Positions 1 through 64,000 of a DNA stretch of 64,000 bases are shown one piece after another. Position 1 is the first letter of the stretch; the number at the start of each line of letters is the position of its first letter. The notes under the pieces were generated by a model, which was given only the letters and a program-made list of their open reading frames with translations, was not told where the DNA came from and ran no database searches. Origin of the DNA: Clavelina lepadiformis (taxonomy: Eukaryota > Chordata > Ascidiacea > Aplousobranchia > Clavelinidae). Location: assembly GCF_947623445.1 (NCBI RefSeq), contig NC_135244.1, forward strand, positions 19,096,860 through 19,160,859, written 5' to 3'. A program made the translations under genes and the position numbers.

Positions 1-257
1 TTATGGCAGCTAACCACCAGCCAACTACTAATGCCATCCGGCTAAAGGCTAAAAAAATCGGCCGAATTTCCAGCTCTAGTAAACATATACTACAAGTCAC
101 TGTCTATGGCCCATTCTGTTATAGGAGCAATGAATGGTTAAAGAAATAACCAAAACGCTCAATTAAATCACTTGGAGGCAACCAGAATTTAAAATAAAAG
201 ATATCTGCATTTGTCCATCAGAGGGCACAATGACGTAACAACCTTTAGATAAATGTA

Positions 258-769
258 CATAGGTGGGCAGTACCGCGGTACTGTAGTACTGAATTACTGT
301 ACCGCGGTACTTTTTCAGTACTGATACAGTTACCATCGGTACTTTTGAAAACAAATACCGAATTGGTACAGAATCACTCTTTTCAAGAAATTTCAGTCGG
401 GCCAGGTGCTCGGTACTTTTCACCTGATAATTTCAAAATTTTAACAAGTATGTTTTCAAAAATATATGTTAATTAATCCTTAATACTAATTTTAGCATCT
501 GCTGATCTTTGTTAATCTAGAAATGTCAAATAAAATTGCAATCGATTTACGTCAGATATGTTTTGACCTGGAGTAACCTTTGCCGGGGGCATAATAGCGG
601 CAAACATTGCATTTGTAGCAGCATCTTTTACACAATAGTACCGATACCGAGTACCGACAAAAGTACCGAACTACTTTTTCAAAAAAGTACCGAATACCAG
701 AACCGTCGGTACATTTTTGCTAAATACGATTACCGACGGTACTTTCAAAGTACCGACTGCCCACCTCTG
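258..769. mobile_element. hAT-type MITE, copy A (GTACCG-rich)
   Basis: Non-autonomous DNA transposon of 512 bp. The ends read CATAGGTGGGCAGT and, inverted, CAGAGGTGGGCAGT. It is flanked by 8-bp target duplications TAAATGTA (250-257) and TAAATTTA (770-777), which differ at one base. The 8-bp duplication and CAGNGGTGGGC ends are typical of the hAT superfamily. Both subterminal zones carry many GTACCG/CGGTAC palindromes, perhaps transposase binding sites. The centre (about 480-640) is shared with the inverted copy at 57435-57919. Short reading frames that cross it are not genes. Confidence 0.85.
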
Positions 770-1259
770 TAAATTTAAATCTTGCCCAACCTCTTTTAGA
801 AGTTGTTATCCGAAATTATTAAGAGTGCCACCCCCGTTACCAAAATGTCCTTGTGAAAAGAGAGAAAAGTGGAACCATAGCAGAAGTTACCATGCAAAAT
901 GAACAAAGTATTATTTTGTCTCAGAGATGCGAATATGCAATCTGGTATATGATGTGCAAACAACAAGATTCAGCGCACAAATAATATGGTTTAGAGCGTA
1001 TTGGGCGCCAGTATATAAGATTTATCATAAATAAAAGCATCCCTATTTGCAAGACCAACCAAGAAAAGAGAAAATTAAGATTCTTTTAAAATTTCATCGA
1101 TGCGGCCCGCTTGAGATGAGATAGAGCTTGAGATCATAGTATGTGGCCCTGAACTACAATGCGTTTTGACAGCACGCAGCCACATAGTGGTTGTAGAAAA
1201 GCGCAATATTATCAAGGCCTTTATTTGACAAAAACTGCATAAGAATTTATAAAAACGTT
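770..1259. other. Intergenic, no gene seen
   Basis: AT-rich spacer between the first MITE and the tRNA gene. I see no reading frame with family resemblance and no repeat structure. Confidence 0.5.
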
Positions 1260-1345
1260 CCTTCGAACCGGATTCGAACCAGTGACCTATGGATGCCTGA
1301 GGAGAACACTACAGTCCACCGCTCTACCAACTGAGCTATCGAAGG
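1260..1345 (-). tRNA. tRNA-Tyr (GTA) with a 14-nt intron
   Basis: The minus strand folds as a complete cloverleaf. The acceptor arms are CCTTCGA and TCGAAGG, box A reads TAGCTCAGTTGG and box B reads GGTTCGAATCC. The anticodon loop is CTGTAGA with anticodon GTA. A 14-nt intron lies directly after the base 3' of the anticodon (plus-strand 1295-1308), the canonical site for nuclear tRNA-Tyr introns. Removing it restores the anticodon stem GTGGA/TCCAT. Introns are typical of eukaryotic tRNA-Tyr genes, which supports a nuclear origin for the window. Any reading frame crossing the gene on the plus strand is a shadow. Confidence 0.95.
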
Positions 1346-4300
1346 CTTCAGGAAAGACTCGCTTTACTTGGCATCGTTTCCTTTTGCAAATGCTACTTCA
1401 AAAGCAGATATCAGCGCTAAGCAAACAAAGTCTATGCAAGAGTTTGCACAAGCCTGAGGCTAGCTTATTTGTACGTAATATATTAATTGTCGCTTGTATT
1501 GATCATGATTAATTAAATGGTTCTTATATTCATTCAAGCCAGAGCTATAAGTCAGGCCGGGCTTTTCCGGTGGGGTTCGGGCCCGAATTCACACTCGCAT
1601 TCTGCCACATTTGCGTGGTAATTTCACTTTCTTAACATGGATCGAAAGATGACTTCGATTCATTCGGTAAACTTAACTTTCGATTCTAATCAAATCAATT
1701 TTCGGGTTGGGGTTAAAAATAGCGCCCGATTACAACCCTGATTCAAAAAACGATTTAGCTGTGCAAAGCGAAGGGTCCACGATGTAGACTCAAATCGAGC
1801 TTATAACAATCTGTTCCAGGCCAGATTAGTTGTTCATTGTAACGTATATTCGCTGACATATACGCAATATGTATAGATGTCGTCCGTACCCATAATAATA
1901 ATAAATAATTGGTCAAGTGGTCTAAGTCGATTTTTTGTTTTTAATCAACAGAATAGCAAATATCACAATTAACATGTAATGGTCTGGACCAGGTTGTTAT
2001 TTTATTTAATAATCGTTTATTGTTTCTTATTGTTTACGTTTCGTTATGACTGGGGGCAGGGGTGGGGGGATTAGTAAAAAAAATGTGCTACGAAATTGCG
2101 TGGTCACGATTTTATACATTTACGTCTCGTTTACTATAAAGGAAAATTATTGAATTAATTTTACATCGAATGTAATTGGTAGAATACTTGACGGAGACAA
2201 CCCAATGGCGTAATTTTCGGTTTTATTAGCAATTTAATTTAAGGTCACCGAGAACAATTTTAATCGCCGTTAATTTCAAGTTCTTCCTGAAATTGCTACA
2301 GCTGTTGTATCGACATTAAATCCGGTTTTAAGTATTTACAGGTGGCAAATACGAAATCCAATAACTTTCAAGAAGAGGGAGACCTATTGTATAATGCGTG
2401 CCCAGGACATATTGCCCCAACGAGACGATTTCAGTCAAATTGGTGAATCAAATATCTCAATACAGGCCAAATCTTGAGTATTTAGTCCTTTTAAGTCGGC
2501 TCGTTGAAGCCAATCGTAAGTCCGGGAGTACCTGATACTTTAGTAATTGTTTCACGCGTAACACTTAGCAAACGGAACCGTAGCTTTGGCCGCGGGTGGT
2601 CTCAAGAGTTCTGGCTGCTTTTATGGTATACCGTTACCGTTTGGTGTGCCCTGGAGTTCGCTAGAGCGTAATGGTATTCGACCTTATTCAGCCATCGCAT
2701 AAACTACTCGAGAGCTTAATTGTGCTTTTTAGAAGAGCGGACTAGGAACTGATACAGTGAGTTGTTTAATTTATCTGAAGCACCTTACAGACCATATGCG
2801 TCTTTGTCTGCTCGTATACGCCGATTTTTTCAAATCCCAATGTCTAGGTCTCCCGTGGTTGAGAATAATAAGCGTTGGGTCATTGACCCGAGGGTAACAC
2901 CATGTTAGTCTAGATTCATGCCTCCCATGTAAAGACACCGATTTTCCATTTCGACCTTTCATCTTGCGATTATCATATTGGTATATGTTTGCATCACTTC
3001 AAAAGCGCAAAGGGTGTCGTTGTTTATTGTCGGGAGAGACGACTACGAGTATAATCACGTTTGTACCGTGTCTGTTAAGTAGGGTCAACCGCTACATATT
3101 GCTTTTTTTGAAGTTTAACTTAGTCTATATAGACCTATCTCATGCGCTGGGTTGCTGCTGTATTTCTGTTTAATTGGTACGGGGTGAGAATTTGTAAAGT
3201 TAGTGCAAAATAACGTGGCAAAAGTAGAATTCCTACTTGATTGCAACTGGCTTATTTTATCCAATACGTGAAATTAATTTTGTAATATAATGGAGGATAT
3301 GAAGGTCTATGTTTCAAAAGAGAAAAAAATAACATAAATTTAATGACATAGCTAAAGATTACCTGGCACGGAGCGTTTGCAGTGCTTGGAAATGCACACT
3401 GAACAATGAGTCCCAATCCAGCAAAAGCTTCCACCGTTTCTGAGGTCGCCGACACCAATTAGCAAAAATGTTTGTTTTCTATTTCTCGACGTATCACATT
3501 TTGAATGGCAATGAGTCGGAGTTTACATGGTTCCAAAATCATACTTCCACGTGTGTGGGCGCATTTAGGCAGTATGTTGATGTGCCCTACAACTCTAACT
3601 TTCTTTTAACTCTTCTTGTGTATGTTCAGCCTTGGCCTTTAAGCGAGCGGGGGTAATTTTTCAAGTGATAGTTTGGTAACACTAAGCGGTGTCACTACGT
3701 TTGACTGGACAAATATGATCACGTTACAGTATGGGAAGGTGTTTCTTCTGACAGCTGATAAAATGCGGTCACAAAAGGCGGCATGCCGGTGCCTCGTTAG
3801 TCAAATTTGTCATTGGTGGTTGTTATGATTTAAATCCTGGCGACTTTGCGGCCAAAATGACTGACGTATTCGTCAATATAGCTTGTGCGGTTTAAAGCAA
3901 AAGTTTTGCGTCAATAACACCGGATGCGATTTAATCAGCTTTTAAGTAATTTTATCCTCTAATTTTACTCGTCTTGTCGTTTATCTTTTCTGGCAAATTT
4001 ACGTTACAAGTGGCGAGACTTCAAAGAAACCTGGGCACTTAAGTGTCAGAAATAAACTATTAAGGTCTTAAATAATCGGAAAATTCATTGTGGCTTTCTC
4101 CACTGTATATGGAATGGTAAAACCATTTATGACGATGCTATATAGCGGTGTAGTAATTAATATTATAGTTAGAAGAAAGAAATTATGTTGTCACAGATAT
4201 CAGCCGTTGGATATATATATATATATATACACTGTACAGACGCTATAGCGGAACGCCAAACCACCTCTAATATTTGCCAAATCCAGCTAATTGGTCGGAC

Positions 4301-6092
4301 AGAATGCAAAGATGAAGTTTAAGTTTCAGTCGCCAACGTTAAAACGTGTTAAGGAAATACCGCGCAATTTTTTCCCAGCTTCGCATGTGGTCTTCCATTT
4401 TCAAAGCTTCACGCTCCGGGAAAAGCATTTCTAAACACGATTGCGATTTGAAACTCCTGTTGCTGCTGTTAAAAGCGGCAAATCCGGTTTATGCTACACT
4501 GCCACTAACCGCTCTTTCAAAAAGACGCTTAATTGTAACCGATACATTATATACTTGTGCAGTTTCAATGAACAACGAAAAACATGGGCGTGTACCCACC
4601 ATTAAAATATTGACCAAGACAAAAAATTCAAAATAATTGGCGCCTGTGGTTCTGCATGATAACGGAGATTGGTTGCACAGATTTCAGGATTATTCATTGT
4701 ATAAAGATATACCAAGCATCAAATTTTAATCTTTAATATAAAGCTATCAATTCATTTACTCCACGAAAAAGAATTTTGCTAAGTATTATAAATGTCAGCA
4801 AATGTTTCGATTCGATATCCACTCACAACCTGTCAGTATACGCGAGCACGTATCAGATTTTTAATTTACTTCTGTCATAAACAGCGATATAGGAAATTGT
4901 TTTCATTTACTCATAAAGACAGGTGGTTGTGAGTTATTACAGTGACTGGTCGATTAAGAAACCTGTCAATGTAACCATTGTTAAATGGTTTTCTGTCACC
5001 GCTTCGCACACGAAGCCGCCCGCTCCTATAGAATATATATGATGTTCTTTGAGTTCCGATCAACGGAAAAATGTCATAACTCTTAATCGGTTCTGTCAGT
5101 CAGGCGAGTGATTGGCCTATCCGAGTCACGTATGCACAGGAAGTGGCACTGGACCAGTGTTTGTCGAGCCCAAGGTTTTGAAAACCACTGTCATAATGGA
5201 TTTCTAACTTCTTGAAAGATAGCGATAATGTTTTTCTTCGCTTTGCTTACACAAAGAAAATCTTCCCGTTACTGCATATTTAGATAGGTGCTGCCGGGTG
5301 GGCTGTGTATACCATTGTTTCCTCCTATTGTGCTTAAACGTATATGGGACACTACTGGCTACACCTTCACTTGAATATACGATTTATTACAGAGATATTT
5401 GCTTTCTTAAAGGTGTAAGTGTGTTGCAGCCTTTAAAGTCAAGGTTTATAAAATCTTGAAAGCCCGGGGTCGGAAAATGAAAAACGTTTTTTTTTTCAAT
5501 AAAGATAATCCGAAAGGCAAAGTATAGGTAAAACTTTTTGAAGTATTAAAGTTTTTTTTCACAGACCTCGAGATCATCATTTCTTAGTGATTCAAAACCA
5601 TTGCCCAGAGAGACAGTTAAATAACAATCTGTTTATTCTTTCCGTAAGCGGAGCCAACGCATATTTTCAATTACGGAAAATCATCTGCATGTGACAGTGG
5701 CACTCGTGGTCAGATATCAAATTGCTTACGTTAATCACCAAGTTAAGTGCTGAAAAACTGGGTTTTATTGCTCCTTGTTTAACGCTTTGCTCTTTTTTTT
5801 CTTTTTAAAAGAGCAATCGTATGAAGATGGTTAAATTCGCCGTGCGAGACGCGTGACAAAAAAAGCCGGTCTTCTTCAAAAGCAACTTTTAAGTAGCACC
5901 TGGTCCAGTGACAAGAATAGATCGTGGAAGGAAAGAAGAATGTGTTGACTTTAGAAAAAACTTTTTGTGCTTTCCAAGTATCTGCTCACTTGCGGGGCAA
6001 CGTCATTTGTTGTTAACCTTCGCCAAACTAAATAAAGTTTTGATAATATAAGCATCAATTCGTTTTTTTTTCAGAGTATCAGATATAAAAGC
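1346..6092. other. Intergenic DNA upstream of Barx
   Basis: About 4.7 kb without a convincing gene. It holds a short (TA)n tract at about 4211-4229 and a locally conserved-looking TAAT-rich stretch near 2210-2340 with an AACAAT Sox-like core, which could be a Barx enhancer. The reading frames here are short and AT-driven and show no recognisable family. A 96-codon frame at 4346-4636 has no domain or neighbouring splice structure that would support it. Confidence 0.5.
4211..4229. repeat. (TA)n microsatellite
   Basis: Uninterrupted AT dinucleotide run in intergenic DNA. Confidence 0.85.
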
Positions 6093-8006
6093 ATGATAGC
6101 AGCTTTGAATATGCATCTGGGACTTGGAGCACAATCCTGTCCTCAAAATTCCACGCGTCGATCCTGCATCCAGCGACGTACATCGTTCTTTATCAGGGAC
6201 ATCCTCGGAAGCGGCAACGAAATGACGTCGGATGATGATGCGGAAGAAGAATGCCACAGTGTCGCCGAGAAAGAAGTTGACCCGAAGGGTTGCATCGACC
6301 ATTTGGAAAAAGCGCATTCTAACTCTTCTTTAGAGGAAAACCGGATCAAGCAAATGGCCCAGGAAAACATTTCGCCTCTTTCCTGCAGAGAATGTTGCAT
6401 CCGCGCCGACATTTCTTCTAGCGATGAATACTCTTTCAAAGTTCAAGAACGGACCGAAGAAGCCATTTTGACTCAGTTTTATCAAGAGGAAAAAGTTTAT
6501 AAAAACTGCAACACCGAGATTGAACAGATTGAAGAAAACAACTCATCTTCATCATCAAGCCATGATGTTGTTTCCACTTACAAAATGCCATCCGTGGTGG
6601 ACACCGGTCACGAGAGAAACGAGCCTAGCCCAACCACTGGAGATTTGAAAAAATGTGAGCCATCCAGCACTCCGCCGACCCCTACCAGTCATCTTTCCGA
6701 AGACTGGATATCAAGAGACTCGAGTTTCATGACAAGTGCTCAGAAATACGCTTCGGACTCAGCAAACTCCAACGTCATGAACATGATGAGAGAGCCGACG
6801 AGATACAATATTCATCCTTACAATGAACTCGTTGTCAACCCCGCCTTAATGGACATGCGATATGCTTATTATGTGCGGGCCGCAAGCCTTGCAATGCCGC
6901 CGCTGCCGTTTAACCTAGTTGCTTATCCAGCACACGTTGACCCACTTGCCAGCACACATAATGAGGCATTGTCGAAGAAAGTTGGTTTTGGTGCTTTACA
7001 TTCTCCGCTTTTGTCCGTTTCCACTTCCGCCGCAATAAGCCCACGACAAGAACCATATCCGTCTAGTAGAATTTCCGAATGGAGAAAGAAGAACAACATT
7101 CACAGCAACATTTTCCTAAACCGGAATTCGACGTTTTCCCGCCGAACGTCATCGAGTCCACACGGGAGTGATGTCGCCACATATGAAGCCGCGACACGAG
7201 AAGATCGAGGCTTGTCACCGGGTCATTCTGTAACGCCATCTTCTTCCGTTTCGTCTTCGTCCTCCCTTTCGCCGGAAAAAAAATCAGTTCAACTTCCGGC
7301 TTACCTTCGGAGCAGACTCGGAGGAGGAATCAACAGCGACACGTCAGGCACCGGGGAGATCGGAAAGTCGAAAAAATGCAGAAGAAGTAGAACAGTGTTT
7401 ACCGAATTACAGGTATAGGCTCAATGTTTTAAAAACTTGGTTTTTTCTTTTGCATTGAAACTCATAGCAAATAAGCAGAAAAATACATTCGTTATCGTTT
7501 ATCAAGTGAACGCAGACAAATGTGACGTTTTTGTAGTTTTCTTTATACTTTTACTGAACATTTTCAGATGCTCGGTCTTGAAAAGAGATTTGAAAAGCAG
7601 CAATATCTCTCCACGCCGGACCGAGTAGAGTTGGCAGAATTGCTCAGCTTAACGCAGTTGCAAGTAAAGACCTGGTACCAAAACCGCAGAATGAAATGGA
7701 AAAAGCAGGTATGATTTTGTAGAGTGCAGATTTGAGCAAACTCTAATTAACAATAAAACTCATGTGAAAAAGCCATATTTTGTTCATGTCTTACGCAAAA
7801 TGCAAATTTTTACTTGAAAAAAGTGCGAATTTCTAAATTCATATGTTGAAATTATTTTAAAGGTTTTACAGGGTGGAGGAACCGAACCACCTACTAAACC
7901 AAAAGGAAGACCAAGAAAAGTCCGTCCCGAAGAGCAAGCTGTTTCAAAACCCTTAACATCATTACCTATAACTCCTATTAGTCAAAGAGCTGAGACCAAG
8001 CGATAA
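6093..8006 (+). CDS. Barx: BarH-like homeobox protein Barx
   Basis: DNA-binding transcription factor acting in the nucleus. Coding exons are 6093-7412, 7568-7708 and 7863-8006, joined in phase 0 at both junctions, giving 534 residues. The homeodomain spans about residues 428-487, and intron 1 splits it after TELQ. Helix 3 reads [14 protein letters not shown]. The tail that follows, [19 protein letters not shown], is the Barx signature and separates it from BarH, Bsh and NK genes. An eh1-like Groucho-binding motif (SFFIRDIL, residues 31-38) sits near the N terminus, as SFMIEEIL does in vertebrate Barx. The roughly 400-residue serine-rich region before the homeodomain is much longer than in vertebrate Barx1/2 (about 250-280 residues in total). 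The first ATG lies 18 bases after a pyrimidine-rich TTTTTTTTTCAG, which could accept an upstream exon or a spliced leader. Another in-frame ATG at 6111 also keeps the eh1 motif. Confidence 0.93.
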
Positions 8007-8239
8007 CAAGTTGCGTCATGAAGCTAATTTTAACTTGAAACATTCCATTATTTTTCATTTTTCATTGCCAAAACAGTAACATTTACAAAGTTTTATTCTA
8101 TGCACTGTTTTTGATAACGAGTATACCTCTTGTAAAATCTGACGCTATTTGTATCTGTATGTTTTTTTCCTTACGCGTGCTTATTATGTTCGTTGTAAAT
8201 TACACCGTTCGATTATTAAAATTTAGCAAATATCGTAAA

Positions 8240-8245
8240 AATAAA
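8240..8245 (+). terminator. Candidate Barx polyadenylation signal
   Basis: AATAAA lies about 235 bases downstream of the Barx stop codon in AT-rich DNA. No competing AATAAA was noticed between the stop and this site. Confidence 0.4.
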
Positions 8246-11200
8246 AACATCGAAAATTTAATATTTCATTGTTTGACAAATCATCTGGTTCATATAAGAA
8301 CATAAAGCTCTAAGAAAAATGGCCGAACCAAGTGAAGTCCACCAGGCAGGCCAGTTTTGGATATCGAAAATATAGGAGCGGTTATAAATATTCGTCTGCG
8401 CCTAAAAATAATCCCAAGTAATTGCGACGTAGTCTTCTATAAACGACAATTAATTTTTTAATATTGGGCGATCTTTTGATCAAGTTGCAATTACTGTATA
8501 ATCTACTCCAGTACATGAACATATTTCGGAATACGCTTGGCTTTTTCTTCTGTCTGAAAAAACCTGGTCATCAACCATGATTTTAGTGGTTACTGTCGAG
8601 CTGCAAGGTCTTGGTACAATAATAGCTCTCAGTGATCGACTTGTTTTCATTAAAACTACTAAAAGTAAATTTAATTAGCTAATATAACACGAAGACACGT
8701 GCCAACATGCCCAATATACACCCGATAAATGTTATCCGCAGAAAATCGTTTAAACTTTATTCCTCCTTTAATTGATGTCAGGTAATTGCCGGCGTTAAGG
8801 CCTCTGAATCGCGCAAGACGATGGGTGAGGTATAAAAAACAAGCCTTTAATGGTCGGTTGTTCCGTGTAGCGTTGTTTTTCTTTTTTCTTTTAAAACTTG
8901 CCGTTAGAGAATTAATTTGTTAAACTTTAACTTTTCTAGAAATTTTTTTAAAAATGTCCCCGCCACCGTCGCAGCAGACACATTCTCACAATTAGATTCG
9001 GGCGGGGCGCTCGTTACGATTTTTGTACACGTCAAATATCAAAGTTACTTTTGAAACGGGACTGTTATTACCATTTCCGTATATGATAGCGATACCACCT
9101 GAATTTCTATCGGCTTATACGATAAGTAACGATAGGTTGACGGTAAAAATCTTAACGTAAGCGACGTCGGTATACGTTGTAGCCTATACATACAATAAAA
9201 AAATAGACATTTCAGTGGAATATGAACTCGGTTGACCGCAAAGTCTTGAGTAAAAACCAAGAACTGTTCAGGAAATACTTTCTTAAACGTAAACGATTCA
9301 TATCGCATATTTCAACCTGACTGAATAAGATTTCTATACGCGGTTACCGATTAGCTTTTCCCATTCGCGTAGGGTTACATCCTGCGGCGATTGACTCACT
9401 TAAGTGATGGATTATCGCTCAAAGAGAAGAATTTGTATAAAATCATTAAAAAGCAATGGAATGATTTTAAAGATGATTAATCCGTTAAAATCTTACTAAT
9501 GTCAGCCAGACTGAAACTGACGCAGATTTGCGCCTGTGTGCTGTCAAAGAAGACAAAAACAAAAAATTGTACATTTATCATTTTGTATATACTGTAACTT
9601 AGTATAGATTTATTAGCGCTTACCATTTGCGAAGTAAATATCCAGTATCACATTTTCGACAGCGATACCGGATTAAAGATTTTCAAAGTCACAGAATAGA
9701 TGCCAAGCGTTGCGTCTTGTAATATCATTGGCATGCAAATACCGCTAAACCGAACTCAATTGTAAGCCGATAGCCTGAAAGAAGTAACAGTATGGCGCAG
9801 AAAGAAGCGGGTCTATGATTCATCGTTTTGGCTACAAAAGTAACGTTTGTGGCCAAAATATTATTATTTCGGATCATGTGCGGATGGCTTGTACGAAATG
9901 ACGACAGAGAAAAAACACCTGGTAGAAACGTATTTCGCCATTTAACTGTTAAATCGCCACCTACTATAATTGAACCAGGTGCGTACAGTATATAGGGCTT
10001 ATCTCATAAAGGTTACACTCGGTCGAACACTAATGCATTAAATGATTTGGTATCTTTGATTCGATTGCCCGGTGGCTAAATTGACAGCCGCTCAACTGCA
10101 GCCGATGCTTGGATGGATTCAAGTAGCGTTTTGAATTATTCAATTTGAAATAAATTTCTTTGATATTGTGATAGTAATATAAGGTATTTATGTAATAACG
10201 TGTGTCGTATATGAATAATGTGCTCGTAAAGTCAACGCGCATTCTATACAGGTATGGCTTAGTCAGTTGATAATATACGTGAATCTTAAATAAGAACGAC
10301 TATTGCCGACAAATTAATTACATTTAGCACCGAGTCACTGTTAACTGAATTGAGTCACAAAAAAGAAAGAAAATATAAAGATACAAAAAGATAAAGATAC
10401 AGATCGGCACAAAGTAATGGAGCTCAAGTGCGGTCGTGGTGCCCCAGAAAAATAATAATAAAATTGTCGTCACCACCGTGATCAGTAAACACTGACGTAG
10501 ACTCCAAACTAAAAAAGTTTTAAAAAAATTCATAATTGTAAATTTTAATAACATAACACAGCATCATTAATTTATGCTCCTGTCACAAATAATAAGAACC
10601 AGCGTGATTAAATTATCTGTCTAAGGAAACCAACGGAGTCAGGCAAATGAAGAATTTTCAAAGCAAATTATTTTTTCCACTTAGTCACCATGTAATCAAT
10701 TTTCTCGACTGATATGCTTTTTGGCAATCACTTTTGCTAAAAAGTTCTTTGAGTCAAGTTCAATCGTGTTCGCACTGTTCGAATGGTTTGTTGCCATCTC
10801 CTATCACTTTTCAAAGAGTCGTCATAAACATAGTGCTTTTAGCGATATTCTATACCTGCAGGAAGCTTAACAGTGTGCGATTTCATTTCGGGGGCACGTT
10901 TCTCATTTTAAACATTCCTAAACGTGTAAAAATGCTGGGTAATTTAACTAAGAATACTAACTAACTAAAGGTTTCGCACTTTTGTTTGCCAGCCATTGGC
11001 TTTAAATGTCCCCGAAAGAATAGCATATAGCTTTTCTATTAAATAATTGGAGTAGAAAATGAACAGTTAGTCTTTAATTGTCCGTTATAAGTAAGTAATT
11101 TTTCGGTTGTAAATAACAATTTTCCGGACCTTGTTTAACCATGTTTCCAGCTATAATTGCACGAACAAACAACACGTCTGAATCACTGAACAAACAAATA

Positions 11201-12783
11201 TGACATTGATTGCTTCATTGAGGACATAGGAGACGTGTGCCGCAAAAAATTCTCTTCTGGTCTCTTCATTGGCCCAGTAATTTAAACATACACCACCCTG
11301 CGAGATAAAATGCAAGCGCTGCCTGGGATATTTCGTGACTTTGGCCGCACAAGGAGAGCTCCCTGGGAATATGGCAGCTTCGGTTACTCAAAGCGAGCCT
11401 CAAACGCATGCAGTTGTAATTTTCAACCGTGCATGTGAACTGTATCGACTCAAAGGTTGGTCTCAACGATCGTCAGATTACATCCACCGCCGTGAGAGCT
11501 CGGAAAGTGATTGCTTACCCTGTTAAGTAGCAACCATATCCAAAGGGTTTACGCTGGTCGTGGCGGTTCGTCTGTTTTTCGGGCACTTTGAGTTTTGCAA
11601 GTTTGAAGATGAAACGACCAGTAATGGCCCGAACACAACCGCATAATGCTTCTCAAGTACCGCTTATAATAAACATGTTGAAAGTTTTTCGACTTGACGC
11701 CGTTGCTGACGCAATTACCACGGATATCGAGCAATGTAAAGACTTTTCGTATTTTTAGAATAATTATAAACGCTCACAAGAAAGAATTTCATAGCTGAGA
11801 AATATTATTAGCGTGAGTTTTCAAAACTATTTACGAGTTTCCAAAACAAAAATTTTCAAAGTCTCCGACGCTTAACGGAAAAGATAACATCTGTCGTTAA
11901 AGAGGCCATGGCATCCGTTACGGCCAATTTGGACCACACAGAACAACATTTTAATGGTTTCACTAACTGTAGCAATTTTTTAACAGTTTTCAGAAAACTT
12001 ATAATAAGCGTACATTTGATCTTTAATACCTTTGTGAGATTGCGCGAAATACTGGCAGCAATAGAGCATCCACACAGCTAATTTTAAAAGTTAAAAATTA
12101 TTGTATGTTTGCTAACATTATACCATTGCTAATTACCTATAAACATAAGGGCCTTAAGAAAACTCAATTTAATTTGTTGGCGGTGAAAGTTGATAATTGA
12201 TTTTGTCGTCATTTTATACGAAAATAAATATGCTTCTTTATAAAAGCGGGTATAGTTAAACGTTGCAATACATTTTGCTGCTAAAAGTATGGGCTAAATG
12301 CTGTTTGTAACGTTGAAATAAAGTAAATCTGTTTTCAATATTTTATCTTTTCAATATTCTTTCTTTTTATCCCTATACGTTTATAATATATAGTTTGTTT
12401 ACAATTGTCAACATCGCATTTGTTAACGAAATACTTTGTTTTTATTTAATAGTATACCAACTACAGGTTGCAGTTACACAGTGTGACGTGTACTTTGTTT
12501 TTTGATAGCGGTACGTTAGTGCATGACGTACACCTCCAATCGACTACATCTTCACGCGAATGATGTCATAGTGGCAATTAGCGAGACCGGTGTGCAATTT
12601 TAATGACATGACATCAATTAAGTGAGTAACTAAGAATTTATTGTGATAGTAATGTTAACTGTATTAATGCAGTTACTTGTACTTGTGTTAACTAATATTA
12701 ATTTATAATGATTTATTCATAATATAGTTTCGTTTCATTCTAACTAACCTGAAAACTCTTCCTTGTCACAGAGCCAATGCAAC
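8246..12783. other. Intergenic DNA, no gene supported
   Basis: About 4.5 kb with only short, AT-driven reading frames. A hydrophobic frame at 10324-10554 (-) and overlapping frames on both strands near 11266-11734 show no family resemblance. I see no transposon ends or tandem array here. Confidence 0.45.
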
Positions 12784-13000
12784 TATAAAAGCAAATTCAT
12801 ATCAAAGAGTCGGCCACGTTTCAATCACGTCATCGCTACTTCACGTTGCCTGAAATAACCGTGTCATCGCTATTTCACATTGATAAAGAAAAAAAACAGT
12901 TTGCTGTGTAGTAATAAAAATGAATCATAAGTTACAATGAACAGATTTTCGCCTGCTGTAAAAACGTTATGTTATTTTTCTTTCACCTGAAAGAGATTAA

Positions 13001-13315
13001 ATGAAATCTACCAGGAACAGCCGCTTCACAGACGCTTTGTTTTCATGTGAACTTAACCACTCAAGTAAAGAGGCAATTGCTGTTGTCAATCGCCACCACG
13101 TTATAACACCCGGTTATGGTGTCGTTGCTGCAGCGAGCTCAATACGTTTTGAATGCTTTAAATCATTTAATAAGATGTGGTTTAGCGTTTGTGAAAAAGT
13201 AATGACGTATTTGCAGATTCATTTAAAGAAATGCGTTGACGTCGTTTTTCATATTACGACCTCTGCTGTTTGTTTAGCCACACCTCTATTAAATTTCCCA
13301 CGCGGATTGGTATAG
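13001..13315 (+). CDS. Hypothetical small protein, weak candidate
   Basis: Reading frame of 104 residues that I do not recognise. What favours it is position. A TATAAAA lies at 12784-12790, the frame opens at the first long ATG downstream, and AATAAA follows 33 bases after the stop (13348-13353). A 20-base motif, GTCATCGCTAYTTCACRTTG, occurs twice between the TATA and the ATG (12829-12848 and 12863-12882). There is no signal peptide, clear domain or cysteine pattern. In DNA of this composition a 104-codon frame can occur by chance, so this could equally be non-coding. Confidence 0.2.
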   Translation: MKSTRNSRFTDALFSCELNHSSKEAIAVVNRHHVITPGYGVVAAASSIRFECFKSFNKMWFSVCEKVMTYLQIHLKKCVDVVFHITTSAVCLATPLLNFPRGLV

Positions 13316-13353
13316 GCTACCACGTTCTGTTTACATGCCACATGTGAAATAAA

Positions 13354-14318
13354 ACTTGGAAAAGATTTTGGTTTCTTTTCTGTGCTGGGTTGCTTTCATA
13401 TGTGTTTAAAATTGTTTGCTTGCAAACGAGACGGTGGTCTGTTGCTTATAATAATAATCAGTGTATTACATAACAATTTAAATTTTTTGCCTATAACATG
13501 TGCGTAGACTTAACCCCGAACGTGGTATAGGCTACATGCATTCAGTAGCTTGCCTTCTTTACGCTTTGCTATATCTTCAGCAATAGCCCTCCACAATACC
13601 CACACACAAGATTTCGATGTTGTTTGTCTTCAGCTATACCCGGTTATGTTAAATAAGTTAGGTTAGCCTATAGTTTCTAAGCTATACTGGAGAATGTAAT
13701 GTTCAGTAAAATAAAACGGTATAGACTAACTGCATGAAATGCTTTATGTTTTTGTAAATAACAATTTTTGTTGAAATGTTATTTTTGCATTCATACCTGT
13801 AGGTAGTATATCAAATATTATTTTATTGCATATTATATATATATTAATATGCTAAAAACGTAGAAAGTAATTTAGCTATCGGTGTGCACGTGCATAGTAT
13901 TAAAAAACAACCTAAAAATGCTTAATTTGCATTGTCTGTGGGCAACCATTGAAAGTAAATCTTGCAAAACATTTATCCTGCCGTGCAGGGTAGGGCCAGC
14001 GTTATCTGCTTGATTTTCTGGTTATGTATTACCCCTGCTTATTTATTCTGACACGAGTAAAGTCAATATGCCTTTTGGTGATTTCTTTTAAAAAGCTGAT
14101 TTTCAGTGCTCTACCGACATGATCTACCTGTTCGTAGTTTTGGAGTTGCTATAATAGATTAACAACATATTGGACTAATCGAAAGAAAACTAGACCCTTG
14201 CTATAAGCTTAGTAGATTAACAACGTCGGCTTTAACTATTTTAGATTTATTCGGATTCGACAAAAACTCTTTCGTTTTGTAACAAATAATTGTAATCCCT
14301 GTTGAAGTTGAAAATACA
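13354..14318. other. Intergenic, no gene seen
   Basis: AT-rich spacer between the small candidate gene and the 14.3-kb MITE. No coding or repeat structure was recognised. Confidence 0.4.
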
Positions 14319-14326
14319 GTTATAAG

Positions 14327-14484
14327 CGGTGGTGGGATTCAGCTAGTTCTTGGAATTTTAATGACCTCCGCGAACCGGTTGTTAACAAGCGTATGTATAG
14401 GTCTATGTGTATATCGGGTCCGGGACAATATGGCATGCCGCTAGTGAGAGAACCGGATGTTAAAATATTTGAATCCCACCACTG
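14327..14484. mobile_element. hAT-type MITE, 158 bp
   Basis: The left end reads CGGTGGTGGGATTC and the right end GAATCCCACCACTG, so the terminal inverted repeats match over 14 bases with one difference. Perfect 8-bp target duplications GTTATAAG flank it (14319-14326 and 14485-14492). CAGTGGTGGGATTC is a familiar hAT terminus. At 158 bp it can hold no transposase, and the near-perfect duplication suggests a fairly recent insertion. Confidence 0.88.
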
Positions 14485-14936
14485 GTTATAAGTGAACAGG
14501 ACTAAACGAACTAAATCCTATAGGTTTATAACTTGAATAAAAATCAAAAACGCCATGTAAGCTTATAGACAAATTAGACACCAATAACAAAAACCATAAA
14601 ATATGCAAAGATGTTTGTTGGTCTCCGCTTTACCAAAAAGATGTAGGTCTACTGTAATCCGGTTCAACATTGTAGGCTAAATGTCTAAGCTGATGCACTC
14701 TTGACAAACTTGATACCACAAGAATTTACAACTCTCGCTAGTGGTCGCTGGGATCCAATTGTACGTCTACAACGCTTTTATGCATATAGCACTTTCAAAA
14801 ATGAACATTTTCCCACTTGAAATTATCCCCAAATTGTAATTAATAACAAATGTAAACAACACATCTGAAGTAAAATGCAAAACAAGAAAATTCCAAATAA
14901 CAAAAATTTGACAATAACCCCAAAGAGGTTCTAGGT

Positions 14937-15306
14937 CGATTCAACCCACGGACGATTCAACCCCGGACGATTCAACCCACGGACGATTCAACCCACGGGC
15001 CTTCCAACACACGGACCTTTCAAACCACGGACTATTCAACCCACTGACCTTCCAACCCACGGATCTTTCAAACCACGGACCATTCAACCAATGCAATTCA
15101 ATTCAACTGGCGGACGATTCAACCCAGGACCTTGCAACCCACGAACCTTACAACCCGCGGACGATTCAACCTACGGATCTTTAAACTTACGGACAATTCA
15201 ACCCATGGACGATTCAACCGCGGACGATTCAACCCAGGACCATTCAAACCACTGACGATTCAACCCACGGACGAATCAACCCACGGACGAATCAACTGGC
15301 TGACGA
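14937..15306. repeat. 16-bp minisatellite, about 23 units
   Basis: Tandem array with consensus GGACGATTCAACCCAC. Units vary by single substitutions (CGATTC, CTTTCA, CCATTC, CGAATC) and small indels. The left-hand units keep the consensus well and the centre is more degraded. The array gives a short open frame on the plus strand, but its repetitive translation is a by-product. No gene surrounds it. Confidence 0.9.
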
Positions 15307-16938
15307 ACAGAGTATTCTTGTGAAAGTGTGGAATTGTAACCAGTGGTATAGGTGTATTATATTGCTGTACTGGCATTGCATAATATAGTATGACTAGGCT
15401 ATTCAAGATGTAATGGGTGGTCATTGTATTCTGTCACAGTAGGCACAGTATTTGTATTAGGTCGTTAGAAAATTTTTAAATTATTGATTTAGCCTAATAC
15501 AGTCGGAATACCGTTCAAACGTAGCTGAAGTTGACTGAGCTAATATTTTACGGTACGCTCTCATGTCGCGCGGAAAAATGCTCTTCAAGAAAGAAATCGA
15601 GTCTGTCCCAGCTTGTCTCTAAAAAAGTTTGTTGACACTCAGCGGACAAAAAAGAAATAATATCGCAATGGAAGCGGGCGACACTGAGCAATCATGATGT
15701 CAATAATAAAAAAGAACATTGGAGGTGTTCCTTTAATCTCAGTATCGCTGCCGCATGTGGTGGTTGCTACAGAAGCCACCATAGTTTTGTTGTCGGTATG
15801 GGCTAGCGGGAATGTCAAGCATGGCTATGAAGTAAAGTTCTTATTATGAGGGCTAACGTGTTTTGTCGTCTCTATTTTGACAGCTACCTGAACATGGAGT
15901 ACATATGGAAAAACGAAGTTGTTATTTTCACCGCAGATTGCAGCGTCGTTCTGTTAAATTTAGGCTACCGGTTAGTTACTAGGCTGTGAGTTTGATTAAG
16001 ATTTTTAGGTGCTACATTAGGGTTTGGTTGATATGTGTACGGGAATGTGATAACTTTCAAGTTAGGTTAACAGTTTAGCGAAAAAAAAGTGTGTAATGTC
16101 TTGGATACAAATATTTCCGGTAACATAAAATAGCCTACCGTCTGACTGTACTGAAATCTGGAAATAGACACTTTCAATTCTGCAATTTGTTTGATGGCGC
16201 ATTACAATACTATGCCACTGTAACGTAGTAATAAGTTACGGTCATTATCAATTTCATATGGTTGTACACTTTTGGACCAAACAACTTTTTGTGTTGGTGT
16301 TGTGTCTGTACATTATAGCCAGCAGATAGCCTACCCCTGCACTCTCAATTCCAAATTTTAAGATGAGTGCAATGTACACTGATAAAGAATTTATTTTGTC
16401 ATAAGCTCTTTTATAGCACCTAGTATACATGTGCACAATCACAGGATGCCTTTGTATACCAGACCCCAGCTACTCAAACTTTGAAGTCATCTGGCATGTT
16501 TTTGCACTTGTATACTAGACCCCTGTATTACTTTCTAACTCCTTTCCATTCAGGGCTTCATGTTGGAGGGCAAAAGTAAATGAGTCTATTTTCACGACTT
16601 GACACTGACTGAGCAAACCTGAACCTGAAAATGGGTCTAAAATTTCACAGGTTTATAACTATGTAAGTTTTTAGTCTGCCTTCTCAAAGTTTTTTTCTTG
16701 TCATACAAAATTCAAATTTGTAACAGAATTGCTTTGATGAAGTGTTGTGGTGTGATGTGTTATAGCTGTAGGCCTATAGGCATATAATTTGTTATTTGCA
16801 TTTCGAAAAGTTTCTTATCTTACATTTATCCCACATTTATTCTCCTAGTTTAATTTTTTAATGGTACTGCCAAGATTATGGCCATGTTATTGTAAATTAA
16901 CAGTAACTAAAACATAGCTCCGGATGGATGGATGAAGG
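15307..16938. other. Upstream region of the TTC41-like gene
   Basis: 1.6 kb without a supported gene. A near-duplicate of 16 bases, TTGTATACYAGACCCC, occurs at about 16451 and 16507. The last 100 bases contain a small GGATGGATGGATGAAGGATGG run just before the next gene's start codon. No TATA box was recognised, and a 5' untranslated exon could lie here. Confidence 0.4.
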
Positions 16939-19900
16939 ATGGTAAAAATTAAGGAGCAGTTGATTCTTGATGCCTCCTTACTGGCAGACAAAGGAGAGAC
17001 GTTTTTAAGAAAAGAAGAATTAAAATCTTCCACCAGCACACTTAATTATCAAAAGCCTGTCTGTCCATACATAAGTAGCACTTTCGTAGACCTGGAAGAG
17101 GAATTTAAGCATTTGCATACTCATACATTTGTTCAACTCAATGAACTGTGCAATAAGCATGGAAGCTATTTTGCACCACTTGACCATCGTCGCACTGCAC
17201 TTGATTTCAGATCATCTTCGGATTTTATTCTCAAAACTGCACTTGACAATGTTATTTCTTCAGCTCCTTTCTTCATGTGTGTAGTTGGAAACCACTATGG
17301 GCTTCATAAAGCTCCGGACTCTGACCTTTTACCTGCATCTACTTCGTATGTTGCAGTGTCAAGCCAGACCAATCTTTCACTAATGGATCGTAACTTGTTA
17401 GCAGCTGCAAATCATGGTTATCCCTGGGTTCTGGAAGAGCAATTTCAGATGTGCAGCATGATGGAGCTGGAAGTGATTTTGGCTTGTTTTGCTCTTGAGC
17501 ATGACTTCCCAAAATATAGCTTTATCTACATTAAAGATTGTTACCATAACTACCTCCATAAAGAAAATAATCTGCTCAGCGCATCAAACATAATAGACGA
17601 TTCGGACTTGGACAATTTTTTTGAAGTTGAAAGTGTATATGCTCAAGATCGATTGAATGATCTCAAACGGAGAATTGTCAACAAGGGTCTAACTGTAAAA
17701 TTTTTCACTTCAAAAGAAGATCTGGGAAACCTGATTCTTCAAGACTGGTCCGAAGTTATCTTAAGTCTTTTACCCAAGCCTTCACTCTATTTTGAGCAAG
17801 GTAGTGTATGCGGGATACTTATTTATTTGTTATGATTTTGGTAAATTATGCAAGTACAGAAGTGTAAGGGGAATGTTTTAGTCTTCAGTCATAATTTCGC
17901 ATTATTGTTGTGAAATCTAGCGGTATGAGCGTAGTTTAACCTGCACTAACACCGGGGTAATTTTAAATATAAAGTTTATGTGTTACTTGGAGCAATAATT
18001 AAATCAATTAAATGACTCAAAAACTGTACTGTTGTAGTGGACTGGGCTTATTAGTAGTGTAGAGTTTTTATGCTATTGTTAACAGAAACATTCCTCTTGG
18101 GTTGACAATAGGGATTTAAACTATAAGCTATGAATGGTCAGGCTGCTAATGTTTGCCATTGTTTATATCAATGGCACAAAGTTCATTTTAAAAAGATTGA
18201 GTAATAGGTTTTTTCAATTAGATTCACTGGCCCATCGACTAAAGTTCTTTCAATAATGGAAATTTAAAGCTACCACTGTAAGAGATAGCATTAAGGTATT
18301 ACACTTCTTTTGTGTAGCCGGTCCATTCGCTATCAATTGACGTCTGAACCACAACAGTAACCCTTTAATAGTGGGCACCATTTATCAGCTGATTTGTGAA
18401 CAATTGTTACATATATATACATTATGTTGTAAAGGTGATGATATTCATACCCAATTATGGTCAATACAATCTCTGCTACCAAAAATTCAACAAAAGTTTC
18501 TCGAATATGACGGGCTGAAGCAGCTCGAATTTGAACTAACAAAGCATGCCCTTTCCATTGCTGGTTTTAATAGCAGCGTTACCTTTTCCACAAATGATCA
18601 AGGTAGGAAGTACTGTTGACATAAGTCAGAATATTGCACAAATATTTTTGGATATATTTTTTGGCAGAAAGTAAAATGTACAGCGAAGATGCTATGTCTG
18701 TCAATGGGTTTAAACTTGGTGATGGTATTTTTTCTACTTCATCATCATTCATCCATTCTATCAAGTTGGTCTATTACTCTTTACAGACATATATTTTTAA
18801 TAATAAAATGTAATTGTTTTTAATTTAAGTTTATACATGTAACTTATGTCAATTGTGGCCAAATTGTATAGTATTCCAATATCTTGAGTATCACTTCAGC
18901 ATTTTGAGTGCCACTTGTGGTTTGCCAATAACCAAAGTAATAATGCTTCAGTGTTTATATAGGCCATTCATTTTGGCTATTCAAACACTCCACCTTTTTA
19001 AGTGTTTGGACATCGAATAAAGACCAAAACCTGTAATTTTGATTCGGTTGAATCATATAATTGAGCTAAAAGCATTACATACCTATGCAAGATTTGGCTT
19101 ATATACTGATATATAATGCTTTGTGGGAATGCACTTTTTGCCAGAGACACATTTAATGTGCCACGTGTGCAAAAATTACCAACATTTCTGCATGATTAGT
19201 TCAAGGGGGTTACCCGAATCACATGAAACAGAACAAAGAATTTTTACATTGGTCGGTGATCCTGGCACTGGAAAGACTGCATTAATTGCACATTGGCTTC
19301 ATAAATTTCAAAGGCAAAACCCAGATTTGTTGGTGAGTGATTTCTTTTGACACAGCTTTCACTTTATCCATGCTGTAAGAGCTGTAGTTTTAAGAGTTAC
19401 AATTTTACGCAATGTATTAATACATATAGTATCCGTCTTTAAATGTGCAATTGCATGTATATATGTCTTAAAACCACAGTTTGATGTTATTTTTAACATG
19501 ACGTTTTTAGGTAAGTGTTTTTTATAGATAATATCGGCTTTTATTGGTTCTTCCTACCTCAGCTATGATATAACATCATTCTGTAGAAGATGTATCCGAA
19601 CTTTACGGGAAAAATATTATGACACAACGTGAGCAGATTTACATTAGTGTATAATAGCCAAGGTTACCAAGGTTTCCTTTGTCTAAGATTACTTTCTTTA
19701 AACCAAATATTTCATCTGCAGTAGTATGCCCGGTGATCTTTTGTCAGATGTGGAATCGTATGCCGGGTTATGCGACACTTTTGCCTCTTCGTTAAGCTTA
19801 GTTCCATGTCTTCTGGTTATTGATGGTGTTAACAGCTTGCGGCATGCCATGAGTGAAGATATTGGATCCGTCAAAGGTAATTTCTTTTCTTCCTTTGCTT

Positions 19901-22900
19901 TTGCCACCTGACATAGCAGCATAACCAGCATCAGCACCATGTTGTTTTGTTAGTAATTTTCACTGGTAAGTACTCTGGTGATTAAAATCGAGACACGCAT
20001 TTGTTCTGGCCGCACCGCTGCTGTCATGGGCCATGCCGAAAGTTTAGGCGTCAGTGCGACCCGTTAGGTGGATTATACATAAAATACAGAGCTGCAAGCA
20101 GCCTTGCTAGATTTCTAACCTCATCCCCGACGCCGATTCTCACCCCACCGGACTGTGGTGGTCAAGGACGGCATGGGTATCGCTCGACCGCCCGTGTGCC
20201 GGCGTGAGCCACCACCAGACCCAGACGAAGATGATTAGAATTTAAACATTTTATGTTGTTAATATTGTTTACTACAATTCTTTCAAAATGTCTACATTCG
20301 TCATTATAAATGTTGCTAAAATTACCATTTAATTCGATTAGGCCTTTCCTGGTTGCCGAAAGTAATTCCTTCAAACTGCCGGATTATCTTGAGCACTGGA
20401 CCTGCCGATCTCTCGCTTAAAACGTTGCAGGGCAGAGATGACGTCATAGTCTACAAAATGAACTCTATTGACCTCATGACAAGAAAACGAATGTTTGCGA
20501 ACTATTACAGAAAAGACGGTAAGCTATTTTAGTTAATACAGTATATGAAGCTGCATTTGAAAAGCACATTTCAAATAGCTTTTTAATTCCTGTTCTGTGT
20601 CTTTATGGCCGCCAAATTTTAAATTGTCAAGTGAACTATCTTTTTATGTTTTATTTCTTTTTATCTGTTTGTTTATTTTCTATTTTCCCATTAGTTGCAA
20701 ATATCTTGGGCCGAGATCTCATCGAGAAAATTTGGATGAATCGACTGAGCGAACGACCTTTATTCCTGGTCACGCTTTCCGATTTGCTCCGATCTTGTAG
20801 AAACATGCGAGAGATGGAACAAGTCATTGACAAATGTTCGGCGTTCCGTGCTTTCAGGTACAACGCTTGTGATAAAAGCAGCAAAGGATTTCTTATTTGA
20901 CTTCACATATTTTCTGTCGTCACTTATCAAATTTTTTTGTGTAGAAGTCTTACACACAACCATAGATGGTGACAGTTCTCCTATATTTATATTTAAAGGG
21001 ACTTTTGGCGCTCTGTCTTTCATCTTTGGAGTCGCCGTTACAGCTGGAGCAAAAATTCCTCCGGGCAGCCGGGATCGATACGTCATCGGTCAAACGCGGC
21101 GGGTTGGGTAGCCGACGCTCTAAAATTAATCGCCACTTCGCGACGTGGTCTAACCGTGGCGGAAATTCTCCACACTCTTTTCTTAATTGGATATAGAAGT
21201 CGTGCCACTGTCACTCCTGAGGACTGGTATATGTTTGCGGTAATAAAACAAATTTTGCTTTATCTAGAAGCAGCGATTGTGTGTATTGCTTTGCTGGTTC
21301 AAGTAATGTTAGGAACATAAAAGTACTATGCTTGCCCTGTTCGTGTTTTTTTTGTACATATTGGTATGGTTATATTAGTAACGCAGTAGTGTATTTACCG
21401 TAAGGCAATATCCCTCTTTGTATTGTTCCTGTCTAGTTACCAGTTAATACAACTAATATTAGGTTATTAGATTAAGTGACCACAGAAACGTGTGCACCAA
21501 TAATACCAAAGTCTACCGTGTTGGGGAAGGCTCCAAATATAATGGGGTCGAATCTGCCGCGGTAAGCTTTAATTTAACCTTAGAAACTTTATTTTGAAAC
21601 GCCCGCGTTTTTTTAGTCGGCAGCTGGCGCTGCGCTTCGTACCGGTCACGATGGGCTTATATCTGTCGCTCATAACGAAGCTAAGTTGGCTCTGGAACAT
21701 TTTCTGTTGGGTTCTGGGAAATTCTCATCCACCAGCTCGGCATCAAGGTCTTGGAATTCTTTGACGTGTCGTCATTAGTAATGAAAGTTGAAACTATTAA
21801 AGTTTATGTTGACCTCATACTTAGTTTGATCAGTATTGAAATGTTGATAGTATATTCTTGCTGATAGTATAAGCACAGTTTGGACCAATGCCCCTGACGT
21901 TTTTGTAAACTTCGCACTTGTTTTCACAGTCACGTGGACAGCGTCAGACAACAGTATCACAATCTTTTGTCGTCATATTTCCTCAAATACGGTTCATTGA
22001 AGGGGAAACTCTACGAGCTACCCTGGCACCTCCAGCAGGCCAAAGATTGGCTCATGCTCTCCCAAGTTCTATGCAAGCCCAGGTAGAAAACTTTGGACGG
22101 TTGCAGATTCTTTTTGAGTCCCTTCCTCGCTCCTAAAGCGACACCATGCGGGACCGAGACATGCTGCAAAAGCGAGGATGATAAAAATTAAAGCTTTTTC
22201 GTTACTTTGTTTTATCATTGGTATCCTTTTTACGTTGGCAGATTCTTTTTGGCGATGTGCGAGGAGTCTATCTACAACGGTGGACTGTACTTAGATCTCG
22301 TTTCCTATTGGAAGGATCTTATCAGACACGACTTTAACCTGAACCATTCTCTAAAGGTACGTTGATTGCGGATGATGTTTAAGGATTTGTGATTTCCTGA
22401 CGAGTATTCTCGCGCAGCCGAACCTACCGCCATGGACGTAGGATGTGCAAATAATGCAACTATAGATATCTTAATTGACACATATTTTCTGTGTCAAGTT
22501 CACTTAGCAAACAAGTACGATCTGAAAATGCTTAATTTTTTTATTGGTTGTTATGTAGATGCAAGTGATTTAACTTATTTCACCACATACTCTTATTCAT
22601 TTAACTTGTTTCATCACATTAGATAACTTCTAACTTAATAAATCCCTCACTTAACTCACTTCCAAATAAGGTCATGATCGAGCAAGCCACGGAGGAGCCT
22701 GAAGTTATCCTGGAAGACAGACACGAGCTCTCCCGGCGTCCGAGCGCAGCCACTCAGCTCACGCACGAAGGAGGAGGAGGAGGAGGAAGGAAGTTGACGT
22801 TGATGGCAAGTCAGCTTCGAGCGCCCTCCATGATCATTGTGACGCAACACGACGATCATCCGATGTCCCTCTACCGGAGCACAGAGGAGAGTAGATCGGA

Positions 22901-25900
22901 GACGGAGGACAGGGACTTCAGCGAGACCGAGAGCTGCCACTTCTTCCTCACTGAGACTGAAATTGATCATCATCTCTTAGTAGGAGGTGAATTAAAACTT
23001 CCGTCAGTTTATCATTCTATGGTGAACAACGACGATAGAAAAATTATCTCGCAGCGGAATAATTGAATATTTTATATGATGTTTATGTTAGTAATCAATA
23101 GCATAACCAAAAGGAACTCAATAAGTAACATATTCCATGAAGCGGATAATCTGATGCTATTGATGGATAGATTGTACCAGACTTTACCTTTCCAGGGTGG
23201 ACCCCGGCTGAAGACGACCCTGAAACCCTCGTGGATTCTTCCCCCCTTAACCCCGATGAAATGGCAAACTTGTACGTGAAGATTGCCTGGCTTATTACGC
23301 AACTCGGTAAACAGTTTTCATGTGATGGAGACAACGCAGCTGACGAGGCGTTTGAATTTTTACAAAATGTAAGGCAATAAAGTTTGTTTCGAACTGCGTA
23401 TGTGTATGTATTGGTTATGTAGCAGCGGTGCGGGATGGACCAGTATTTATTACTGCGTAGGTGTACCGTATTTATAAAACGCACTTTAAGGCATTTAAAA
23501 TCACTGAAATGTCAACCTGTACGGCGAACCAATGCCTTGTTAACTAAATTCAGTTATTCTCGTTGCAGTCTCACCCACTTTCGAGTTCCCAGCGGTTCAC
23601 CTTGATCCAGTTGACCGTGATGGAATGCAAACATGGCAAGCAATCGAGTTGCGACAAGATCGAGCAAGCTCTTGAAATGTTCCAATACATCAAGGCAGCC
23701 ATTTTTGACTTGTCTTTTGCTGAGAAGCGCCAGTTACAAGAATCAAAAGGTGGTTACCATTAATTCGCTATATCGGCGCAGTAGCGTTGTGGTTTGAGCG
23801 CTGGGAACGCAGTAATGCAGCCCCAGTTGTATATTTGTCGTCAAGCAAGTTTTTGTCCTTTATCCGGACAAGTATTTAATTGAAATAAAATGTGGTTTTT
23901 TTCAGGATTTCTTTTCCTTCAACTCGCCCGTCACTGTATCACAAAAGCAGAGTTTGATGAAGCCCACAAGCTTATATTGGTGAAATTAAAACGTTTTCTA
24001 ACAGACACTGACCCTTTGTTTATAGTAAAGCGGGTGATATTAATTGTCTTCGTGGTGTTTAGGACTCGTTTGATATTTCGAAGAAAAGCAATAACGTCTG
24101 CGGCAAAGCGCACGCAATTTGGGCGCTGGGCAAGCTACTTTTTGCCCAAGGTAAGTTCACGGTCTTCATGTGAAGCAGATTCACTGATTTCAGTTTTTCT
24201 TGTCGGGTTTTTGGAGTCACCTCTCTGATGATAATTTTTTGGAGTCACCTCTCCGCGTGGCATTTTAGAAAACGTTTTAAAATATTATTGCGTTATTTGT
24301 CTGCAAATGTAAGGTAGTAACCTAAACTTAAACAACTGACTTTTCGTAGGCTTATTAGACCAAGCGCAAACCATGTATACTAAAGCTTTCACATCCTTCT
24401 TAAAGTGGTATGGAAGTATGAACACCTTTGTTGCTGATATACTGGTCGACATAGGTCGGCTTTTTACAGCTGCAATTCAACAAGATAGGTGAGTAAAAAC
24501 ATTTTTTGTTGCTGTAAATTGCAAGTAGCCACTCCTTTTCAACACTTGTGACTTTAAAAATGCTCTGATGCGGCCTCTCGTATTGTGTCGTCACAATACG
24601 AGTAATGTTACCTCTGAAATTAGAAATATTGCCTTTTATATAAGCGGGTGTTTCAACCGTTCTGCCTGTACAGACTTAACCAACGCAGAGCAATGTTAGC
24701 TTACAAACAAGCGCTGGAAATTCTTGAATTCAACAAGAAACCAGTAGAAGCTGCCTTTGTAACAACAAGACTTGGTAAGTTGTTTGACGAAGTACGGCGC
24801 TGTTCATTTATTTTTAAATAAAATTTGAGCAAAAGCTTCTAGCATGACCTGGCCGTGGTATTTAGTTTCCTAGTAAGTTTAGGTACAGATTTTATAGTGA
24901 TACCGTTATTTTTCTTTTAAATGAGATCATTTAGGAACTATTTAAGTAACAAACGAATCGTTTACACGCTGCTTAAGCCTCCGTTGGTTTAGGTGAGCTT
25001 CTATTAGATGAAGGTTCCTTCCGAAGCAAATACGAAGCGCGCAACTGCTTCGAAAAATCTTTTGACGTCTTTGTCACCAACCGATTGCCACAAAAATCGC
25101 AAATTCGTCAAACTGCCCGGTGAGCCTTTGAAGTGTAATTTTAAGTATTAACGTATAATACAAGTATAACCCGGTCTGCATTCGCAGTATAATTTTCTTA
25201 AGTGAACATCTAGTTTTGGGCAAATATCATGTTTAACTTGTTACAATGCAGCAAATATAAACAAGTATCAAGCGATCTGAGGTCGGGGAGGTTTTGCCAC
25301 GGTCGAGGGAAGTCAGCTGATCAGCGCACAGCCGATCGACCTTACAGCGCCCTCTCGTGGCACTCGAAAGATCTGAACCGGATCGTGGGTAATAACCGTG
25401 AAGGGGCGATATCATGCCGAGATGAAAAGGTAGGAGTTTTAACGAGGCTGCGTGGAATTCAGATGCTGTGTATATTTTGTAAGGGTAATAATATTATTGT
25501 CGAAAGAGTTAGCGGTGGTTTCCAACTTGGGGTCCGTGCGTTTGGCGCAGGGGTCCATGGGTTATACTTTAACTCCTCAAAAAAACCTATTAAATAACAA
25601 TATTGAAGTTGGAGGCCCTCGAAAAAGAATGTTTTACAGCTTGGGTTTCCCAAGTGGGGTAAAGGTTGGGAACCGCTTCAGCTGATGAATTCAAACCTGA
25701 AGCCTGTTAACATAATACAGTCAAATACAGTGTACATTCCACTTAAGACAGTAAAATGTCTTCCGGGTGGTTGGTACACAGAAAGTCGGATCATGGACCA
25801 AGTCGCTGACCCCACTGCATTACTTCGAGTGAAACTGATCTAGGATGAAAAAAATCATTTAATTTGATTCGAGCTCCGAAGTATTGATCGGCCAATTTAC

Positions 25901-28186
25901 AGTAGATACAGTTGAGCTTGAGCCCATTGTGGGTCACGAACATATAATTAGGCTTATGCATATGCATATGCTTTACTGCATCATTTCACTACCGGTAAGC
26001 AGTACCGAACTTGAATGTTGGTTCGTACAGAATTTTTGCAACTGCAGACGACTTACAGCGCTGATATTGTAGCCTACTTGTATTTGGCTGTGCAACCCAC
26101 TCACTGAAACCCACTCCAATATTCTGGTGTTGTTTATCCAACAGATACGGTAAAGTAACGGAGGCGTGTAAAAAGTGACGTGCATTTGCGTAAATATTTT
26201 TCCAGGTGACAAACATGAAATTCATCAATACGATTTTGTGACCAATTCGCTACAGCGAACAAGTGTCACAAAATTTCAAACAAAAATTACGAATCACTTG
26301 ATCCGTGATGATTTCATCCGACTTTCTGCATATCCTCATACAAATGTTAAATTTTATAAAAATTTTAGTTTTTTCTACTAAATCTTGTGCTTGGGTTTAG
26401 CCGCGTCGTACTTTACGCGAGGGTGTATCGCCTTGTCCTTCTGGTCGCCCTCCCAGCGGTGCATTCAGCACACTTTCGGTTGGAAACTATGTGCTTGTAA
26501 CACCAAGAGCCAACAATTCCGCCAGAGGGGTAAGTTGTACATTCTTTAAATAGCTGGCATTGCAAACAATTATCATTGTAAATCTGCTGACTATCTGAAA
26601 ATGCGGTTAAATTCGCCTTATCTTTTATACACATCAGGCAAAATCTACTAAAAATCGATGTTTTCTGGGAGAATCGCCGGTGCCAAGTGCACGCGTGGCG
26701 TCTAACCTACTAGAAAACGTCAGAAGAGGTAACATTAAACGGCTTATATTATTTAGAACAAAAATCTGTTCAAAATTCTTCGAATTCGTCGATAAATTTA
26801 AGAAAATACCTACGCATATTCTCAGGCTCGTACGTTATCCTTAGAGAAATATTAACCTCAGTCGATTCCTGTGAAACATTAACAAAATGTGATTACTAAC
26901 CTACGGGAAGGAAACTTTTTATTTTTGATCACTTATTTTTTTCAACTCAGAGGAGTCACTCCGCATAGTAGGAGCGGAAGTTCGCCATGTAGATGATGGA
27001 AGAAGAAGAAACCCAAAAGGAGCAGATCTTGTGGTGATGAGACCCGAGACCTCCGAGGGCAAGGAGGTTCCGGTAATCATCGTTCCCGCAGGAAGAAACA
27101 GCCGATTGTCGGTAAAACTCGATCTGGACGAATGGGAGCGCCATGCGACTGATGAGGAGGGAGTTGTTTTGGAACAACTTAATTTAAATGACATCTCAGT
27201 GAGATCCGAGGTAGGAATGATGATAGGTGTGTATGCGTAATGATGTCCCATGGTCATGTCAAATAATATCTTTTTCTCTTCCCCTTTAGCTTAGCACTCC
27301 GAAAAGAAGTGTTCGTTTACAATCCACCCCATCTGTCCTGCCACCTAGCAGGTAATATGCAGCCAAGTTATTACTTTACTGACACCAAATGGTAGCAGCC
27401 TTTGGTTGTTTTACAGTAATCCCTTGATTCCTTGCAGCCCCGTTTTTAATCGAAGTGCAACCCGAAAACATCGTTGCGAATACAAGTCTGGGCCAGACCA
27501 AGTTTCATTAACTGTACACGGACCGTACAGCACAGTAACTGACGTGCTACGTACGCAGCGCAACAGTGTTGGGTCAGATGATGGAATCCACAAGTCAGCT
27601 TGGTTTCATGTTCCTGGCAGATACGCTAGGCCAGGACAGGTTTTGCCACCAAAACGAAACCAGGTAAATCCAAAATAATATGTTTTTTAGCTAAAATATT
27701 ATTTAAATATTTTTGAAATTTTTTTGTACCAACTCACGGTCGCTTGTTTCTTGCATGTATGATTGATATCATAGTACCAATCTAAACCTGCCTAATTCTA
27801 GAAACGCTCCGGCGGCAGCATCGGTTCCACATCACGTAATAAATCGTACAGCGCTAGATCTTTTCCAACTCACCGGCCAGACAGCATGATGAGGTCATCG
27901 TACGGCAATGAGACACGTAAAGACGCGATTGATGTTGCACTCCGCAGACATAGCGAACCGTACCTAAGAATTCCGGTAAGTGGATAATGCGTTTAGACTG
28001 CCTCTCGTTTAAACCATACTTGCCCGCGTTAATTTCGGCGTGTTTCTCGATATATTGTAATTTATATCTTGGTACTTGCAGTCAACTTTCGCCCCTCCCC
28101 CTTCCACTCGCGACGAGGTTTCGCTTGTGGACGCGGAAAACGAAGATGGGTTTGTCGGGTTCACCCCAACACCTAGCATGGCTTGA
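16939..28186 (+). CDS. DUF4062-NACHT-TPR protein, TTC41-like
   Basis: Predicted cytosolic STAND-type ATPase of 1,646 residues in 27 exons: 16939-17800, 18372-18602, 19145-19332, 19528-19628, 19722-19876, 20342-20518, 20695-20857, 20999-21239, 21617-21747, 21930-22082, 22242-22356, 22671-22986, 23196-23368, 23569-23749, 23906-23979, 24063-24150, 24350-24488, 24674-24774, 24993-25119, 25252-25429, 26401-26529, 26638-26728, 26951-27210, 27290-27351, 27438-27663, 27802-27975, 28082-28186. All phases agree. In order: a DUF4062 motif PYISSTFVDLEEEF (43-56); Walker A GDPGTGKT (402-409); Walker B LLVIDG (491-496); a helical segment with ATSRRGL, as in NACHT proteins; a Gly-rich acidic insert (about 840-944); TPR-like helices; and a Ser/Arg-rich tail with AWFHVPGRY (about 1533-1541). 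Vertebrate TTC41 has this order. NWD/TEP1-type proteins share DUF4062 and NACHT but end in WD40 repeats. Exons 2-3 and 8 are the least certain joins. Confidence 0.8.
19995..20235. other. GC-rich block in intron 5 of the TTC41-like gene
   Basis: A roughly 240-bp stretch much richer in G and C than the surrounding intron, with runs such as CCCCGACGCCG and GTGTGCCGGCGTGAGCC. It contains a short open frame without recognisable family. The splice pattern of the gene skips it. It may be an inserted fragment of unknown origin or a cryptic regulatory island. I see no terminal repeats. Confidence 0.35.
25511..25677. mobile_element. hAT-like MITE in intron 20 of the TTC41-like gene
   Basis: A 167-bp unit with ends AGCGGTGGTTTCCAACTTGGGG and, inverted, AGCGGTTCCCAACCTTTACCCC. 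These imperfect inverted repeats resemble the CAGYGGTTCCCAACC termini of hAT elements. I could not find a clear 8-bp target duplication, so the insertion is probably old or its ends have eroded. Confidence 0.6.
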
Positions 28187-28578
28187 AGTTTTGTCATCCT
28201 TCTATCTTTGCGATTTCTTGAACATCCGTTTCCGATTTTCCAGATCCACAAATTGTAGTTAGTTAGTTAGTTGTCCGACAAGCGGAAGTAGTATATTTGA
28301 TTTAGGTTGCTTTAGTCCTTACCTGTACACAAGTCTTGATCATCATTTATAAAGAGATTATTATACACTGTGACCAAGAACGCAGTGGGAATTCTTCTTG
28401 CTTTTCATTGAAAGCACTTAATCTATGATCTAAACGTTACCGTCCAAATATTTCTGTAGAGTTTTTTCGCCTCCATGTATGCTGTGAAATTGATTAGTGT
28501 TGTTAGCATTGTTTTTTAATGCACTCATTTCTAACACGAATAAATGTATTGCTTTGCAAACAGACTAAACTGTCATGA

Positions 28579-28584
28579 AATAAA
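28579..28584 (+). terminator. Candidate polyadenylation signal, TTC41-like gene
   Basis: AATAAA about 390 bases after the stop, with another AATAAA at 28539-28544. Both lie close to the 3' end of the convergent M1AP gene. A minus-strand ATTAAA near 28516 could serve M1AP, so the two 3' untranslated regions may overlap. Confidence 0.35.
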
Positions 28585-28736
28585 ATTTTGTCCAATCGAA
28601 TACACAAATAAGAAACAGCAACAACGCAAAAAAAACTTTTAACCAACCCTTTGTAAAATACGTCTCGTAGGACGATTGGATATAACAAGGAAATACCAGT
28701 CTAAAAACGAAAATCTATATTTCACCTTTAAACCGT

Positions 28737-30410
28737 CTAGTGAAACTGAGGAAAGGATACTGTCTTCTTCGACGCGGGTTTTACTGCTAAACTGATAACT
28801 GGAGTATTCGGAGTTCGATTCACAGGTCCCGTGCACTGCTGTAGCTCTTGCCTTGGCGCTGCAAAACGCGTGGCTTTGCCTGTGTTTGGTCTGGAATTTT
28901 GCAAAGATGCACTACGCTTGCTGCCGACAATGTTGCTAGAATTGGCCTTTTGGAGGGGCTTTCTCTCTGAATTAGTCCCTCGTTTAGTTCCCAAGTCCAG
29001 GAGATTATCTTTAAGCACAGGAATCCATCCCGCATCTATAGACAGTGGGTTAAACGTTGAAGTTGTTTCGACATTTTGCAGAGCGCCATCGATTTCACGA
29101 ACAGCTTCGTCTGATATAGTCTCCCACTTTGGCTGCAAGGGTACTTGACTGGATATAAGCAGCTCCATAGAAGCAATAGATTTTATTAGCAAACTCCCGA
29201 GATTTTCTGAAGCCATCACAACGTACAGGCCGTGTGGTGTTGTTACAAAGGGTCCACCTTGCTTTCTGCAATAAGGAGTGGTGTTTTTACAGATAAGGCA
29301 TTCGGACTTTTCCATTAGAGAGCGACACAACGCGATAAAACGATTTTGGTTCGATTCCAAAGCGTCCCAATCCATACGCCAGCAGCTGGAGCTATAGAGC
29401 AAAAGAGGGATACCAAAAAGGATCGACTCGCAAACGTTCTGGCAAGGAACTCGCTTCACTACCCTAAGCTTTGTCACTGCGGAAGCATTTGCTGGTTTAA
29501 CACCGGTCTTTGTGGTCATTGAATTCTGCACCCAACCATCACTGCTGCCATCAACAACGATCTCAAAGTTGTTGTTATACGGCAGTTCTGACGGGTTTAT
29601 GAGCCTCTCCTTAACATCACACTTTATAATCAAACCGTTTTCGTGACCTCGCATATTGAAGCAGAGATGAAGGTGTTCTTGGTCGGTTCCGCGGTCGCTC
29701 AACCAATTTCGCATGTAAGACTCAAAAGTTAGAGAATTGCTATCGATAACGGTCACATCCAGAATCCCAGCCAGATCCATACAGCACCCTTCCTTTAAGT
29801 CGTTGCTGCTTACACCGGCGTCCACAGTTACAGTTTCACTGCTGCCAACTGATTCTAAGGTTGTGGCGAATGACAGAACATTAACATGGCGGATGTCTTT
29901 AACATTAACTTTGGAAAGCGCGAGTGTGGCCGCTCGTCGAATCTCCTGAGAGGAATGACATGTTACTATCGTCAGTTCCAATTTAGTCAAGGTACCGGCA
30001 ACTTGTTTAATTTTTTGAAACTGGGTAGCCGCATCACGGATAGCATGTTCGATAGGTTGCACATCTGGCTTAACCGACCACTTTGCACAACTTTCTGAGA
30101 TAAGCTTCCGTAGTTCCGAAAGCGCCAGGTCAATTCTACTGTATGATGCCCTGTTAAGACGTTGTATTGAAAACAAAACTTCCACGTATGGGGTCATTGC
30201 CAGTAAACCACAAAACGGAATTCTATATAAACCACTTTTCATGCTGCAGGTAAGTCCAAAAAAGTTTGAAATGCCGTCGCACACTGCTTCAGTTACCTCT
30301 TTGCTAAAGCGAGAGGTTAAATCCAAAATCATGAGATGCGCCGGCTGCCTGGAATATGGATACCTGATATTGTCTGGAGTTTGGGTGTTTGTTCTTTCTT
30401 TAAACGCCAT
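28737..30410 (-). CDS. M1AP: Meiosis 1 associated protein (M1AP), intronless
   Basis: 557 residues in a single uninterrupted frame; human M1AP has about 530. Conserved blocks run along the whole protein: NFFGLTCS near the N terminus (49-56), GTDQEHLHL (241-249; human GTDQEQIHL), KCDVKERL (263-270), CESILFGIP (327-335; human CESLTYGLP) and CWRMDWDALESNQNRF (343-358; human CWQLDWDELETNQQHF). M1AP is required for male meiosis I progression in mammals and is germline-biased. The ATG at 30410 has an AAAATGGCG context and is the only plausible start. The C-terminal 100 residues are low in complexity and poorly conserved, as in vertebrates. The vertebrate gene has many exons, so the single exon here suggests a retrocopy that replaced the parent, or complete intron loss. 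The gene is convergent with the TTC41-like gene. Confidence 0.9.
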   Translation of the reverse strand: MAFKERTNTQTPDNIRYPYSRQPAHLMILDLTSRFSKEVTEAVCDGISNFFGLTCSMKSGLYRIPFCGLLAMTPYVEVLFSIQRLNRASYSRIDLALSELRKLISESCAKWSVKPDVQPIEHAIRDAATQFQKIKQVAGTLTKLELTIVTCHSSQEIRRAATLALSKVNVKDIRHVNVLSFATTLESVGSSETVTVDAGVSSNDLKEGCCMDLAGILDVTVIDSNSLTFESYMRNWLSDRGTDQEHLHLCFNMRGHENGLIIKCDVKERLINPSELPYNNNFEIVVDGSSDGWVQNSMTTKTGVKPANASAVTKLRVVKRVPCQNVCESILFGIPLLLYSSSCWRMDWDALESNQNRFIALCRSLMEKSECLICKNTTPYCRKQGGPFVTTPHGLYVVMASENLGSLLIKSIASMELLISSQVPLQPKWETISDEAVREIDGALQNVETTSTFNPLSIDAGWIPVLKDNLLDLGTKRGTNSERKPLQKANSSNIVGSKRSASLQNSRPNTGKATRFAAPRQELQQCTGPVNRTPNTPVISLAVKPASKKTVSFPQFH

Positions 30411-33400
30411 TTTCGGATTGTATTCATATGTCCTTTGCTTCTTGAAACCAGGTAGAAGTTCCGTAAAATTACATTATTGCAATTGTCTTACCTTATTAAT
30501 GACATCATCCACAACAATGTATAACATTTTTGCCTTTGCAAAGTTACAGAATAAAGATGGAAAGTGAATCTGGTACACGGTTTAGCAAAGAGTCAAGGAC
30601 TAATGATTAACTTACAGAACCAAACGTGCAGCATGTTTTATCAAAACTACTGCGAGGCCAAATAAGTCGACTGAACTTTGTCCTTGAACCTTGAAATGTC
30701 GGCTACGGCCGCTAGGCTACCCCAGGAAGAGCCGTCAGTAAGCTGCAAACGTTTTTAGCGAACTAGGCCTAAAGATGGGGAAACTTTTTTTAGTCGAACG
30801 CCGCATTTCAGTTTTCTGGGACTGGGAGTCAGTTAGGCTACCACTCTTAAATAAAACATTGTAAAGTTTTTCTCTGTTCTTGTTCTTTTTTTTTGTAGCA
30901 AGCAATTGGTCACAAAACTGTATTTGGCCTGAACCCTAAGGCGACACTTTCCCTACACCTGGCTTAAAAGCCTATTTCTACCATTCAACAGCACCTTTCG
31001 TGTATGCTGTCTATCAGTTAAACATGTTAGAATTAGACTTTGAATGTAATCAACATCGATAAAATCATCAAACTGACTATTTCACCGTAAGTAGGTCACG
31101 CAACCCGTTGCGAAAGATAGGTTGTTAGGTTAGATAGCCTAGGTAGGCCAACACCTTTGCAAAAAGTCGATTTAAGTTATCCATATTTAGAGTTTAATTG
31201 AAGTTAGATTTAGGGCTACTATGTGATAAGATTTAAGTTAGGTTAACAAAGAAATATGAAAAATAGCTTCGAACATACACATTTACCCGGTGCAAAAGTG
31301 GCAGCCTAACTGAAAATCATTAAATCACCAGCTTGCACTCGCCTGCTGAGAACTTAGCGGTTTGTTTTCAACCGGTTGTTTATGACGTCATATGTAAAAT
31401 TACCTAATGTGATTTGCTTTCATCGGTTCTTTGCTTAAAATTCTTATTCATATCATACTTAACTATAGGGCATGAAAAGCATTACACTTCTTTATGTACC
31501 TCTGATAACTACAAGTTATTGATGTATTTTAAATGAGATCTATGGAAAGTTTACTCGATAGTTTAATACACACAGCTTAAAAGAAAAAAAACTGATCAAT
31601 TAGTCTCAATCCAGGCGTTGATGTTATGACGACTGTTGACAAAATGAAAACATTTGTCGTAGAGACGTAGAGTATCGAAGGGCCGTGATTAACCGTCCTT
31701 GACTAACGATTTACTTAAACACGAACTGAAACTCAGCCTCAAGCATGTTGATACCAACCAAAGGAAAGTAGTTTGTGTAGTTTCTGGAATCACAATATTA
31801 CGAACACTGACAAGTATTTACAGTAAAAAGGTGAAGTACCACACACATATACACAGTAATATTTAAGCCAATCCTGGATTCCTGGGCAGACTATACAGCG
31901 TACGGACACAGTGTATCAGTAATGATCTTTTTTAAAACATTAAGAAAACAACCAGTCACTCGGGGAAATTTGCCACTTAAGCAACAAATAAGTAGCTGAC
32001 ATTTGAGTTATCTGCGGTGACAGACCAAGTTACAATTAACACGATCGTCCGGCATTTAAGAATTTATGGCCCAAGCATTTATCTTGTCGACCTAATTTGT
32101 AGAGCAATTAGCCAGTCTGAATATTACTCATTTACCATTTGTTTTCTTTCGTGTCAAGACCCTGTGCACCTTTGATATTTAATTATTACGCGCGTATCTC
32201 TGTCATTTAATTGTTGGACACGATCAGAATGACATGGGTAAACGAGTTTGTGTTTGCTTGCCACTCTACTCTTATCGCGACACAGTTAGCACAACAAGGC
32301 TTTTCTATTTCAAAAGCCGCTGGGTTTTCTTTCTCCCAAAGATTTTCTTTTAACTGTTGAAAGAAAGGGCCGACTTACAGGTGAAATATATATTTCATTT
32401 ATTACTTTTAACCATTTTCTGGGACCAAATACTTCCTGGATTTAATTTTTATTGGGAATTAATAAACTTCAAGTGTTTTAGGCGTTTCAAGTGAAAGCAC
32501 CTAACCGGCACTTTTTGCTATGCCACTAAGACCCTCACTTGTGTAACTGCCGTGGTATTCGTTTTATTTTTGCCGACATAGAGTTAAACAATGTATGACG
32601 CCTTCACAGTTTGCCAAAGTTTTTCGGCGTCTATTGCTACTTACTGACATACGGTTTGAAAGTTTAGCCACTTGTTCCCATATGTTCTAGGCCGAACCGA
32701 TAAGATTCGATTTTTCGTTTGATAATGTTTTATATTTATTGTCGCTTGCGCAGTTGATGGCACGCGAATGGGGGTCTTTCTTGGAAGGGACAAATTACGT
32801 TACTTGTCAGAAATTCCCAAGGCGTCGCTCTATCATGAGTCCGTAAGCTGTCAGATTGGGCAGACGTTTAGATAAACTGCGATTAGAGAATCGGCAGAGT
32901 ATTGGCTTGATAATATTAGCAAAATGAGCCGATTCTCTTGGGAGACCATCTTACACTATAGCGCGCAGAGCACCGCTTGACATTATTACATTATCTAGTT
33001 GTAAATTATTTGTCTTTATAGAGGAAACGAGATACAAGCTTGCCACCGTCTCCTGGCGCAAAACCGGCCCAATTTTCAATTAAAGGAAGCTGATATTGTT
33101 CAGTGACTTTCATCGTCGCAACAATCAAGGACACCACGGCACGGTTCGGCGCACTTTCGAGAAATTTTCTGGTTTTATTTTTTGCCGTTAGCAGGACCTG
33201 AAATTAATTCTGAGATATTATTCTGAAAGTCCGAGAGACATATTCGGGGGACTCAGTCTTCATATGGCGCAACCACATTAAACGCTAATAGCGATAAAAA
33301 GCCTTTTAATGGCGTTTTGATCCTATCAGATTACCGCTTCACTGCTGTGAGATCGATAACTTGAACACTATTTAAATTTAGCTTTCGGTGATGTGTATTG

Positions 33401-35253
33401 ATACCAACTGTAACAAACTGCAGCAAAGTATGTTTGGTTAATCTACTATTTAACATCAAGAATAATAAACAAGCGTTGTGATGAAGCAAAAATATTTTCG
33501 TAGTTGATAAAATTCCCCGTCTAGACTGCCTTATCTTTGTACTAGTAACACGTTATTGTGAACGCATTTGATGCACTTGTGTGAGCTAGATTTAAACCAC
33601 AGCGTTAAAAACGAGATCGAACAGCGATATGCATATTGTCATTAGTTGTTTGCATGAAGCTGCTAGACAATCTAGCCGCACGCGAAAGGTTAATTAGTTT
33701 TATCAATATACGAGACAAACCGCTTCAAAGAAGGTGTATTTTTATATTAACTCGGGCCAGAATATTAATCTGTCACCGAAGTTTCGATGAAAAATATCTG
33801 ATTTTTCTCCCGGAACAACTTTTGATGTTGCAATGAAGGCCGAATGATTGATGTCTTCGTCCGCTATGTCCCCGCATCAGGGACGAAGACGTGCGGAATT
33901 ACATAGAGGACAAAGCAACCGCAAAAAAGTTCTCGAGTTTGTGGATATTTTTGTATTTAGTCGGTAATTAGACACAAACTTAGACAGCATAAAAAATGTG
34001 CGCAAGATGTCGCTTTGTTTACAAAGGTAATTTTTATCAATTTGAAAAGTCACTTTCGCTGATTAATTGACGTCGACAAACACCAAGTAATAGCTATTGA
34101 AGCTATAGCGGAGCTGAAACATGCTTTTATGATGATACTGTTTACCTTATGGTCAAGCTTTCAGTCACGGGCTATGATTTTACCTTAAATTTTAATTTTC
34201 ATGCTAGCTCTGTATATATTATTCAATCGCTCTGGTAAAGGTTGATTATGTTCTAGATCAGACAAGTTTTCAACGAGATCTCAATGAGGACAGATAAGCT
34301 TCTGTCGTCGTTTGCTTCGCACCGGGCGATCTTAAGGGGCGTTTATGGGCAATAAATTATAGCAATATAAAGATGCTACGTTTGTTTGAATAGCACTTAT
34401 CTCTTACTACTTTCATGGTTTGGTCACCGTCATCGTTTACGCAGGCAAAGAACATGCCGTCGCTTTATACATGAATAATGATCTTTGCTTAATGTGAAAA
34501 ATTGCCACCGTGTAGCATATCACACTGACGTTTGTTTGTTGTCGCGCGCAGTGTCTTCGCGGAATGGAGCCAAATTAAAACAACCTGTCGGTTGGTTTTG
34601 CTGTTTGCGATCGGAATAATTAGCCTTTCATCAATATCTTGTCAAATTTTCTTATTTTATTTCTGATATCCGCTCGATTATTATCGACGTAATTTTAAAC
34701 GTTACACTTTGTTTGTCCGCAATAATCGCCATACTCGTCATGGCATATGTTGGTTATGTAACTTCCAGGCTTGTCCACGCAAATCTAGCACTGTCATTTT
34801 GCGTTGTTTGCCTTTGAACGCCAAATAATAATATTATCAAGTGGTTCATATACAAAGCAGCGATAATTTTGAAGAATTTTAACTAATAAAACGCAGTGTA
34901 ATCGCTTAATTTGCAAAGTTCATAATGTAGTGTATTTGCGAATGTTATCCTCCCAAAATAACCATACTCTATATTTATAAGATAACTCATAATAAATGCA
35001 TTTAGTGTAGCCTGCAATTGTCGGGAGCTAGAATGATGGCAAGATGTTTTGCGTGCGCTATCAATTATCTCCTAGAATTTGCCCGGTTTAATTTGTAATA
35101 GCTGGGTATAAGGTTTAGAGCAGAAAAAGAGTTTAATGTGTCTCACATAAAAAGAGATTCGTTCAGGAAAAAGAAAAAAGCGACCGCAAAGGAGACGTGA
35201 TTCGCAGTGCTCTGGGACCTGTTACAAACGCTCTGTAAACTTAGCCGACAATT
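30411..35253. other. Intergenic region upstream of M1AP and Nkx6
   Basis: 4.8 kb shared by two divergent genes. A perfect CRE palindrome TGACGTCA lies at 31383-31390. The rest is AT-rich with scattered TAAT homeodomain cores and no supported reading frame. Given the position it probably contains Nkx6 enhancers, but no element can be delimited by eye. Confidence 0.4.
31383..31390. promoter_or_regulatory. Perfect CRE palindrome
   Basis: TGACGTCA, the full CREB/ATF palindrome, about 970 bases upstream of the M1AP start. In mammals many meiotic genes use CRE sites bound by CREM, so a link with M1AP is conceivable, though the distance is large. Confidence 0.35.
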
Positions 35254-35263
35254 TATATATAAA
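35254..35263 (+). promoter_or_regulatory. Candidate Nkx6 TATA box
   Basis: TATATATAAA 312 bases upstream of the Nkx6 start codon. A transcription start about 30 bases downstream would leave a 5' leader of roughly 285 bases. Confidence 0.4.
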
Positions 35264-35574
35264 CAGGTTGGTTCGTGTACACTTGACTCTTTGTGCGAAG
35301 GTGAACGCTGTTAGCTGGTCCAGGATTTGTTTTTTCGGTTTAATTTACATTTGCATTTGAACTGAGAACATGTCAGATGAATATGTTTTGCAGTTAAAGA
35401 AGTATTTATGTGTATTGCATTGCATTGCTATGTGATAAAATTAAAAGTTGAAAAGGGCTTCTACGAGTTGGGCGAAGAACTCACAAAGATTATTTTATTA
35501 CGTGCAGAGATAAACGACAGATTTACGAGAGCTTTTGAACAGAAATTCGTTTGTGATTGACATTTTGGAAACCA

Positions 35575-38500
35575 ATGGACGATTCTAATGCCTTCATGTT
35601 TGGCAACAATTCAGCGGCGGTCGCAATGTCTGCTCTTCAAGCGGCTGCATCAGCCAGTATGATGGACGGTAAGCCTCAGGGAGCGATGTCTTTTTACCCA
35701 TATTCCGCGTTCCATGCTAACTCCACGATGGGATCCACCCTTCGTCCCATGCATGCAAGTCTCGCCAATGGCACCCCGTTCGGAATAAACGATATACTAA
35801 GTCGGCCTATCGCAACGTCGGCCTCGGTAGGGGAACAAACTGGCGCACCTTTGGCGAGCCTGTCCCCCAGTTCCCAACCGGCAAACCTTTACCCCAATTC
35901 GATGGGTCAGGGGGCAGTGATGGCGCAAGCGGCGGCAATGTACCTTGGAAACGGAAGCGTAAATATCTCACCCAATTCTGGGATGAGGTACAGCAAGCCT
36001 CTGGCTGAACTTCCTGGTCGACCCCCTATCTACTGGCCGGGTGTGATATCAGACGACTGGAGGGAAAAGCTTTCAATGCACGGTAAGTTTTACAGTTAGT
36101 GATTTAGCAAAAGTACTGAAATTTCTGTCTGTCGCGATTACGATCGGCGTTGGCATTAAACACTTTTCTATCAGAAGCAAGAAGGTATCACTGCAAAGGT
36201 TGCTGCTTGAGGTTAATCTCGTTGGGCACGCAATATGTGAACCGGCTTTGATTTAAATTTCAATTTTTTGACATTGTGATTTGTAACACTCAACGGACAT
36301 AATAAAATACAAGTATATACAGTCCACAAGCCTATAAGGCCGCACCGTGGTTGTTTGAGTGTAACAACCCCCCACTAAGGCAACACTTAGCCTGTGCGAA
36401 CAAACAAGCCAATGGCACAGTATGTACTGACAAGTAAAATGGCGACATGAGGTGCAGGGTTTCCTCGCTGGTCGCTACCGTTTGAATGTTTTTTCCACAT
36501 CTGTCCTTGACCACATAACTGTAGTCGTCTTTTGAAGCGCGAGGATAAGCGTAACACGTACAAAGCAAAAGGAATGACGTAATAATTTAAAATTGAAAAT
36601 GTGAGTGTCGTCACGTTTGCAATGTAAGAATGTTTTCTCTTATATTTGAAATTGCTCTCTATTGTCATTAAGAAAATAGACGCTGAAGTCATGACGCCCT
36701 ATATAGTTAAGGCATCATTTTATTTTTTGTTTCGTTTTGTTCTTGTTCCTTTTTTGTTTTTTGTAATTGTTTTTTATTTCTTTTTATTTTATTTTCATTA
36801 TTTAGCAGATATGTTACAAATAATTTGCTAACAATCCATATAAATTCCGTAATTTTGTCGAAGTTGTTAACTTTTCGACGTGTTGTTTTACAGGTACGCC
36901 ATCGACTATCGTGATGGAGAAATACGGAAGAAAGAAGCACACGAGGCCGACTTTTTCCGGTCAACAGATTTTTGCTCTGGAAAAAACTTTTGAACAGAGC
37001 AAGTACCTAGCAGGACCAGAGAGGGCTAGACTCGCGTATTCTTTGGCAATGACGGAGTCACAAGTAAAGGTAAAAGCGTTTTGCTATTTTAAATATACGA
37101 TTTGATACAATGAAGGAAACATTTTTAGTTAAATACCTGTATGTTATATTTTGCACTTAAATTGTTGAGGTAAAGATTGCCAAAATTTGCACATATATAC
37201 AAAACAAAAAAAACAGATTTATTTCATGTTGTCGATGGATTAGTATTCAAGCCAACAAAGATTTAACTTCTCCTACTGGCAAATGTTTCGAGTCAGGATT
37301 ATTTATTTGACTTTTTAACGACCAACCTCTTTAACCCACCAGCCATAAATTACATCTTATATTTTGCCAACATATGCTCCGGTCGATGTTATACTGAGTT
37401 TCAACCATGCAGATAAGCTTCCTGTATTTTTTAAATTTAACATTTGTGATCAATGTCACTTGGCGTAATTAAATTTTTGTCGCCCTAATTGCACAAAAAC
37501 GTTTTAAAATTAATTACGCCGCCTAATATTAAATATACAATATGTTTTAAAGATAAATCAAGAGTTTTGAAAAATTTCGCAAACTAGATTTTATAACATT
37601 GAATTACCAAAATTCAGAAGACGTTTGACTCGCTATATATTTCAAATAAAGTGGCTAGCTTTTAAACGAAAAATACTCTAAATGAAATAAGTTTTTGAAG
37701 CGAAAACAGAAAGTGCTGTTTCGTCAGTAAGAGTATTAAGATGACCTTTAATACCGCTCGAAGATTGAGCATTTTAGCAAATTTTATTTGAATTTTTTCT
37801 GACACCAATTCAATTTGCAAGAGCTTAAAATCTCCCACGGGTCATCAATTAGAAAACATGTCACGCATTAATTGGCTAAATAGGCTTTCGCGTCGGCGAT
37901 ACAGACGCAAATTGGCTATTTATCTTGGCTTTAATTCGTTAAAGGGAAAAGTTCAACCGGCTAAACTTTAGTTGGCCTGTCCTAAGCCATTATCCTCGAC
38001 TTTATGATAATCGTAGAATTTTAAGATAAAGCGACAATAATATCCATCTTCCTTTTCTTTTCTCCTGGTGTTTCTATACTTAAGTGCCTTATGCTTGGTT
38101 GCTTTATACTTATGCTTGGTTTTCACGATTTTAAGGGGTAAAATTGATTTTTTTTGCGAAAAACAGAAGCAGAAAAATTCGTTAATGGCAATTGTTATAA
38201 AAGCATAATGTTTTACACCAACACTTTTCTGGAGTGGGAGACGAAGGAGGCCCAATCGGACTCAATCGTGACGTGTTTATTTTTATAAGGTGACGTAAAC
38301 TACGAGCACGAGATTCTGTTGGGAAGTTCATTTAACAAAAATGTATAATCTGATCCAGAAGAATTTCATTGAATTCAGTAGATTTATTGTTTAATTATAT
38401 CGCAGTGATAAAGCAATGAGACAAAAATGTCATTTTGTGCTTTCCCAACACTTGCTCTTCGCAAGCGATTATTATGGAGATTTAGTGGTATTATGACGCA

Positions 38501-39986
38501 TTAACATAAAATCTCACGTAATCGGACAGTCTGACCGTTGACGTTCATCTGTGACGCGTTAAACCAGGCGGAAAGCGATACATTCACAGCAAAAACTGGG
38601 TAATCGAACGTGTGAGAAAGTGTGATTTCAACCCATGCAAATTAACACGCGACAGCGAAGCGACTTGTCCAATCAAGTAGCGTCCTAAATTGTTTGTTTT
38701 CAAGGACAATGGACATTAATTTGCTTCATTTGTCATTAACGATGAGCATCTGCAGAATTCAGACAATTTTAAAGTGTCGCATGTTACACCATACGATTGG
38801 TGGCAGACAGAGTTATACTTGTTCCTTGTTGACCGTTGTGACCTGAATTAACGACATACTGCCGTATGGACATTTACAGCGACCTGTAATTTTGTACCTT
38901 TTCTAACAAGATTTTTGACACCAAGTTATAAAACTTTCCCAAAAAAAGTAATTGATGTTTTCAAACTTGAATAATGGCTACGATTAAAAACATTTTTTCA
39001 AAGTGGTAAAAATTGTTCACCAGTTCATAAGTAGATTTTACAAAATTTGATAATTAATCTTTGTACAGTGTACTGGCATCGATACTTGAGATGACCGCAA
39101 ATCGAATTATAGGTTAGACGCGAAATGGCGTAATTAATGGCCGTGCTTTAATCGGTAATCAATATGGAAAAACCGTAGAAACGTCCTAGTAAAAGTTCAA
39201 AATTAAGCATGATACAATATTAGGAGAAATTTTGAACAAAAACTCAACTTGATTAAAATTGACGTTTGACGACCTTTTCTTTGATAGGTCTGGTTTCAAA
39301 ATCGAAGAACAAAATGGCGGAAGCGTCACGCTGCAGAAATGGCGTCGGCTAAGAAGCGCCAGGATGGCGAAGTGACGCAAAAGATGAAGGAACGCGAAAG
39401 AGACGCACAGACGGAAAATCTATCGTCCTATCCAAGCTCACTCGTCGAGTCGGACAAGGAGGATAAATCGCCATCCGGAGGACATAACAATTTCGATAAC
39501 TTCTCCGACACTCAATCCACTTCCGGATCGGTGGTAACCTCCAAACAAGGTTCAGATAACGACGGAAGTGACGTAGTTAGCGGTGACGACGAAGATGCCA
39601 AACCTTTGCCTCCGAATCGTCCATCTTCCTCTGGTGCTGCTGATGACGAGGACTCGGAGACGGAAAAAGAGCGCCAGTTTAAATCACTCCTCTACGGTGG
39701 ACAAAGATCCCGCGGCGAACAGTACGAGCAAGCTCCTGGAGCATATACAACTCAATTCTCCGCTTGTCCTGGAGAGCTCGCACCAAACGGCGGGATTCAG
39801 TCCTTTAATTTCGGAATGCTTTCGAATAAATCCCCCGGAGTAAGCTCTGCGGGATACCGCAGCTCCGGAACAAACTCCCTTTGCGTGGGAACATCCTCTA
39901 TGGTTGGAGCGGATTCGATATTCAACGGATGTCCGGCAGCGTTGTCCGGGGGCCTGGTGGATGAAATAAATCTTCAAAAATATTAA
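35575..39986 (+). CDS. Nkx6: NK6-class homeodomain transcription factor Nkx6
   Basis: Nuclear repressor-type transcription factor; the family patterns ventral neural tube and endoderm. Coding exons are 35575-36082, 36894-37069 and 39288-39986 (phases 1 and 0), giving 460 residues. There is an eh1-like motif FGINDIL (69-75) matching GINDILSRP of vertebrate NKX6. The NK6-specific linker [16 protein letters not shown] is at about 141-156. The homeodomain, about 183-242, begins [17 protein letters not shown] and ends [14 protein letters not shown]. Intron 2 splits it between QVK and VWF, the usual NK6 position. [10 protein letters not shown] follows, then an acidic Ser-rich tail of about 210 residues, longer than in vertebrates. 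The first in-frame ATG (MDDSN) is chosen because the frame upstream lacks another ATG. The 2.2-kb intron 2 is the largest of the gene and holds repeated TAATTA sites. Confidence 0.95.
37462..37520. repeat. Inverted repeat with homeodomain sites in Nkx6 intron 2
   Basis: GGCGTAATTAAATTTT (37462-37477) faces AAAATTAATTACGCC (37506-37520) across a 28-base spacer that itself contains CTAATTG. The arms are almost perfect complements (one base of slippage). A third GGCGTAATTAA occurs at 39127-39137 in the same intron. TAATTA is a homeodomain core, so this could be a cooperative binding site. A small hairpin-type element is the alternative. Confidence 0.6.
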
Positions 39987-42500
39987 ATTTGATCATCAGG
40001 CCTTGGAAGACTTTGCATGCGCCAGAATCACCCAAAGAAGACATATCTACGTTTTGTTACCGACGAGTTTGTTTTGCTTCGTAAAAAGCTGGTTGAATCT
40101 TTTAGAGCTTAACTTTTTAAAGAAGGTTTGAAAACCAATCTGTTTTTTTTTTCATTACACAGACGGAATTCTTTGCTTAGGTTTGCATTCATCGCTTAAT
40201 TCAGTTCATGGCAAAGTATTTCGTGTTTAAAAAATGTTTTAGAGCAAAAGCTGTTACCATAGAGATTGAGTGTTTTTGGACCAAATGTGATTTGTTACTG
40301 TTATATATGACTGTCATTTATTTGTAAGGCGTATCACTGTTTTGTTATCAACGCGTTTTAAGTTATTGGCTGAAGAAATTTCCTCTAACGCTCTCATGCA
40401 CTGTTGTATCACGCTTTCAGCCAGTTCTGTTTCTCTTAGCCCATTCGAGTTTCTTTAGGGGTAATGACAAAACTATAGGCAAATCGAATACAGAATCTAA
40501 TACGGTTAAAAATCGGATTTTCTATAGTTTTAGCAAAACTTAAGCAAATTTCGAAAGATTTTTAACGCGTGTGAGACAAACGTAACGTCGTAACGACATC
40601 ATCCCGTTATATGACTAAGTCCTACCCTTTAGCGAAGGTTAATTGCATTTTAGATTTCAACTGTTTGGTTTGAAGCAATCGATCACGGATAATCTAACTT
40701 ACCCGATCCTTGCGGTTTGAACGACACATTTTTAATGGATACTTTAAAAGACGCTCGCATAATGTTGTAACAGGTTGAAGTGGCGGCTTCATTGCGCGAG
40801 GTTAGAGACTTGTATCAATCACCACATAACGAGAACACGAGGGAACCCACTTCACTATCCAACTATCTACTGCCGTATGGTGGTTGCCTGTTCCACAGAA
40901 ATTTTATCGCTTTTGAATGATGAATAGTGTTTAGACTTAGAGCATGGTGGATAATATGCTATAGGCTACGCTAAAACCAGAAATATAATCAATTATGCAA
41001 AGATAAGCAGATTATGATCCAATCAATGTAAAAATTTCCATTTTAAAAAATATTCTCCTGGCTTTTAGGCTGAAACTGTTACCGAGTAGCCTACGATTCC
41101 AATGCTTTGTGGTTCATCATAGGGTTTTCAAAAAATTTTTATTAACAGTTTTGATTAAATTTGTGGCAATAAACATCGCTTCTTTGCTTACTTCAATCAA
41201 TAATAATCGTATATACTGTACAAAATCCCTTTTATCCTCCAACCTCCCATTAAGCAAAAGGGTCATAAAATAGACAGTAATATCAAACACTACAGCATAT
41301 ACATTACGTGTTGCTTTATACATATCTACACTAACTTATACAAAACTAATTCTAGTAAATCCACTTTCCCGAGGCAAGGGTATTGCATTCTTGCGTATGT
41401 CATATAGAACTACAGTAATTAGCAGCTAACTTAACTTTCCGAAGTTTCGATAAGTGTCGAAACCACGACTTTCCTAAATATAACGCCAGCGCACATCTGT
41501 GAGTTTCCGTTGCCGCCATTAACAATGGTGAAATTGGCGTAGGTAGTTGAAAGAAAGTAACCGCCGATGTAAATCAGGTAAATGCTGCTAGCGTGCTCCG
41601 GACCGCAAACACAGGGTATTTTCCGGAGTTTTTTCTCTTACATGAACGCTTATGCAAACACGAAAGCGACAATGCGCTTAGCTGTTTACTAGAGTTTGAC
41701 GATCTAATTTTCCCACTCCGGAAACTCGTGTGGGATAGTTTCTATTATTGATGTAAAAGGCTTACCCATCAACAACAAAGTATCACTAAAGATTAAACTC
41801 ATGAAGTTGCCTTTTGCCTGTGTGTAGTGGATTTCAAAATGGAGGAGTTTTCGTAAGAAAAACAAAGTCACCAACGGTTCAATCATCAATTTTGAAATTG
41901 TTTAAACACTAAAACGAAACATTTAAATTAAAAAGTGGAAATATATAAAAGTAAAACGCATAGCAGTGGAAATTACCTAAAGCACCTTTCTTTCATCCGT
42001 TCTACCGTATATGGCAAATATATAGGATAGGCCTGTCGGTCTGTCTGATACTTCCTTTTGTTCATTTATTCTGTTCATTACGTTACTTTTCAACTTTCCC
42101 GTTTGGTGATATGTTTGGATGAACTCCACCGTCTACAACGAGGTTTCGTAGAAAATGGTTTAAAGAATTTCCGTTTTCCATTAAACAAAATCTCAACAAA
42201 ACAAAGTTTGCGAACAAAACAAAAACTGGAAAGCGAAACGTTAAACTTTTAACCGCTAAGGGTTTCGTTTTCGCGGAATCAATTGACACCTACACAGCAA
42301 ATTCCCTGGACGATCGGTCAAAGGCAACTTCTTGTTACGAAATCCATTTGCGGGGCATTGCATATATATTCCGTATAGGTGTTACGATGTCGAATCAGAT
42401 TACGTCCAGAGAATTGCAAGACAGTCATTGTACTAATTTATATTTGCTATAGGCAAAAGCCTTTCGTTTAGTTTAAAAGTTTTCTACTTTTCAAGACAGC
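39987..42500. other. Spacer between Nkx6 and the IL-17-like cluster
   Basis: 2.5 kb without a supported gene. The last 230 bases (about 42280-42500) are the promoter region of the first IL-17-like gene and are duplicated at about 48530-48780. Nothing else was recognised. Confidence 0.45.
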
Positions 42501-43838
42501 ATGAAGTCTCTTGTAAGTATGCTTAATAATTTTTCTTGCGTGCCCTCTATCCCAGAGGTAACGACGACTTTATCACCTAAATTTATAACGTTGCCATATA
42601 AAAGTAATGTACATGCTAATTGTGTAAAGTTTGCAAAACCGTTTCAAACTATTGGAAATATTTGTTAATTGAAATTCAAAATCGAGGATAATTGCAGTAT
42701 TTTGCTGATTTCTTTGCTATTTGTTCAAATACTCCACCATGCGGCGTATAGTTAACATGATGCGAAATGGAAATTTAGTCAACTGAAATCAGAAATTTTT
42801 AATTGATATAATTTTGACGATTGAGTTTGCTGCTTTGTTAGAGACGAAAACGTTAAAAGATCTAAGCAAGCGCGACTTCCTTTGTTTTTAGATAACAATC
42901 ATTGCTTGCTTGTGTCTCTGTGGGATCGCCTTCCCTCGTAAAAACAACACAAATAAAGACAGAAGAAGTAAAGACAATTTAGTAAATACTGGAATGAGAA
43001 AAAAACAGAGAAAGCTGCAGTCACAACGCGAAATAGAGTTCATTTGTTCAATGTCACGAAATGACAGAAGGTTGCAATTGCTAAATTATTTTATATTTTA
43101 GTGTAACCTGAATATTACGACCTAATTATTTATATTCTATTACATATACTCTATATATTGCATAAACATTCATATTACGACAAAATTCATTAGTTATACC
43201 TATGTAAGCTATTATACTATATGTTGGAGTTGTCTTTAATCTATTTTACGCTATTCCACTTTATATCTTCCATCTACTGTAATTACCGTTGTAACAAATG
43301 CTAGAAGCTTGTTTTTTTAAATAAGTTTTGGTTACTCAAATATGTAAAAATTTAAATTTTTTCTTCATCTACTTCTAATCCTTATGAAATCGTCAAAGAT
43401 TTTCCTGCAAATTATAATTTTGCGTTTTCGTTGGTGTTTGAATTAAGCAAATTTACCGTTCTTTGCAGGAAAGTAAGAGAGTATGGTTGCAAGCCAGAAC
43501 TCGGGCCAATCAACAAGCATACAGTTTACACCAACAGTGTTGCTCACTGGATAAACGATCACGTGGTTTGTAAGGAGTTGGGATACGAAACAATTCCATT
43601 TGTGTGGTGCCAGGATCACTGCCAGTATAAAGACAAGAACATGGGACTTGTAAACATCACCGATTATGTTCCTGTACCTGTAACCTGGCAGATTGAGAAA
43701 AAAGTGACGTACAAGATGAAAAAAAAGATCTTGAGATGGGAGATTCCTGTTGCCTGTAGCTGCGTGCGTGCGTCGGACGTAAACACAATTCAGCTCAGAG
43801 GAAAGCGCCATACCTGCAGGCGCTTAAAGAAATTTTGA
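42501..43838 (+). CDS. IL-17-like secreted cytokine, gene 1
   Basis: Predicted secreted cystine-knot cytokine of 186 residues. Exons are 42501-42512 (only MKSL), 42892-43070 and 43469-43838, phases 0 and 2. The signal peptide is MKSL plus ITIIACLCLCGIAF, made across the first junction. A basic propeptide-like stretch follows (RKNNTNKDRR, MRKKQRK). The C-terminal domain has the IL-17 pattern: a Trp (HWINDHVVC), then IPFVWCQDHC, then VPVPVTWQIEKKV (compare SVPIQQEILVLRR), and a closing VACSCVRA (compare VGCTCVTP). The final domain is on one exon. The ORF alone cannot reveal the first two exons; the first is a 12-base mini-exon. It is the first of three intact paralogues in direct orientation. 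Assignment to IL-17 rests on spacing and motif resemblance, and another cystine-knot family is possible. Confidence 0.7.
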
Positions 43839-44399
43839 TTTGAGGAAAACATTTTGTCAACGTTGTCTGCCGCTAGTTGTTATGCATGTTACTATTTTAT
43901 AACCCTGTGTTTTTGCTATAACTTACGCAATTATTTATTCATAAAGCAATAAAGAGTCAAGCATTGCTATGGTTGTGGTCAAGTGTAGCCTGAGTTAGAA
44001 TCTACTGAGTTCAAGTTTAAGTTGATTCGTCTACTTTCAAGAATCGAAATTCCCTCTAATGTCCATAACAGCCATTCACTTATATCATAACGTTGTAAAC
44101 GGCTTTAAGTGGGATTTAATCAACCTGCTGAGAAAAGCTATACATTAATACGACAGCACCCATATTTACACATGCGCTCGTATATAAGTGAATATATCGT
44201 ATATCTTAGCAGAAAACTTCCGTCATGTTAACAATGGGCTGGTTAAACGATCGGTAAAATACTACGTTACCTCATGTTCTTATAAAAGTAAATATTGTAA
44301 TGGTAAAGTATCGTTACTACATGTGTCGAGCATCACCAAGCGCATATCGCTAATGTGTTAATGTGAATGTATTGCTATACAATGTTCTAATGTACATTG

Positions 44400-44680
44400 G
44401 GCTTGGTTTGCAAAAAATGTTACCAAATAGTAACAAACAACGTAAGTATAGTTATTCTCTCAATTCTATGTTCATATGCTCGTTGTTAAATGGTTTCTTT
44501 CTTTCCTGCAGGAAACCGAAACGTAATGGTCAAATATCACTATCAAGGCTTAAAGACATTAAATTATTAGATAATACAAGACACACGTGGAAACGTTACT
44601 CATTGGACAAACGATCACGTGATTTGTAAGAACTTGAAAAAAGAAAGACCCTTCCTTTTATGGCTGTAATGTTGTTGTTG
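44400..44680 (+). pseudogene. Decayed IL-17-like copy
   Basis: The part after 44512 resembles exon 3 of gene 1 at the nucleotide level. A CTTTCCTGCAG acceptor is kept. CATTGGACAAACGATCACG matches the CACTGGATAAACGATCACG of gene 1 (TrpINDHVVC region), followed by TTTGTAAG(A/G)A in both. An upstream donor ACAAC/GTAAGT at about 44432 is also intact. Upstream of the match the frame has shifted, and the second half with the CxC motif is missing. So this host-gene copy can no longer code the cytokine domain. Confidence 0.6.
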
Positions 44681-45572
44681 AGGTTATGCAAGCTGGATGA
44701 CTTTAAGGAAAGACAGAGGACTGATTCCTGTTTTGTATATTTTTGTGTTTTTACTCACACACTTTTTCACTATTACCGAGAAAACAATAGCTTTAAACTG
44801 TATCACTTTCGTATTCAAAATTACAAGGTGGAAACTGTGCGATTCAATTTTCAATTTTGTTTGCTTTTTTGTATAAATCGTAACCTTTTTTAAATCCATC
44901 ATCATTCATCAATGGTCGATTGATTTATACATCACCATATATGACTCTGAGTCATATTTAATTAATTGAGGGAGAGGTAGAATTTTGTTCTTTTTCTTCT
45001 CTAAGGGAGAAAGTTTCGGTAATTTTGGGAAACAATAACTTTCTTTATTTGTGTAGAGGACATATGAACAGATATAGTCTTTAGATCTAATGTGGTAGAA
45101 AATTCCCATCCCTTTTAACAATCGAAATTTTAAACAATACACAAAAGAAATGCACTACCTCATATTCATACGTAAATAATAATTTGAATATCATAAATTC
45201 AACAATCCACTTGAACAATCAATTCTTGACCGATGACGGAATGTCAGAAGTATAGTCCAGAAACCATATAAAACTGCGTTTTTTATTCTATTATACCAGC
45301 AAGAAAAGTTTTACGGTATTCAGTATTGTTTGCACAGGTTACCTCAGCATCCAAGAAAAGAAACAACTAGTTTCTTTGACTCTTTGTCATACGTCAATTT
45401 ACGAAAGTGTTTTTACATTCACCAATTTGAATATACGTTATTATTAACGAAATAACTTTCCCTTATTTTTTTCAAACGTTGTTTCATGCTGAATGTATTG
45501 ATAGAAAAACATATGTTCTCTCAACCATTACCGATATAAAACGTCCGTCTTTAGTTCCTCTGCAACTAAAGA

Positions 45573-45580
45573 TATAAAAG
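45573..45580 (+). promoter_or_regulatory. TATA box of IL-17-like gene 2
   Basis: TATAAAAG 153 bases upstream of the start codon at 45726. The surrounding sequence from about 45157 is partly repeated at 49735-50260, upstream of a decayed copy. Confidence 0.5.
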
Positions 45581-45725
45581 TATGCAGCGGCCTATAGGAT
45601 TCTCACAATTAGCTCTGGAATCCACAAACGCCAATTGAACCAAGTTAACATTCAGTGCTAATGCTTAAAACTTTTTGATTACTTTTTTATCGACGTTTCT
45701 CGTTCAACTGGTTGGTGAAGATAAT

Positions 45726-46567
45726 ATGATGTCAGTGCAAGGAATTTTGTTGGTTAGTCCTTAAAAAATAACTCTTAGTATCTTTTTAAACATTTAAAAG
45801 AAAGATTTCTGGAAAAGAAAAGGTTTAAATGGAAGGTTTTATAACGGTTGGTGTAAACCGTTGTTTTATTTTTGCAGACCTTTCTACTGATTTATGGCTT
45901 GAAGTTGGATTTCACATGTTTTGCTGGAAGTGTATCACCTGATATTTCTGTTAAAGAAAAACTAATCAACGTTATTGAAGATCCAAGCGCTAAAAGGTAA
46001 CTCTTTCATTGTAATTCTGCGTAACAAGTAATGGAATACAACTTATAAAAAAGGTCACTAAATAAAATTGTAGTGTGTGAAGAAATTGTAAAAATATAAA
46101 AACAAAAATTACACCAATCTTCGATTAGTAAAGGCATGCAGTGATTTTTAATTAAATGCAAGGTATATTTTTCATTCAGCAATATAAGTAGATACTGCGA
46201 ATCGGGGCTAATTATCGACAATGAAATACACGTCCCCGGATGGCGCAGTGCGTACGTATTATGCAAGTTCTTCGACCCCGATGCAATTTGGTTTGCAAGT
46301 TACGATGGAAATGATTGCTCTTACTCCAAAGGGCGTCGTGGAAAAACAAAAGTTTTAAAATCTTACAAAGCTGAGCCGATCACTTGCAAAAGAACCTTCA
46401 AAGTGAGACAGTCCAACAATAGTTCTGTTGAGCTTGAACTCGAGCTGCCGGTCGGATATACATGCGTTCACAACAAAAAGAAAAAAGCGAGAAACAAGAA
46501 AAAAAAAGTAGGACTGGGATCAAAAAATCATTCTAAAAGAAGAAACAAGAAGCGCAATAGACCGTGA
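45726..46567 (+). CDS. IL-17-like secreted protein, gene 2 (basic tail)
   Basis: 177 residues from exons 45726-45752, 45878-45996 and 46180-46567, phases 0 and 2, the same architecture as its neighbours. The signal peptide begins MMSVQGILLTFLLIYGLKL across the first junction. The cytokine domain is diverged: RYCESG, SAYVLCKFF, IWFASYDGNDC, ITCKRTFKVRQ and a closing LELPVGYTCVH, which aligns with VSVGCTCV of IL-17, except that the usual CxC is reduced to YxC. It ends in a strongly basic tail of about 35 residues (runs of K, KKKK, RRNKKRNR), which may bind heparan sulphate or matrix. No other gene lies within the unit. A TATAAAAG stands upstream. I infer membership of the IL-17-like family from shared gene structure, position and the C-terminal motif. 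Confidence 0.6.
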
Positions 46568-48519
46568 CAAACTTAATTCATTCTTACACTATACTAGTTG
46601 GCTGCTCAGCCATTGCAACTTTTGGCTATCCCTATATACAGTATCGACTTGTCTTAAAAAAGCAAATTTATTTATCGCTTGTGCAAGTATTTTTCTTGGT
46701 CATTTTCTATCTTTTCTTTTACTGTATGTTTTATAATTAACTTCAAATAACTATACAATTGCTGTTGTAACGCGATATACAAATGCTGAGTTCTATTCGT
46801 AACGCACAACAAACTTTTTCTCTTCAACATATACCCTGTTACACTACGTTATTTTTTACGTACTTTTTCTTTCAAATGTTTTATTCGTTTGCCGTTGATG
46901 TTAAGGTAAATTCTTAAAATAAAAAAACTTTAGATGTACTTGCAGTTGGTGCTTTGTGTTATACCATATATAGGCTCTTACCGGTACCTTCACCTGAAAA
47001 TCATTTAAAAAGTGCCAAAAAAGCTATAAAGTACTGTAAATTTACAACTTTGACACATCGATATTTATCATATAACGTTTAATGTTAGTTTTATAGGATG
47101 TTCTAATATTATAAGGTAAATATTTCTATTTGTATGTTTTTTTCTATGTTTTTTCAGCCTGTTTGTCGTCAGCGAGTAAAAGTCTGGTAGGGTTGCGTAA
47201 CAAAGATTTTCCGTATGCAAAAATCTTGTGACAAGTGTTGGCCAAGCTTTCAAGTTCGACTACAAATTTTCAACAGAATGCAGGGTAGATCTTAGAATAG
47301 GTTACTGGACAAAGCAGTATAGTCAATACATGCTGTAGAATAGACCAATGCTTTACAACCGATGTGTTAAAGCGTAACTATATACGTGACCGGAACGTTC
47401 GTTTTACAGATAAAAACACCGTTTAAAAAATGTTCATTGTGTAACGAAAATATGTGACGTGTTATTTATAGTATCCTATTTTTTACCGTTTTTATGGTGT
47501 GTTAATTCTCTACTTGATATGCGATGATTACTTCACGGTGTTTTGGTTTTAGTTGATCAATTGCGATTATCGTTGTTTATCTCACGTTCTGTGCGTTCTT
47601 ATCTTATAAATATCTTAAAACCTCACCTTTTACATTTTACTCATGCTCGAGCCGTTGTTAAGTGATTTAAGAAGTTCGGTTTGGTTTTGGTGGTGGGGGT
47701 TGTTTAATAAAATAAATTGATTTCTTGGGTTTTACTGATGGTGTCGCGATCCACCGGGAATGTGGGAAGATAGCCTGGCATCGAAAGCAAGAATTTTCTG
47801 TTGCAATTGTAACATAAGGGTGACTGAAAAATTGGAACACATCACGACATGCAATGAAAACTCGTATTTTTTGCGCAACCTGCATTTTGATGTTGATAAG
47901 GTTTCATCTTATTCCAGCATAGAGTGAGTCGGGAAATGATGCGAACGAGACCCGCTCAAAATACCAACAATGCAGAATAGTTCTATAACAATTTCAAGAA
48001 ACGTTAACTTCAAACTGTTTTTGCGAACAATGAGAAAAATGTTCACCAATTGTGCAAAAATATTTGCAAAAACAATGTAAATAAATAAACAAGCAAAAAT
48101 ATTTCATTGAAACAAATCAAAATATAGTTTTAGTGCTCCATATTACTTTCTCTATTTATATACATTGTGAGATGTGCCGTCAACTTTTAAAAAGTGCATG
48201 CAAGTGTGTTGAGAGTAATAAAGATTTCAGAGGACCGGAGTAGAAATTAGACCTTTGTCTGATTTCTTAGAATTTTTTTCAATGTTTAATCTCTTATTGT
48301 TCTAACTATTGCCGAGACCGCATTTAAAAGATATGTAGGATGCAAAATGCACATGTCTCTTATAGATTATACGTAATCATTTAATAAAAAGCGATGACTT
48401 TGGCAAAATTAAATCTTGATGCAACGCGCTACTATTAATAATGTGTAGTTGCAAGGATCTGCGCAAAGTTATATATATCTTAATACTGGCACTTTTATAC
48501 TTCAACTTTCGTTTTCACT
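46568..48519. other. Spacer within the IL-17-like cluster
   Basis: 2 kb, AT-rich. No intact cytokine exon was recognised. Reading frames on the minus strand (for example 47667-47885) have no family resemblance. Confidence 0.4.
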
Positions 48520-49317
48520 GCGCTGACAAACACCTATATACAGATGTACAGCTTACATCTCAAGTTTCCTTGGGTGATCGATGAAAAAGCAACTTCATGT
48601 TACGAAACTCATTTGCGACGCATTGTATAAGCTGTAGTACTCTGTATAGGTGGTTACAATGCTGACATATAGGTTTCGTTTAAAGAAGTTCAAACGATCG
48701 AGGACTTTGTACCATTTTATACTTGCAGCAGACAAAGCATTCTGTTGAGTTTTGAAGTTTTTTAAACTTTTCAAGACACCATGAAATATTTTGTAACTAT
48801 TTATATATATATATATTTATAGTATAGGCTATATAGTATATTTATACTATATAAATACTATAAATATATAATATGTATACTTTTTAAAGTCAACTACAGT
48901 AAATCGTTTGCATTCGGTATCTCTAACAATTGTATTATTGTCTTAATTCATTTTTGTCTCCGTAATTTTTCCTTTAATTTTTTATTATTGTCTTAACGCT
49001 AAAGTTTTGTTGCATTTCAAACACAAAAAAAATTAGAAAAATCAAAACAAACGGATCAGTTTCTTCTTTTCTTAATCACAATCATTGTCTGCTATAGTGT
49101 GTTTATTTGGAATCGCCTTCACAATCCTGAAATCGGATAACAGGTTTTGGAGTAATTGTTCTATTTCTATACTGACCGAGAAACAAAACAGTGACAGACA
49201 AACAAAACCTCATAACGTACTCCTTGGCAGAAGCATAGCCGGTTCCCCGTATAGCTGGAAAAAAACAAACTATACTGTTCAAAAGAAGAGCAATGTTTTC
49301 GAGGTCTTGCCATAGAA
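48520..49317 (+). pseudogene. Decayed IL-17-like copy with duplicated promoter
   Basis: About 260 bases ending at 48792 align with the promoter of gene 1. GCAACTTCATGTTACGAAA corresponds to GCAACTTCTTGTTACGAAA, and CTTTTCAAGACA precedes the ATG in both. A mini-exon ATGAAATATTTT followed by GTAACT stands in place of ATGAAGTCTCTT/GTAAGT. At about 49079 ACAATCATTG and GGAATCGCCTTC match gene 1 exon 2 (ACAATCATTG, GGGATCGCCTTC). The acceptor TAG is lost there, the frame differs, and no cytokine exon 3 follows. It may still be transcribed. Confidence 0.6.
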
Positions 49318-49734
49318 TAAGTTTCATTCCAAGAAAGTGTTTTTTCCGGTATTGTATGTCGCTCTTTACTAAATCTATATTGCTGTTTTTAGTCCTTTGT
49401 TTATACTTTCAAAATATACGTTTAGGTTTATTTTGAAAACTTCAAGCATATATATTTCTTATCATATATATTTCACCTAATTTATAAGTTAGAATTTGCT
49501 GACCTTTTTACTTCAGGTTTGGCCTTTTTTTAACCGTAATCAAGGTCCCTAAAAGTGATTGGTATAACACGTCGCCGTCAATGGCGTTTACGCCATCTTG
49601 ATTTTCTGCCAGAGGTAATGTTTCTATTTTAGAAAATTTCACCATTATTTACATAAACAGATGTATAAGGGTAAACCATATTAACTGGAATATTAATTTC
49701 GGTCTCTTTAACAATGAAATCTACACGTAAAGAC

Positions 49735-50450
49735 CATTACCTCATATTCATTCAAGAGTAAATAAAAAAATTTCGGGAATCCCCTTCAAGTGGAAATGTC
49801 TACCACTGTCAGACTGACCGAGTGTCAAGACTCAAAAGTAGACCATATACCGTTAATAACTGTGTTTCTTCGTTGTTACCAACAAAATTAATAACGCATG
49901 CAACATTGTTACAATCACACAATGAACTAGGAAAGTATAGTTATTACAGTTTCTTTAAATTTTAGTCACGCATCAACATACTATACATTACATTTTTCTA
50001 CAATTTAAATATAATAAAAGAAACCATTTTCTCCCATCTTTTTACGTAATGGTGTGTTACCTCAACCAACAACAACATAGAACTTTGGCCTATAAACATT
50101 TCTATAAATCGAAACTGAAAATATATAGCCTAAATGTATATATATATAAGTAAGTACGCAACGACCAATAAAAGGTATTCACAATAAATCGTGGAAATTT
50201 ACAAGAATTACTTAAACCGAGTTAAAATTGAGCGCTAATATCCTAGAACTCGTTGAAACAATTTTTGGTGAGTTACCTTTTTCTTTTCGCTCACCATTCT
50301 TCGACCAGATTCTTCCAACAGGGGACACTGAAAATCAATGTGAAAACCTCCAATTATTTTCCTAAAACCACGAGTAGTAGTAGTCCACTGCACTACAGTT
50401 TCACTGCCCTATTAGCAATTTTTCTCACAACTCAGAAACGCAATCGTTAA
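49735..50450 (+). pseudogene. Second decayed copy, gene 2-type promoter
   Basis: The block from TTACCTCATATTCAT (49740) to about 50260 follows, with many gaps, the order of the region upstream of gene 2 (45157-45720). Shared pieces are CCTCATATTCAT, a GACCG/CCATATA stretch and GCTAAT just before the start. A mini-exon-like TTGAAACAATTTTTG/GTGAGT has TTG where ATG is expected. Further on, a hydrophobic stretch (FTALLAIFLTT) looks like a signal-peptide exon but is out of phase. No cytokine domain follows. Confidence 0.35.
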
Positions 50451-51824
50451 AAAGAAGAGCTTTCTATCAGCTGTGAAATGATAAAACAAAGTTTGCAAAT
50501 AATGACGACTTTTCTTCCAAATCAGTTCACACAGTGCGTTGTTATTGAAAGACGTGCAGTTACAGATTAAGATTAAAATAAAATAAATAGAGGACACATT
50601 TGAGCCAGAAAATCACTTTGAAAATGTGACAATTTAAAAAAGTCAATTTGAAAACGAAGCACTCGAATAGTCCTATATGATATATGTGTAGCTCATAATA
50701 ACGTAGGCGGCGGCGCGTTGTTGGTGTATTCGGGGCAAAGGACAAAAACTTGAAATTGCGCGTGCCGACTTTTATCACGTTTATATGTGTTTGCCTTTAG
50801 CGTCATCTGTCGACGTTCCTGGGAAATTTCATTGGTTTGTTTGTTAGAAATTAACACTGTGTTTACTCTCTGCGACGATAATTAATTTGACGTAAAGAGT
50901 GAGTTAGAGTCCCAAAGTCCTGTGTTATCGTTGCGCCATATCTTGAAGCATACAGTATATGCTTTTTTCTGAACAGGTAAATGTCCATATTTTTCCCTTT
51001 AAAACTCCCTCTAACGGGTTTTCTTTTATTCCGAAGAGGAACGTATTTCTTCCAAAAATTTTCCACCAAGTGCAAACGATAAACGCCGGCAACATTAATC
51101 AAGTCGCGAAAATGCGTAGGCGAAAATGTGGTCCATTTAACACATGAAGTAAAACAAGTGGTTTTGTTTGCAAATTGTGCTTATAGTAACATATATCGAG
51201 AAAAGCCCAGCAGACAAACAGAGTTCCTCTTACTACTTTACGTAGCTTTGAACTCGAGCGAAATACAAAAAAGCTGGTGTACCGAAATGTATTGCGACAG
51301 CAACGAAAGTGGGGAATCACCACTAGGGAGTTGCGTGAAACTTGTTCAGCGATCTCTTTTAAGAACCTTTCTAGGTTACCTTAAGTAACTGCATTGCGTA
51401 CTTTAGCCTTTGATAATTAATTTAAGTAGTGGACAAACAAAACATTAAAAAAAAATCAAACTCAACGTGTTACCCTGGAAATTACGCCCCGTCTATTGCG
51501 ACCGGATAAAAATCTGTCGTTCCTGGCTTTGACCATTAGGGGACCTCATGAGCTGTACTTTCCGGCATGACGTAAAAGTCTGGAGAGGAATAACCAGTTG
51601 CGCTGGGAAGAGAAAGATATCAGGTGGGCAGGATTTTAGTTTCTTGGAAGAAACCAGTGCAACGCAAAGGCATTTTTGTCATCAGGTAGAGTCGATATAA
51701 GGGATGCCTCGAAGGGTTAGATATCATACAGCTCCACAACCTCATGAGACCATCATCAGAGGAAAGAAAAAGTTTTTCAAGGAAAGATTTTACCCTCGCA
51801 AGTTCAGAAATACTTAAAGTCAGC
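50451..51824. other. Upstream region of IL-17-like gene 3
   Basis: No gene supported. A TATAAGG at about 51696-51702, 123 bases before the start of gene 3, could be its TATA box. This promoter region does not resemble those of genes 1 and 2. Confidence 0.4.
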
Positions 51825-53341
51825 ATGAATTTGCTAAAGGTAAGAATTTAGTTTTTAGATTTGCGAACTCCTAACAAACTAGTAGGATTACCTTTTTATA
51901 AGATTTTTATTAGTATATACTATATACTATATACCTTCATAGAAAAAGATTCAAAACCATTTAGAGTTTAGAATTAATTTAGAAAAAGTGTTTGAAAAGA
52001 ATGCTAATATAAATTATATTTTGCTGACACCAGCAACAAGCGTTTGTTTGTTCAATAGGATTCCATCTGGGGTCAAGCAAAGTCTGTTTTTAGCGGAACA
52101 ATGCATATGCCAATCTTTTATATCGTAGATAAAAAAATAGTTTTGAGTGTCATCAAATAAGTTGAGCTATAACGCAATACACTAATAGATATCTTTTTGT
52201 GTACTTTGGTCATAGTTTCTTTATTTACATGACAAAGTAGCTCTTTATTTCAAAGATACGTTCTTGTGCGATACGCAATACAAAAAATACGCTTACAACA
52301 CCAAATGGGTTGTTCCTCATATTAATGACGACTGTTTTGGTCGATTATGACGAAGCAACTTAAGTCTAATCCAGGTGTTCCACCCATTGGCTCATGTCGT
52401 CACGATCACAATGTTCTTATAAAAGAACACAAACAATAGGCTTTGCTATAGAAAGGGGAATTCCCGCATATTTTGTGAGCAAGGAGCGTATTGAAATTAG
52501 TAGAGCGTGAGATTATAGGCACAATGTGATTCCAAAAACAAAGGTCGCGTTACAACTGTGTAATTGCGTAATTGTGTAATGGCTATTTAAAAAAAAAAGA
52601 TTTTCGTTTTCGTTACGGTATAATCCAGGGGGAAAATCGCTGGGAAGTCGCGACCTACTAAATAAATTTTTTCAACATTTTATATACCCTTGTTATTCAC
52701 CTAACGTCATACCCTCGACCGCAAACCCTGACTATTTCATTGACGTGAATCCGTTTTTCAGGCATTTTTACTTTTATTGATTGCTACCTCCATTTCTGCC
52801 GATGACCCAGAAATTGGCCAGCGAAAATTGAAAAAGCTGCTCAATAAGAGAACCGACATGACGAACAAAAGCGATAGAGAGTGAGTTGTTCAAAGATATA
52901 TCGTAAAATTAAATGAACAATGAAATATTTCAACGGCATAATATCGATGTTACGGTTTTGCACAGGTTTCTCATCGACAGCAAATGCTACCTCTTGACTG
53001 ATGAGAATAATACAATAATATCCTCTGAAGACCATCAAACCAAAGCAGCTGTAGCTCGTTGGAATTATATTTTTATTCAATGTGACAACCTGTTAAAACC
53101 CGACATCTCCTTGGTGCTATGTGACCGGTCCTGCTACAATCTAAAAAAGAGCACTAAGTTTAAAAGACCGAAAAAACTCTCTGGATACCAAAGCGTACAT
53201 GTCACGCGTGAGCGGGAGTACGAATTGCGAGATGGAAAGGGATTTGTTAGGCTGTCTTTGCCTGTTAGCTGCAATTGCGTTCTTCGAAAATCGCTTTCAA
53301 AAAAAGCTTCAAATAGAAGGAAAACGAACAGGACCAGCTGA
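51825..53341 (+). CDS. IL-17-like secreted cytokine, gene 3
   Basis: 169 residues from exons 51825-51839 (MNLLK), 52762-52880 and 52966-53341, phases 0 and 2. Exon 2 is 119 bases, exactly as in gene 2. The signal peptide MNLLK + AFLLLLIATSISA ends near residue 18. The cytokine domain gives the clearest IL-17 match in the cluster: ARWNYIFIQC (compare SPWDYNV), LVLCDRSCYN (compare QAQCRNLGCIN), then YQSVHVTREREYEL (compare NSVPIQQEILVLRR) and RLSLPVSCNCVL (compare LVSVGCTCVTP). A basic tail KKASNRRKTNRTS closes it. IL-17 proteins are dimeric secreted cytokines signalling through IL-17 receptors; ascidians are known to carry several. Same strand as the other members, so the cluster arose by tandem duplication. 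Confidence 0.75.
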
Positions 53342-56300
53342 ACAATGTGAATACAGCGATGCGTGTGATTGTGTCAAACATCAACATGTACTAGTTGCTG
53401 CATTGGATCGTAGAACGTAGGAAACGTGGTGGAATACAATTAACTCTGCATTGAACAGGAAATATTGTGAAAGGAGATGTAACTTTTGTCGAAAAGTTTG
53501 CCTTCATCATAGAGTAACTGCGCAATTGCTTTTTAAAAAAGTAAATTTTTTTGTTTTCGTTAAGTTAATCACACGGCAAAAAACGGCTGCAGTTTTATAT
53601 TTTCAGCACAGATCTATGTTTATTTGTCTAGTATTTATTTTCTTATATTCTTTACGAATGATGACGTATCTTTATAAGTCCACGTTAGGTGCGTCTTGCA
53701 AAAGGAGTTAGGATTTCGTGATTTATTTTGATCAGCTGCTTGGTTGCTTGCTTGCTTAAGCTGTTTTTGCTCAGTTTCTGACATATTTTTCCTTGATTTT
53801 TCATTACTTATAAAACGATTTGATGATATATTTATTGATTAAGCGTTGTCTTTGGCACAGCGTAGCGCAAGTATATCATATTTTTATTTTTCTGTTGGCT
53901 ACTTTTTATATTTTAGTGTACAATATCTTTTTATTTGCATTTATTTGATTATTTATTTATTTATTTCTCTATTTATTTATTTATTTATTTTTTATTTATT
54001 TTGTCGTCGCAAAGCATGCATAACGTGTCAGCCATTTAAGGTGATTTACCGGTACCAGCCTTTTGTTATAGAGTATGTAGTTACACTTTGTTGTTAAAAT
54101 GGATTCTTAAGTCATTTAGTTCGAAATTTATTGTATTTTTAGACGGTGACATTATTGCTTTTGGAATTAACCAGCACTATAGTTATATATCGGTGATATT
54201 GTGATTTTAAAAAATTCTGTTACGTCAGTTCCTTTTTTAAAACTTTCCGCATTTTCGTGAAGATGTTTTAAAAATAAAGCTCCTTTGTGGAAATTTTTGT
54301 CATATTGATACTTCCGCAAACGGTGCCTCCGCACAATACCACAGTAAACCATATATCGCATTTATTTTATTGTAAGCTACGCCTGCGCTTAATGGTACGT
54401 ATAGGAAAATCTGCACTGGAGAAAAAGTATAATAAGCCTCTGAAATAGTCTATATAGAGTTCCCACTATATACGGTACAGCACCTCCACGACAATATTAA
54501 AGTGAGAGAGCTTCAGCTGCAGAAGAGAAAAAAGGAGAAAGAGAATTTCGACGACAAGTGAAAAAATGATGACAAAGTCCCTTACTTCAAAATTCCATCT
54601 TTATTGTGAAAATGAAAGGCGGAAAGCATACAATCCACCCCACAAAGCCACTTTTTTCATTTACAGTGTATATAGGTATTCCGGACAAAGAAACAGACTA
54701 GTAGCATTCCCTGCTGTTCCCCACAACACTCCAACACAAGTGGGAAAGGGAACCCGCCCTATAACGTTTCTTCGTGACTTAGAAAACTAGACCGTTTACC
54801 AAGTAAACGTAAGTTTCAACTAACATCGCTGAAGCAGGCTGGTATTATACAGGAATGCGAGATCGTGAGAAGAGTTGGTTCTGCAACAGACGGTTGGAAA
54901 TGGACTGGGATCCCGTAGACAAAGCAAGGCGAGAGCACGCTAAGAGGTTCTTCCTCTGAGAATATCTACCACAGCAAAAAGGCGAAGATTTCGTTTTCGG
55001 CATATTTTCAAGGTTCCCCAATTTGAGAAGACCAACTATATTCAACCCAGTCAATGCCACCGCCGTTCAACGAATCAAAAGAATGCTGCGAACCATATCT
55101 TTTAATAACCTATGAGAAACTTCACATAATTAAATTGTAGAAGAAACGACTAGGTTGTAGCTGAATTAATACTAGTGGGGGGGAAACTAGAATGTGTTAT
55201 ACTGTATGACGTGTATGTTTCATTCATACACTAAACTGTCTTATTTTACCATGGGTACATTTGTGCGCTTGTGTAGCTTATGTCGCCAAAGTGAACACCT
55301 GCCCTTTGTGTACAACTCTCATTCATCAAACTGTAAAAGTATTCAGAGCCTAAAACGTATTCATTCCTAAGTTAGCTTCCGCTAAAGATACGACTCACCC
55401 AATTAAAACGTGGGTGTTTGCTCATCGTCAAGCCCAGTAAGGTAACTGGGAATCTTACGCCCGCATCATAACATCAATTCGGTTGAACAAAAAAATATCA
55501 CCTTGTTTCACTCCCGAACGTCGACAAAGAGTTTTAGGTATATGCTGAAATAATCTATGCTTTTCTTATGTGAACCATTATAATACTGCGCATTTTTCAT
55601 GTAAATAAACCATTAATAAATATCGTTCATTCGCGCTTTTTCATGCAAATAAAGAACATACTGTCTGACCAATCCCCAACCAAGTCAACTCACGATAGCG
55701 ACTCACGCACGACGCCGGACGATCGTTTTCCGGCGAAGCACAACGCCACAACATGTTGACGACAGCACAACAAACTCTCCATGCAACTGCACTATTTCCG
55801 TGATATGCTGTGATATACTATTTCCGTTACCAAGACAACGAAAGTTGTTGTAACATAAATTACCGCTGAATATTCGTAACAATAAATGACGCTTAACTGA
55901 CCACACGATGGCCAATTGAATATGCAATTTGTTACCTACACAATGGCCGTGGGAAACTGCAAGTTCATTAACCAGTTGGCAATTAATGAAAAACAAAAAT
56001 TCCAAATTTCTATTTCAATTTGCTCTTATAAAGCAACTAACGCCGTGTCGTGTATGACGTAGCAGCGATGAAAACAAGTGTTAATGGTCGTGTAACATAT
56101 TTCAGAAGGTGGGAAACGGAAGAATTTATTTACCTGGAAGGGTTATGTTCACCTCAGCCTCACAGGCGGCAAAAATGCTGACCTTGCGTGATACAGGAAT
56201 ATAGGCTAATTAAAATCTAACCGTACTTTATTCGGTACTTAACACTGTGCGTCTTCTGTATCAGCTCGGGCTTTTTTAAAGAATCCGAAAATGCGCATAC

Positions 56301-56549
56301 CGATTATACGACACTGATTACAATAAAGTAACTGATTAATTACAAAACACAGGTGGAACTGTACGCCACGGTCGTGACACAAGTCAAGTTACTAACAACG
56401 CAAGTCCAAGTCAAGGCGAATCGTTTTGATTAACAAACAGATAGGGTTTCTGTAGATTTCTGTAAGAGGTTTTATTCTGGTACCTTATGACGTTGGTAAG
56501 TCCCCCAATTTGGGTAAGCCACTAACGAAGAAGCGCCCCCACATTTTCA
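53342..56549. other. Intergenic DNA, no gene supported
   Basis: 3.2 kb. It includes an (ATTT)n tract at about 53939-54000, a small CGCCGGA/TCCGGCG hairpin near 55712-55734, and an ATGCAAAT octamer at about 55646 inside a repeated TTTTTCATGYAAATAAA. A 100-codon frame on the minus strand at 55703-56005 has no recognisable family. Confidence 0.4.
53939..54000. repeat. (ATTT)n microsatellite
   Basis: Imperfect tetranucleotide run of TTTA units with single interruptions. It is the source of the long hydrophobic-looking frame on the plus strand. Confidence 0.85.
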
Positions 56550-56705
56550 GTCAGCGAAATCAGTTTTGGTAATGGGAAGTAGAGGAGCAAGTTTCATTGA
56601 TGCCTTGCCCAAAGCTATTACTGCGGTTTTACAATGGTCATCGAACACGATACCTGGGCCACATTCATTGCGAGGCCAGTTCTCGAACCATTCGGCTACC
56701 GGACC
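56550..56705 (-). mobile_element. tRNA-derived SINE
   Basis: On the minus strand the head reads GGTCCGGTAGCCGAATGG, which contains a perfect polymerase III box A (TAGCCGAATGG). A degenerate box B, GTGTTCGATGA, lies about 40 bases on. The body then carries TTTGGGCAAGGCATCAATGA, resembling the conserved central domain (GGGCAAGGCRCTT) of several deuterostome SINEs. No clear tail or target duplication was found, so the copy is old or truncated. Confidence 0.6.
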
Positions 56706-57434
56706 GATATTACAGTAATATTATTAATTTATTATAGGCAATACCCTGGTTTCTGGGCCTAGTGTCTTATGAACAATTTGAAAACTTCACAAGAAAAGAA
56801 CTAAACCGTTAGGTGACGCAAGCAAGTTAATATGAATCATTTTTTGAAGAAGGGAAATGCCTTACACCAGTTCCGTCTACTGACAAGGAAGCTCAGGAGC
56901 TCACTGTTTGTGGACGTTCTGGGTTAAGGCATTGCGGCAGTCTTCTAGCATAGCCAAGGCCTAGTAGGCTATATGAGTGCACAACCATAAAAACAATATG
57001 GAGTCGGGTGCAGTTTCTTTATGTGTGGTCAATATTGAAATTTGAAAAAATGTTTCGTTGTTTGTGTTATTTTGTTCTCAATTACGTTAAACTTATGAAT
57101 TATTTTGTCGGTTTGGTGGCCATGCTAACCACCATCTTATAGCACAATTGTATTATTGCTATCTTGCATGTTTTTTAAGCCGTTACGCTTTGCCACTTTT
57201 TGCTGCTCGTTAATTGGTCGTGAGCATGTGTTGTGTTGTGCTATAACTACAATGGTTAGCATCCTAACTTTCACTCTGCACAGTTTTAGCGAAAAATAAA
57301 CAATACGATACAAAATGAGCTAGTGGCTGCTAGCCCAGTTGCCGTGTATTTTTGAGACAATGTTGTTGTGTAGGCTAGGCCCTAATACCGCCTACCGCCT
57401 AATACAGTCTGACAGCACAAGGTCTACAGGCTAT

Positions 57435-57919
57435 CAGAGTTGGGCAGTTTGTTCTTTGAAAGTACCGTCGGTAACGGTCCCGGTACTTGGCAAAAAATGT
57501 ACCGACGGTTCCGGTATTCGGTGGTATTTTAAAAGAGTAGTACTTTTTATGTAAAAGATGCTGCTGCAAATGCAATTTTTGCCGCTATTATGCCACCGGT
57601 AAAGGTTACTCCATGTCAAAACATATGTGACGTTAATCGCTTGTAATTTTGCTTGACATTTCTAGATTAAAAAAGATCAACAGATGGTAAAATTAGCATT
57701 AAGGATTAAGTAAAATGTATTTTTAAAAACATATTTGTTAAAATTTCGAAAAAATCACGTGAAAAGTCCCAGGACCGACCAAAATTCTTTGAAAAAAGTA
57801 ATTCGATGTAGAGATTCGGTCCTTTTATTCGAAAGTATTGACGGTACCTGTATCTGCCCTGAAAAAATACGGCAGTACAGTAATTCATTACTATAATACC
57901 ATGGTGCTGCCCACCTATG
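57435..57919. mobile_element. hAT-type MITE, copy B (inverted relative to copy A)
   Basis: 485-bp element with ends CAGAGTTGGGCAGT and, inverted, CATAGGTGGGCAGC. Perfect 8-bp target duplications CAGGCTAT flank it (57427-57434 and 57920-57927). It is the same family as the element at 258-769 but lies in the opposite orientation. The subterminal GTACCG/CGGTAC palindromes and a central segment of about 150 bases (with AAAGGTTACTCCA and GACATTTCTAGATTAA) are shared. Confidence 0.88.
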
Positions 57920-57927
57920 CAGGCTAT

Positions 57928-59484
57928 ACATACGTAGGCCTACCTTTGATTGCTTGATTGCTTGCATTTTGGTTTTAAATTCTATAAGCCACTTAATGTT
58001 TTATTTTTTGTTGCTGACTGTAATTCTCTGTCATATATCTAACACATATCTTTCCAAAAAATGTATGTCATTCTTTTAGCTGTGTTATATTTAATGTCAG
58101 ATGTGATTTTCAATGTTTACACAAACGAACATTGTTTGATCAGTTGCCAGTTTATGTCCTGTAATTTTTTTCGTTTTACTACAGGCCTAACTGTGTATTT
58201 GCTATTGACTTGCTTGCAACCATGCCAGTATTGATATGTTTCATTATTGTGAATTGACATCCACAGCTGCACACCGACAACCTTTGTGCTTGCATCGCTG
58301 CATGTACAAAAGAGACACACTTTCAAACTTTTCAGTGGCTAATAATTAATCTTTGATATAATTTGTCTTCAGATTACATATGTTTTTGTGTTCATCTATC
58401 AAGTTATTTTAGTAATAGCATGCACGCTTGGGTGGCAAATTGCACCACTCTATCCAATTCCCTAATTGTCAAGTCAGTTTTGAATTTTTATGTGGTTGTG
58501 CTCTTTCATGCCTGATCCAAAATATCTCTCTCTTGTACGGCATATTACCCAGTTACTCTGCTCTATAAATGTGAAGCACAAGAAGTTTAAAGGCTATTAT
58601 TTATATATATATATATATATAGGTCTATAAAATTTGTGTGAGCCACAGTCTTGTGGTGTGTGTATCTAAACACTATTTGACTAATTCAACTACACATGAC
58701 CATGATGTTGGATTTTGACGAATGTATGTGAATGTGCCCCATCTATTAACTGTAGCCATTGTTTTATTGCCGTGTTATAAACCATCACCACAATTGTTTG
58801 TGTTGAAGTCTACTATTTATATTTGACCTTGATGTTTGTGAAAGAAATGGTGATTTTAACAGCTCATTTGATTAAATAATAGTTTAACAGATGCAGGCTT
58901 TGCATAGGCAAGAATTGCACTGAAGCCATTTCAATGTGTTTTGTGCAACTTCTGGTATACTTTGTTTTTGACTGTTAACATTTGTTATACAGTTTGTTAA
59001 GTAAGTTATAAAAATTTTTTGTCAGGTATTGGGCACATTTTTATTTATCCCAGTTTTGAGCCCAAGTAAATTCCAATTTCTTGTACGACATCACAATGTA
59101 GCCAACTCAACAAGTTGATGTTAGGAATTATTTGAGAGAATTACAAAACAAACACTGTGAACTCTTGTTATAGTTATATAAAGCAGGGAATATGCAATTG
59201 TGCATATACTGAAGCTAATTGAGTTTCAGAAGGATATAAAACACAATGGTGATGAAAACCATTCAAGTGAAAAATTATTTTATGTGTATTTAAAAAGGCA
59301 AGTATGTTCATGTTTGTTACTGTAAGCAGACCTAAGAACTAAAACTTAGTTGTGCTATTGCAGATATAGGCCCATTGAATGGTAACGCACTAAGCCCAAA
59401 TGTGAACTTATTCCGATGATATCAGAGGCTTTTGCAACTCTGATAAATAACCTGTGCCTTCGATTTCGTCGTTCCAAACCCAAC
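57928..59484. other. Upstream region of INPP5A
   Basis: 1.5 kb without a supported gene, including a (TA)n run at about 58601-58622. A TGCTATTGCAG at 59354-59364 could be an acceptor for an upstream untranslated exon. The frame is open from 59416, but its extra residues do not match the family. Confidence 0.4.
58601..58622. repeat. (TA)n microsatellite
   Basis: AT dinucleotide run in the intergenic region upstream of INPP5A. Confidence 0.85.
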
Positions 59485-62400
59485 ATGGCCTCCAACAAGA
59501 ATAAATATCATCCAAAACTGAATTGCCTCATCGTTACAGCAAACGTGGGAACCCTGTTTGAAGATGTAAGTGGTGTTTTCACCAAAAATAATGTCTTATC
59601 TTCACAGTTACACGAAAATGCCTTTCGCTGCTGAATTTTATTTAATTCTTTTTTACTTTGCAGCCGGAGGGAATCCAAGATGCTTGGATTGGGGAAGTTA
59701 CAAAGGTACCAAGTATTCATAGCCTTTTGTTTTGGAAATTCTGACTAATATAGGTCTGCTGTATTTTGCTGTACATACGGTGTCATTGAACGATTTGTTT
59801 GGGCTTAGTTACTCCAATTCAGAGTAATTCCTTTGCTTAAAAATTATTTTTTGTTAAGTTTTATCTCACTACCTTTCACATGTAAACCAGTTTTGCTTGT
59901 TTGTTAGGTTGTAAAGAAACATGAGCCCAATTTCATCGCTCTGCATTGCCAAGAAATAGGTGGAAAAGATTATAAGTCTTCCCTGGACCCAGTCAATGCT
60001 TTTTTCAAGTAATTTTGATTAAGTGTAATGACAGATACTGGTATTTAATTGTACTTGTGAAAAGGTTGTTAATACCATCCATGTGTCATTTAAATTCATG
60101 TAGTATTTTTACCCGAATCGGCCTATGTACCGTATTTATAAAATTGTAGGCTGCCCTCGATTGCAAACTGCAATTGTAAACTAGTCTTATGGTACAGCAA
60201 GGTAATTAAGCCTCTGCAATTGACTGTCTATACCAGGGATGGGCAAACTGCGGCTCTCCGGCATGTTTTTTGTGGCTCTTCTAGTCGAATCGTAAAATTC
60301 CAAAAAAATTGTAAAGGCTACCAAGAGTACCGTTTATGAACGTTTCTGTCTATTTTTTCTTTATTTATGGCAAAGGTTGTCAAAGTGCGCCTCGCCAACA
60401 TGTTTTTTATGGGTCTTCTAGCTAAAAAGTAATATCCCAAAATGACTACTAATAATATAATAACCAAATTGACCATCATTACTGATTTTGCGGCTCGCTA
60501 GAGTTTATATTTTTCCGCAAGTGACTCTTTCATTGAACAAGTTTGCCCACCCCTGGTCTATACTCTACAACAATATCACAAACAACAGACAATGAAGAGA
60601 GTTTTGTCAATTAACTCTGGCCAACAAAAATCAGATAAAATTTTGATAAGATAAAAAATGTACGCCATAAAACTGCAATCAGTACAAGTACAATCAACCA
60701 TGGTACAAACCACTATCGTTGTTTGCTCTGGGTGGTAGCGGTTTAAGTGCCAGTGGTCAATGTTCCCTCTAAGCTGCGCAAATGCGCACTGCTGACACGG
60801 TCTCCGCGCACAGAAAATCTGTGCTGCGCACAAGAAAACAATCCAACCTGTATTGAAAATAAAATAAACGCATAATAATGGCCAAAGTGCGCACGTCTGA
60901 TGTTGCTCACAGTGGTCCAAGGGACCGCTCAGGGAGTTAGAGTGTTTGCTCAGACTCGTGAAAAATTAGAGGGAACATTGCCAGTGATTATGATTGGCGA
61001 TAAACAAAACGTTAAGTTACATTACTCTGTGAAATTTCCTTTCATCCTAGTAATGCAGTACATGTTTGTTGTAGGAAGTTCATTGACCATGATGAACTTG
61101 CTGATTTTTCTGTGGTTCGTGGATATCTTGATGGAGACTATGACCATATCGACCAATACACGGTTAGTGAATAAATGCGAGTTAAGGCCGTTGTCTGCTC
61201 CTAATATTTAGCATATTTCTGACACTTTATGTCATTTTCCTTGACAGGCATTAGGAAATTTTTATTTCATACATAAGTCGCTGGAAAATGTCACCATGTT
61301 TGATTACTCAGGTAGGGTAGCAATAACATTCGAGTGTCAAGATGCTTTCTGTTTAGTAAACTAAACCAATACGTTTCATTATTTTATGCAGACAAACAGT
61401 ATGTGAAGGTTTCTGGAAAAGAAATTGTCTCCAAAGATTTAAGTTCTTTGCCAAACATTCAAAAAGAAAAGTTTGAACAAAATTTTTTTCCCGATGTAAG
61501 TTGAATGAAAAACAACCACTAACAGTATTTGTTCCAGGCTTCGTCAATTTTTTTACCAGTGTAAACGTTAACAAATGGCAAGTAATTTTAATTTTATTTG
61601 TTAATTAAACAATAAATTGAGCCTTTTTGAATATCCTAGATAAGAACTTATAGTCACTAAATCCATTTTGCTTGCTGTTTGATAGCAAGATTAAAAAAAC
61701 AATTTTGGCTTCTCAAAACCTTCATGGCCTTGCTGATGGCACCTGGCTCATAAACCCTAACAAGTAACAACTTAATAGTTTGTATGTTTTTAATAGTGCA
61801 AGTGGTCAAGGAAAGGATACAGCAGAGCACGCTGGAGAATCAACAACAAGTAACTAGTTTCATTTTCACAGATACAGAAGTTTTTCTAACTTTGTTTTCG
61901 AAGTTAATGAATAACGGGGCAGAGTATATTGCGCTTTTTAGAGTCATCGAGTTCGTCAACATTCATTTGTTTCACGACGATAGCAACTTAGTGTCCATGA
62001 AAAGCACTCCATCGCCCTACACATCTTATCGAAAACGCGCTCTAAAGTTCGTAATGCAAAGGTATAAAGCACCTTAAGCTTTCAGAGGCTTTAAATTTCA
62101 TTCAACCTTGAATGAGTCGCCATTGAACGGGAACAGGAATTTAGTCGTAGGTTTTCACGTCAATATGTCAGGTTATATTTAGAACGTCGAATTTTAACGA
62201 TTGAAATTGTCAGGTTGAAAGAGCTGTATCCCACAGACGAAGGAGTTTGCTTTATCTGTGGAGACTTCAATTTTCGACTGGATGTGAAATCGTTAGTTCA
62301 GGTAACCATACAGTACATTGTCGGGCGTAAATTCACCTACTTTCTATCTAGTGCCTATCATTACGTATGAAAACCATCCATTTACCTCAGGACTTCTTTG

Positions 62401-64000
62401 AAGCATGCATGCATGGCTGAATACCGGCGATAAACGCTTGCCTTTACGGGCGATGATTTACATAGTAAAGTACCCGTAATTGTAAAACGTCACGCTTCCT
62501 GCTTGCAAGACTATTTATTCACTCGTATATCTCCTCCCCCCCGCGCCCGCAATCACTTTTTACAGACTGCGTGCTCCCGTACTTTTTAATTTAGTTAAAT
62601 TGGTGAGTAAAACACAAATTTTTTTCGAGTGGTTTAAAGTTTGTTATTGTAAGTCTGTATAGTGTTTACAGTGCATATACGTAATACGTGACGTGTCTTG
62701 ATTTTTTGACACTGAGTAACACCACGCATGTACCGGTGGCAGCGTGAGCTGTTAGTGCTGTTGCTGGTGCTCAACGTTGGCTTAAGAAAGGTGACATCGA
62801 TTTTTTGAAATACTTCTCGCCTGGAATGATCAGTCGTTTAGCGGTTAAGACTAGCTTTTAGTCGTTTCAGAATGTATTGCTTGTTAGTGCACTAGTGTAC
62901 ACTGTTATAAATATTTGGAAATTACTTTTTTGAATATTCTCTGCTGCTTATAAAGAATGTTCAAAGGGTGTTGCTTTGCTTGTTGTTAACAAAATATAGA
63001 TAACCATGGAGCAAAGCACTTCCGCCTTTTAATAATAAATACGTATTGATTTGTTTTCAAAACGCTCAGATTAATATCGAATTTTTAAAGCACGGTTGGG
63101 ATATAAGCTCGATTTTTATGAACGTTAATTTCATTGTTCAGTCAATATTTAGTTTCTTTACATCTAGTTATTGATGTAAATCCCTTCAAATATTTCTTGG
63201 AATTATTCCGCCATTGATCTGATACGCAATCTGTGATCATAATTTTTGAAAATTACTCGCAATTTGTGATTGTTTGTTGCTTCCCAACTATAAGAATATG
63301 AAATATTTTACTACGGGACGGAATCACGTTTTGAATAGAGAGATAAAATGAATCCAAGCATTAACTTTATTGTGTAGACGTAGTTATTTGTGTAAAAACT
63401 TAAAAATTTTAGTTTCTAACTCGTTTTTTTCAAAATGTTTTGTAGAAACTCTGTCCCAGTTCAAAGCAGCAAGTGGTTCGCGCCCCTACTGATGACGAAA
63501 TCATACGGATACTAATACGTGATAATGTCGTAAACGGTTCGGCTGATGACGTCAAAGGTAGCAATGAGGTGTCGAAGGACGAAGTTGTTCTCAAGATTGA
63601 GAAGAAAGTCTTTGAAATCGAGCACTCATTGTTACACCACAATTCCAATTATGAGCATGTAATGACGTAATAGTTGACCTTTTACTTTTCGATTAAGTCG
63701 GCAAATTTAGTAGCTTCAGTCGGTCACGGCGGCCTTACTAACAACGTAGACCAAGAATAAATGGTAATATCAACAACTGAAAATTGACTTAACGTCATTT
63801 TTTTTAAACTCAGCTTCGTTCTTTCGACCTTGAACCGAAGGATTGGAAAGTTCAACTCAAGGAGTTTGACATCAACTTCCCGCCGACGTAAGATGAGTCT
63901 CTCCATCCGTAGATCTTTTTCTTTTTTATCTTCTTTGACGTTTTCGCTCGTTTACAGTTACCCTTTCTCGGAGGATACGAGTAAGTCGGATGTTTACATG
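59485..64000 (+). CDS. INPP5A: Inositol polyphosphate-5-phosphatase A, 5' part
   Basis: Type I 5-phosphatase that removes the 5-phosphate from Ins(1,4,5)P3 and Ins(1,3,4,5)P4, ending calcium signals; usually membrane-attached through a C-terminal CAAX lipid. Exons: 59485-59565, 59664-59705, 59908-60008, 61075-61162, 61248-61311, 61392-61495, 61797-61849, 61942-62061, 62214-62301, 63446-63658, 63814-63887 and 63958 to the window edge. All phases chain, giving 357 residues of about 410. Matches along the length: LIVTANVGTLFED (human LLVTANVGSLFDD), IALHCQEIGGKDY, ALGNFYFIHKSLEN, KWSRKGYSRARW, FVNIHLFHDDSNLV, and the catalytic motif GDFNFRLD (234-241). FDINFPPTYPFSED is followed by the cut. The second catalytic motif (CPAWCDRIL) and the CAAX box lie beyond the window. 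The MASN start is used because it aligns with the family's N terminus. Confidence 0.95.
60234..60555. mobile_element. hAT-type MITE in INPP5A intron 3 (322 bp)
   Basis: The left end is CAGGGATGGGCAAACTGCGGC and the right end GTTTGCCCACCCCTG, so the inverted repeats match over 15 bases with one difference. Perfect 8-bp target duplications GTCTATAC flank it (60226-60233 and 60556-60563). CAGGGGTGGGCAAACTGCGGCTC is a widespread hAT terminus. No transposase is coded. Confidence 0.92.
60758..60980. mobile_element. Second hAT-type MITE in INPP5A intron 3 (223 bp)
   Basis: The ends are CAATGTTCCCTCTAA and TTAGAGGGAACATTG, perfect inverted repeats over 15 bases. Flanking 8-bp duplications are CCAGTGGT (60750-60757) and CCAGTGAT (60981-60988), with one difference. 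The interior is rich in TGCGCA words. It belongs to a different family from the 60.2-kb element and may be somewhat older. Confidence 0.88.

Follow-up and report, generated by a model that had tools for sequence, protein, structure and literature searches.

Which kind of molecule is encoded by three short genes that stand in a row on chromosome 5 of Clavelina lepadiformis, and did they arise from one another where they stand? The genes, here called A, B and C, lie within the window, the whole stretch of 64,000 nucleotides that was analysed. Taken as a whole, the best explanation, and a probable one, is that the three products are small ligands, secreted from the cell and members of a divergent family related to IL-17.

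Structure of the Gene Cluster

Upstream, outside the cluster, the flanking gene is an Nkx6-like homeobox gene. The downstream flank holds a phosphatase-like exon with a weak match only (Exo_endo_phos, E 0.037, below the cut-off).

35557..39983, + strand: Nkx6-like homeobox gene, upstream flank (Pfam Homeodomain 41.9 bits, E 9e-11, at 36914-37069; end at 39288)
42501..43838, + strand: gene A, 186 aa; exons 42501-42512, 42892-43070 and 43469-43838; open frame, GT-AG introns, phases 0/2
45726..46567, + strand: gene B, 177 aa, basic tail; exons 45726-45752, 45878-45996 and 46180-46567; open frame, GT-AG introns, phases 0/2
51825..53341, + strand: gene C, 169 aa, basic tail; exons 51825-51839, 52762-52880 and 52966-53341; open frame, GT-AG introns, phases 0/2

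The original prediction described three intact three-exon genes on one strand, with a leader on each product, a C-x-C or Y-x-C ending, and exon structure retained between very diverged paralogues, and the gene models bear this out. The frames are open and the GT-AG introns have phases 0 and 2 in all three genes, despite pairwise identities of 21% (A-B), 21% (A-C) and 23% (B-C) over 101-109 columns. A hydrophobic leader, judged by eye, begins each product, and the domains end in PVACSCV (A), PVGYTCV (B) and PVSCNCV (C). According to these models, the gene plan would be a leader split by the phase-0 intron, followed by the phase-2 intron and then by a single exon with the entire cysteine-rich domain. 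The tails of B and C are very basic, and the second donor site of A (GTTGCA) is weak.

Cysteine Pattern of the Domain

The spacing W-x6-C-x12-(C or Y)-x3/4-C is constant in A, B and C, as is the end motif (L/I)PVx(C/Y)xCV. Both A and C carry all four knot cysteines (C..C and C-x-C), those of A being C-x3-C and C-x-C. The C-x3-C found in most members is one residue shorter than the C-x4-C of IL-17. Gene B has tyrosine at the first knot cysteine and at the first cysteine of C-x-C, so that in one predicted knot disulfide each of the two partners is tyrosine, as an IL-17-like bond between them would lead one to expect. The two tyrosine codons (TAC and TAT) each lie one G-to-A step from cysteine codons. 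B may be a naturally occurring example of a tyrosine pair standing in for a predicted knot disulfide.

Relationship to IL-17

The IL-17 profile PF06083, proposed as a check of the original prediction, missed all three domains of the window (0 of 3) and all 12 family members compared; over the genome it found 13 places at E 10, with the window among none of them. PDB searches with exon 3 of A, and with A1 and A2, gave no match. Pfam searches with the 12 members returned no IL-17 or other cystine-knot match, the only hits being to two unrelated families, each in a single member (E 0.09 and 0.13), and an NCBIfam search returned only two sub-threshold bacterial matches. That none of the 12 members has such a Pfam match would suit a separate tunicate cystine-knot ligand family, of Spaetzle/neurotrophin, PDGF/VEGF or TGF-beta type, with a C-x-C end acquired by convergence and no SEFIR signalling. 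A C-x-C end is found in several cystine-knot ligands, and the conserved extra cysteine at W+7 is not known to be an IL-17 feature, both of which also favour a separate family. Such an origin is nevertheless considered unlikely, given the profile-profile comparisons with IL-17 and TGF-beta.

Using hhalign, the 12 family domains were matched to 8 IL-17 domains from the same genome at 93.4% (E 2.5e-7), and to a ten-sequence profile of those 8 and two PDB IL-17 fragments at 92.5%. The own-genome IL-17 profile is genuine, because it retrieves PDB IL-17F at E 1e-8. Against the ten-sequence profile, A, B and C alone reached 91.4%, and the family reached 85.1% with those three removed. Human IL-17A and F alone gave just 4.2%. 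Seven TGF-beta (PF00019) domains of the same genome gave just 0.3%, which argues against a separate family; TGF-beta is the sole non-IL-17 profile control, PF00341 (PDGF) having given one place in the genome and PF16077 none. Spaetzle (PF16077) matched nowhere in the genome at E 10, but its controls were also silent, so absence is not implied.

Against the ten-sequence profile the real score was 41.1, compared with a best of 21.7 among 298 column shuffles with cysteine columns held and a best of 19.1 among 250 of the 266 other open reading frames of the window. The IL-17 signal covers some 50 columns and disappears on column shuffling with the cysteines fixed, and this breadth also counts against convergence at the C-x-C end. 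As single sequences, B matched the IL-17 profile at 67% (score 30.0), A scored 19.6, within the shuffle range, and two chromosome 3 gamma members scored 18.7 and 18.4. A and these two gamma members join IL-17 only through the family. The family is thus tied by profile-profile comparison to the PF06083-positive IL-17s of its own genome and not to TGF-beta, and its kinship with IL-17 is therefore supported as distant homology; the predicted IL-17 likeness holds in that form, while PF06083 itself does not see A, B and C.

The Wider Family and Its Turnover

The divergent family occupies 21 places in the genome: 16 on chromosome 3, two on chromosome 2 and the three of the window. Fifteen of the 16 chromosome 3 places sit in a five-unit ~10-kb array, and the paralogous domain exons are open at 18 of the 21 places. 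Gene A matches chromosome 3 paralogues at E 0.017-0.043, and C matches chromosome 2 and 3 paralogues at E 2.5e-9 to 2.1e-8. The sole pair with more than 15 changes has a dN/dS of 0.29; the other four pairs range from 0.07 to 1.49, resting on just 4-12 changes each. Two simple scans failed to recover the leader exons of one chromosome 3 beta gene and one chromosome 2 gene; the second also missed an alpha leader found by the first, so that this is no sign of absence.

Within the window, two A-like pieces match above chance.

44592..44663, + strand: decayed A-like exon-3 fragment (nucleotide match 44595-44636; 86% over 42 nt to 43539-43580, E 7.2e-7 against the window; tblastn 50% over 24 aa, E 0.002)
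48566..49120, + strand: decayed A-like copy with upstream region, exon 1 and exon-2 remnant (72% over 236 nt, 48566-48800, to 42302-42520, E 4.5e-22)

The exon-2 remnant at 49061-49120 is 74% identical to A exon 2 over 61 columns, with a 4-nt insertion and a 1-nt deletion, and no exon 3 of this copy was found. Three decayed copies had been proposed, and these two pieces account for two of them. For the third, the gaps between the genes were searched by blastn with the regions of the three genes and by tblastn with 12 members out of the 21 known places; nothing else convincing emerged, the best remaining match being near 45.26-45.39 kb (tblastn 26% identity, E 0.02).

By sequence, recent local duplication and loss within the window is seen only for gene A. 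A, B and C are mutually no closer than to copies on other chromosomes, and the closest relative of C by identity is a chromosome 3 beta gene (36%). In the best tree A and B form a weak pair and C stands elsewhere; a topology that unites all three is not rejected (p-AU 0.18). The proposed birth-and-death turnover therefore applies to gene A in the window and to the chromosome 3 array; that it also gave rise to the three genes one from another is no more than possible. The wider family probably evolved by segmental tandem duplication and decay, most plainly in that array.

With two decayed neighbours, one predicted knot disulfide lost in B and the weak second donor in A, at least one of A, B and C might be a relic or a set of mis-joined exons, with only the chromosome 2 and 3 copies working. 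This is improbable, as all three exons are open with equal intron phases in all three genes at about 21-23% identity; it would also be compatible with the family being IL-17-related ligands.

Candidate Receptors and Proposed Mode of Action

SEFIR was found at 17 places in the genome, 13 of them with long open frames of 395-832 aa. All ten genes read have one strong internal membrane segment each and a SEFIR match above the cut-off, and one of them, L064, also has IL17R_fnIII_D1 (30.6 bits, cut-off 26). From these features all ten look like IL-17 receptors in a single frame.

To account for these observations, it is proposed that the domain is most likely an IL-17-type cystine-knot half that dimerises, and that the dimer would bind IL-17R-type SEFIR receptors of this expanded single-frame set. 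Act1/TRAF/NF-kB-type signalling belongs to IL-17 biology, and receptor engagement may lead to such signalling in haemocytes or in pharynx and gut epithelium. On this analogy an immune role of A, B and C is inferred. The very basic tails of B and C, the fast divergence and the tandem duplication with decay could instead fit secreted cysteine-rich effectors that keep an IL-17-like scaffold and target microbes or membranes rather than receptors. A ligand is the better fit to a domain of about 100 aa whose knot pattern is conserved and to the enlarged set of receptors, and no antimicrobial family appears among the Pfam matches, making effectors very unlikely.

Building on the ligand explanation, a more tentative idea, which we hold to be possible but doubtful, is that Clavelina has a private ligand-receptor arsenal. 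PF06083-invisible IL-17-derived ligands (18 open domain exons, spread over three chromosomes) would evolve with expanded, apparently intronless and perhaps retrogene-derived IL-17 receptors, giving an invertebrate chordate many pairings for immune or colony-level signalling. If the ligand explanation is right, counting ligands with PF06083 alone would overlook over half of those in Clavelina (13 places at E 10 against the 18 exons), and an invertebrate chordate would have expanded its IL-17 system on the receptor as well as the ligand side.

Comparison With Known IL-17 Systems

The two expansions compared here are ligand-heavy, at 35 ligands to 2 receptors in sea urchin and 33 to 8 in mussel (PMC5457136, PMC8353272). 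The sea urchin SpIL17 genes form tandem arrays, five of them apparently pseudogenic or truncated; first coding exons are very short, and the divergent subfamily SpIL17-4 was missed by BLAST (PMC5457136). Tandem arrays, decayed copies, very short first coding exons and divergence recur in the Clavelina family, which differs in being missed by PF06083. The two sea urchin receptors have 16-17 exons (PMC5457136), in contrast to the ten Clavelina SEFIR receptor-like genes read in single open frames. In mussel, the 33 ligands are those of the reference genome and receptor genes have up to 11 exons; the ligand expansion alongside several receptors resembles Clavelina, the exon number does not (PMC8353272).

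Ciona, also an ascidian, has IL17-1, -2 and -3 and one named receptor, IL17R, examined under immune stimulation; like Clavelina it is an ascidian with IL-17 ligands and IL-17 receptor genes, but the available parts of these reports describe no divergent clusters (PMC10433773, PMC6707023). A Ciona row in a survey table reads 7 and 6, under column heads outside the available part (PMC8353272).

Within Clavelina, the ordinary IL-17s (L001-L008) share C..C, a GCxC end and about 50 alignable columns with the divergent family. Unlike the family, they are matched by PF06083 and carry CxCx2-3C instead of C-x3-C, and their last exon seems to begin just before the R-x-P motif.

Gene models and domain architecture

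Three intact three-exon genes had been proposed from the sequence, and all three were upheld as gene models, with the predicted span of 42501-53341 running from the ATG of gene A (42501) to the stop of gene C (53341).

42501-43838, + strand: gene A, three exons
45726-46567, + strand: gene B, three exons
51825-53341, + strand: gene C, three exons

Each model joins two short leader exons to one domain exon through GT-AG introns, the first in phase 0 and the second in phase 2, and the frames are open with no internal stops. All three have putative signal peptides, judged from hydrophobic runs only. Among related genes elsewhere, an alpha gene on chromosome 3 (C3), where alpha, beta, gamma and delta member types occur, shows a candidate leader exon whose junction is in phase 2; simple scans recovered no leader exon for one beta gene on C3 and one gene on chromosome 2 (C2).

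The domain follows the consensus C...GFAxW-x6-C-x12-C-x3-C ... (L/I)PVxCxCV, with a W-to-Cys distance of 20, likewise the distance in human IL-17A. Gene B carries tyrosines (codons TAC and TAT) at W+20 and at the first position of C-x-C, and it shares a four-residue loop with IL-17. The cysteines equivalent to these two positions in IL-17F bond to each other. The paired loss in B, a single case, would be what an IL-17-type bond predicts and hints weakly at one; the chance that two lost cysteines of six hit one of three pairs is one in five.

Family members and turnover

The genome searched comprises 209,060,895 bases in 95 contigs, with the window at C5:19096860-19160859; the published kaClaLepa1 assembly of Clavelina lepadiformis is slightly larger, at 210.1 Mb in 102 scaffolds (PMC10884593). 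Queries with the domain exons of A, C, alpha and B yielded a family of at least 21 places, namely 16 at C3:17.796-17.845 Mb, two on C2 (8.78 and 8.98 Mb) and three in the window, setting aside three weaker matches at E > 0.2, of which one lies on C1 and two on C3. The genes on C3 stand in gamma-alpha-beta order five times, spaced about 10 kb apart, followed by one delta gene.

C3:17796792-17844622: five-unit tandem array, three ligand genes per unit (loci L068, L073)

Stops or frameshifts interrupt alpha in units 3, 4 and 5, which leaves 18 of the 21 domain exons open. Gene C matched the two C2 copies and five copies of beta, with E-values from 2.5e-9 to 2.1e-8. A and B matched single members only at E 0.02-0.07, and their membership is dependent on the family pattern. 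The dN/dS values of five near pairs were 0.29, 0.74, 1.49, 0.26 and 0.07, with more than 15 changes only behind 0.29.

The original prediction of a birth-and-death cluster was borne out in part. Two A-like remnants in the window are real. Identity among A, B and C (21-23%) is no higher than their identity to the C2 and C3 copies (15-36%), and the 12-row tree, with its long branches, leaves their order open. Birth and death are therefore best shown in the C3 array, and within the window recent local events are seen only around A.

Relationship to IL-17

A search with the Pfam IL-17 model, PF06083, matched none of 12 family members; at an E limit of 10 it has 13 genomic places, all of them outside the window. 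Across Pfam at E up to 10, with filters removing most matches above E 0.1, the 12 members gave only two unrelated families, each seen in a single member, at E 0.09 and E 0.13. The family is not placed under PF06083, since that model does not recognise it.

Profile-profile comparison was carried out with an alignment of 12 of the 21 places, leaving out six near-copies (beta and gamma of units 3-5) and the three broken alpha copies, against eight of the genome's own 13 PF06083 places, with or without two PDB fragments. Here hhalign gave 93.4% (E 2.5e-7) with the eight own sequences and 92.5% (E 5e-7) with the fragments added, E-values that apply to one comparison at a time; a smaller IL-17 alignment of six sequences gave 81% (E 1.2e-5). 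Shuffling that smaller alignment 80 times reached a maximum score of 16.9 against 33.8 for the real one, and its reversal gave 13.3. Against the ten-sequence profile (the eight own places plus the two fragments), 298 shuffles with cysteine columns kept fixed scored at most 21.7, the real alignment 41.1. The maximum was 19.1 among 250 of 266 other window ORFs, and 16.7 among all 50 of those ORFs with at least five cysteines.

Scored singly, members gave 36.2 and 35.2 (alpha), 31.0 and 29.9 (beta), 30.0 (B), 25.0 (C), 24.9 and 21.8 (C2), 22.7 (delta), 19.6 (A), and 18.7 and 18.4 (gamma); thus alpha, beta, B and C are distinct alone, the C2 genes and delta narrowly so, and A and gamma are not. 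The comparison with just human IL-17A and F yielded 4.2%; the bridge to IL-17 therefore passes through the ascidian IL-17s, whose own profile finds IL-17F in the PDB at E 1e-8. We consider it quite probable that these genes form a real family, divergent but related to IL-17 and probably secreted, that most likely works like IL-17.

SEFIR receptor-like genes

The IL-17-receptor-type domain SEFIR (PF08357) occurs at 17 places in the genome. At 13 of them the frame is unbroken over 395-832 aa; C1 carries three of these, C4 one and C3 the other nine, which lie at 19.49-19.51 and 20.26-20.27 Mb.

C3:19.49-19.51, C3:20.26-20.27 and C1:23.37 Mb: expanded set of IL-17-receptor-like SEFIR genes, single open frames (loci L064-L067, L069, L071, L072)

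Ten of the long frames were examined in detail. All ten have SEFIR above cut-off and one strong internal membrane segment each, and they look intronless because one open frame spans ectodomain through SEFIR. A hydrophobic stretch near the N-terminus was flagged in six; the others may have an upstream leader exon. IL17R_fnIII_D1 clears its cut-off in L064, matches below it in each of the three C1 genes and is missing from the remaining six.

Sea urchin has two IL17 receptors with 16-17 exons (PMC5457136), in contrast to these ten single-frame genes, and one IL17R is named in Ciona (PMC10433773). A limited literature search on IL-17 and SEFIR in ascidians, Clavelina, tunicates, Ciona and Botryllus turned up no description of a comparable receptor expansion.

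Neighbouring and other loci

The original prediction placed the cluster between two developmental or signalling genes; a homeobox gene does lie on one side and a phosphatase-like one on the other, and the placement looks incidental. An exon at 62116-62310, perhaps of INPP5A, resembles that of an inositol-phosphate 5-phosphatase, with an Exo_endo_phos match that falls short of the cut-off (E 0.037). A 299-aa open frame at 16936-17832 has a sub-threshold DUF4062 match (20.8 bits against a cut-off of 24.7). Elsewhere on chromosome 5, five weak TGF_beta places of about 32 bits at C5:10108825-10143279, some 7-10 kb apart, perhaps form a divergent TGF-beta-like tandem cluster.
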